Shown here: piece after piece, positions 1 to 64,000 of the stretch
How the letters are laid out: each line of letters opens with the position of its first letter
Numbering within the stretch: the stretch's first letter is position 1
Assembly (NCBI GenBank): GCA_030549335.1
Contig: CM060188.1
Location: 9,548,001 to 9,612,000, forward strand
Source: Pontederia crassipes
Lineage: Eukaryota > Streptophyta > Magnoliopsida > Commelinales > Pontederiaceae
Reading direction: 5' to 3'
Length of the DNA: 64,000 bases
Notes under the pieces: model-generated
Databases searched by the model: none
Told to the model about the DNA's origin: nothing
What the model saw: the letters and a program-made list of their open reading frames with translations, nothing else
Position numbers and translations under genes: made by a program

Positions 1-113
1 CCTGTGTTGATAGTCAATTGTCATGTAACAAATGCACATGAAATGTGAAAGCTAGGGCCAAAATGATGGAAAATGTTCAAACAGTTAAATCATAACCAAA
101 TAAATTTCCTTAC

Positions 114-3812
<3,699 letters not shown>

Positions 3813-4983
3813 TGCAGGATAAACGTGGGAGCAGAAGCAGCAGCAGCTGCAGCAGGGTGATGTAGGGAGGCGGATAACCCGGCGCGTGTTCTGCTGTTCC
3901 GCGGGTTCTAATAAGAACTCACTTCGGTCGCTATTATCAATGAATTAAAATATAGGACGAAATAATTATTCGTCCCAAATTTGGATTTAAAAAAATTGGA
4001 ATTTATTTACTTAAATAAAGCTAATAATTTATCTTATAATATTATTATGATAAATAAATAAATGTATTATCGTAAAATTTATAATTCATTTACTTCGCAA
4101 ACTTCGTTAGATTGATGGTTCAAGTAGAATATTAATCTTGATAAATTCGGTTCTAATGTAAAATAAATTCGAATAAACGAATGCGAATAGCTTCATTTTG
4201 ATTGAGGAGGATAAATCAAATTTTAATTAACGAACAAGCGGTTCAATTAGTTCGAACCTCAAATCTCAAAGTGACGTTTTTGAATCGTCATTATTAATTG
4301 GAAGAAAACTTTAAATTCACCTTAATTTAACAAACAACAATAGAATTATGTGATTCGTGCAGTATATTCTATTCTATTTTCTCAGGCCAGGGCATTGGAA
4401 GCTCTTTTTGAGTTTGGGCCATATGAGGCTAAAGATGTGGACCAAGTTCTCTTCTCTGGACCTGTGGGCCGAACGCTTTTACATACTTTCTACAAATATA
4501 AAAACTTCACACGAAAGAGTGATTAATTAATGCTAGTAAACACGAGCACGAAAAAAAATAAACTCTGCCCCATTTGCCAAAGTTTTATTTGCATCAGTTA
4601 ATTGCCTTTCCATTTTGTAAAAGATAAGAGGTATCACGCAACACTTGATCTAAGTAATGTAATATTGTAGATGACCGTAAGACGTGCATTTTTATATACC
4701 CATGAAATATGTATACAAGCTAGGCATGCATCAAGTGCCATGCATGTTTCATCAACAGCAAAGTGTGTCAGCCAGCATTACTGCATCCCCCGATTGCCTT
4801 GCCATTGTGTGCTTAGTTAACCAAACACGATACAGGAAAAAGAAAAAAGAAAACTAAACTAAAAAAATGAAAAAAAATGAAACAGAAGAGAAAACAATTT
4901 AATTTGTCAAGAATTAAAAGTTAAAAGAAAAAAATAGTGTGGAAGAAGAGATGGAGAAGGAAGAGCCGGCAGCTGACTGTTAG
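3813..4983. other. Intergenic: CHLG 5' flank and TBL 3' flank
   Basis: An AT-rich spacer between two minus-strand genes. The first ~130 bases upstream of the CHLG ATG are GC-rich and contain CAG-rich sequence (3835-3856), probably CHLG 5' UTR and promoter. I see no convincing TATA box. The rest is AT-rich with no coding potential or repeat that I recognise. Confidence 0.6.
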
Positions 4984-7900
4984 CTAGGTGGTGGTGGTGC
5001 TCCATGGGGAGGAGGCGATCTTGGCGTAGATGAAGTGGTTCCAGAGGTCGGGGAGGCCCGGGAGGCACCAGTGGATGCAGTCGGCGAAGTTCATGGGGTC
5101 GGCCTGCTGCTCCCTGGTCAGGAGCTTCCCCTGCCGGAGGGTGTGGACGGAGGTGTGCGCCTCCTTCCGGAGCTCCGACATCGCCGTGATCTTGACGAAC
5201 TCCACGGCCACCTTCTTCCTCATCGACCGGATCACGCTCTCCGCCACCGCGAACATCCGCCAGTCCGTCCCCACGTCCAGCGGGTGCGACATGTTCGCCG
5301 GCGCCACCGGCTCCGTCTCCAGCGCGCACTTTATCCCCTTCGGGTTGTCCCAGTCCGTGCTACTGCAGAATTAGAAAAGTTCACGAGCGAGCAGCGTTCT
5401 TAGTAGTGTTCTTCGACGCCGATGCATGCACGTGTAATTTAGTTTGGCTACATAATTAATCTATTTAGAAGAATAATTAAGGTGTATATATATATAAATG
5501 TAAATGAGTTTGATAAAAAGAATTAGTAAGTTCGAGTTCTTAACCATGCATAATAAGTAAGATGCTCGATCTGTTTAGAGATGCGATTGATTGATTGATC
5601 AATGAAAATACAACGAGCAAGTGCTTTATGTAAAGTGTCGTAGTTGTGAGTAAAAAACATGCATGTTTTTTTTTTTTGCTATAACTACAATTTATAATAT
5701 TTCAGCTGTGAGCCTGTGAGCCAAGAGGCCACATCTTATTTTCTAGCAAAGTTTCACTTTTATCAGTTGTGTGACACACTGACATTTCGACAGACGTTAT
5801 CTAGGATTATTTAATTTAATAAATAATAATTGAGCGTCCAATATATAAATAATATATTGCAATATATACTGTCATAGAGTACGTATATAGTATAAAGCAA
5901 TGAGCGTGTGTATCATATATATGTATATATATACGTTGTATTTATAGCTCATGATAATCTAAAATAAAAAAAATGTTAAATCAATCTGTGAAATCGACTT
6001 AATTGCAACTTATAAGTGGTTACAAATTATGAAACAACCGTGGTGGGAAGCTGCGAGGCATAAATATGGCTATCGTGCCAACGTCGTGGTCAAAGAATGA
6101 GTCAAAAGCCGTGAAGCTTCTGATATAGGTAGGGGGAGATAGAGGGATGAATGTTTCAATTTGTGGTCATTAACGAGGTGACGTAAGCCATCATGTGGCG
6201 ATGTGTATTAAAAAAAAAGGGGAACATAGAGAAATAGGATAAAGAAAATCTTTATATGCTTGAATTGGTCAAAATATTCATAAAAAACAAACTTTTCTAA
6301 ACTTCGAGACCATCAATGCATTATCTTTTGGAGGTCGAGATCTTGGACAAATATTCCACCAACATAGAATATTAAGATATTCAATTCCTGAAGTAAACTC
6401 TTGCAGTCGAATTCAATCAAACTAAGTAGTTGGGTAGGTAATTAATTAGAAAAATAATGAGCCACAAGGAAACCGTTCGTTTGAAAACCATCTATAACTT
6501 GTTGTACGGTGTCCTCTTATTTTTAATAAGAGATGGAACGGCGTGGCAGAGGTGAGGGATCATCTATATTATTAATTGCCACTTTACGTCTTAGGTGAGG
6601 GTTCATATATCTATATGCTTTTTCGGCTTGCATTCTTATTATATAACTAGCTGTGATCAGGTCAAGTTAATCCAAACAAAAAACAACAAAGAAAAAAAAA
6701 GGTGAAGATAATCCAATCGAATCGTATTCTAAAAGTTATGATAAATTATTATGTAGCATTATTGAGCTATCATGAGGTGTCATGACTGGTACTCTGAGAT
6801 ATATATTGATATTAAGTGACAGTATCATGAGATTTAATTAGAATTAAAAGTTAAAAAGGTAAAAGAATTCATATTAACACTCTTTATAAGCATAATCTCA
6901 AAATTTGGTTTTTACTATATATTCATTTGTCGAGCTTATTCTTATGTTGTATTCTGTAATTATATCGATCAGTAGAGAAAAAGAGAAAAAAGTATAGTTG
7001 AGGTATGTGAATAGATTCTTACTGGATATGGTTCGGGGACATGCTCATGAAGAACACCATCGTCTTCTTAGGATCCACGTTCTTCTGCACCCATTTGGCC
7101 CACGTTTTCAGCACCCTCCTGTACGCCACCGGCCGGTCTACCTCGTCGTACTCCGTGGATCCGTTTTCGAACGACCCTCGCCTGCGTGCAGAATCATATA
7201 TTTTGAAAATACTGCATGAATCAATGACTGACAGGGAGGCATGCTACGGAAAACACGTGCACGATCGAACATGTACAAGACGTACAGGACTTTCATGGTG
7301 GGGGTGTTCATCCACCAGATGTAGGTGTTGAAGATGAGGTAGTCGACTCCCTTCCAGTGCTCGCCGTGCTTGGCGATGGATCCCGGCATTATGATCCTGT
7401 TCTGGATGCTGTGAATCCTGGGGTCGTCGGAGTTCGACTCCACAAGGAATGGCGCCCAGTAGAACTCCACGGTCGCATTGTACTCCTGCTCCACGAGACC
7501 ATGCACATGAATACATATTGATCCATTCATTTCATGCACGTACGTACATTCATGCATGCGTGCCGTCGAACAGGACATTCGAATCTAAACCCAAAGTTTA
7601 CCTCGAGCCTAAATATGTTGAAGTTGCCGACTCCCTTGGTGAGGGTCTTCTTGTCCCCGGCGCTGACAGACTGCACTAGGCACACCATGGACTCCCACTG
7701 GTTCCTGTTCAAGGAGTCACCCACGAACACCAAGCGCTTCCCCCTCAACCTCTCCATCATCAGCTTCGCGTCGAATCTGAACAGGAGGCATCGAAGTTTT
7801 TTTTTTCTCGCGTTACAATTCGTGCAGTAATTTTTTCAGGTTGTTAATCATGTCGAGGGGACGGCAGAAGAATTACCGAGGTAGCGAGCAGTCACGCGGC

Positions 7901-8784
7901 TTCCACCGCCACTTCTGGTAGCCGTCGTCCCGCCGGCCGTTCCTCATGCACGTCACCTGCTCCGTCAGGAACGAGCACTCGTGCTCCTTGTATATGGGAT
8001 ACCTCTTGTCGTCGTAAACCCACTGGCCGGTGAATAGGTCGCAAGTCTCCGGCACGTTGAGGACCACCCGCTGTTGCTGCTCCTGGACCTTGCCGCCCTT
8101 GGGCCTCTCGGCCTCCGCGGGCTGCGGCTGGGGTTGGGTTTTGGCTTCCGGTTGTTCGCGTTTGGTTTCTGGTTTCTCCACGGTCGTCTGATGCTCCGCC
8201 GGCGGGTCCTCCACCAGTCTAACGATCGGAGTTTCGACTGTCGCCGTGCCGGCGGCCTCATCCTGCGGCTCCACCATCATCATCACCGTGTCCCTGGTTA
8301 TCTCTTTCTCGGGATCTTGATCCGGCTCTTTCGGCATCGGCAGCTGATGCTGCTGCTCCTTCTGCGTCTGCTGTTCTTGAACTATGTCGACGACTGCTAT
8401 CTCGCTGCTCTCCGTCTTCTCCTCGTTCTTGTTCGACTCCTCGTTGACCTTGGTTACTTCGACATGTTGTACGGCCTTGTTGGATTCCCGGCGGTACACG
8501 CTCGGTTCGGCTATGGGGAACTCTTCGTAGGACAGCTCGGGGGACTTGTCTCGGCTGCTGAAGGGGAACTCGGCCATGGACTTGACGTCCTCATTGTACA
8601 TGAAGAGGAAGAAGAGGAACACGGTGAAGACCCCCAGAAAGACCGTGTTCTTCCCCCTCCGCCGCCCGCTGCCGCTGCCGTTGAGCGCCGCGTGCTTCAT
8701 CCTGAATGCTCCGGAAGCCATGCGATCGAACAACGACGACTCCGACGCCTTCCGGCGAGGGAAAGAAGGATGAGGTATTCGCAT
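4984..8784 (-). CDS. TBL: TRICHOME BIREFRINGENCE-LIKE (TBL) polysaccharide O-acetyltransferase
   Basis: TBL/DUF231 proteins are Golgi type II membrane enzymes that O-acetylate wall polysaccharides; this C-terminus resembles the ESK1/TBL29-like xylan acetyltransferase clade. Five exons, 8784-7877, 7776-7602, 7485-7286, 7181-7023 and 5362-4984, join in frame to 606 codons plus TAG. The ATG at 8784 is the first in the frame; codons upstream lack an ATG. Visible in order: a basic N-terminus; one membrane segment at about residues 47-63; a ~190-residue Glu/Gln/Lys-rich low-complexity stem; the Cys-rich TBL domain from [12 protein letters not shown]; the catalytic GDS motif at 322-324 ([14 protein letters not shown]); [14 protein letters not shown]; and the C-terminal DxxH box DCIHWCLPG (D575, H578). 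Intron 4 is long (1.66 kb). The long acidic stem is the main oddity. Exact TBL number and polysaccharide substrate cannot be assigned by eye. Confidence 0.93.
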
Positions 8785-8860
8785 CAATGGCAGAGCTCTC
8801 GGTGCAAGGCAGAGACCGTCGTCGTCGTCGTCGTGAACAAAAGCCAAGGAAGAGGGCGGG

Positions 8861-8870
8861 TATATAATAA
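8861..8870 (-). promoter_or_regulatory. Possible TATA box of the TBL gene
   Basis: TTATTATATA on the minus strand lies about 77 bases upstream of the TBL ATG and is followed by a C-rich stretch, giving a plausible short 5' UTR. A GA-rich stretch at about 9016-9047 lies further upstream and could instead be leader sequence from a more distal start. Weak evidence only. Confidence 0.3.
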
Positions 8871-9122
8871 ATGGAGTTGTGTTTGAGGAAACGCAAAAAT
8901 GGAGGAGAGAGAAGTAGGCCTGAAGTGGAGGGTTCGGTGGTGTGGTGGGTGGTGATGAAGCTTTCTTTCAAAGACTAGCTCTCTTTCGGTTGGAAAGGGA
9001 GGAGGGAGCAGGAGGGGGGAGAGAGAGAGAGAGAAAGAGGAAGGCTCGAGTCCCCTTTTCGTAGTTCTCTCACTGTTCCCCACCTCCATGTACTGATAAA
9101 ATCCAAGCATATGTGACCTCAA

Positions 9123-12100
9123 GAATCTACTTGATGGAGGAAGCAGGAGAAGGAAATGTACACAAGCAATGGTTTAAAATAGAACGGTCTATTCAGCGTC
9201 CAAGTTTCGACCAATTCGAAATAATATAATTAATAGGGTTTTAAAGTGAAATAATTAAATAATATTTTCTTTATAAATAATATTAGTATTTATGATAATG
9301 TTAATCTATTGAAACCCTTTAATTTCTTACCCTTCTCATACAATTTTATTCTATCATCTTTCCATTTTAGTTATTGTTTCCTTCTTTTCTTCCTTTCTAC
9401 TCAACTTTTTTTCCCTGCGTAACTCATCTCTCTATTTGTTCCTAATTTATTTCCTTCTTTTTTCATTTTTCAGACTTTCACAAATATCATTGATTTGAAT
9501 CCTATTTTAATCGCCCTTGTAATTGGTTTGAATTTTTCTATTCTTTTCCTTTTCGAAATTTACATTTCAATAAAATCCGATTGAATGGATTTTTGTTTCT
9601 TTGGTTTTGATTAAAAACTGAACTGAGTTGGTTGTCAACACCGTGTGGTCTGATTTCAAAACATTATTAAACGTCATCAATGTATCTTATTATGTAAAAC
9701 CCCACAAAGTTTGTCTAAACAGTATTTGATTTACTGAACCGATAATTAATTATATTATCGTATGTTATTATCAAATAACTAATTTACAAAATGCCACAAC
9801 TACAGTAAATTTACACATAAAAAAATGTGTTTGATCAAAATATATGATACACAAAGGATTGTTTTTTAGGCACTATTTGATACGTAAAAAAGTAGAGTAT
9901 TTAATAGCGGATAGTATTTTGTTAGAGTAAAAACGTTACTACAAGCGTTTGATAAAAGTTTTTTTCTCATTAGCGTTTAGAGATTTGAATACAAAACGTT
10001 ATAAGCTACTCATACTAGCTTATAGGGTATAGATGTAGCATTTTCATATTTTTTTTCTATTATATCCTTATTTTTAAAGTAAAAAATTATCTACTTATTA
10101 AACATCATATATTATTTTTATTTTATATATCACATCTTTAATTTTACTTACAACCCAAATAAGTTTTTTTATTATTTTGAATTAATCAATATTTTATATT
10201 AAATAAGATTTTTAAAAGTATCGATATTCAAAATAATTATTTTAAATTAAATTATATGAATATGATGTTTATATGTTGTGTCTATTTTCGTCATTTTATA
10301 CTATACGCTAATTTAACCGCTATGTTTACCAAACAGATTTTATTGGATTTATAAATAAATTATTATCCGCTATCCTCTAATAGCTAACCGCTATACTCTA
10401 GTTAAATCGCTATCCTCTAGTCGAACCGTTATTCTTTAATCAAATCGCTAGCTTTGCCAAACACAGCCTTAGTGAGTTCCGGCGTCTAGAAAGCAGCGTT
10501 GACGACCTATTTTGCGCGGCACTAAAAATCGTATTATTTATATGTTGAAGGTTAACTCACTAACTAATCCAATTAGATCATCCCGCATCGCGTACTTGAC
10601 AGTAACAAATGATGTCCCAATAATTTTTTTTTACATTCATAGGATTCAAATTCGAAATCTGCTTAAGCGATTAAGCAAGGAAGAACCACTTATCACTCCA
10701 CAAGGTGATACACATATGATGTTCTAAAACTTAATCTTCTTTATCATCATTGTATTTATAACGGATAGCAATTGAGCATGGTGTTTTCCTTTGCTTTCTC
10801 CTACTATTAATTAACCGATATAAGAAATTAATGGGGACCGATCAGTGTTAGTAGTGTTGGTTAAGATGTCCCAATCAGTGTGATTGGGGTTGAAATAAAA
10901 AACCATAACCCGTTGCAGTGGGGGGCTGTTGACAACCTCTTCACCGTGCCCCTGGACAGGCAGACACACACACCCACATTGTGGACTGTAAATCTGTAAT
11001 GATATTGTGCTCATCTACTGAAAACATGCAAATCAATCAAAACTTCTCTAGCGAATTTGTCGTTCACTTCCTGCTGGCAATTATTTCACATGTTTGAGCA
11101 GTTTGGCAGCTTCTGTTCTCTTCTGTAGGTGTGCTTGCAAAACTTGTCTTAAACAGGGGCGGATTGTATGTGCTTGCATCAGGCATCAGGTACAGCTCCT
11201 CCCCTTTGAATATTCTGATATTGCACCTGGAACAGTTTGAAAAGGATATGACTCATGACATGCAGGATCGTAGTTTTGTAGCCATAAAAAACTTGTGATG
11301 ATTGAAGATAAGGGGAAAAAAGGTGTCATGTGGCCTTGTACCAATGGGATCCATTGTTTATAATGAAGAATTGTCTGATCAATTCATAACTGGAACTGAA
11401 CACTTCAATCTGTTGACTCATTCATCTTTCAAACCAGTTCTGATCAGCAGCTTATGTGGTCATTTAACTCTCCCAGCTGGAGAAAGGGCCATTAGTTTTG
11501 ATCCAGTACCAGAGTAAAACAAATGTACATCCTGTCTCAAATCTCAATGATTAAGTATCACATCTAATTAAATAGATGATTGAGATTTATCATGGATAGT
11601 ATCTAATATTTTCAATTGTCCTATTCTCAATATCTTCATTATCTTGAAACATTTTCTTGTTAATCCTTGGGACAAAATAATAATAATAATAATAATAATA
11701 ATAACCTGATGTAACAGGGATTTAGGTGTGTTAGCATTCTGATCAGACAATTTTTTGTGCTGATGAAAAATCAGCTTTTCTGATTTAGTTAGCGAGTCAG
11801 CAGCGCCACAACTTTTGAATCGAGCTTCTTAATTGAAATCGCAACAGCCTCCACAGACACAGAAAAAAAGTTGATTAAATTAAGAATTCTAGCACATCCA
11901 CCAAACCACGTTGAGATTTGTTGCCCCCATGTTCCAACTTCTCCTGCAATATAATTTTCTCTCTCGTATCCAATGCGACAGCATCCAGCAGGTTACTTAG
12001 CATTTACGCATTGGGTGACAATCAAATGAAGCATCCATGCCACCAAATATGTTCGTTGGAGCTGCCACCAACACCCTGATCAATTGAGTGCTTAATTCCA

Positions 12101-12129
12101 TGCTTGCTGTCCTTTCTTAACTCCTGCTT

Positions 12130-12185
<56 letters not shown>

Positions 12186-13015
12186 TTTTCTTGAAGTCAA
12201 CGGCAATGGCAGAAGACGCAATCTGTTGCAAATTGTTTACTACTCAAACCGCTATGCAAAATTATAGTTGTTGAAATATTGCAGTCAGAAATACAATCAA
12301 GACGATTCGTTGAGTTAATTAGTTCACAACTTGAGTGCAGTGCAGATGCTTAATTAAGAAGCCAGAATGTAAGTATTAGCAGAGAATGACGGGGAAAGCT
12401 ACGTGTTAATAAAATACTAATATTAAATTGGCCTAGTAAAATAACGTGATGCACATATTTTATACAATTTATGAAGACCCTGACACATGAGATAACAGTT
12501 GAATTGCTCACTAATTTCTCTGGCTCCTACTCTGTACGAGTTTGTCCTTTGTTTTAACAGGACAAGTAGCATTTATTCAAATATTATTATTATTTGCTCC
12601 ATTATATTTATTCAGTTACTTCTTTTGAAGTGGTCATAGCAATTTCTTAAATTCTTCAACATGATGCTCAATTAATTGCATAGGCTTGAGGAAGTAGTTA
12701 TTGCATAGTTCTTACGAGGAGAATGAGCAAAATGCACAAATATATGATTCAACGAGGAAGTTTGCGACTTTCCTGGATAAGATCATTGATTAAAGAATAT
12801 GCACGGAAATTTTTTTTTTGGTTGAAATGAAGAAATAAGGGCCTTTTACGTTCCCATTAATTAATACCTGGAACACCATTGCATTAACTATCAATCCAAC
12901 TCTTTATTCTGCAAGAAAAAGTGGAAAGTTCTTGTCATTCCTGCATTGCATTTTGAACATGTCTAGCCCAAATGTAGTGCATATCCTTGGAGGATGGATA
13001 CAATAACAATGTTGA
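9123..13015. other. Intergenic region between TBL and ARGD
   Basis: An AT-rich spacer. A probable MITE-like segment covers roughly 9868-10472: it starts near GGCACTATTTGATA and ends near TTTGCCAAACACAGCCTTA, a terminus style seen in other elements here. Its right end holds imperfect tandem units of about 27 bp (10341-10455, repeated CCGCTATxCTCTAGT-like words). There is an (AAT)n tract at 11676-11704 and a (GA)n tract at 12132-12183. I find no gene in 10.5-13.0 kb; short open frames there show no family resemblance. Confidence 0.5.
12132..12183. repeat. (AG)n microsatellite
   Basis: An uninterrupted AG dinucleotide tract of 52 bp, outside any gene model. Confidence 0.9.
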
Positions 13016-15903
13016 CTACTTGGAGGTGTTCCCATCAAGGACGGGCAAACATTGGCTTATGATCTCAACTGCTCGTTCAAGCTCCTTCTCAGATATTGTC
13101 AATGGAGGTACCAGCCTTACAACATTCCCCTTCCCAGCCGTCAGCACCAAAAGTCCGGCATCTCGACAAGCATCAACCAGGGGAGAAGCCGGAACATCCA
13201 GCTCAATTCCTACTATAAGTCCCAGGCCGCGTATTTCTTTTACATGTGGGTTTGCTATCAGTTTCTGGAGCAACCCTTTCAAATAGGTTCCCTTTGCTCT
13301 CACACTGGCTAGGAAATTTGGTTCCTGAATTTTTTTCAGAACAGCAAGGGCAGCACGGCATACAAGAGGACTGCCAGCAAATGTGCTACCATGGTCCCCA
13401 GAGCTTATGGCTGCTGCAACCTTTTCAGTGGTGAGAACAACACCAATCGGTAGGCCACCCGCAAGGGGTTTTGCAAGGGTCATTATATCCGGTTGAATAT
13501 CAAAAGCCTCATAAGCCCACAGATGCCCTGTCCTACCTAAACCACACTGCACCTGTGAATAAGAGAGAAAAATATCACTACTTGAGCACAACAGAGAGCT
13601 AATAGCGGCCACACACAAAAGCAAACGAGAAGATCAATGCAGAAATCACAGAACACAGAAATTACTCCAGATCCAAACTTCAACAATCAACTATATTGCA
13701 GGTGGAAGAGTCATTGTCCAGGATGACATGATGCACAAAAGGGAGTTGAAAAAAGGTAAAAAAAGATGCACTGAAATTTCCCTAACCAACAGTATACATC
13801 ACCATTATGTTCAAGAGTATTTCCAATGTTTCTGCTTGATAAATAGAAAACAGGGCCATTAGCAAATATCACATGGGGTAAACATTGACAAGAGAGCTTA
13901 CATGCCAAATGAAATATACAGCAAGTAACCACCAAATGTTAGTTGACGAAAAAAGAAACCATCAAACTATGCTGGTGAAAAAAGAAGGGATCTACTTAGA
14001 GAGAAACTAGTCCACATACCTCGTCAAAAACTAAAAGAGTTCCAGTGTCATCACAGGCAGCACGGAGAGTCTGTAAGAAGTCCTTTGTAGCACTATATAT
14101 TCCACCTTCACCCTGAATAGGTTCCACAAAAACTGCAGCAGTTTTACCAGCTTTAATCATTTCCTTTGCCTTCTCACTGTTGCCATATTCTAGGAATGTG
14201 ACCCCAGGCATGACAGGTTCAAAAGGAGTCCTGTAGTTCTCTTTACTTGTCAAGGCAAGTGCACCCATAGTCCTCCCATGAAAACTATTGGTGAAGGCAA
14301 TGAACTCTGTGGCAGGATGTTTCTCATCAGCATGTGAAAACCTTTGAAATTTCCTAGAAAATTTTATGGCTGCCTCATTTGCTTCTGTTCCCGAGTTAGT
14401 GAAGAAAACACGATCTGCAAAAGAACATTCCACAAGGCGCTTTCCTAGTTCCACCTACAGAGTGATATATCATGAATGCCATGTTCCTAATTAACTATTA
14501 CATTTAGCATAAAAATCCATAGGCTATGAATGAAATCAACCTAGTATATCATTTTATCTCTTTAAGATTTGTGATGCAAAAAAGTGGAAGTACCTAACAC
14601 AAACTGAGAAGAAACAAGAATCTAACAAATGCATAATGTTTTCAGTTCCAGTGTTTTCTCCTCTTTTTTTCTCCTTTCAAAGAGAGAAAGGATGAATAGA
14701 TAGTTGTGTTAGTCATCTACTAGCTCTTTGAGTCTTATTTAACTAACATTGTTACTTCTTTATTGAAACTTTTTGACAACTATCATAATGATGCTATCAC
14801 AGGCATTAAAATATTTCAAATGTAAAATGTGGAGGGATGCACTTCATGTGTTTACTTATAGAACTGCTTGGATAACTAACTTTCCTGAAAAATACTTGGT
14901 CAGAAGCAGACTGGAATGAGAGAGAACATCACGAGAGAACATCACGGGAGACAAAACACACACACACACACACACAAGAATCAACATAGACAAAAAGAAT
15001 GATACAAACTATTTCTGTTTATCTTTTTTAGAAGATTTATGTTAATCTGTTCACAGGAGAATTACACAAAATACTTTGATTGCTACAGCAATTTCATATC
15101 AGCATGTTAGAAATGCGACTGCAGAGTCTAGATTGCTTGGATCTCATGTCAGTTCATGGGGGGATGCTTATCAATCAGGTTAAGCTCGAAATATAAACAG
15201 CAGTCCACAACTATCAACTCACAATAGAGCAATTTTGATAACCTTTTTCAGTCAGGAGAGCAAAAATCATTTTCTTGACAGCATTAAATTTCATAAAAGT
15301 CTGAATTGATGCAACACAACACTATATTCTGAGGAGAGATGCTGATAATATTGTACATCACATTGCCTATTATTGTTTCTCCACTCTATATGTCAGTACT
15401 TACCATTCGTTTACGTCATTTAATCATACGAGTCGCCATCCCTCCCACCAAAAAAAAAATTTGTTTACCTGCGGAGTAGAGTAATACACATTGCTGACAT
15501 GAGCGAGGGTGTTCGCCTGCTCCACGACTGCCTGAACCCAGTCCGGATCCCCGTGCCCGAGTGAATTGACCGCGATCCCGGCCGTCATGTCCAGGTACTC
15601 CTTCCCGTCCACATCGTAGAGCTTGCACCCCTTGCCACTCTGGAACACCACCGGAGCTCGTGCGTAGGTCCCGACTAACACATTCCTCTCTGTCTCCATC
15701 ACCTCACTGCTCTCCTTCGAAACAGGCTTCGCCGGCGCCGGCGCCGACGCCATCTGCTGCTGCGATTCCGACACGAGACTCGAAGAAACTCGCGAAGGAC
15801 GAACCCCATGCGGCAAATTTCTCCTTTTTTGGCGCGAGAAGACCCGCCGCAGATCAATCGACGAATAAACCGAACATGCGTGCAGAGATTGTAGGGAGTT
15901 CAT
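13016..15903 (-). CDS. ARGD: Acetylornithine aminotransferase, chloroplastic/mitochondrial
   Basis: A PLP-dependent class III aminotransferase (EC 2.6.1.11) that converts N-acetylglutamate semialdehyde to N-acetylornithine in organellar arginine synthesis. Three exons, 15903-15469, 14454-14020 and 13552-13016, with phase-0 junctions, give 468 codons plus TAG, the usual plant length. The start is the ATG at 15903; the frame is open a little further upstream but lacks an ATG. A transit peptide covers about the first 60 residues. Visible motifs: [18 protein letters not shown]; the PLP-phosphate loop [45 protein letters not shown] with the PLP-pyridine Asp289; the Schiff-base lysine K318 in [13 protein letters not shown]; and [10 protein letters not shown]. 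Exon 1 is GC-rich and exons 2-3 are AT-richer. Intron 1 carries a (CA)n tract at 14956-14978. A TATTTAAATA-like word near 16177 could be its TATA box (weak). Confidence 0.96.
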
Positions 15904-16876
15904 CCTCTCTTCCACCTAAATGTTCCTCCTTTCGGTGCACGAAGCCCTAATCTGCAAATATTCCGAAGAATTCGTAGGAAAAATTGCGTTTCCCCGTCAG
16001 ATTTCGTAGAGGACAACGCGAAGAATGGATTAAAAAAGTGACCTTTCGAGGAAATCAACTTCCTCCTAGTGATGAAAAAGTGCTCCGAATCGCAGGTGAA
16101 CAGGGGAACAGGCGAAGGGGATGTGAGGCGGCGGCGCCGTATCCTGGGAGTTGCTCTGTTAAGCTTCCATTTGTCTATTTAAATATTGAAGACGAAATAC
16201 AATTACTCAACATGTGCAAAATGTAGTAATCTTTTATATTTCCATTTTATGACGGTAATAACTAATAAAAAAAACTTACATTGGTAGTCAAACTATTTTC
16301 TTAACTCAGTTATAATAATATATATAGATAGGGTATAATAAAAGATATACAACGATTTTAGAAAAAAATTTAAATCTCACTGAATTCAGGTCATTGCTCG
16401 AGTGAAATATTGATGATTTCTTTATAGAAAGAAAATTCGTCAAAATGGTCTGAAAGATTGAAACTGCTAATTTTTGGGTGGTTTATTTATTATTCGAAAC
16501 TCAAAAGTGGCATAAATTATTTGCAAAGAGAAAAAAAACTACCATTTTTTTCGATATCTTTTACATGTTTATCATTTTCATATGAATTATGGTTATTCGG
16601 AAAAGGAAAATTCTTCACAAATATATATATATATATATATTAAGTTATGCGCATGCATAAATTCCTCCTTCCACCTATAATATAATTCCTTTCTTTTTTT
16701 TTTCTCATTGTTGCTTTTCTTTAATGAAAGTATAGATCTACTATGCAACAACTTAGTTAAAAGAATTAATTTACACGTACACATCTTTATCAACATTGAA
16801 ATCATTTGTTTTTGGTTCACTACTTTATTCTCGCCTTTATTCAATGTTTCTTGTTTTCCTCCTAATGCATTTTTCT

Positions 16877-17646
16877 AATAAATTATACGAAAGATCCTCG
16901 CCTAAACGTTCTTTCAATTTTAATTTATAATTGGACTATTCTTTATCTTTATTTTTTTACATGCATCGTCCTATTGATGCTAATAGTCAGTTCTCCGATT
17001 ACGCTACTAACGTGATGAAAAAAATAATAAATAATATAAATATATAACAAAATAATAAATAAATAAATAAAAAAGATAAATGCAACCTGAAGTCGAATTA
17101 AGGAGGTGTACATCTCTTTCTCTCTCCTCTCATAGCATTAGAGTGGAGAAGGGGTGTTGCGCCCTCCCCCTCTACAAGCCCATTGGCGCGCAACGGGGCC
17201 GACGCCACCCTTCTCTTATGAGCTCCAGACACCCTCTCCTCTTGTGCGAGCTCGCACAGATGGGGCCGACTCTCCCTTCTCTCTCCGCTCTTGTCTCCAC
17301 GAAGAAAAGAGAAAGGGGCCTGATGCCTCCCTTTTCCTCTCTTGCGCGCCGACAAGCACGAGAGAGAGAGAAAAAGGAGGACCAACGTCCCTTTCCTTCT
17401 CTTCAGTGTCGTAGAGGACCCTTACTCCGTCGCAGACGTGCCGCCTCTTTGTTTTATTTTTTTATTATTTTTTATGTTATTTTATCATATATTTATATTT
17501 TTATGTAATCGAGGAATTGACTATGGATGATTAGAGGATGAATGGGCAAGAAAAATAAAATTTGAGAATAGTCTAATTATAAATTGACATTAGAGAACCA
17601 TCCAATTATCACACACAAAGTTGGAGGTAGATTGTTTAATTTAGGT
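16877..17646. mobile_element. MULE-like TIR element, degenerate copy
   Basis: Its ends match the element at 24353-25014. The left side carries TTTTAATTTATAATTGGACTA and then a GTCCTATTGATGCTAATAGTCAGTT-type stretch. The right side carries the inverted equivalents (GGAATTGACTATGGATGATTAGAGGATGA; TAGTCTAATTATAAATTGACA). Between them is a GC-rich block (about 17100-17450) with GAGCTCGCACAGATGGGGCCG-type sequence. The outer ends and target-site duplication are eroded, so bounds are approximate. Confidence 0.6.
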
Positions 17647-18572
17647 TGCATTTTTCAAATACATGATATGCCAATGATCATCTAATTGATTTGATTTGAC
17701 GTCAAATCATATTTATTCAAATAAAACTCCACGGAACAAAATGATTGGTGGAAAGAAATTCATTTGCGCATATAACGTGTTGTACATTGATCACGGTAAT
17801 AAAAACTCTTATTACTTTTAGCATCTATATTCATGATATATAATTCAAACTCGAATCCACCAACACAGTTTTACTAATTAACAATTTCGATCAAATTTAA
17901 TTAACCTTACTTTACACCCAATATACCAAGATCATTTGCTCGATAAGTAGGTGGCATACCTTTTTTTTTTTAAGGAGAGTAGGTGGCATACTTACTTATC
18001 CCATTTAAAAGTACTACGTGTGTGTATATAAAATAATAGCACAATCTAATAGCCTCAACAAACTGATGAACCAATAGGAAACAAAAAACAAAAAAAGAAA
18101 GAAAGAAGACAGAGATCATGCACAACTCTTGCGCAATAGAAAAATATAAAACATATCCGGTGGTCCAGAGAAACGTGAATATTTGCATGAAAAAAAAAAT
18201 AAATGAAAATTTAAAAAAAAATAGCCACATTTGCGTTGTTTTTATATTGACGTAGCCGGCAAAGAATATAAAATTGGTGCAGCTTCTCGCAGTAACTTAA
18301 TTGAAACTTTACAAAAGAAAATTTGTAGTTTAAATACAAAATTCAAGTTAGTGCTTAAATATTACATTACACACACTCAAGCTGCCACACGGTCAAAGAA
18401 AATTGATTTTATTTTCCATTTCCCCACTCTTTACTCTTGACATTTTTTTGCTCCTAATTCAAACAGATCCACTATTTAAATTTTATATCAGCATGAACAA
18501 GGTAGTCAATGGTAAGATCGAAGATGGTATATATTAAAAGCTATTCTATATAATTGTACTCCATATTAATCA

Positions 18573-18573
<1 letters not shown>

Positions 18574-18642
<69 letters not shown>

Positions 18643-18643
18643 T
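18574..18643. repeat. (ATT)n microsatellite, about 23 units
   Basis: A clean trinucleotide tract about 70 bp long, outside any gene model. Confidence 0.9.
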
Positions 18644-18721
18644 TGTCAATTTATATTAATAATATTGTGTGTGAGAGAGAGAGGGGTACACCAAAGCTAA
18701 CTTTCTGTGCGTGCGTGTTAT

Positions 18722-18766
18722 GTGGGTGGGGTGGGGGTGGGGGTGGGGGGGGGGGGGGGGGGGGGG
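18722..18766 (+). repeat. G-rich block ending in a 22-base poly-G run
   Basis: Repeated GGGT/GGGGGT words are followed by 22 consecutive G (18745-18766). The plus strand has far more than the four G-runs needed for a G-quadruplex. A second G-rich stretch follows at 18855-18880. Run length in such tracts is prone to sequencing error. Confidence 0.85.
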
Positions 18767-18965
18767 CGCTTTGTGTCAGTCGTTGACTCAGAGGATAGGT
18801 GGCGACCCCCCTCTCTTTCCCTGCGTCGACGTGCGTAGGGAAAGAACGAAGGGGAAGGGGAGGGGGGGAGGGGGCGGAGTCGCCGCCCCCTTCTGTGTTA
18901 TTACAGTATTGGAATGAATTTAAAAAAAAGTCAAATATATAACTTCTTTTAATAAATATATATAG

Positions 18966-20098
18966 GGTGTTCACAATTTTAACTTGACCCATCCTCTGCT
19001 AACGCAACCCAACCTGTTCAGATTCTGTCGGGTCGGATAAGCCATATTTGGACTAGAAAATTTGATCTGACATGACCCAACCACCAATGTGTCAAGTTGG
19101 GTCAGGTCGGGAAAACGGATTACCCCAATTGTTTTTTTAATTTATGTAAAACTTGGCAGCCGAGCGACTTGAAGATCGAGGAGGAGGCACAATTGTAGGC
19201 AGTGGACAGTGTGGGTGACAGGTTAATGAAGACGTCAAAGAGGATCGCGGGTCAGGCGTGAGACATTGTTGTGGGTGGCAAAGACGTTGCCCGGCGGGTA
19301 ACAGAGCTTCCCCCGAGTTGCCGACACGAGTGACAATGGTGGTGTGCAGAAGGTAGACACGGTGCATGGAACTGAGGCTCCGCCGAGTGGCATGCAGGAG
19401 GCAGCCGTGCGCAAGCAGCGAAGACTCCTTTGAGTCGTCGACGGCTCGACACAGGTGGTGGTGTGCGGCATTGCGGGAGGCAGACGCATCAGGATAGGAG
19501 GCGATAATTGTTGGCGAGCCGATGGCGGCTAGGGCACCCACGGTCATCCCTTTTTATAGATTATTATATATTTATATTAAGTTTTGGTTCGATTCTGCCC
19601 ACGGTTCAGTTCATTTCAGAAAGTATTTTACTATTTTAAGTTTTTATTCAGGTCATTTGGTTCAGGTCGGGGACACTCGAGTTGAAAATTTGGATCCCGA
19701 ATCGGACTCGATAGTGATCAGATTTAGGTCAGTTTGGGCCAGGTTCGACCCAACCGCAAATCCGAACCGATTTGGTGAACAACCTTAAATATACTTAGAG
19801 ATTAATATACCAAGGGTCCAATTGTTCACCCTTCTTAGAGATTATTATATATTTATATTAAGTTTTTGGTTCAGTTCTACCCACGATTCAATTCATTTCA
19901 GAAAGTATTTTACTATTTTGAATTTTGGTTCAGACCAATTGGTTCGGGTCGCGCACACTCGGGTTGAAATTTGGAACCCAAATCAGACCCGACAGTGACC
20001 GAGTTTAGGTCGGTTCGGGTCGAGACCTGATCGCAAATCAGATTGAATAGTCATTGGGTCGGTTCAGGTGACCGAAACTGACTCGGTGAATAGCCTTA
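18966..20098. mobile_element. Probable hAT-like non-autonomous element with duplicated right end
   Basis: The left boundary reads AGGGTGTTCACAATTT and the right boundary reads GGTGAATAGCCTTAAATATA, so the ends are imperfect inverted repeats. The interior repeats GGGTCGG/GACCCGA words, as in plant elements that begin near GGGTGTTCAC. The right-end segment is present twice as direct repeats (about 19556-19796 and 19846-20098). Its sequence between 19140 and 19540 is GC-richer with no recognised coding content. The class assignment is inference. Confidence 0.45.
19556..20098. repeat. Direct repeat pair, about 245 bp each
   Basis: Copies at about 19556-19796 and 19846-20098 share long runs, such as ATTATATATTTATATTAAG, CAGAAAGTATTTTACTATTT and TCGGTTTAGGTC-type words, and end in ...AACCTTAAATATAC and ...AGCCTTAAATATAC. 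By eye they are about 80-85% identical. Confidence 0.75.
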
Positions 20099-20233
20099 AA
20101 TATACACACTTCCATACATATAACAATAATATTTGATATTTGATTACATATAAGATAAATAAGAAATTAAAATTTATTTTAAACTACTCCAAATTTAATC
20201 GATATCCCATTATCAATGCTACTACCTAATCAT

Positions 20234-21212
20234 TGTGTTTGGCATGAGAACTTGTATTAGTTCTCAAGAACTAATCGATTTGATAGAAAAGTTTATGTTT
20301 GATGTTTGGATGAAAAATGTAATGATGAGAATTTGAAAAGTTGATTTTATAGATAAGTTTTTGTATGTGTTTAGATAAAAAGTAAGATCTAAGAATAAAA
20401 TTTATAATTTTATGAGGTATAAAATTATATTAAATTAAAATATTATGTAATTATTTAATGAAAATGATATTTTATGAAAGTATTTATATTAATATTATAA
20501 TTTATGATATACAATAAATATTTATATTAAAAAATAAGTTGTGTCATAATATATTAATATTAATTATAATTAGTTTTTTATGTTATTAATATTGTTTACT
20601 TAAAGAATGTCTTAAGATACAAATATAATATAAATTAGATAACTTATAAATTTTTCTAAAAACAACTGAAAATTTTAATTAATAAATTCTATTATAATAA
20701 ATATACTATTATATATAAGAATTTACATTAAAAATATACTATTATCCATAAGAATTTACATTAATTTTATTTAATTAAAATTATAATACAATAAATCCAA
20801 TTATAATATTTACATCAATTCAGTTAATTAATACAATTTTTTATAATTTTATTATACTATAATAGTAAGCAAAATATTATAACTAATTAATAAAATATTT
20901 TTTAATTATTTGATCCAAATAAAATTATTTCTAATAATATATTAATATATATATTAAATTAAATATTATTATATATACGCCTAAAAGTAGCACCACCTAC
21001 TTTTAGGCCTATATGTAAAAATTTAAAAGAAAAAAATGGATCACCTAGTTCTCGCACGAAGCGAGAATTAAGTAAAGTTCTTGCTCAAAGTAAGAACTTG
21101 TAGAACCAAGTTTTGAACTTGAATTCATTTATACTTTTTTTTGCTATTGATGTTTGGGTGAACAAGCTAGAACTAGGGCATATTCTCACCCTAGTTCTAG
21201 CTCCCAAACACA
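20234..21212. mobile_element. AT-rich TIR element (TGTGTTTGG ends)
   Basis: It begins with TGTGTTTGG and ends with the exact inverted form CCAAACACA. The interior is extremely AT-rich with no coding potential. The left ~130 bases (AGTTTATGTTTGATGTTTGG; GATAAGTTTTTGTATGTGTTTAG) are clearly related to sequence starting at 62825, so this is a multi-copy family. I could not define a target-site duplication. A (TA)n tract (about 21217-21252) abuts the right end. Confidence 0.6.
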
Positions 21213-21214
21213 GT

Positions 21215-21216
<2 letters not shown>

Positions 21217-21252
<36 letters not shown>
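21217..21252. repeat. (AT)n microsatellite
   Basis: An uninterrupted AT dinucleotide tract of about 36 bp, immediately beside the right end of the preceding TIR element. Confidence 0.85.
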
Positions 21253-21258
<6 letters not shown>

Positions 21259-21893
21259 GTTATACCCAATAATAATATTTACATATCTAAAATAAAAAAA
21301 ACTGAATATGAAAAGTGAAACTAATTTGATTAGAGTATAATTATTTGTTTGATATCACAAATAAATATATTAATTTATTTTAAAATATAATTAGTTAGTA
21401 AGATTTATATACCCATAAACAAATAATATATATAGCATATTATTATTGTTTTGACATTTTTGCAAAATAAAAATATTTAAATTAAAGTTTGTTACTTAAG
21501 ATAATAATATTCAAAGTAAGATAATTACAAGTGGGATTCATTGTTTTATTGAAAAAGAACTATTTAAAATTCTTATTAAAACTCATTAGACAATAAGTTT
21601 TGCATATCTAAAATAAGCTATTTTTTGAATAAAAAATAGTTTTTATTAATTTCATCTTTAATAAAAAGATAATTATAATGTATTTTATTTAATATAACAA
21701 TATAGGTATATGTAGGGGTGCAAGCAAAAAACTTAAAAATGAAAATCTAAATACCGACCCAACTTGACATAAAATTTTTAGGTCTTTTCATTCCATAATA
21801 CATCAAGACAGTTTTTTAAGTTTAAAAATTAAAGTGAGAAGCCTAATGATGACTACATAATTAAAATTCTATAGCATATTGTCATTATAATAT

Positions 21894-22735
21894 GGGTTAT
21901 TTCCTCAAACCACCCTAAATTATCACAATTTTTTCAATTTGATCCTTCCGTCCAATTCCGTTAACTTCTCGATTATCTTTGATTTTTCGTATTTGTGAAA
22001 AGTTCATTATCTTTGTTTTTGCAAAAAATATTATATAATAAAAAATAATTTAAAAAGAAAAAGACGATGGCTTGCGGGGGGCATCGCCGAAGCCAAAGGG
22101 GAGGAGGGGGGCTCCCCCCACCCCCCCCACCCCCCCTCTTTCCAACAAGGGGGTTCGGCGCCCCCCTAAACTCCCTCACCGGCGAGCTCGCTCATGGGGG
22201 GCGTCGGCCCCGCTTTTCTCACTCGTGCGCGGTGAGGGAGAATAGAGGGGTCGACGCCCCCAGTGAGCTCGCCCGGCGGGCGAGGTCGTTCAGGATGGCC
22301 GACCCCCCTTTTCTTCTTCGCGCACGGCGATGAGCTCGTTCGGGAGGCGCCGGCCCCGCTATTCTCCCTCGTCGCATCGCATGTGGTGAGGGAGAAAAGG
22401 AGGGCTGGTGAGCTCACTCAGGGGGCGCTGGCACCCGTTGTGGGGTGGGGGAGCCCCCTCCCCCCCTTTCGCTCCGGCGACACGGAGTCTTTTTCTTTTT
22501 TTATTTTTTTATTATATATTATTTTAAGCAAAAATAGATTAACACTTGTAATAGGGGTATAATGGATTTTTCACAATTGCGAATAATCAAAGATAATCGA
22601 GAAGTTGACGAAATTGGACGGAAGGATCAAATTAAAAAAATCGTGATAGTTTAAGGATCCAAAAAATAAAGTTCATAGTTTAGAGTTAGATTTAGAAAAT
22701 TGTGATAGTTTAGGGATGATTTGAGGAAATAACCC
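21894..22735. mobile_element. MULE-type MITE with perfect 9-bp target duplication
   Basis: An 842-bp element with long terminal inverted repeats (about 160 bp: GGGTTATTTCCTCAAACCAC at the left, and its near-perfect inverse ending GAGGAAATAACCC at the right). It is flanked by the perfect 9-bp duplication TTATAATAT at 21885-21893 and 22736-22744. A 9-bp duplication and long inverted repeats are characteristic of Mutator-like elements. The core (22070-22490) is GC-rich with several runs of C and G and no transposase. A relative is at 37694-38375. Confidence 0.9.
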
Positions 22736-22785
22736 TTATAATATTTTAAATATGTATAGTGTATCTTAAATTTCACAACATAATA

Positions 22786-23600
22786 CACTATAATTTTCGA
22801 CGGTCGTGAAATCTATCAGAAAATTTAGTTTTCGCCGGGAAGAAAGTTGTTGGAATAACTCTTGTAGGTAACAAACGGAACATGAAATTCATCATGAGAG
22901 CAATGTGACAGAGTGCGAGAGCGGCAGTGGGAGAGAGGGAGGCGGCCGGATTCGGTCGCACCACCTCCGTGGCGGCCATAGGTGCTGGATCCGGCCGTAG
23001 GCGAAAGGATTCAATCGCCTGGCGGTCGGACTCGAAAGAGAGGGAGAGGTTACCGGAGCCATGGGAGCTCGTCAGATTCGGGGGAGGTCGATGAAGCCGA
23101 GAGAGAGAAAGAGAGGGGCGGAGGGAGAGGGAGCCAGAGTCGTCGGATCCTTGGGAGGTCACCAAGTTGCCGGAGGTATGGGAGGTCACCAAATCCGTGG
23201 GAAGCCGTCGGAGTTGTGGGAGGCCGACGGAGCCGAGAGAGAAAGTGAGAGAAAGAGAGGAAGGGAGAGGGGGAGAGAGAGAGGGGAGGTGTACAACGAT
23301 GGAAAGAGAGACGAGAGAGGGAGAGATATAGCGAGGGAGAGGGGGAAAATTAGGCGGGGAAGTTGGGAGGGAGAAATTAAAGTTTTCAAAGGATTTCACT
23401 TTCGGAATTATCGACTGATTTATCAAAGCCCAGAAATATTAATAATAAAATATTAAAAATGTTATTATATTATATATATTATTAATTTTATTTTCAACGA
23501 GTGTTGCCTTCGAAATTATTGATGGATGGAGATTCATTGATAATTATGAAAGCAAAATCCATCGGTAATAATAATATTATATTATTAATCATATATATAT
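22786..23600. mobile_element. Degenerate CACTA-family element, right end lost
   Basis: It starts CACTATAATTTTCGACGGTCG, which resembles the termini and subterminal repeats of the CACTA elements at 43.6-48.1 and 52.5-54.2 kb. It then holds a GA-rich core (23040-23350) of the same style as theirs, followed by TCGACTGAT and CCATCGGTAATAAT subterminal-like words. No matching right terminus is visible, so the end is approximate. Confidence 0.5.
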
Positions 23601-24352
23601 TATATTATATTATTTATTTATAACAATAATTAATTATATATAAATGCAACCTTAACTAATGTGAACTAAAATTTTAACATAATGATTACTCATTCAATAC
23701 TCCACCATTTTTTCTTGTTGATAACTTATATATTAATTAAGACTAAATTTATTTACTCACAAATTTGAGTTCATAACCTTGCAAATTTCTCTTTGTGATA
23801 AAAGTATGCCATTGCGAATTTTATCAATATAATATAAATATACATATAGCTACATATATGTAATTTAATCATAATATGAATTGCATATCACATTTATCAT
23901 TTTTTTAAAAATTACAAATGTTGAATTTTAAAATAATTAGTTTTAATTAGTCATTGATTCCCACTACTGTATTAATAAATACTCATTCCTTTTAACACTT
24001 ATTTCTATTTATTTACTTTGTAGCTTTTATATCAATTCAAATACCAAGAAAAAATTGGAATTTAAAATACTATTTTTTAATCAATAAGAAGAGTGTGAAT
24101 TTGTTTACTATTTGATTAAAATAACTAAAAGTTATGTTTTTTTTAGCAAAAAACTATGATTTTAAAGCGTATTCTTCTTTCATTTTTTCATTAGTTAATT
24201 ATGAGTGTTTTTCCTTAAGTATCTATATAAGATGTTCTTTTATTGTACAAAAACCTTTGTTGCATATCAAGGCTAAACACACCTTCCAAACCATCTTATC
24301 ATCATTAAAAATTGTTCAATCTTAAAATCTTTGGTGGTATCACAATAACTAC
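23601..24352. other. AT-rich intergenic stretch
   Basis: Very AT-rich sequence with no gene, clear repeat or element boundary that I can identify. Confidence 0.5.
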
Positions 24353-25014
24353 GAGTAAATTACAAGGATTATCTTCAAACTTATGGTCGATATCTAATCG
24401 GTCCTTCAAGTTTAATTTATAACTAGACTATCCTCGAATTTTACTTTTCTTTCATGTATCGTCCTCCTGATCGTCAATAGCCAATTCTTCTGATCGTCCT
24501 CCTGACCGTCAATAGCCAATTCTCTGGATATGTTGTCGCCCCTCGCTGGAGTCGGATTAAGGGGTCAGTGCCCCTTCCTCCTCTCCTCTCCAAGGAAGAG
24601 GTGCCGCCCCCCTCTGCAAGCTTGCCGGTGCACAATGAGCTCTCACGGAGGCCGATGCCCCCTTCTCTCACACGTGTGAGAGCGGGAGAGAGAAAAAAAG
24701 GACCGGTGTCCCTTTCCTTCTCCTCTCGGGTGCTGGAGAGGAGAGGGAAAGGGGCGTCGACCCCCATACTCCGATTCCTATGAGGGACAGCAGCCACAAG
24801 ACTACCGCCTCTTATTTATTTATTTTTATATTTTTATTATATACTTACTTTTTTGCGCCACACCAACAACGTAATTGGGGAACTAGCTATTGACGGTCAG
24901 AGGACGACACGTGCAAAAAAACAAAGTTCGAGGATAGCCTAGATATAAATTAAAGTTGAAGAACCTTCTAATTGCCGCACCCAAAGTTGGGGGACGATTA
25001 ATCTAATTTACTCC
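24353..25014. mobile_element. MULE-like TIR element
   Basis: Long inverted repeats start GAGTAAATTA at the left and end TAATTTACTC at the right, and continue inward for about 150 bp (for example AGTTTAATTTATAACTAGAC against TAGATATAAATTAAAGTTG). Flanks AATAACTAC and AACAACTAC form a 9-bp duplication with one mismatch. The core (24530-24800) is GC-rich with no transposase. A 33-bp phrase around GATCGTCCTCCTGA is duplicated near the left end. A degenerate relative lies at 16.9-17.6 kb. Confidence 0.75.
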
Positions 25015-25530
25015 AACAACTACCTTTTAAGTTTGTTCACATTGATTTTTTTAATATAATTACTAGTGTATCCTAACTTATGTCAAGTTGCTTTATTGAT
25101 GGTATATGTAGTTCTTCTTACTAAAATAATTTTAAAAAATATATACTCTAACTTACTATACCAAAATACTCTAAGGCATGTTTCTTTGCTTACGATTAAT
25201 GAGTATAATATGGATTATAAAACTATCATATATTTACATAGTTTTTTTACCCATGGTATTGACTACATGATCCATTGTTTTGTGAAAGCTGTCGACAATT
25301 AATATATACACAAGTTTGAATTAGAAAAAAATCATATACAATTAAGAATTACTAATTATATTTCAAATTTATAGTTTTATTTTATAAATAAAATATAATT
25401 GATATTACCAATCACTTGGGGAATGAATGCACAAACTCATTTAATTGAATAATTAATTAGTGCATTAATTAAAATTAAATATTTATTCTTACCTTATATA
25501 GCTATACGCGGATACCATCGCCAAATTGGC

Positions 25531-25537
25531 TATAAAT
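25531..25537 (+). promoter_or_regulatory. TATA box of the unrecognised plus-strand gene
   Basis: TATAAAT lies about 30 bases before a plausible transcription start near 25560. The following leader (CCCTAGTTCTATAGC...) ends at 25630 with a canonical donor, TTG|GTAAGATC. A matching acceptor, TTCAACAG, ends at 26681, 13 bases before the ATG. The gene therefore appears to have a 1.05-kb 5' UTR intron. Confidence 0.7.
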
Positions 25538-26694
25538 ACCGAGGATAAGCGCAAACAAACCCTAGTTCTATAGCGATCGCAACTCTTTGTCGCCGCCGAG
25601 CATTTCATCATCAGAGAGAAACATCACTTGGTAAGATCTTCTCTTTGTATGTTGTTAGTGTTTTGAGCCTTTGAATCTTCTTAATAACTTTGTGGGTTAA
25701 TGAACAATACTATATCTTTTTGTTTTTATAAAAAAGAAGTCGAAATAAAATGTGAAAATCAACACGCGTTGTGCAAGGACAAAGTTAGTTGGTACTCTCA
25801 ATTTGAAAAAAAATGTTTTAGCATCAATGATTGATTTTCAGAGCATGAAGAGAAGAAACACATAGATATCTCAAATAAAGGGAGAGATATGAGTTGGTGT
25901 CAATAAGAATATGTATATATTTGTGAACAAAAGATAGAAGTCAAAAGGGGGAAGAACTTACATTATTTTTACATGTTATGTTTTGTCAAGATAACTTCAC
26001 AAACATATAAGCCGCTGCAAACATAAGTAATCACTTTAGATTCTTTCATATGGATGTGTTATATATGTATAGTTCAAGGCATGATCTTATTAGGTTTTCA
26101 TTTGAAAATTTTGTTGAAAGTTAAAACTCCTTTTGTTACATGGGTGAACATAGGTAAACAGTTGCCACATATTCCTATCAATTATAATATTCTGAAATGT
26201 AAAATAAATATCATCATATGCATGTAGTTCTTAGAAAAAAACTTATAAAGGTCATCATTATTTGTCTTAAAGATCAAAACAGGTTCTAAACAATTAATTA
26301 ATACCAAGAAAGATGTATTTGTTGATGTGATCTTCTTTCCTTTATTTACATACTCAATATCTCTTTAGTTTCATTATGCAAGTGATCAGGCTATCAAGTT
26401 AACTCTTTGTTTGCACATTTATTTCAACCATCCCTCTTATATAGTCAATTTTATTCCTTATGTCAATGAGATTCATTAAGTAATTGAGGAATACTAAATA
26501 TGCACAAATAATCTCTCTATCCTCCAACAGTTAATCAATATCTTTTTTTGCAACCATTATATTATGCATTATCTATCTTCTTTTATTATTGATATCAATG
26601 GAGGCATCTTGTTTAAATCCTACATATTGCTAAATATCTTTGTACATGTTTTGATAACTCTTTTGTATGAACATTCAACAGCACCACCACCACC

Positions 26695-28950
26695 ATGAGC
26701 TCATCAACATTGCGTAACAGCTGCAACACCAGTTGCCATGAAACAAATCCTGATGGAGGGCGGGTGACTTCGACGCAAAACAGTGTCAATGGCATGTCAC
26801 CAACGTCTGAGGGCCGCCGTTCAAATCGGCCAGAATGTTCTGGAACAAAGCTAAGCAAGACGTGCCATTGTCATGATTGTTACTGTTGTTGCTGTTGCTG
26901 TTGTTGTTGCAGTTGTTGTTCTTGCGATAATCATAATTCTTGCAATGGGCTGACTTATGGCAGCTTTGAGGACTCCAACAATATACAATACAGTGAAGGA
27001 GGCCTAAGCCAGTAAGAATTGCTTACCTTTAAATTTTTTTACCTTAATTTTCTATTTAGTACACCATGTAATGAAGTATAGCAAAAAGAAAATGGAATTT
27101 ATGTTAATTTCACCTAAAACCTTAAGCTTATGATAAGAGTATTTAGGCAATATATATAAGGTCTCATTGTTTTCTTCTTTATTTTCGTAATGGAAATAAA
27201 AATTTCTTCATCTTTGCTTCTTTCTCACACTCACTTGTTCATCTATTTCTTCTTTGTTTTTTTTTCACCCTCACTTTCTCTTTTATTTTTTTTCTCTTTT
27301 ATTTTTAAATTTTCTCCCTCTTTCTATCAATTTTCTTTTCTCTCTATACAGTTATCTTTTTTTTTTTGGGAAAAATGGTATTACAATTACAATTATTTCT
27401 TTCTCCTCTTTCATACATATATTTTTTTCTCTTGCATCCTTTCTTTATCTCCTCACCTGAATCATTTTCTTATTTTCTTTCTTAAGCTACTCCTTTTATT
27501 CCATATCTCGTCTCTTATTTATTTCTCTTTACTCTTCTCTCTCTCTCTCTTTTTCTTCTCTTTTTTCTTCATTTCTCTCTTCTTTTATGGTTCTTTCTCT
27601 TCAGTCTTTACCTCATTTCTGATCCTTTCTTCTTTGCTTCTTTCTCCCTCGTGCTACTTTCTCTGCCTCTCACCTCGCGTTACTTCTCTTGTCGCTCGTC
27701 TTTATACTTTCTTTCAATGCTCATCTCTATTTAAATTTGCTTCTCACATTTGCAGAGATGGGAGTTCTGACGTCCATCAGCATGGCACGGCGACGAGTTG
27801 TCCGGGAGAGGCAAACAGGGCCACTTCCCCGGGCACTGGAGAGTACAGCAGCAGACCACGGTATGGTGATAAGGGCCATGCCGACCTTTCCCCTCCCGCC
27901 CCAGTCCAAACCGACCTTCCCCCTCCACCTCCCTCGGCCTTTCCTGACCTCAACCTGCCGCCGGATGGGGAACAGCCACATGATCGCCACACTACAAATG
28001 TGCCTCCTGTAGCGGTGATCGACGTCCATGAGTACGACACCCCGGTGACGTCGCCGCCGACCCAACAGCAGGCCAACAATTCGTCCATGGTGATGCCGCT
28101 GCAGGACAACGTCGGTCCAAACTGCTTGGCCGGCACTCCGGTGGGTTTCGGAACTCTGACCGAGATCGCTCCGTCCAATGGCGAAGCAATAGGTCATTCG
28201 TCCCGCCCTGTGCCGCACCATCAGATGCCCCCATGGTTGTCGTCTACGGAGTTCGGTGCCCGCCTCACCGCGCCGAGCTCGGAGTACAGTCCCCGCGGCC
28301 AAGCGCTCGGGAGCTTGGCGCCGTTCCGATCTTCCACCCGGGACAGTGAGGTCAGCTTGCGCATCGGTATCGGTTCTCCGACGCTGGAACAGCCGCCCGT
28401 AGCATGGGCGCAATTGACGGGTGCGGCGACGAGCAGCAGGGCGCGGTCGACCCTCCTGCACCAGGAGGTGAGGAGTCTTCCTCCTCTTCCTCCTCCTTGC
28501 CGCCCTCTTTCTTTCTCCTCCCTTGGTCTCGACCTGTCCCCCGATGCTCTGATAGGATCATTGTCATCGAAAAGGCAGCGTACGGCCGTTACCACCGCTC
28601 GCGGGGGCTCCGTCCCGGAGTTCCCCGCTGCAGCTCCGAGTAGAAGACGCGTCAATGGCGGAGAGTCCTCCACGAGGCCGCCGCTGCATCATCTGAACTA
28701 CCTCAGCATGACAGGCCTTGGTGGAAGGGCACCTTGGGCGTCTCCGGTGAGCGGCCATCTGGCCGGAGGAGAAGGACATGGGACCCATCCGGCACCGGAG
28801 AATCCCCAGGGAATTCCGCCGCTGACGGAAAGGATGCTGCAGCAGTGGCTGCAGCCTGAAAACCGCGGACGTGATGGAGATGCACCACCTCCTTCCGCTC
28901 CTGGAGCGGACCGCAACAACGCTGCTGGTTCTTGGAACAAGGACTTCTGA
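26695..28950 (+). CDS. Unrecognised two-exon gene: poly-Cys run plus DLNLPP (EAR-like) motif
   Basis: I do not recognise the family. Coding exons 26695-27011 and 27756-28950 join across a GTAAGA...TTTGCAG intron; the in-frame TAA just after AGCCAG falls in the intron, and reading continues in the same frame, which supports the model. Product: 503 residues. Exon 1 is Ser/Asn/Cys-rich, with a run of nine cysteines (64-72) inside TCHCHDCY...CCSC, encoded by a TGT/TGC trinucleotide expansion. Exon 2 is GC-rich and Pro/Ser-rich: DLNLPP at 170-175 matches the DLNxxP form of the EAR repression motif, and a basic KRQR patch could be a nuclear signal. No structured domain is visible. The intron is a striking pyrimidine-rich tract. 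A transcriptional co-regulator is only a guess; a gene born from repeats is also possible. Confidence 0.65.
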
Positions 28951-31925
28951 TATGTTTCTGCGATTCACCGGTGACTTCTGGTATATCTGCTTCTTGCTGC
29001 TGGAGCTCTTTCCCATTTATCTAAAAATTATAATTATATAATATAAACGCATAGATATTAAAGACATATGTGTGTTTGGAACAAAGTGATCCTTTGATCT
29101 TTGGATGTTGCCGTTCTTATCATTGTTTTTTCTTTTATCTTCGTATGAAGTTTATCTATGAAAATTTGAAAGATATTGATGTTGGGTTGATATTTGGTTA
29201 ATTCAGACATGGAACTTTATGAATGTCCGATCTGTTCTATCTTTTTCTTTTTTTTTTCCGAATGATGAGTGTCTAATATGTTCTTCTTTCTGCATGATAG
29301 CTCATAGGCCTGGTTTGGTTGGAAAACCGGACGGGAATCGAGCGAAATTCGCGATTTTATTTCGCTCAGTTTCATCAAACACCGTCTCGAAATTCAATTT
29401 CGAGGTGGAAATCGGGATCACTTGACCCCGATTTCACCACTCCGGTTCCACCTTCGCTTCCCTTTTTTTTTTGAGTTTTCACGTTGACTTGATGTTTGTT
29501 TTTTTTTTCAAAATTTATTTTCTTTTCTCTTCACACAATATCTTCACAATAATAAATTATTTAATAAATATAAAATAATTTTAATAAGTGTTTAATATAA
29601 TATTATTTATTACCTATTTTTTCATTAAAAAGTTTTAATATTTCATTAAATATAATTAATTTAAAATGATTTTTTATATTTAAATAATATAATTTTTAAC
29701 AAACTTTTTTCCATAAAATTTTTTTATTTTACAATTTTATTTTAATTAATAATATAATTATACTTCACAATTATAATAATCATTTTTAATTTAAAATCCA
29801 CCCAAAATTCATTCATCACATCTATTTTTTCACGTCACATCAATCACCTTATTCCTGATCATCAAATTCCACTCCAACCAAACACACTCCGAATTAATAT
29901 ATCAATTTAACTATGCATGAAGAACTTACGAGGAACTACGATTCTGTTTCCAAACGACCTCATAGTGATTTTGATTAGTGTAGACGAATATCTACTTTTA
30001 CATATTTATCCTTTTTTTTCCTTAACTTCATTTTTTACGTGTTAACTATAAGTTTTTTTTAAAGTCATGTCCATTGGACTGGATCATACTCATATATGCA
30101 AAACAAGTTATGGGATAGAATGTTTTTTTTAATAAATAATATCAAGTTTCTTGTTGAAACAATATGCAATACCAGTGCTGTACCTACAGATTTTTTTTAA
30201 AAATATTACTATCATTCTAAACATTAATCTTAGGATTTGTTTGACAAATAACTAATGAAGGGATAGTGTGATGAGTGATGAAGTGGGGTGACGTGATGTG
30301 TCATTAGAAGTTTATGTTTGAATAATAAATTATATAAAATATGAATGTGGTAATGAAGATTTTATTTGTATAAAAGTTATTTTTATTTTTTATTATATAT
30401 TTAAAGTATTTATAATCATTAATTAAGGGTGAGCATAAACCGGGATGACCTGATCATCTTCGTCTGCACCTGTTAGGATTTTCTAAATTTTTTCCCGACC
30501 CGTTGGATAATTGGGTCAGGACCGAGTCTCATTTCTTTGACACTTGACCGGGTTGAATCGGGACCGAATCTAAATTTTACGTTCCAACTCGGTTGAATAT
30601 ATTATATTAATATTAAATTATTTTTAAATAGTATATTTATGTTTATTTTGAATAAAATTTTATATTTACTAAAAGTTTTATTTGATAAAAAATTATAAAT
30701 AAATATGTATTCATATTAGAAAAAAATAATATATGATGATATATATCAATGAACGTGAGAGAGAAGATAGAGAGAGGTGGTTTAATTTGGTAAGAAGAGA
30801 AATAATTTAATTTGATAATAAAAAAGAAAAGATGTTAATTTGGTCTAAAATAATATGTCCCTCCCCATTCTATTAATTTGGTGAAATGAAAAATGTGATG
30901 TTCAAAAAGCTTAACTACTCTACCCCACCTCACTTAACTTAAATAAAAAAATATACTCAAATATAATTTAACTAATTTTATTCCTCTATATTCCACCCAT
31001 CGCTTCGTATGATCAAAGATGTGGCTGGCCACTTGGACAATTTCCTCTCCTCCTATACATTCGATTAGCGGCGAGCAAATTTTTCGATACAAAGTATATT
31101 TTAAATTCGATTTATTCGAAGTCGGACTCGAGTTTCTCATCCAATTATTTTAATATCGTAATATAATAATATTTATAACATTCTGTATATTATGTTATAT
31201 ATAGCTTTTGATTCTAAGATATATGATTTATAAAATGATCTTATTATTTATAAATAATAAAAGATAATTTTAAATTAATACGCATCAAAAGTAAGATAGG
31301 ATACTCTACTAATTACTCTATTGAAATTTTCATCCAATTTTTAATCTATAAATCTTTTGTCAATTATATTTATATACTTCGGAATTTTTCCTTTTCTTTC
31401 GCCTCGAAGGCATCTATACATGAGCACACGTCAATGCCTAAAAGGATAAATATGAGAATGTTTTACTATAGAAATGATTTTTTTTTTTTGTACTCACTCG
31501 GGGTCTTTGGTATCCAGAATTATTAGTACCAGTTTAATATGAAGTCGGAATAAAGAATAAAACGATATCTTCCTAATCATGACTCCAGGAATCAAACTAC
31601 TACATAAACGACACACAGAGTGCTACACCTTACAAATATAAATCATTTACACAAAATGATTCGGCAGCTTTGTTATCAAAACACCTATATGGATTCCCCA
31701 TACATATTTGATACATGATGCAAAAGTAAATGGCAAACATTGTCAAAGGGCGTTCCTTATTCTGACAGATCACGAAAAGAGGGAAATGTTCAAGTATTTT
31801 TTTTCTTCTCTTTCAGATGTAATAAATAATCCTCTGATTGTTCTGAACAATTTGTGCTACTCACCATGTCCAGATTGGATCATTATTTGACAATCATATT
31901 ATTAGACTTGCTGCAACTTTAATAT
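28951..31925. other. Intergenic region between the plus-strand gene and GSH1 copy A
   Basis: It holds the TIR element at 29308-29958. A second AT-rich segment starting near 30236 (GGATTTGTTTGACAAATAACT) resembles one at about 59070 in GSH1 copy B intron 1. At 30428-30600 there are GGGTGAGCATAAACCGGG and GACCCGTTGGATAATTGGGTC words, as in the hAT-like elements elsewhere. No gene is seen. Confidence 0.5.
29308..29958. mobile_element. Non-autonomous TIR element with CTCATAG flanks
   Basis: A 651-bp element that begins GCCTGGTTTGGTTGG and ends TTTCCAAACGAC. It is flanked by CTCATAG on both sides (29301-29307 and 29959-29965); extended to 8 bp, 7 of 8 bases match, which fits a hAT-type duplication. 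The interior is AT-rich. A clear relative with the same order of internal words lies at 58376-58996. Confidence 0.7.
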
Positions 31926-33973
31926 TCAGTACAACAATTCCTCAAAGACGGGATCAACATTGCCACCCCAGTCTCCATGATACAACTCCAGAAGTTTCTC
32001 AGCTGGTGTCACTCCTGCCAAAATTGCCAGACATTTTGGACAAAAGTGAGCCATCATATTTGAGAGCCTTCAGAAAGTTTTCAAGAAATTTCACATTTCC
32101 TAATTCACGGGTACAAAAGCGACCATAGAATTTGGTGATTTACTCCAAGAGTGACCAGTGTGAAAAGCGTTAGATGATTTACTACTCTTACAACGATAGA
32201 GTTTGATGATTTACTCATCTCATAACGATAGAGTTTGAACTTGGGGCTTTAATTCTCTGCAAAACAAATCAAAAGTTTATATCTGATACCTGTTCTAACC
32301 ACCTCAGTTATTTCATCCAAAAACACTTCCTCTTTCAAACCTCTTCTTTCCAATCCATCCTGGATCATTATGAGAAAAAGTATTGAGATCTAAATCATAG
32401 ATAAACAGAGTCACACATAAATGAACTAACCTAAGCAAACTGCAAAGCATTTTCAGCAATATGTTTCACTAAGCCTCCCCTGAAAGGTGTCCTGAGTCCA
32501 GTAACTGGAACCTATTAACCAGATTCCAATTACACTAGAGAATTATTTATCACTTCAACAGTGGATAAGCAACACACAGTATTGCGAACAAACAAATACT
32601 ATTGAATGACCATTATCAATCATTATAGATGGGTAGTATAAAAAAAGGTTCAACTATGTAGCACCTCTCTCCTCAACATCAACCTTTCTTCGTTGGATCA
32701 ATCAGCAGTCATGTCTAGAACATTTTGTAATGAAACATCGTCATACAGCAAATCAACCTGAAAATGGAAGGAGCAAATTTAAATAGGCAGGAATTGTCAA
32801 ATACATCCTATATGGAGTATGAGAAAATAAAAAAAACAGTAAATATAAAGGTGTTCTCATATGTCAAAAACAGCATACCCAGAATGCTGGCAGAGCATAC
32901 AAGCTACTACGAGGACAACCATCAGCACCCCTCATTTCCAGGAACGTTTTAAGCCTCACCTGAGAATCAATTATTAACCTTCAGTTTACAATCAGTATTC
33001 AGATTTGAACTCTACTTGTTTTCATTTAATATCATCCAACAGAAAGACACCTCAGGAACTATTGCTGTTAGATGAGTCACCCAATCATTTATTGTTGGCA
33101 GTTCCCCAGGAATTGAAGGGAGTTTTCCTCGCATAAAGTCCTGCGAGTATCATCAAATAGTATTTTCTTAACTGGTCTTACAAATGCATTTTCAAGGGAT
33201 TCAAAAATAAAGCAAATAGATGGAGAGTATAATGAACCCTGAATGACATTCCAGCACAATCAACAAATTTATTTTTTCTGCATACAGTGAACATAGGAAC
33301 ATCTAGAGCATAGTCCACATATTGTTCAAATCTGCAAATAGATGAAAAGTGTAAGTTGAAAAAATAATGCATCAAATTTCATTATGGAACAACAAATCTA
33401 TGCACATAAGTGTTTATTTACATGAGAAATGCACTTTTTCAGTTGAAAAGTCTGCTGTTATAGATTCAGGCACAGTTCCAAATATACTAACTTAGATGCT
33501 AAACTTCTAAGACAGTATATTTTTCAATGAAAAGATAAAATGCACTTACCCAAAAGAATTATCAAATACAAATGGAAGCATTCCAGTGCGACTGTTATCT
33601 GTATCAGTCCACACGTGGCTGCAGAAGAAAAGGAAGACCAGCCAACAAAATAATGGAACTCTTCTTAATAAGATAAAATTAGAATAATTGAAGTAGAAAC
33701 ATTGGAAAAGACTCATTAACACCTTCTCATGCTAAGATAGCCATTTGGTTTTCCTTCGGTGAAAGGTGAATTAGCAAATATGGCTGTTGCAATCTGATCG
33801 GAAGAAGAAATGTGAGGAACAAAACCTTAGAGCAAGTTTCTGATAAGAAATATGTATGCACTTACAGGTTGCAAAGCAAGTCCCGCACGAAATTTCTTAA
33901 TCATATCCCATTCAGAACTAAAGTCGAGATTAACCTGAGAATAAAGCAAGTTTCTGTTTTAGACATGCATCCT

Positions 33974-36900
33974 AGTAAATCTAGGATCAATTGGATCAAA
34001 TATGGAGATAAAAACACTAGATTTTTCATCTCAGCACTTCATATCAATTGTATTCTTGATGATAGCAGCTTCCTGCACATGAACGAGAAGCACATCCAAG
34101 AGGCTTTTGTTCAACACTATTCAAATCTATGGCCCCAGATACCCAACCTCTGATTGACCTTTTATCTCTGATTGGCCTCCCCTACCCCTCCTGGACAGTT
34201 CTTGATCTCCCCTGCATTCCTCTCCGATCTCTTCTGAGGAGATAAAAAACACTTTCTTTTATCTGGCTCCTGGGATTTTATCAGTGAATTTTTTTCAACT
34301 ACTGAGACATAATTGGACCTGCCGTATCCCAGGAAATCCCAAAATTTTCCTATTTAGCTATTTGCCCACTAGGGCAAGCAACACTGCAATCATGTTTATC
34401 CCTAAGAAGTCTATTCCCAAAACTGTCAGAGATCATAGACCAATTTCACTTTGTAATATCACCTATTGTGTCATTGCCAAGATTTTGGCCAATAGACTGA
34501 AATAGACTCTCCCAATTTTAATTGACAAATCTCATGTCGCCTTTGTTAAAGACAGATCAATTCAAGATAATCTCTTTACGACCCAGGAAATCACTCATTC
34601 TATCTTTAGGGGTAGGAAAAAGTTCCTACTCCTAAAAGCTGATATGGAAAAGGTTTTTGAGGGTTTCTTGGCAGACGATGGAAACGGTTCTGACATTGAT
34701 GAATTTCCCCCAAGTTTTCATCAATTGGATTATGACTTGTATCAAATCCTCCAAATTTACATGATATATAAATGACTCCTTCACACCTTACTTCAAAAGT
34801 CACAAGGGGCTTAAGGCAAAGGGACCCCCTCTCTCCCTACCTCTTCATCTTAGTGTCACAAATCTTCTCCTCTTTGATAAATCAACATATCCATTTAAAA
34901 CACATCATTCCTTTTAAATTTGGAGCTACACCTCTTAGCCACTTATCATATGCTGATGAGCTTCTAATTTGCATTGCAGCTACCTCTAAGAACTTCAAGA
35001 ATATGCTAAAAGTTTTCGAGCAATATAAGTTGTTGACAAACCAAAAAATCAATACTGATAAATCTGCCCTGTATTTTTCACCCAAATTCAATGCCTCTAG
35101 GACGGCCAATATTAGATACATCCTTAATATTTCCCCTGGATCCTACCCTTTATGTATTTGGGGGCCTCATTTCCTACGAGAAACGTACAAGCAACTCCTT
35201 GGTCCACTTTACTTCTAAGTTTCAAGATAGATTGGCCAGTTGGAAAATGAAGACTTTAAATCATGCTAGCAAGTTCTGTGTTAATAAAATTTACTCTAAA
35301 TTCCATCCCAAACTACACCCTTGGATCGGTATACGGCTCCTCTGGTTTTATATCCTCCTGGAAAGCTGTGGTCTTCTAACGACAAAAATGGTATCCATCT
35401 GATTAATTGGAACATAATTCAACAGGATAAAAAACATGGTGGAGTGAGCATTAGGAAACTTAAGTTAATGCAATATGCCCTGCTTGCCAAAAGGATTATT
35501 TCTATTTTGAATCAATTTGAGTCCTTACCTTTCAGATTTGCCATTAGTAAATATGGTCTTCCCCACCCCTGGTTTAGCATCTCTTCTCTTTATCCAAAGC
35601 TTGCCTGGTCTTGGAGGCTCTTGATCCAGGCTCTAAATGCTATAAAACTTGTCATCAGACAGCAAATTGGCAATGACACTAACACCCATGTTTATTTTGA
35701 TCCATGGATTTTTAATGTTCCATTATGTTTTATGCCCACATAAGTGAATGTTTTTTCCCCAATTTTCTCTTTAATGGTAGCGTATCTAAATGTTGGGCTC
35801 CACCTGGAATTCTGTTTTGATTGATGAGTGTTTTGCTCCCTGTTTGTCGCACAAGATTCTTGCTATTAATCTGCCTGCTACCCTCTATGAGGATCAATGG
35901 ATTTGGGCACCAGATGCTTTTGGTAATCCCACGACCAAAACCGTTTATAACTTTATTAGCTTGCCCTTTGAGCTGCTAGCGTGTGTTGGATGGTCTGGTT
36001 GGAATTCAATTTGGAAAGTTAAGATTCCCCCTAAAGTTCAGATCTTTTTATGGAAACTTGCCCACAATCACCTTCCCACAAATTTCATGTTATCAGGTTT
36101 TAACACTGTTATTCCTCCTCTTTGCTCCCTCTGTCGGGTTGCAGATGAGACTTGTGCTCATTTATTTTTTCATTGCTCATTCTCATTGCAGTTGTGGCAT
36201 CTTTTCAAAATTGAAACTAATTGCTCCTTTATTCATTTCAATTCTTGGCCCGACAGTGGATGGATTTATGAGGGAGCCTTCTCTCCTGATCCTAACTTCT
36301 GTACTGCTTTTTGCAAGCTATTTGCTTTGACTTTATGGGGAATATGGCGTTGTCGTAACGACACCCATTTCAATTCCATTACGACAACCGCCACAGTGGA
36401 CTGTTCTCGGATTGTAGCGAGCTATCATGAGTTAGATCCTAACACACCTGAGGGGAACTCCCCAGCCAGCTACCCACCTTTTGGGAGTTGGGAGCCCCCA
36501 CATCAGTTCTGATTCAAACTGAACACAGATGGCTCCTTCGTGGGGCGCTCGGAGGTCGGGGGGAGGGGGGCAGGTTATATTGCTAGGTCTACTAACACGA
36601 AATTCATTTGTGCACGTACTTTGCGATGCCACTTTGACTCGGTGCTTCAAGTTGAATGCTGGGCCATATATCAAGGACTTACTCCCTGTCGACGTTTGGG
36701 CATCTCAAATATTATTTTGGAAATTGACTCGCGTATGACATCGGATCTCGTCAATGCTCAATCCCCTTCACAATGGCGCCTACAAAGTCTTATTTACAAC
36801 ATTAGATTGATTACGCTATCTCTCACAAATTTTTAATGTAACCATACTAGACGTCATATTAATTCTGAGGCTGATAGCTTGGCTTTTTTTTTGGAAGATC

Positions 36901-37018
36901 ACCGAGTGATCACTTTTGGAAGAATTATCCCCCTCCGGGCATCCCTTTATTTTTGTATGAAGACAATGTTAACTCTATCACTTAATTGATGCCTTGTGGC
37001 CTTTTTTTAAAAAAAAAA
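33974..37018 (+). mobile_element. 5'-truncated, decayed LINE (non-LTR retrotransposon)
   Basis: It lies antisense in intron 5 of GSH1 copy A. Recognisable pieces in order: WIKYGDKNTRFF (linker before the reverse transcriptase, about 33983); PISLCNITYCVIAKILANRL (34436-34500); GLRQRDPLSPYLFILVS; and SHLSYADELL, where the catalytic YADD box reads YADE (about 34950). Next come the zinc-binding region IPPKVQIFLWKLAHNHLPT...CSLC...CAHLFFHC (about 36020-36180) and an RNase H start KLNTDGSFVG (about 36520). Multiple frameshifts and stops are present. An A-rich tail is at 37009-37018. Copy B lacks it at the same place, so it inserted after the duplication or was lost from B. Confidence 0.88.
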
Positions 37019-37693
37019 GTTAATATTCCTTTAAGAATCAATTTCAGGAATTTGAATATTGTAGTGCATGCTTGTGAGAACAGCAAAGTTGCAACATGGA
37101 TGAAGGGCAGAAGAACTTCACCTGAACTGTACATGTCCGGAACAACATATCAAGTCCAAGAGAACCAACTTTTGGCATGTAATTTCTTAAAATCTCGAAC
37201 CTTTCCTATTAAAAGCATCAACAAGACTCTCTTTAACACCAAGATAAAATAAGTATCGCGAATATTTATATGTAATATTGTTTCATGGATGCACTTAAAT
37301 AGGGCAGTTTTTTTTTATGAAAGTGAAATGGAGCTGCTACAGAACAATGATAGTCACACCTTGGGTATCATGGAAATGTCTTGCCGTCTCCATTTCGGTT
37401 GAAAACCAATTCCTAAAAAACCAATGCCCATTTCTTTTGCCAAAGATTTCACCTATCAAAGAGAAAGCATGAATAAATGGCAAGAGAAAAAAAAAGAGCT
37501 TGGTTTTTAACTTATCATGAAGTATCACCTGTCAATAGGTGTTCAACGAGTCACATTGACCCAAATGAGCCGATCACGCGACCTAGGATACACCGGTCGA
37601 GTGGGTGATGGCCCCTCCTGTGGCTAGTCAGGTACAGGCTAGACTTTTCCAATTCGAGTGGGCCGACCCAACTATATATATATATATATATAT

Positions 37694-38375
37694 GAGTTAT
37701 TTCCTCTGACCATCCCTAAACTATCGCAAATTATTACATTTAATTTCAAATTATGAACTTCATTTTTTGGGTACCTAAACTATCGTGATTTTTCCAGTTT
37801 AATCCTTCCGTCCAATTTCGTCGACTTCTCCGTTATTTTTTATTTTTGTAAAAAATCCATTATACCCCTGCGTTAGTCCACTTTTACATAAAAATATAAT
37901 AATGAATATAAAAATAATTTAAAAAAAGAAAAAACAAGAGAGGGGGGTCGCCCCTCCCCCCCCCCCCCCTCGACGATGACAACGAAGGGAAAGAGAGGGG
38001 GGGGGGGGGGGTATCGTCGGAATTGGACTAACCCAGAGAGGGGACGGGGATCGCCGTCGACGACGACGCAAAAGGGGGGGTCGTCGGAATTGGTCTAACG
38101 GGGGTCGCCGCCTCCCCTCTCTTGTTTTTTCTTATTTTTTTAAATTATTTTTATATTTATTATTATATTTTTATGTAAAAGTGAACTAACGCAAGGGTAT
38201 AATGGATATTTCATAAATGCAAAAAATAAAAAATAATGGAGAAGTCGATGGAATTGGACGGAATGACCAAACTAAAAAAATTGCGATAGTTTAGGTACCA
38301 AAAAATGAAATTCGTAATTTGAGGTTAAAGGTGGTAATTCGCAATAGTTTAGATGTGGTAAGAGGAAATGGATTG
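37694..38375. mobile_element. MULE-type MITE, relative of 21894-22735
   Basis: It begins GAGTTATTTCCTCTGACCAT, continues TAAACTATCG...TTAATCCTTCCGTCCAATTTCG, and has an inverted counterpart at the right (GGACGGAATGACCAAAC...GGTAAGAGGAAAT). Inverted repeats are about 190 bp. The core is GC-rich with C and G runs. The extreme right end has drifted, and no clear 9-bp duplication remains; the left flank is a (TA)n tract. Confidence 0.75.
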
Positions 38376-39330
38376 GATTAAATCGAACGGCCGCGACCTG
38401 CTCTCCATTCCTCCTCTTCGCTTGCATCCCCTTCGGAACCTCCCCACCCCACTGTCCGGCCGGCCATCGGCGACGCCCTCGACGTGATGGCCTCCCCATC
38501 CGGCAACTCCCTCGATGCGGTGATGATTCCACCTGCGACTCTTTCGACGCGGCGACATCCGGTGATGCCCTCGCCTGCGACCACAGCCCCCTTTCGGCTG
38601 GAACGCCACCCCTCTCCCCTTCCCTCTGTCTTGCGACCGCTGCCCCCATTGACCTCCCCTCATCTTCTCCTTCGCCGCCGTCGTCGAGCACCGTCGTTGA
38701 GCCTTACGAGCACCATCGCCCAAATCCCTCTCTCTTCTCCCTTCCATTGCCTTCCCCTCCGGCGGCCGGCGACCCCTTCTGCCCCCCCCCCCCCCCCCCC
38801 CCCCCGAGCGTTGGCTGGCGTTGCCGCCGGCAAGCCCCACCTCTCCAAGGTCCCCGATCCCCGCGCGACCTCTGTCGATCACCGTCGCGATCTCCCGTCC
38901 TCCCCTCGTGAGGGCCATTGCCGGCCCCTTCCTCCGAGCTCGCCGCCACGAGCGCCCCCCGTGATCCTCTACAAGCGTCGGCAACCTCTGTCGATCACCA
39001 CCGCCGTCGAGCACCGATCCCGCCTACGGCCCATCCCTCACCCCCTGCAAGCCCGCACGTTGATCGCCACCAGATCTGTCGATCATCGACCGTCGACCCG
39101 TTGTGCCGTCCACCGCTACCGACCGTTGCGTCGTCCGCCGCCGCCGACCTCTGCGCCATCCGCCCCGATCGTCGCTCTCGTTCGCCGCCTCTTAGCTGGG
39201 CGGCGACGGCCGGTGGGGAAGGCGGGCAGCAGGGGAGAGGAGAGTAATCTCCCGATTTAATCTCATTCGTCCGTTGGATCGAATGGCTGTGATGTTTAGG
39301 GGTTACGCCCCATTGAACCCTATATATATA
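38376..39330. other. GC-rich insert of unknown origin in GSH1 copy A intron 3
   Basis: An abruptly GC-rich, C/T-biased block of about 950 bp with CCGCCG and GATCACCG words and a 24-base poly-C run (38782-38805). Long open frames on both strands are compositional (Arg, Pro, Ser, Ala) and match no domain. Its start abuts the drifted end of the MITE at 37694-38375, so it may be the interior of a larger truncated element. AT-rich DNA with (TA)n follows. Confidence 0.45.
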
Positions 39331-39518
39331 TATATTATTATCTTTAAGCATTTTCTTTAAATCTCTCCTCAACTATAATATTTTCTGTACGTCATGTTAA
39401 GTTTTCGTTATTTTTTTATTCGAGGGCACTGGATATACTGCATAGAATTTTTGCAGTTTATATGATAATCATAGTTGTTCACTTCATTCAATGGTTGCGA
39501 TCAATCTTCTTTTTTTAA

Positions 39519-39784
39519 AGAGGGTTGGTTGAATTTTTAGGAAGATAGAAACAACTGATTGAGTTAAAACAAAAAGATCACATACGTCCATTAAAATGAA
39601 CGACTGTGATTGATTTGCAGTGTATATACTGCAAAATTCATTTTAGCCTTTGGGGATTTAGGGGGGAGGGAGAGAGAGCAAGGAAAGAAGAGGGTTGGTT
39701 GAATTTTTGGGAAGATAGAAACAACAGATTGAGTTAAAACAAAAAGATCACAAATGTCCATTGAAATGAACGACAGTGATTGAT
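39519..39784. repeat. Pair of 96-bp direct repeats 170 bp apart
   Basis: 39519-39614 and 39689-39784 are nearly identical (AGAGGGTTGGTTGAATTTTT... to ...CAGTGATTGAT), with about six differences. A degenerate third trace (TTCATTCAATGGTTGCGATC) lies just upstream at 39484. The unit matches no family I know. Confidence 0.8.
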
Positions 39785-40732
39785 CTTAGCTTTTTTATTT
39801 ATAAAAAGCCTAAAGCATCATTCCCGTGTATTAAAATATATGTTCTCTTTTTTAATATTAAATAAATAAATAATATAAAACCTAAAAATTTAAATAAAAG
39901 AGGAGCACTACTCCTCCCCCTTCAGTGGTCTCGTTAGTGTCGGCGGGAGATGAGAGGATGGCACCCCCTCTCTTTTTATACAAAATCGTGCTTCCTTCTC
40001 GAACTCTTTATATTTCTCTTGTGCATGTCATAAAAAGTTCTCGAACCTCATATAACCTTCACCTCCTTAGAGGTCAAGCCACTTTTTTGGGGCCAAATCC
40101 GACAATCGGATCGGGTACCTGATCACTTTTTTTTATTTTTTTTCTTATTTTTTTTTACATTTATTTAAGATAAAAAAATACATTTAATATTTATTTAAAG
40201 CATAAATTAAGTTTTCTAACCATTTAGATATTATTTTGTACTTATAATATCTAGTTTTGTTAAAAAAATTAATCAAATATAGATTTAAGTTTAAATAAAA
40301 AGGGAAAAAAATTGGGTCATCGAGTTAGATGGATCCGGATTGAAAAAATTCTACACATATCTGACCCAACTCATTAGTCACCGATCCAAACTAAATCGGA
40401 TTGATTGAATACCTATACTCCTTTAAACTTTATTTGAAGAAGCTTCATTCAAAAGTAATGCACATAAAAGGTATGCTTTGAGAAAAAAGAGGTATACGTA
40501 TGTTTTGAAGAAAAGTAACAAATTTACTGTGGGCGGCTACAATGATTTTTATCAAACATCAATTAAAAAAAAGTAAGTGACCTTTTTTAAAAGGCTTGTG
40601 AGAAAAGCTCAAAATTAAATTTCTAATAAATCGAATATAACTTTAAAACTAGAAAAGTTTTTTAAAATAATTTTTAATATTTTAAATCGAATATAGCCTT
40701 TAAATTAAATTAAACATACATACATATACAAT

Positions 40733-40757
40733 ATATATATATATATATATATATATA
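40733..40757. repeat. (AT)n microsatellite
   Basis: A short pure AT tract. The surrounding 39.8-41.08 kb is AT-rich intronic DNA of GSH1 copy A, with GGATCGGGTACC- and GACCCAACTC-type words like those of the hAT-like elements, and no gene. Confidence 0.7.
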
Positions 40758-41092
40758 GTAGAAAAAGTTCGATGATCATATTGAGCCAGATTTTTAAAAA
40801 AAAAATCAACACACGTCCGACCCAGTCCAACTTAAATAAGTTCGGATCGAATAATCGACAAAATCGGTGAACACCTCTTATTCTGAATTTCAAGAAATTA
40901 AATAAACTTCTTGTCTGGACTGTCATAGTGTCATAACTCATAATATAGCGATGCTCAACGGTCTGGCCGGACATATTGAATGGCGCCATTAATTAACATT
41001 TTTTAAATTATATCTTAACATATTGTTTAGCCAATTTCAATATTTAATATTATTTTAATTAGTGGGCTCGCTGAGGATACACTTTTTCTAAT

Positions 41093-43385
41093 GGGAATAA
41101 TGTGTGTCTCCCAACTTAAATAGGGGACACTCCCCCATTAAATGCATCGGACGGGCCCAGATCTAAGCCGGGAATAATAAGCCGATGGGGCGGTCGGAGG
41201 TGGCTCGTGGAGAATGAAAAAAAATCGGTCGCACTCCGGTCCGGACCAAAGTAAAAGTGTTGCGATTAAAAATTTCACGACTTTTACTCTCTGACTCTCT
41301 CACCTCTTTTACTCTCTCTCTCTCGTGGCGACTTAGTGACGGAGCGTCCCCTCTTCTTCCTCTCCGTGCGACGAATTCTCCGACGTCCGTCCAGATCTGC
41401 CCGTTGCCGACCTCAATCATCCAAATCTGCTCGTCACCGTCGAGATCTGCGCCTCGACAACCGTGTTCATCCAGAGCCCGCCGTCGACGAAATCTTTGTC
41501 TCGGCGATCACGTCCGACCTCGTCCGTCCAGATCTATCCGTTGCCGACGAGGCCGACCTCTTCAACGCTCCTCTCCGTGCGGAGACCTCATCCCCATCTG
41601 CCCGCCGCCGAGCCCTGCGCGACAGCAACTGAGCTCTTCAGCGCTTCACCTCCGCATGGCAACCTCCTCCGACGCCCATCATGGCAGATCTACCGAGCCT
41701 CGCCAGAGAACTCGCCGATCTCCGGCGTCTTCACGCAGCGACGAACCCCCGACGATCTCGAGCACCCACGCGAACCCTCGGCGATCTCCAGTCAGATCTA
41801 CGCACAGCGGCGGTCCACCAGCCAAATCTGCACGCAGCGGCGACCTCCCGGCGACCTCGAGCACCCACACCAAGCCACGTCGATCCCCCTCATGCGATCT
41901 CTGTGTGTCACTGTGCATGCCTACGAGCTTCGCCACCGACCTCGGGACCATTCCGACCTTGAGCACGCCGCGGCGGGACCTTCGTCGATCTGCGGCATGC
42001 CTCCGACCTACGCAGCTCTGAGCTCCGCCGTCGACCTCGAGACTCCTCCGATGACTCTCGAACTCATCCCTTGACCTGGACTGACGATGCTTCGAACGCA
42101 CACACCGAATTCGGAACTCGAGTGCAGCCTACATCAAGGAGTGCCGCTAGTTCCACTGCTGAACCCAAGTACCCGCGACCAGATATACGAGACCATGAGC
42201 ACCCTGCCTCCTTGTCCCCCCACCCCTCCCCCCCCCAAAGATCAGCTACACCGAGCGCCGCAACCCCTCGCATGCTTTAATCCATGTTTTAAATATCTAA
42301 TCCTGTTATTTTTTTTTTGTTTTTGAAAATTATTAGTGATTGTGGCAACTATGCATATGTGCTGGCTATGTGATGGATGTTCTATATCTAGAGATTTTAG
42401 ATTGTAATTTGGCTTGTAATGTAATGGATGTGCTATGTAATGGATCTCTTGTAAATAATTAGTGATCGTGGTATTTTATCGTAATTACGGACTTTATCCG
42501 CATACCTCAGTGTTAAACATGGGGAACAATTGACATATACTTCATGCTCCTCTTGTGGTTTACCTCAATGTTTATCTTCTTAATCACTTAGGTGAACTTG
42601 TTAATGTGTCGCCAAAATTAATGTCTACTATCTAGCAACATGCGTGTACAATCCACAAAGTAGTGTACAATCCAAGTGTACAATGCAAGTATCAACCACA
42701 AAGTAGCACGCCTAACAATAACATCCATTTATCACTATCCATATCAACTCGGCGGGGAATCTCGACGGCGACACCGGCGGTGACTCCCGGATGCGGGCAA
42801 GCGTGGCGGAGCTCGTCGGTGACAGCGAGGGGAGGCATGTGGCGTGCGGCGCTCGGGGGGCGGGCGGCAACGGCGATCGGCGGGGCTGATAGTCGGTGCT
42901 TGGTGGCGAAGCTTGTGGGAGAGCGGCGGCGGAAAGGGAGTCGGGGTGCGCGGAGGTCGACAATGCTCGGCGAGGCTGATGGTCGGTGCTTGGCGGCGGA
43001 ACTCGGGGGGAGCGGCGGCGGACAGGGAGTCAGGGTGCGCGGGGTCGACGATGCTCAACGGGGCTCTCGACGCTTGGCGGCGGAGCTTGGTGGGGGAGCA
43101 GCGGCGGACAGGTGGGAGGCGGCGACGCTCAGCGGACAGGCGGGGATCTGGTCAGGGTTGAGGACGGCGAGGGGTCGCGGATCTGGTCGGCGGGTTCGGC
43201 GGAGTGCGGTCGGCGAGTCTTGCGGGGCTGATCGACGGGGTCGGCGAGGGGTCGCAGATCTATCATCGCGTCAAAGTCGCTGCTTGGCGCAGATCTGACC
43301 AACCATCGGATATAACACAAAATGCTCAAATCTACGCCAGCCATCGGATTCACCCCACATAAGTTGGGGGGACTCCCATTATTCC
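41093..43385. mobile_element. MULE-type element with 9-bp duplication and GC-rich cargo
   Basis: A 2.29-kb element in intron 3 of GSH1 copy A. It begins GGGAATAATGTGTGTCTCCC and ends with the inverted form GGACTCCCATTATTCCC. Perfect 9-bp flanks, TTTTCTAAT, are at 41084-41092 and 43386-43394. It has two GC-rich blocks, 41340-42275 (C-rich, CCGTCGACG and CAGATCTGC words) and 42750-43310 (G-rich), separated by AT-rich sequence, so the cargo is roughly inverted in base composition. No transposase is seen. The GC-rich blocks could be captured gene pieces (Pack-MULE), but I recognise no protein in them. Confidence 0.88.
42862..43110. repeat. 90-bp tandem repeat, about 2.5-2.8 units, inside the MULE
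   Basis: The phrase GCTGATxGTCGGTGCTTGG recurs at 42885 and 42975, with a shortened form (CTCTCGACGCTTGGCGGCGGA) near 43064. Between them GGCGGCGGAxAGGGAGTCxGG and GTCGACxATGCTC recur at the same spacing. All lie in the G-rich half of the element. Confidence 0.75.
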
Positions 43386-43633
43386 CTTTTCTAATTACAA
43401 AAGGAGGCACTTGAATATGATGTGATACTTCAATTAAAAATACATCGAATTACTGGGACACAACGGATTGAAAATTACTATCTAAGGAGAGTATGATCAC
43501 CACTCCTTTTAGCAGTTTAAGCTTCTAAGAAAGATAGATGGTCACTAAGTTAAAATATCCAGAGCTTTAATTTTAAAAAAGGACTTCCTTAACATTCACC
43601 TTGTAGAAAGAAAAATCGTCACAGACGTATAAG

Positions 43634-46600
43634 GACTTCTAGAAAATTGTCATTTTCCGACGAGCAATTTCCGACGGATAGAAATCCGTCGCAATTTGTG
43701 ATAGAAATGTCTACGATGAATTTTCCGACGGTTACAACCGTCGGAAATGAAAATAATAAATTATGTAATTTATTATATTATTATTTTATTTTTTGACGAT
43801 TAGGAACGTCGATATTTCTTATGGATATCCATCCGTCGCAATTTCCGTCGGATTTTCTGACAGTTACGATCGTCGGAAATGAAAAATAAATTATGTAATT
43901 TATTATATTATTATTTTATTTTTTGACGATTAGGCACGTCGATATTTCTGACGGATATCCATTCGTCGTAATTTTTGACGGATTTTTTGACGATTACGAT
44001 CATCAAAAATAAAAAAATAAATTATGTAATTTTTTATATTATTATTTAATTTTTTGACGATTAGGAACGTCGATATTTTCGACGGATATCCGTCTGTCAC
44101 AAAATTCGCCACAATTTTCGACGGTCATAATCATCGGTAAATGTATAATAATATAATATGAGAAGTATTTTATTAATATATAAAAATAGTGACAGTTCAA
44201 ACCGTCACAATTTTCGACAGTTCCGACCGTCGGTAATAATTAGCGACTGTTCAAATCATCGGTAAAATAAAAATAAATATTATATATAACTAAATATAGT
44301 ATTTTATTTTTACAATTAAATAATTTTCGACGTTCACAACCGTCGGTAACTTTAAAAATAATTAATATTTACTTTTCCGACGGTCAGAGTCGTCAGTAAT
44401 TATAATTTCGTTATCTCACTTTTTTTTTTCATTTTCCCACTTTCTCATCTTTCCACACACACACATATATAATACCCTTTTTTTCCTCCTCTCTCCCTCT
44501 CCCTCTCCCTCTCCCGGCCGGCGAGCCATGACCGGATGTCAAGCGTCGACCCTCTCCCGTCGACATCTCTCTCTCTGGATCGATCGCCGGCATCTCTCTC
44601 TTCGGCCCGGACCGCCAAGCGGTCGGATCTCGCCACTGGCAGCCGAATCCAGCCGCCATCGGTGATAGTGAAATTAAGGTGTTGAGTGATAACTTGTTGA
44701 ATTTTGGATCAAAAGTCAATTTTTCTAATTTTTATTTCAACTCCCTAACTCACTCTCTACTGCAGTGTACAGGTCAATTATAGTAATCCTAAATGTCGTA
44801 TTCACAGTGATTTGAAGTCCTAGACTACCTAAAAATAATTTAGACTAATCATATTTAAAGTGGCAAAGACAGATTTTTCAAGGAAGTGAAAGCAGATTTT
44901 TTTTTCTCTTTTAGGAATGCATAATGATAACTTGTTGTAGATTGCTGAAAATTTAATTAAACTAAATTGTAAATGCTAATTTAGAGTCTCAAAGGATTTA
45001 TCTATTAATGAGGAAGGTCCTCTTAGGAGTTGGGGTTCATCTAATCTAATTATGGATGGAAATGGACAAGTTATCATTTTTTAGTCAAATCTAATTCAAC
45101 TTTCATTATGGCTATTTTCACAACTTAAATTGACCATAACTAAACAATATATTATCATATAATTGTTAGACAAGTTGAATTAGAAAAGAATCCTCACTGA
45201 AAACCAAATTATCATTAGATTCAAATCAAGACACTTGCTGATTTTTTGGCAATTTTAATAAAACCTGAAATGATAACTTCTAGATTGCACCTTGAAAATG
45301 AAAAGAATGCTTCAATCAACTAAATAGGGATGAAATCAATCCAATATTAATGCAAATGCTCATTGGTTTATCTCTAAACTACAAGAGGATTTAAAATCAG
45401 CTTCTCAGCTGCAAATTCAAATGAAATTCACATTTCCATTAATGAATTGAATAGAAATCAGCACCTAATACAAGTTTGGAAAATCAGAAATTATCATTGC
45501 TCCTTAGCTCATCTTTGAATCTCAAGGAAGGCCTTAAAACTATCTCTCAATGGTGTATTAAAGTAGGACTTAACAATGGCAATCAGATTTTAGGAATTTC
45601 AGAAAACCAGAAATCAGCAACTCATTCAAATCAGGAAAAACTAAATGTGATTACAGATTTGAATCATAAGAATGTCAAAAGTTCTCAATCCATTTCTGAA
45701 CAAGATTGGGATAGATGTTAACCTCTCAGTTGTTCAATTAATTCAATCCCCAATGACAATCAGATTCAAACAGCCCAGAAAAATTAGAAATCAGATTGTT
45801 CAAAAATTAGGAAAGCAGAAAATCAGCAACAATTACAAATTAGAACCTTATGAATGTCATTGCATCTTGATCATTTCTGAACTAGAATGGAACTATAAGA
45901 TAATCTCTCAGTTGTCAAAACAATTAGGGCTCCACAATGACAAAACATGTTCTAAGAATTCAGAAATTAGGAAGGCATTCAGATTTCAGAAAAATTAAAT
46001 TTCAGAAAGTAAAAATCAGAATTCTAATTGAGTTTGTATCTAGAACTTGGCATTGGTTCTTAGTCCATTTTTTAACAAAGATTATAACGAATGACAACTT
46101 CTCAGTTGTAAATACAAATAGGATATGCAATGGCAAGAACATGTTCATAACAATGCAGATTTGAAAAATAAAAAAACTTAAATGATTCACTGCAGGAAAT
46201 CAGACTTGTCCCTAATCCATCCACAATTAATCTAGACTACTACCCTATCCTAGGAGAGCTAAATCATACTAAACAGATTTGAAAACTGATACAAATCATC
46301 CTGAAATTAGTTGATATGAAGGTTGTCCACAGAAAATCAGAATGTTGCAGCAGTTCCTTCTCCAGCTCCTCCCTTCTTCTCTGGTCCAGAAACCCTCCAA
46401 ATGGAGGCTCCCTTTCTCCTCCAGAAATTTTAGCTTTTATATCTCTTTTTATCCACCCTTTGATCAGCATCATAATGTTCTATTATGCCCTAATTATGCC
46501 ATCTGTCCCTGCTCAGAATATCCTGTTGCTGCATCAACTTTTTGGACAGAAAAAGTAGATGGTCCCCCATACTTTTTTTCTTTTTGCAGAATTGTTATAC

Positions 46601-48099
46601 TTGCTGAAAAGTCCATAACAGCAAATATCAAAGACCTTGAATAGGATTTAGACAAATAAAGCTTAAAACAATAGTATATATCAGCTCAAACACCAAATAG
46701 GATTGGGTGTTGTGCAGGAACAAAAATCACAAATTAGAATTGATAACTTATGGAACCCGAAATGATAACTTTGCAAATTTCATGGAAAATATCCAAATAT
46801 GAGTGGTTCAAAGCATGGAGGGCATCAAATGGATTAGGGTGTCAAGTGAGTGAAGTCAGAAATCAAATATGAATATGATTTCATAAAAATGATAACTTAG
46901 GTGTCAAAACGATAACTTGTTTGCGTTAAAAACGATAATTTATCATAACTTTTGTTGTGGTTATTCAAATGTGATCAAATTTGAACAGCAAAGAGTTAAG
47001 ACAATAATATAATGAATGCTTAATGCCTTTGACAGAATTAATGATTTTGCATGTCGAAATGATAGAATTTCCCTTTAACGATAACTTGACATTGAAAAAA
47101 TGATAACTTATTCAAAATGACTTAAAATTTTGCACAAGTTGAGATGTGACCATTCAAATATAATTCATTCATGATAATGATGAATTTAGGGCAAGAAAGT
47201 CACTGAAATTTAGTTCACTCAAAATAATGATAACTTGGTCTATTGAAGTGATAACTTGTCCTAAAAATGATAACTTGACATAGAATTTAAATTTTTATAA
47301 ATTTTGGTATTTCAGAACCTCTATGCACATGGAATTAGGTATAGAATGAAGAATATCAACTACTTATCATAATCTATGCATTTCAAACATAATTGGGCAA
47401 AAGTTGGACGATTTAGGGATTCGATAGGGGTGAAATGCATCTAAAATGGGATAAAAACCTATAGTGATCAGCTAGTAATCAGGCGGCCAAATCGGCCGCC
47501 TGGCCGTCGGATCCGATCGCGGACGGCCAGATTCGGCCGCTGACGGCCGGCTCGGTCGCTTGGCATCCGGATCCAGCCGCTGGCTGCCGAATTCGGTCGC
47601 CTGGCTGCCGAATTCGGTCGCGGATGATCGGATTCGACCGCTGACGGCCGAATTTAACTGCGGGCGGCCGAATCCAATCGCAGGCAGCGGGATTCGGCCG
47701 CGGGCGGCGGTGGCAGCAAGATCTCGGCCACCGGCTAATTGTTTTATATTATAAAAATTCTTTGCGACAATTTTGACCGTCGGAACTTCGACGGTCGCCC
47801 GACGACCGTCAAAATTTTCGGCGATAGCAACCGCCAAAGTTTTCGATGATTTCGTCTACTGTCGCAAATATCGGCGGTCAGGACCGTCAAATTTTCTACG
47901 GTTCCGTCGACCACCGCAAATATCAGCAATCGTGACCATCGGAAATCCGTCGAAATTTCCGACGGTTCTTTCCCAATCGTCGGAAATTGATTTGCGATGA
48001 CCATTTTTCAGACGAATCGATTCCGTCGAAAAAACTGACGACGTTGGGGGAAATTACAGACGGTTTGAACCATTTGCAATTCTTCTATTTCTTGTAGTG
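43634..48099. mobile_element. Large non-autonomous CACTA-type element (composite)
   Basis: The right terminus ...TTTCTTGTAGTG (inverse CACTACAAGAAA) is intact at 48099. The left terminus has drifted (GACTTCTAGAAAATTG, matching CACTACAAGAAAATTG of the 52.5-54.2 kb element). Both subterminal regions (43650-44400 and 47755-48060) are dense in inverted CCGACGGT/ACCGTCGG words. Inside are C/T-rich and GGCCG-rich blocks (44460-44660 and 47480-47730) shared in style with the smaller element, and a 2.8-kb AT-rich centre with repeated ATGATAACTTG words. Flanking triplets (AAG and CGC) do not match, so the ends may come from different insertions. No transposase is recognised. Confidence 0.75.
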
Positions 48100-48970
48100 C
48101 GCATACATGAGAAAGCGTTAAAATTATAAATATAACGATGATTCAAATTGTAATTAACAGTTGAATTAATAGTAATTCAACTTTTCACATGATAAATTTC
48201 ATTAAATATCATTCAACTTTATGCAATCAATTGACTAATGTGAGTAACCGTATTTCTATCTCCTCTATGCAATCAATTGACTAATGTGACAAATAAAATA
48301 ACATAATAATATTTTAATCATTTAAAAATAAAATAATATTAAAAACAAATAAATGTAATAATTTAAAAATAAAAAAAGGAGTGTTGTCCCCTTTGGTAGC
48401 CTCGTCGATGCCGGAGGGAGGAGTTTGTCGGAGGTTACAGATGGGGGGCAACGTGTTGTTTGTCGTAGGGGAAGGGAGGGGTGGGGGGAGGGGGCGTCGA
48501 CAATGCTGCCAAACTGGGCGACACACCCCTTCTTTTTTACTTTTTTTACTTTTAATTATTATATTATATTAATATTATTTTAATTTTTAATGATGCCATG
48601 TATGTTAGTTGCTCACTTGGAGGAGAGAAAAATAAGTTGTCGACAACGCAATTGAAAAATAATCAATCGCGAGTAAAAAGGGCATTTGGTGAAAGAAATA
48701 ATTAAATGACAGTTTAATTACAAAGTAAAATTTGAGTATAAAATTGAAAATGATAAAGTTGGAAGGCAAGCTTTTTATAATTTTAACCAATAAATGTCTA
48801 AGCTGATACCTTGCATATGGCCAAGCAAATATACAATTCCTGATAAATAGTACGATCTAATTTTATAAACTGACCTGACAAAGGTGTGAGTTGATCTCAG
48901 CAAAGTTTTGATGCAGGGTTTCAAGAGGTGAACCACTTAGCTCAAGCTGGCCACCTGGCTCCAATGAAAT
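48036..48970 (-). repeat. Near-identical tract, copy A member (partner 56964-57899)
   Basis: It runs from TGACGACGTTGGGGG, within the right end of the CACTA element, through intron 3 into exon 3 of GSH1 copy A. Aligned by eye with copy B it shows only about 6-7 differences over 935 bp, whereas exon 12 differs at about 9 of 93 positions. Similarity drops abruptly after the exon 3 acceptor. Confidence 0.85.
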
Positions 48971-49295
48971 GTTTTTATTGCCCTGAGAAATTAATCAAAT
49001 GCGTCCCTTTAGTTGTGAGGATGTGAGAGAAACAAAAGTCGTTATAGCAAACGGAAACAGATCTCACCTGCTTGAGACCAATAATGTGATCACCTTCCAT
49101 TATTCTATCCCAGCCAAATCTCTCTGCTAAACCATTCAGCAGCTCTGCAATTTGCTGATAGCTCACCGGTCGCAAATCCCAACTTCGAAGCCAAACTTTT
49201 CATGTTCACTACCAATTCTGTCAACAGAAAATAACAAACAATATGTTACCACCACCAACTATCGATAGGATCTATATATGTTTTTGGTCGTGGTA

Positions 49296-49514
49296 CACTA
49301 CAATAAATATAGGAATTACAGACGATTTTGACCGTATGTAATTTCTTCAAAAATCGTCGAAAATATCGTTTTCGATGATTTTTTTCGACGAAATCGAGAC
49401 GTCTGAAAATGATCGTCGCAAATCAATTTTCGACGATTGATAAAGAAACGTCGAAAATTTTGACGAATTTCCGACGAAAATTATTCGTCGAAAAATGATA
49501 ATTTTCTTATAGTG
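49296..49514. mobile_element. 219-bp CACTA-type MITE in GSH1 copy A intron 1
   Basis: It begins CACTACAATAAATATAGG and ends AATTTTCTTATAGTG, with the 3-bp duplication GTA on both sides (49293-49295, 49515-49517). The interior is almost entirely subterminal-type repeats (TCGTCGAAAAT, TTTTCGACGA). Confidence 0.88.
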
Positions 49515-50017
49515 GTATAGCCCTTTTATTATTCTTTTATGAATGTTTCTATGGAGAATTTCATAAATTATATAGAATATTTTTATTAGAACTCTCGCGG
49601 GAACGTGCATGCATTCTTGTAGGTTTGTGATTTCATCGCTCCATGCACGTAAAGAGCTTTGACGGCAGTTTGTTTATGTTACCTCCACATCTCCTTGGGC
49701 TTGCAGCCAGAAGCCATATACGCGACGAGGTCCTCCTTCGTCAGCGGCTCCGCCGTCACGACTGTCTCCTCCGTCGGCGGGCTCGCCGCCACCGTGGTCC
49801 CTCTCCGTCGTCTCCTCGGCACGCCGCGGGCGACGACGTCGACGCCGAGGCGCACACCTTTTTGTCGGCGCCGGCGCCACCTCTCCTCCCACAGTTGACA
49901 GGATGGCAGTCTTTCTCTCCCCTTCCCGCTGCCGTACTTCGCAGCGGCGGTGTGGAAGCTCGGAATCGCCTCCGGGCAGCGAAGTTGGTTAAGCAGCACG
50001 CTGCTCATTGCCGCCAT

Positions 50018-52260
50018 TGCTATAGGCAACGAAATGCTGATTCACATGCAATGATAATTAATATTAATAACAGTAATAACAATAAACAATGAAATCAATC
50101 CGACACAGAAACATCTAATTTTGTATACTCTCGTTGACATGGAAGATCGTCGAGAATATGTGTATATATATAGAGAGAGAAGAATGGGATGAGTGTGGAT
50201 GCTATCCGAACACGTTGGAAAATGAATGTGTGGCAAGGCAAGAACAAAACCTAATCATTACTTGGGTCCACCTCTGCTGGATGAGAGCGTGTACACATAA
50301 AGAGCTCGAGCAAATAGGATCTACCCAAACACGGTGGAAAACGATAGGTTGCCGCCTAATCACTACTACTTGGGGTCCGCCCCCTGCTGTGCTGTCGGCA
50401 CAGTAAACTTAATTGGCTCGAGTTTCACATGCCGATCTTGATGCACTACCGAGAGGATGCGCAGTTGTTGTTTAATAAAATAGTGAAGACATAAATACCT
50501 TTCTATTCACCCTTATGACTCTCCCCACTCGTACACTTGGACGATGATCATGAATGCAATGTATAGAATTAAGTTGACTTTCAAAAAATATATTGACAAC
50601 GGCAGGACAACTAATGGATGATTCGTGACACATTAAAATTCACTTATGTAAATATTCTTTTTCCTCGTGCAAATATGTGAAACTATGATTTAATGGTGGA
50701 CTCTTTAGACATGGGCTTAGCTGTTTTAATTCTATTTATACATTTACTTGCTTATTCCAAGGATGATCAATAGGTATGGAATCATATTCTTTGAGTGTGC
50801 CAAATGCTAAATCTGTATCTCAATTCCTGTCTGTACCCGCATATACCAACCGGTAGTAATGACTGAATGGGATGGAAGATGATATGAAAAATTTTTGTAC
50901 TCAAGAAAATTCACATCTTTGTTTGGAAACTTTCTCACGCTCATTTACCAACCAAGGATAGAATCCTCGTTCAATGACACAAATGATACCTTTTGTCCAC
51001 TGTGTAACCAAATTTTGAAAACATCCGCTCATCTATTTTGCTGTTGTCCTGACGGTCTCCAGCTCTGGACTCTTGTTTAAAAGAAACTGTCAATAACATT
51101 TACTCACCTATCTTCTTGATTCTTAGGCGACCGAATCTATGACGGTGCCCAACTCTAAAAGGAATCTAAACTTAAGCTACTATCTTACATCTTCTACTAT
51201 TTTTGGGGCATATGGAAGCTTAGAAACGACATCCTTTTCTTTTCAAAATCATTCACCATAACTGTTGTGTGATTTTGGGTGTAAGCTAATGCTGAGAAAT
51301 TTTTGCAAATCCACTATTTTGAGGGCCCACCTTTATGTGATCCTATCCAGATCAAGTGGAAACCCTCACCACCCTCACCACTTGGTTTGATTTTACTCAA
51401 CACTGACGATTCATTTATTGGTCCTGGGGAGGTGGGAGGAGCAGTTTCCTGCCATATCAACTAATGATGGCTTCGTTTGTGCAGGATCTTCTCTAGACAA
51501 TTTCCACTCTATTTTGTCTATCGAGACTTGGGCTTTGAAATTAAGAGTTGTCAAATGTGTTGAGCTGGGTCACATGATTATTTGTGAGACTGACTCCCTA
51601 CAGCTTATCCAGTTTTCAACAACCCTACAAACTGTCCATGGAGGATTAAGAACATCATGGTCGACATCTAGAATGTAGCTAGCACTTTTGAGTTTTTTGT
51701 GGTGTGCCATATTTTTAGACATCTTAATAGCATGATGGATTATATTGCTAACTATAGTAGGATCCCCCTCAGGGCCTTCTTAATTTTTTGTCAACATCAA
51801 TAGAATTATTGCATGATCCTTAAAAAAAAAGTAGTGAAGGCTCTTGCACTTTACTCGACTAAAAAATGTTATTGATTTTTTTTATAATCAAAATTAGATC
51901 ATACTTGAATTTATACTTAGTGTGAAGTTATAAAGTTATAATCAAAATTAGTTACTATTAAAAATTATTTTACTTGAATTTCAAATTGCACTCATTGCTT
52001 ATTTTCAAAATTGTCGATTTTTTCTTAAGTTATAAAGTTTTTTATAAATAAAAACTATGAGGATATTATCTCTTTTTCTTATAATTATATATGTGCATGC
52101 AAATGCAATTATATCTAGTTTTTATTTTGTTGTCATGAAATATTTTGGTTTTAGCCTTCTGTTGAATATTCCATATATTTGATTTCATATATGGAAAATT
52201 CAATATTTCATATTTGTTGTCATGAAATAAGTTAATAACACTTGATGGAAATTTTAATAT
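50018..52260. other. Spacer between GSH1 copies A and B
   Basis: It contains the presumed promoter of copy A (50018-50300; no TATA box I can defend) and the 3' flank of copy B. A LINE 3' fragment is listed separately. The rest (51830-52260) is AT-rich, with TTCATATATGGAAAATTCAA-type words and no gene. Confidence 0.5.
50890..51830 (+). mobile_element. LINE 3' fragment
   Basis: Translated pieces: HIFVWKLSHAHLPTKDRI at about 50913 and CPLCNQ...SAHLFCCCPDGLQLW (zinc-binding region before RNase H); LLNTDDSF at about 51395 (RNase H start); and IANYSRIPLRAFLIF near the end, followed by an A-rich tail (51822-51830). It has many frameshifts. The order matches the 3' half of the LINE at 33974-37018, so the two are related families in the same orientation. 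Confidence 0.8.
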
Positions 52261-55200
52261 TCAGTACAACAATTCCTCAAAGACTGGATCAACATCGCCG
52301 CCCCACTCTCCATGGTACAATTCCAGAAGTTTCTCAGCCGGTGTAGTTCCTGTCAAAATTGCAAGACATTTTGTAAGAAAATGAGCCCTCCATATTTGAG
52401 AAGGTTTTCAAGCAATTTCACATTTCCTAATTCATGGAAGCAAAAGTAATGCAAGTGATAGGTCACTACTAGAAAAACGTTGATTACCGATGGACCGTCG
52501 GTAATCAGTCCGAAAATCATCGGTAACGCGATTACCGACGGTTTTTCAGTCAGAATCGATCCGTCGGAAAAACGCTCGTCGCAAACGGATTTGCGACGGT
52601 TGAAAAAAATTCGTCGAAAATATCGACGGTTCGGACCGTCGGAGCAGTCCCCGGCGGTTCGAACCGTCGAAATTTTCCGATGGTTGCAACCGCCGGAAAA
52701 GTCCCCGGTGGTTCGAACCGTCAAAATTTCTGACGGTTGCAACCGCCGAAAAAGGCCGGGTTCGAGCTGTCGCAACTTTTCGACGGTCGCAACTGTCGAA
52801 ACTTTGGACGGACGTCGCAACCGTCAATCTTTTGACGGTCGCAACTATCGCAAATAATTTTTTAAATATAAAAAAATTAGCGGCCAGATCGGGCCGCGGT
52901 CAGCTCCGGCCACGGCCAAATCCGAACGCCCGGCGGCCGATCCGGCCGATGGAGGTCGGATCCGGCCGTCAGTCGGCCGATCGACCGCTGGGGGCCGAAT
53001 CCGAACGGCCACGGCCCGATCCGAACGGCCACGGCCCGATCCGAACGGCCACGGCGAGATCCGGCCGCCAGCGGCCTTTGGCCGGAGAGAGAAAGAGAGA
53101 GAGACGTCGGTGCGGAGCCGGAGAGAGAGAGACGTCGGCGTGGGAGAGGGTCGCCGATGCGGGAGAGAGTCGCCGGCGCGGGAGGGTCACTGGCGTCCGG
53201 CGCGGGAGAGAGTCGCCGGTGCGAGAGAGGGTCGCCGGCGTCCGGCGTGGGAGAGGGTGCTCGCGGCCGGGAGAGAAAGAGAGGAGAGGGAGAGAGAGGA
53301 GTGGAGGGAGGGAGAGAGAAGAGGGAGGAGGAGGAATATATATAAAGGGAAAAAGTGGAAAGAAAGCGGGAAAAAGGAAAAAAAATCGGGATAACAAAAT
53401 TTTAATTACTGACGATTTCGGCCGTCGAAAACGTAAATATTAAATATTTTTATAATTACCGACGGTTGTGACCGTCAAAAATATATTTAGTTATATATAA
53501 TGTTTATTTTTTATTTTACCGACAGTTTAAACCGTCGGTAATCGTTACCGACAGTCAAAATCCGGTAATTGCGACGGTTTGGGCCGTCGCTAGTTATATT
53601 AATAAAATACTCTTTATATGATATTATTATACATTTACCGACGGTTATTTTACCGACGGTCTGAACCGTCGGCAATTGTTATCGACGGTCAAAACCGTCG
53701 GTAATCGTTACCGACAATCAAAACCATCGGTAATTGCGACGGTTTGGACCGTCGCTAGTTATATTAATAAAATACTCTTTATATGATATTATTATACATT
53801 TACCGACGGTTACGACCTTCGAAAATTACGGCGAATTTTACGACGGATGGATATCCGTCGAAAATATCGACGTTCCTAATCGTCAAAAAATTAAATAATA
53901 ATATAATAAATTACATAATTTATTTTTTTATTTCCGATGGTCGTGACCGTCGGAAAATCCGTCAGAAAAATTTAATAATAATATAAAAAATACATAATTT
54001 AATTTTTTATTTCCGACGGTCGTAACCGTCGGAAATTACGACGGATGGATATCCGTCGGAAATATTGACGTTCCTAATCATCGAAAAATTAAATAATAAT
54101 ATAAATTATTTCCGACGGTCATAACCATCAAAAAATCTGTCGGAAACGGAACCGTAAAAAAATCCGTCGCAAATTGCGACGGATTTAGAACCGTCGGAAA
54201 TTATCCGTCGGAAAATCGCAATTTTCTTGTAGTGGGTGTTCAATGTTGACAAATTCGATTAAAAAACTCTTCAAGTATGCCACAGAGTTTGACGACTTAC
54301 TCATATTCTAATGACAGAATTTGATCACGAGTTTTTTATTCCTTGCTAAAAAAATTTAATTTTATATGTGATACCTGTTCTGACCACTTCTGTTACTTCA
54401 TTCAAAAATACAGCTTCTTTGAAACCTCTTCTTTCCAATCCATCCTGGACCATTATGAGAAAAAGAATTGAGAAAAAAGAGGTCATAGATAAACAGTCAC
54501 ATATAAATGGACTAACCTTTGCAAACTGTAAAGCTTCTTCAGCAATATGTCTCACTAACCCTCCCCTGAATGGCGTCTTGAGTCCAGTAACTGGAACCTA
54601 TTAACCAAATTCCAATTTATCAGAAAACTATTTTTAATTTCAGTAGTGTGGATAAAGAAACACATGATATTGACAGGACAAGTAAATTCTACTGGAGGCA
54701 GTAAATTATTATATCATTCTGCTGTTGCCAAATTCAACAAAGAAAAGGATCATTGGCAATTATTATAGATATGTAGTATCAAAAAGGTTCTACTGTACGT
54801 AGCACCTCTCTCCTCAACATCATCCTTTCTTCGTTGGTCCAATCTACAGTCATGTCTAGAACATTTTGTAATGAAACATCGTCGTACAACAAGCCAACCT
54901 GCAAAATGTAAGGAGCCAATTTAAATAGGCAGGAATTATCAATTACATCTAATATGGACTGAGAGAAAAAAAGAGCAAATATAAAGGTGATCCCATATGT
55001 GAAAATCAGCATACCCAGAATGCTGGCAGAGCATACAATCTACTACATGGACCAACATCAGCACCCCTCATTTCCAGGAACGTTTTAAGCCTCACCTGCA
55101 AATGAATTATTAACATTCGGTTTACTGATTTGAGCTTTACTTCCTTTTATAGAGTATCATCCAACAGAAAAGACACCTCAGGAACTACTGCTGTTAGATG

Positions 55201-58200
55201 ATTCACCCAATCATTTATTGTTGGCAGTTCCCCAGGAATTGTTGGGAGTTTTCCTCGCATAAAGTCCTGCGAGTATCATCAAATAGTATTTTCTTAACTG
55301 GTCTTACAAATGCATTTTCAAGGGATTCAAAAATTAAGCAAATAGATGGAGAGTATAATGAACCCTGAATGACATTCCAGCACAATCAACAAATTTATTT
55401 TTCCGGTATACAGAGAGCATAGGAACATCTAAAGCATAGTCCACATACTGCTCAAATCTGCAAAAAGATGAAATGTGTTGGTTTAAAAAAAGCAACCGAT
55501 CAAACTTCATAAGATGTGGAACAACATATCTATGTATGTACATGTTTATTTATAGGAGAAATGCAGATTTTTAGTTGAGAAGTCTGCTGTTATAGATTCA
55601 GACCCAATGCCAAATATATCAACATAGATGCAAACTTCTAAGAGCAACAACATTATTGTACAATTTTTGGCGAAAAGATAAACTGTATTTACCCGAAAGA
55701 ATTATCAAATACAAATGGAAGCATTCCCGTGCGCTTGTTGTCTGTATCAGTCCACGCATGACTATAGAAGACAATAATGGAACTCTTCTCAATCAGATAA
55801 ATTCAGAATGACTGAACTAGAAACGGTGAAAAAAAGAACTAATTAACACGTACCTTCTCATGCTGAGGTAACCATTTGGTTTTCCTTCGGTGAAAGGTGA
55901 ATTAGCAAATATGGCTGTTGCAATCTGATGTACAGAAGAACTGTGAGGAACAAAAAATAACAAGTTTCAGATGAGAAATATGTATGCACTTACAGGTTGC
56001 AAAGCAAGTCCTGCACGAAATTTCCTAATCATATCCCATTCAGAACTGAAGTCGAGATTAACCTGAAAATAAAGCATCTGATTTACACATGCATCTTAAT
56101 AACATTGTTTTAAGACTCAACTTCTGCGATTCTAGTGATGCTTGTGAGAACAGCAAAGTTGCAATCTGAATGAAGGGCAGAAGACTAAGAACTTCACCTG
56201 AACTGTACATGTCCGGAACATCACATCAAGTCCAAGAGAACCAACTTTCGGTAAGTGATTCCTTAAAATCTCGAATCTTCCCTATTAAAAGCATCAACAA
56301 GACTCTCTTCAGCACCCAAAAAACAAAACAAAAAAAAAAAAGAATATTTCAGGAACTTTCTTCAACATCGAGATGATATGGTCTGATGGATGCACCTAAG
56401 AAGGACACATTTCTAAGTTTATGAAAGTGAAATGGAGCTGCAACAGAAGTTAATCACACCTTGGGCATCATAGGAATGTCTTGCTGTCTCCATTTTGGCT
56501 GAAAACCAATTCCCAAAAATCCAATGCCCATTTCCTTTGCCACAGTTTTCACCTACGAAAAAAAAGTAGCTAGGTTTTAACCTAAAAAAAGCTTGTAAAT
56601 TGTAATAAAAAAGTTTTTAACTTAAACATGAAGTATCACCCATCGTCACAAATTCAACCTACAATAAAATGTCAAATGGTTCATCGTGCACGGGATTGCG
56701 GGTCTTCTGATAGATTTGATCAATCCAACTTTGATTTGATTTTGTTGACACATGTGCTCCCTTAATTTATCGAACGAATTTTAGGAAGCCAAGCCTATTA
56801 AGACAGAGATATTTAATGGACGGAATATTAATCGGATATGTCGAATAGACCAATTTATTAAACTCTTTTTATTATATTTTAGTAAATTACCTAATACGAT
56901 TGTTAATATAATCATTAATTATATGGACGGGCATCGAAGTTTGGGTATTGGTTAAATGACTTGGTGACGACGTTGGGGGAAATTACAGACGGTTTGAACC
57001 ATCTGCAATTCTTCTATTTCTTGTAGTGCGCATACATGAGAAAGCGTTAAAATTATAAATATAACGATGATTCAAATTGTAATTAACAGTTGAATTAATA
57101 GTAATTCAACTTTTCACATGATAAATTTCATTAAATATCATTCAACTTTATGCAATCAATTGACTAATGTGAGTAACCGTATTTCTATCTCCTCTATGCA
57201 ATCAATTGACTAATGTGACAAATAAAATAACATAATAATATTTTAATCATTTAAAAATAAAATAATATTAAAAACAAATAAATGTAATAATTTAAAAATA
57301 AAAAAGGAGTGTTGTCCCCTTTGGTAGCCTCGTCGATGCCGGAGGGAGGAGTTTGTCGGAGGTTACAAATGGGGGGCAACGTGTTATTTGTCGTAGGGGA
57401 AGGGAGGGGTGGGGGGAGGGGGCGTCGACAATGCTGCCAAACTGGGCGACACACCCCTTCTTTTTTACTTTTTTTACTTTTAATTATTATATTATATTAA
57501 TATTATTTTAATTTTTAATGATGCCATGTATGTTAGTTGCTCACTTGGAGGAGAGAAAAATAAGTTGTCGACAACGCAATTGAAAAATAATCAATCGCGA
57601 GTAAAAAGGGCATTTGGTGAAAGAAATAATTAAATGACAGTTTAATTACAAAGTAAAATTTGAGTATAAAATTGAAAATGATAAAGTTGGAAGGCAAGCT
57701 TTTTATAATTTTAACCAATAAATGTCTAAGCTGATACCTTGCATATGGCCAAGCAAATATACAATTCCTGATAAATAGTACGATCTAATTTTATAAACTG
57801 ACCTGACAAAGGTGTGAGTTGATCTCAGCAAAGTTTTGATGCAGGGTTTCAAGAGGTGAACCACTTAGCTCAAGCTGGCCACCGGGCTCCAATGAAATGC
57901 TTTTGTTGCCCTGAGAAGTCAGATGCTTCTCTTAATCTGTTGTGAGGATGTGAGAGAAACAAAAGTTATTATAGCGAACAGAAGCAGCTCTCACCTGCTT
58001 GAGACCAACAATGTGATCACCTTCCATTATTCTATCCCAGCCAAATCTCTCTGCTAAACCATTCAGTAGCTCTGCAATTTGCTGATAGCTCACCGGCCGC
58101 AGACTCCCAACTTCAAAACCAAACTTTTCATGTTCAGTACCAATTCTGTCAGCAGAAAACAACAACAATATGTTACCACCAATCATAAATGAGATCTTAA

Positions 58201-61200
58201 CATAGTTAACTAAGACAAGGAACATGATAGGAAACAGAAAACTACCAGGGAAATAAACGTAACATCTTAATTAATCTAACAGTTAAAATTCTACAAATCA
58301 ATTGTGATGAACTGTGAACCCACTGCAGATACATATAATGGCAGTATTTCTATTATTCAACAGTTAAACTTTTAGGCTGTGTTTGTTTGCGAAACTGGGC
58401 GAAAACTACGTCCTTGTTCCGTCCGATTTGTCAGACAAAGCTCCGAAACTCAGTTCCGGGACGAAAATAAATGTGATGGAACGGGTCTCATGTGACCTCG
58501 GTTCTATCATTTTTTTGTGAAATCGAAAATCACACCAGCTTTTCTTTTGTCCTTTGAGTTTGACGTGATGATTTTTTTAAAATTTATTTTCTTTTTTCAT
58601 TTTCTTTTCTCTCACATGATATCTATTATAAAATAAATTATTTAATAAAGATAAAATAATTTTAATAAAGGATTAATATAATATTTATTACTTATTATTT
58701 CATTAAAAAAATTAATATTTAATTAATTATAAAAACAATTTTGTACATTTAAATAATATATTTTTTAACAAAAAGTTCCCATATTTTTTATTTTATTTTA
58801 ATTAATAACAAAATTATACTTCATAATTATAATAATCATTTTTAATTCAAAACTCACCAAAAATTCATCAATTATATTTACTTTTTTCTATCACATCGAC
58901 CATATTATTCCTTATTATCAAATTCTACTCCAATCAAATACTACCCGAACTAATATGTCAATTCAACTATGCAATAGAAATTTAGGAGGAACTACGATTC
59001 AGTTTCTAAAAGATCCCTTAAGAATTATTACAAAGTTTAAGTCTAAGTAAAATTTCTATTATTTATAATTGTAGGATGTGTTTGATTTTCTGATGATGGA
59101 GGGTGGGTTAGGATGGTGAGAAATATAAGTGGTGAAGTTGAGTGTAACGCGAGTTTATAAAAAATTATGTCTGAATATAAATTAATGAAATGGGTTGGGT
59201 TAGTATAATCCAATTTTTGTTTGGATATAAAATATATTATATAAATTAGAGAAGGTTAAGTTTAATAAATGTTTTATTATCCTTAAGAAAATTTTATTTC
59301 TTTTTATTTCATTGAAAAAAAATAAGGGTAGTCTAGGAATAATTATTTTTAACCCCTCCAAAACTACTAATTTCATAAGTAAAAAATTTAAACCAACCCC
59401 GCCCTCATTAAATTTATCCCATCCCTTCTAAATTTTTTATCCAAACATTCTCTAAATGGTTGTGCTCCTCTTCTAATTTTCCTATGTAATAATATTCTAA
59501 TGTCTAAGAACGTATCCCAATTAATAGTGGATCTCATAAATCTTCTGTCTGAACAATTTCTTTGGAAGGTTTAATTTTATTGTAGTCATCACAATTATTT
59601 ACAATATCTACTTTTTACGGGTTATATATCTTAATTTATATTAGATTTTGCGAAGACTTATTTTTGTTCAAATTTTGATAATATTCCTAATTAAATTGGA
59701 TCTTATTCAACCATAACTCAATCATCAACAAATTAAGTGTTAGTCTCAACTTTTTTGGGGTCATAGTTAGTGACCTACCAATATTTAGGGTTACTAGCAT
59801 GCGAGTAATATGATACTCGTGACCGAAATGTGAATCTTAATTAAATTGGTGATTCCAAAAATTCGAATTGATCCCAAATGTTACTGATTAATCTCAAATT
59901 TTTAAATCCCTGTCAGTTGAACTTGACTTGACTCTATCATTTTTAAAAAAAATAAATGATTTTATTTGTTTAATATTTTAAAATTTATTTGGTTATTTCT
60001 AGTGGTGTTTATTAGATTGGACGGCCCGATTTGTCCGTTGGCTGAACCCGATATGATAACGGGTAAGCCCGTTCATATCTGATCCAAATCTGTCCAATAA
60101 ATTATCAAACTTGGACAAATAATAGGCCAAACATTATATTTCAGTCGTTTGTCCGATATCCGATAGTTCGGTATCCGTCCGATATCCGTCCATTAACTAA
60201 CAAACCGTCCGATAGGACGACTGTTAATCCGTTAATAATATTAGCTAATAAACTTATATGATAATATTTACCTAATGATAAAATATAAGTTATTTATCCA
60301 TTATTAATTTGATTTATTCTAATTTTAATGAAAAAATAAACAAATGAGTAAAAAGACAAAAGAAATATAGAAAATTATGAGAAAAATATGGAGTAAAAAT
60401 TTAATGATACCTTATTTATTATATGTATTAATGTATCAAGAAAAGAATATAAGAAAATATAGAAAAAAGAAATGCCAATTTTAAAAATAAATTAAAATAA
60501 TAAATTAAGTTTTTTAAAATATTAATGGGCTTGTCCGGTTCATTGCTAACTGACCTGTCCGTTAAACTTTAACGGACTGGACAAGTTTGGAAGTCTATTA
60601 GGTGGTCCGATAATAACTCATTAAATTAATGAGCTTATCCGGCTCGTCCGATGTCCGGTCAAAACTCGATTGACCGAAACTATTAGGAGTCTGTCCGATC
60701 CGTTAAGCACCACTTATTTCATATATATGAAAAAAGTTTTAGATGTTAGAAAAAATGCTCTTATTTATAACAAAAGTTATGTTTAATATTATAAACAATA
60801 ATAAAAATCTATTAGAATGATCAATACAACCAAGTGCGATAGGATCGAGTTGGATTTGTTCGAAAGATTTCTTTCTCGTTATCTAATTTGCAGTTGAAAG
60901 TTTTATTTTTGATAGGTTGCAAATGCAGTAAATCCTTACACCTGGGAGATTGGTTTTTCCCTTTTCGGCCTTCATTTGTGAGACCCACGAGGAGAGATAT
61001 ATGTGCACTGTGGAGTCCACATGTTTGATTTACGGTTAACTATTCAAATTTTTTAATAATAATTCATCTAATTTAGTAGTTATTTGATATTTTAAGAATA
61101 AAAGAAATAATTGTGTTACGATGAAAGTTGAACATATAAGTAAGAGAGAAAAAAGGTTTAATTTTCAATTTCTTTTGAAATTTGTCAATTCGTATGTCAT

Positions 61201-61992
61201 ATTTTTTGGCAAATAAAATCTAGTTAACCTTTAAATATTCTTAACAATCACACATATTTTTAAAAAGAAAATATATATAAAGAAAAACAAAGTTTTAGAA
61301 AATGAATTAACCCCCTCCACTCCACCACATATTTTTCGATTTTTTGAAGAGGAAGATTAAATTCTTCCAAAATTTCATGAAATTTGTGGCAAAATCTAAT
61401 TAGCATAGCATTAGAAGATATTTTTAATCAAAACTCATCGATGTCCAGAATTATTAATATCCCACCAATTCGATATTCGAATGGAAGCCATATAAATAAA
61501 TACATCAAACTCACAACACAATCGCATTATCGGGTGTGACAACTTAATTCATTAGAAGTTTTATGATCTCATCACTCCGTGACCATGCATGCACGTAAGG
61601 GGCTTTTGGCAACAATTTGTTTAATTAGCGTACCTCCACTTCTCCCTGGGCTTGCAGCCGGACGCGAGGTACGCGACGAGATCCTCCTTCGTCAGCGGCT
61701 CCGCCATCGCTACTGCCAGCTCCTCCGTCGGCGGGCTCGCCGCCTGCACCGCCGTGCTCCCTCTCCGTCCCCTCGGCACGCCGCGAGCATCCGCGTCGTC
61801 GACGTCGAGGTGCAGGCTTTGCGGCCGCCGGCGCCGCTGCCGCCTCTCCTCCCACAGCTCACCGGAAGGCAGTCTTTGCCTCGCCCTCGGTGGCCCTCTC
61901 TCGTCGCCGTACCTCGCGATGGCGTTGGGGCACGGGATCGTCGCCTCCGTGCCGCGAAGTTGGTTGAGCAGCGCGCCGCTAATCGCCGCCAT
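52261..61992 (-). CDS. GSH1: Glutamate-cysteine ligase, chloroplastic (GSH1 copy B)
   Basis: This enzyme makes gamma-glutamylcysteine, the committed step of glutathione synthesis (EC 6.3.2.2). Fifteen exons: 61992-61634, 58145-57995, 57910-57803, 56552-56460, 56281-56198, 56062-55994, 55924-55854, 55761-55693, 55457-55364, 55266-55177, 55095-55015, 54898-54806, 54597-54517, 54444-54375 and 52349-52261. They total 1602 nt and join in frame to 533 residues plus TGA. The first ~85 residues form an Arg-rich transit peptide before ASPPTEE. Conserved pieces: [127 protein letters not shown] and [10 protein letters not shown]. Oddities: residues 197 and 417, Cys in the Arabidopsis enzyme, are Phe and Tyr; a CACTA element lies in the last intron; exon 3 belongs to a near-identical tract shared with the pseudogene. 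Confidence 0.96.
52464..54234. mobile_element. CACTA-type non-autonomous element in last intron of GSH1 copy B
   Basis: A 1,771-bp element that begins CACTACTAGAAAAACG and ends CGCAATTTTCTTGTAGTG, flanked by the 3-bp duplication GGT (52461-52463, 54235-54237). Terminal regions (52480-52850 and 53410-54220) consist of inverted ACCGACGGT/ACCGTCGG units. The core (52880-53340) is GC-rich then GA-rich, with an exact 20-bp unit (CCGAACGGCCACGGCCCGAT) repeated about three times at 53001-53058, and ends in a TATATAAAGG word. No transposase is present. Confidence 0.93.
56964..57899 (-). repeat. Near-identical tract, copy B member (partner 48036-48970)
   Basis: It contains about 63 bp of the CACTA right terminus (TGACGACGTTGGGGG to CTTGTAGTG at 57027) with no element attached, then intron 3 and exon 3 of copy B. 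To its left the sequence is unrelated to copy A. Immediately beyond exon 3 the two copies diverge again. Confidence 0.85.
58376..58996. mobile_element. TIR element in GSH1 copy B intron 1, relative of 29308-29958
   Basis: It begins GGCTGTGTTTGTTTGCGAAA and ends GATTCAGTTTCTAAAAGATC. It shares an ordered series of words with the 29.3-kb element (TTGACGTGATG, AAAATTTATTTTCTTTT, ATTATACTTCA-AATTATAATAATCATTTTTAA, GAGGAACTACGATTC). The extreme ends have diverged and no clear target duplication remains. Confidence 0.65.
59070..59455. mobile_element. Possible AT-rich MITE in GSH1 copy B intron 1
   Basis: It begins near GGATGTGTTTGATTTTCTGATG and ends near TTTTTTATCCAAACATTCTCTAAA, weakly inverted ends of the GTGTTTG.../...CCAAACA type. 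It is loosely related to sequence near 30236. Bounds and class are uncertain. Confidence 0.4.
60001..60715. mobile_element. hAT-like non-autonomous element in GSH1 copy B intron 1
   Basis: The left end is AGTGGTGTTTATTAGATTGG and the right end is CCGTTAAGCACCACT, imperfect inverted repeats. TTATTTC occurs on both sides (about 60002 and 60714), consistent with a 7-8 bp duplication that overlaps the ends. Subterminal GTCCGTT/AACGGAC words are frequent and the centre is AT-rich. Confidence 0.55.
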
Positions 61993-64000
61993 TGCTGCTA
62001 CGCGCGCAGAGGGAAGACCTGCCACTCAGCTGGAACTTAACGAAATGCTTATAATCGTCGTGCAACCACCATCATCATCATCATCATAATAATAATAGTA
62101 ATAATAATAATATAAAAGATTTCTATAAATCTTACGTAGCAAGAAAGATCTATTGATGGAGCTTTATTATTCAAATAATCCTCCTAATAATTACATGATA
62201 AAAAACAATGATAATTTTGCATCCCATGTCAGGATGATTTTTTGATAATTACGCTCACCATCTTTATATATTTAATTAATTCATTAATTTATTTTCAATA
62301 ACAAAAGTATGTTGTATACATTTTTAAAATTATCATACGTACAAGCATGGTTTTTTTTGGGTCTTTAACTTGTTTGTTTTAGAGGTGCATACACGGAAGA
62401 AAAGAAGACATGAGAGATGGTCATGACGTGGGAGCGATTAGATCCATGAATGCCTTTTTCTTTGTATTTTCTCCTAAAAAAAAGGACATTGATTAGATTT
62501 AGGTATCAGGGTCGACTGTTAAGTACGTTTGCTTTACTGTGCGTTTGGTGACCAAGTACTTAATAGCATTTAGTAATGGTAGCACTAGCATTTTTATAAT
62601 TGTTATATGGGCACTATTTTATTTGTTTCATTAATTTTTTTTAAAAAAATGAGGAGACTCCATTTTTTTTTCAAAATTCTCGCATTAAAATATCATTCTC
62701 TTCATTAAAAATTCAAAATATATACATATATAGTTAATCATGCACATGTCGTATCGGTTTTATAGATATAGTAATGCTTTTATTCGTGCGTGTTATAATA
62801 TATCCATGTTCCTCGTTGAGTGGCTGTGTTTGGGCGGTGAAATTTAAATTCTAATTAGAAGTAATTGATAAGATAAAAAAGTTTAGGCTTGATGTTTGGA
62901 TGAAAAATGTACTCATGAATATTTAAAAAGTTAATTTAATAGATAAGTTTTAATGGATGTTTGAAAAAAAAGTAAAAATTAATAATATAATTTATTATTT
63001 TATGAGGTATAAAATTATAGTAAATAAATATATTATGTATTTATTTAAAATAATAATTACTCGTAGATAAAAAAATATTACACATAATTATTAATTTACA
63101 ATTTATTAAAAAATAAGTCTTGTAATAATATATTAATATTAATTTTGATTAATTTTTATATATTATTAACATTATAATTTACGTAAAAATATATTAAATT
63201 CCATATATAATATAAATTAGATTATTTATAATTTTCCTAACAACAACTGAAATTTTAACTAATAAAATTTTCTTACAAAAATATAATATTATACATAAGA
63301 TTTTACATTAATTTTATTCAGTGAATTTTATAAAATAATAAGTACAGATATAATGTTTAGATTAATTCAGTTAATTAATATGAATCTTTTATACTTTATT
63401 ATACTACAAACCAAGAAAAATATTATAACTAATTAATATAGTACTTTTAATTATTATAAATAAATAAATTTATCTCTAACAATTTTCTAATAATATATTA
63501 ATAATAAAGTATATTTTCAAACATACGTGTGACATAGTATAATAATAATAATTTAAAAAATGAAACTAATGAAAAATTAAATTAATTTTTATTTATAAAA
63601 TCTAATGCATAATAAAAGTATTGATTAGGATATAATTATTATAATTTTTATTACAATATGATGAAACAGAAAAAATTTAAAATTTGATTATTTATTATTA
63701 AATCCTGATTATAATGTATAATAAATAAAATAAATATACTTATATTAATATTATAATTAAGATATGTAGGCTCACCTATTTTTAGACTTATGTGAAAAAA
63801 AAAAAGAACGGAGTCCTTGCATCTCAACAATAATTAATTAGTTCTCACTAATAGCAAGAACTAAAATATAAGAACTTTAGTCATATGAGCACCTTGATTA
63901 GAACTTTTGTTCTCGTGGGTCCCACCAAATTTTGGGCACCTATTTGATAGAACTTTCCTAAATTCTGTACCCGATGGCTCGACCTATTTTTATTTTTATT
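61993..64000. other. 5' flank of GSH1 copy B and distal intergenic DNA
   Basis: A TATATAAAG word on the minus strand at 62263-62271 is a possible TATA box about 270 bases before the ATG. CAT/AAT trinucleotide tracts (62069-62110) fall in the presumed leader. From 62825 (TGTGTTTGGG) onward the sequence is a relative of the AT-rich TIR element at 20234-21212; its right end is not clear within the window. No gene is seen. Confidence 0.5.
62263..62271 (-). promoter_or_regulatory. Possible TATA box of GSH1 copy B
   Basis: TATATAAAG on the minus strand, followed downstream by GATGGTGAG. It is the best TATA match in the 5' flank, but AT-rich context makes chance occurrence likely. Confidence 0.3.

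What the first reader, a model, noticed from the sequence alone, without database searches (positions are those of the whole stretch)
55015..57910. Copy B lacks both cysteines of the conserved GSH1 redox disulfide, with new cysteines nearby
From memory, Arabidopsis GSH1 is redox-regulated by a Cys186-Cys406 disulfide (spacing 220), said to be conserved in plants, and a Cys349-Cys364 pair limited to some eudicots. In copy B the aligned residues are Phe197 and Tyr417 (also 220 apart). Cys360 is kept but its partner is Thr375. Copy B instead has Cys205 (HLCQ) and Cys413 (GPCSR), where the Arabidopsis enzyme has Tyr and Trp. The disulfide may have shifted register or the switch may be lost. Copy A also has Phe and Tyr there.
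Basis: partly seen in the sequence, partly recalled or inferred. Interest (0 to 1): 0.82.

Follow-up and report, generated by a model that had tools for sequence, protein, structure and literature searches.

The report
Second plant GSH1 lacking redox switch
Beside two normal copies of the enzyme that starts glutathione synthesis, this plant keeps one intact and still-selected extra copy that has lost the paired cysteines of the normal on/off switch, one of them apparently by copying DNA from a decaying neighbour gene; what the altered enzyme does is not yet known.

Summary
Copy B (window 61992-52261, minus) is an intact 15-exon, 533-aa plant-type glutamate-cysteine ligase (GSH1) with Phe197, Cys205, Cys360, Thr375, Cys413 and Tyr417 as described. 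The genome (1.13 Gb plant) also holds two canonical, intact GSH1 genes (C13, C14) with both switch cysteines. Copies A and B form a divergent tandem pair, matched by a second pair (A', B') on C5. Three of these four are broken; only B is intact. B evolves under strong constraint (omega 0.095; omega=1 rejected, 2dlnL 22.8).

The cysteines went in steps: Cys406 was lost before A and B separated; Cys186 was lost in the A lineage and most likely entered B by gene conversion from A (907 of 910 aligned bases identical; B' still has Cys186). Cys205 occurs in all four copies; Cys413 is private to B (CGT to TGT), so a re-registered disulfide is not supported, though not excluded. The cysteines are 2 of 14 changes that B carries at 120 deeply invariant sites (canonical C13: 1; 80 bacterial relatives: at most 6). 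Best reading: a retained, functionally diverged GSH1 without the Cys186-Cys406 switch. Activity, substrate and expression are untested; no structure was obtained.

The parts
52261..61992 (-). Copy B: intact divergent GSH1 (glutamate-cysteine ligase) gene, 15 exons, 533 aa
   Evidence: spliced alignment and re-translation; TIGR01436 717.1 bits against a cut-off of 463.15, PF04107 280.3 bits against 21
61634..61992 (-). Copy B exon 1 (start codon and putative transit peptide)
57995..58145 (-). Copy B exon 2 (not converted: carries B-type sites)
57803..57910 (-). Copy B exon 3 with Phe197 (Arabidopsis Cys186 site) and Cys205
56970..57879 (.). Conversion tract shared with copy A (3' part of exon 3 and part of intron 3); 907 of 910 aligned bases identical to A, one base extra in A; last B-type site before it 57884, likeness to A ends near 56965
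55364..55457 (-). Copy B exon 9 with Cys360 (Arabidopsis Cys349) and the changed Y338L/F339S pair
55177..55266 (-). Copy B exon 10 with Thr375 (Arabidopsis Cys364 site)
55015..55095 (-). Copy B exon 11 with Cys413 (Trp402 site) and Tyr417 (Cys406 site)
31926..50017 (-). Copy A: tandem paralogue, pseudogene (frameshift in exon 2, in-frame stops in exons 12 and 13); likely donor of the conversion tract
48041..48951 (-). Stretch of copy A (3' part of exon 3 and part of intron 3) that matches the tract in B; ends placed by offset from the alignment

Best explanation
Copy B is a retained, functionally diverged plastid-type glutamate-cysteine ligase that cannot form the Cys186-Cys406 disulfide and so cannot use the normal oxidation-on/reduction-off switch. 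The divergent clade lost Cys406 (to Tyr/Phe) and Trp402 (to Arg) and gained Cys205 before A and B split; Cys186 then became Phe in the A lineage, and a conversion tract of about 0.9 kb carried that Phe from A into B, while B's presumed homeolog B' still has the Cys. A, A' and B' have decayed; B alone stayed intact and constrained. Shown here: gene structure, residues, states of the copies, the tract, the constraint. Inferred: the order of changes and direction of conversion, lack of the switch in the protein, plastid location, and that the 14 changes at invariant sites alter activity, regulation or acceptor preference. My guess at the work it does: a second ligase not gated by this disulfide, working beside the canonical redox-regulated pair.
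For: Intact 533-aa frame, 14 of 14 GT..AG introns. Over the family cut-off. omega on the B branch 0.095; omega=1 rejected with 2dlnL 22.8; not different from the canonical pair (2dlnL 0.53); lower than the pooled broken copies (2dlnL 6.5). Sister copies broken: A frameshift plus 2 stops, A' exon 4 acceptor AG to GG and exon 11 donor lost, B' 29-base duplication shifting the frame in exon 1. Canonical C13 and C14 intact with both cysteines; the whole-genome protein search finds these six genes and one exon-1 fragment, counts being lower bounds. Tract: 907 of 910 aligned bases identical, coding divergence of A and B in exons 4-15 9%; informative sites inside it 25 A-like, 5 B-like, 4 other; before it 14 parental of 21. 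B' keeps Cys186. 14 of 120 deep sites changed against 1 in C13 and at most 6 of 119 in a bacterium.
Against: The free-branch model is not significantly better than one omega overall (2dlnL 13.0, 7 df), so the contrasts among copies rest on single tests that I chose after seeing the copies, on 327 codon sites. No expression, activity or localisation data. Changes at 14 deep sites could equally mean a weak or dead enzyme. No structure was obtained. On the 5' side of the tract A and B are also fairly alike (exon 2 143 of 150, intron 2 70 of 81 aligned bases), so there the tract is set off by site patterns more than by identity. One of the five sites that the canonical gene can polarise in the tract speaks for the other direction (57730), and three of the five lie in an intron whose alignment to the canonical gene is uncertain. 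Cys186 and Cys406 are also present in bacteria, some of whose enzymes are reported not to be redox-switched (PMC9426629), so the cysteines may have another role as well.
Confidence: 0.72

Rival explanations
1. Re-registered switch: Cys205 and Cys413 form a new disulfide that replaces Cys186-Cys406.
For: Both new cysteines lie 8 and 4 residues from the old sites and, of the four divergent copies, only B has both. If both segments are antiparallel helices the offsets run in compatible directions (inference, no structure).
Against: Cys205 is present in all 4 copies, 3 of which have Arg at the 413 site; Cys413 is a single CpG transition private to B; site 194 is variable and charged in 47 of 80 bacteria, site 402 is Trp in 80 of 80.
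Confidence: 0.1
2. Ordinary decay: B is a member of a dying family that has not yet broken.
For: Three of four sister copies are broken; the clade changed fast (49 B-unique against 13 C13-unique residues with 9ufc as outgroup) and the changes do not avoid deeply conserved sites (14 of 120).
Against: The B branch has about 7 non-synonymous to 17 synonymous changes and omega 0.095, rejecting neutrality; splice sites, start and stop intact.
Confidence: 0.15
3. B is a non-catalytic or weakly catalytic partner that modulates the canonical enzyme by forming mixed dimers.
For: Constraint together with many invariant sites changed; the canonical type of enzyme forms homodimers (PMC9426629).
Against: No evidence of interaction; motifs EPGGQx[24 protein letters not shown] and RSHxWTDTD are kept in the alignment (that they surround substrates and metal is recalled).
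Confidence: 0.1
4. Assembly artefact: the A-like tract in B is a chimera of tandem copies.
For: A and B are in tandem and nearly identical over about 0.9 kb.
Against: 3 differences and one extra base inside the tract, B-type sequence on both sides; Tyr417 lies far outside the tract and Cys205 is in all four copies.
Confidence: 0.04

Closest known systems
Plant-type glutamate-cysteine ligase GSH1 (TIGR01436; PDB 2GWC/2GWD, 6GMO, 9UFC)
   Same: match over the curated cut-off along the whole profile, same 15-exon pattern as the canonical genes of this genome, motifs listed kept
   Different: lacks Cys186, Cys406 and Trp402; 14 changes at 120 sites invariant in two plants and at least 78 of 80 bacteria
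Cys186-Cys406 redox switch of land-plant GSH1
   Same: the two sites align at the same spacing of 220
   Different: Phe and Tyr in B, so this disulfide cannot form
Green-algal GCLs reported to lack Cys186 and Cys406 (Gromes 2008 as cited in PMC9426629, passage)
   Same: absence of both cysteines
   Different: here a secondary loss in one paralogue of a plant that keeps the canonical enzyme; algal sequences were not compared

Membership tests
Plant-type glutamate-cysteine ligase (TIGR01436 / PF04107) | score over the curated cut-off over the whole profile | tested here: met
   717.1 bits against 463.15, profile 1-446 of 446; PF04107 280.3 against 21
Plant-type glutamate-cysteine ligase (TIGR01436 / PF04107) | intact coding gene | tested here: met
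   533 aa, 15 exons, stop at the end
Plant-type glutamate-cysteine ligase (TIGR01436 / PF04107) | ligase activity on glutamate and cysteine | not testable with these tools
   needs an enzyme assay
Plant-type glutamate-cysteine ligase (TIGR01436 / PF04107) | plastid location | not testable with these tools
   N-terminal extension present and the AASPPTE stretch with which the Brassica chain starts is kept; no predictor run
Redox-switched land-plant GSH1 | Cys186 and Cys406 | tested here: not met
   Phe197 and Tyr417
Redox-switched land-plant GSH1 | oxidation-dependent activation and dimer formation | not testable with these tools
   needs protein
Rosid-type second disulfide Cys349-Cys364 | both cysteines | tested here: not met
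   Cys360 kept, Thr375 at the partner site; the canonical copies have Ser there
Gene conversion between tandem copies | tract far more alike to the neighbour than the flanks, with sharp change of site pattern and a discordant counterpart copy | tested here: met
   907 of 910 against 79-81% in the exon 4-15 blocks and 86-95% on the 5' side; site pattern changes between 57884 and 57881; B' has Cys186

The most novel reading that the evidence does not exclude
B is a neofunctionalised ligase: loss of the switch, plus changes at sites held fixed from bacteria to plants, gave it a different acceptor or a different regulation, so that this plant makes gamma-glutamyl compounds (or gamma-glutamylcysteine) in plastids independently of the redox gate on the canonical enzyme.
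Probability: 0.3. Interest if true: 0.75.

Novelty: new variant of a known kind. Interest (0 to 1): 0.5.

Why it matters
GSH1 makes the first and rate-limiting step of glutathione synthesis, and its Cys186-Cys406 switch is thought to tie that step to plastid redox state. A natural, selected GSH1 without the switch, beside a canonical pair in the same genome, lets the role of the switch be tested by comparing natural paralogues. It also looks like a case in which gene conversion from a decaying copy removed a conserved regulatory residue from the surviving one.

Tried and rejected
Register-shifted disulfide: rejected as the likely reading for the reasons given in the rivals. B' as a second working copy: its exons 2-15 read through with good splice sites, but exon 1 is frameshifted by a 29-base duplication and a later in-frame ATG of B is ACG there. 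The A' entry V196Q and the A' exon 4 counts come from that false junction; A' and A values (omega 0.32 and 0.86) are superseded (0.27 and 0.60). (counting and bootstrap) was not repeated after the correction. False small introns that the aligner put in exon 1 of B and A' are aligner errors in a poorly conserved region; exon 1 of B is one open frame. Conversion of exon 2, which the first comparison seemed to include (97% block), was rejected by site patterns. The sub-region counts overlap by two bases; one search gives the clean count. Other plant genomes could not be searched, so whether other plants carry this clade is open. Papers: no report of a plant GSH1 paralogue lacking the two cysteines was seen in the listings of searches, several of which list only the top of more hits; not all were aimed at this. 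Passages were read in PMC9426629, PMC6799929, PMC8464934, PMC3817356 and PMC11432348. The primary papers were looked up and are not held (Hicks 2007, Hothorn 2006, Yang 2019); for Gromes 2008 I tried a recalled DOI that differs from the one printed, so whether it is held was not tested.
Full report
What is there. The window is C6:9548001-9612000 of a genome of 1.13 Gb in 43 contigs, evidently a plant; the species is not given. Spliced alignment of a canonical GSH1 protein built from the same genome gives copy B as 15 exons between 61992 and 52261 on the minus strand. The joined coding sequence is 1602 bases, one frame, 533 aa, with GT..AG at all 14 introns. The last exon (52261-52349) lies beyond a 2-kb intron.

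Other copies. A protein search of the whole genome lists 83 exon matches, all on C5, C6, C10, C13 and C14; the tool calls such counts lower bounds. C13 and C14 carry canonical intact genes (5 of 528 residues differ) with Cys186, Trp402 and Cys406. C6 carries copies B and A in tandem. C5 carries a matching tandem, B' and A', presumed homeologs. C10 holds exon 1 and part of intron 1, 99.9% identical to C13 over 1792 bases. So the plant does have the canonical, switchable type of enzyme.

State of the four divergent copies. A has a frameshift in exon 2 and stops in exons 12 and 13. A' has lost the exon 4 acceptor (TGG for TAG) and the exon 11 donor (TT for GT). B' has a 29-base tandem duplication that shifts the frame in exon 1; its exons 2-15 are open. 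B alone is intact.

Order of the changes. Position 406: Cys in C13/C14; Tyr in A, A', B; Phe in B'. Position 402: Trp in C13/C14; Arg (CGT) in A, A', B'; Cys (TGT) in B only. Position 194: Tyr in C13/C14; Cys in all four. Position 186: Cys in C13, C14 and B'; Phe (TTT) in A, A' and B. Simplest history: Cys406 and Trp402 lost and Cys194 gained in the common ancestor of the four; Cys186 to Phe in the A lineage before A and A' parted; then Phe moved into B.

Gene conversion. Over exons 4-15 with introns B and A are 79-81% alike in the aligned blocks and 9% different in coding bases. From 57879 to 56970 they match at 907 of 910 aligned bases, with one extra base in A. On the 5' side likeness is intermediate (exon 2 143 of 150, intron 2 70 of 81, start of exon 3 24 of 27), but there B keeps B-type sites: 14 parental of 21 informative sites at 58150-57880, the last at 57884. 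Inside the tract, of 34 informative sites where B' is alignable, 25 are shared by A, B and A', 5 by A, B and B', 4 other. Where the canonical gene can polarise, four sites (57831, the Phe codon; 57795; 57741; 57737) favour A to B and one (57730) the reverse; all but the first of these lie in the intron, where the alignment to the canonical gene is uncertain. The Phe codon lies in the tract. Beyond 56968 B resumes likeness to B' (92.6%).

Selection. On exons 4-15 (outside the tract; 327 codon sites), with codon models fitted by my own script (correcting): omega B 0.095, B' 0.52, A 0.60, A' 0.27, canonical pair 0.042. omega=1 is rejected for B (2dlnL 22.8) and A' (5.2), not for B' (1.65) or A (0.49). 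B does not differ from the canonical pair (0.53) and does from the three broken copies pooled (6.5). The whole free model against one ratio gives 13.0 for 7 df, not significant at 5%, which I count against over-reading the differences. Counting on the same exons gives about 17 synonymous and 7 non-synonymous changes on the B branch, omega 0.12, bootstrap 0.04-0.25 (324 codons, made before the A' exon 4 correction).

How unusual the protein is. Of 518 bacterial relatives confirmed, the best 80 were kept. Cys186, Trp402 and Cys406 are present in 80 of 80. At 120 sites fixed in Brassica, 9ufc and at least 78 of 80 bacteria, C13 has 1 change, B 14 (T185N, C186F, Y229F, M232L, Y235H, M236L, M246V, A263W, Y338L, F339S, T381A, F383V, W402C, C406Y), and no bacterium more than 6 of 119 when left out in turn. 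Relative-rate counts: 49 B-unique against 13 C13-unique residues (9ufc as outgroup), 49 against 11 (Brassica). Much of this came before A and B parted: 32 plant-fixed sites differ in all four copies. Only five residues are found in B and in none of the six other plant sequences compared (M236L, I382V, W402C, V495T, N512D). So the family went through a burst of change, also at otherwise frozen sites, and the survivor was then held. I recall, without a call, that the Arabidopsis alleles rax1 (Arg228) and cad2 (Pro237-Lys238) lie in the 226-246 stretch, where five of the 14 sit, and that the rax1 residue is tied to cysteine binding; hence my suspicion that the acceptor site is touched.

Mechanism. 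PMC9426629 and PMC8464934, passages read, state that the Cys186-Cys406 disulfide goes with the active form, that reducing it lowers activity, that dimers form but are not required for activation, that some green algae lack both cysteines, and that some proteobacterial enzymes have the cysteines yet are not switched. B cannot make this bond. Whether B is therefore always low, or always on through its other changes, cannot be told from sequence. A replacement bond between Cys205 and Cys413 is possible on paper but nothing in the history or conservation points to it, and no model was obtained because the structure service was busy at each of six tries.

Verdict. A true and well-supported observation. 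The likely cause of one of the two losses (gene conversion) and the survival of only this copy are what this work adds. It is a new variant of a known enzyme, of moderate interest until its activity is known.

Noticed in passing
G000:C10:62467525-62469316 (L025 1494-3285): A 1.79-kb copy of exon 1 and part of intron 1 of the canonical C13 gene, 99.9% identical; the protein search shows no other GSH1 exon on C10.
   Followed up: partly
L028-L107: All 80 bacterial relatives examined keep Cys186, Trp402 and Cys406, so these residues probably have a role that is older than, or separate from, the plant switch.
   Followed up: partly
exons 4-15 of B, B', A, A', C13, C14: Synonymous distances of the presumed homeolog pairs differ: C13-C14 0.034, A-A' 0.074 (before the A' exon 4 correction), B-B' 0.127; a single duplication date does not explain them simply.
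   Followed up: no
window 52350-54374: Intron 14 of B holds an insert with tandem repeats that is shared in part with 43.6-44.5 kb, inside intron 3 of copy A.
   Followed up: no
window 13016-15915, minus: Open frames that look, from memory, like exons of an acetylornithine aminotransferase gene; not searched.
   Followed up: no
window 7873-8847, minus: 324-aa open frame that looks, from memory, like the first exon of a trichome-birefringence-like (TBL) gene; not searched.
   Followed up: no
window 35790-36512, plus: 240-aa open frame inside intron 5 of copy A that looks, from memory, like the zinc-binding tail of a LINE-type reverse transcriptase; not searched.
   Followed up: no
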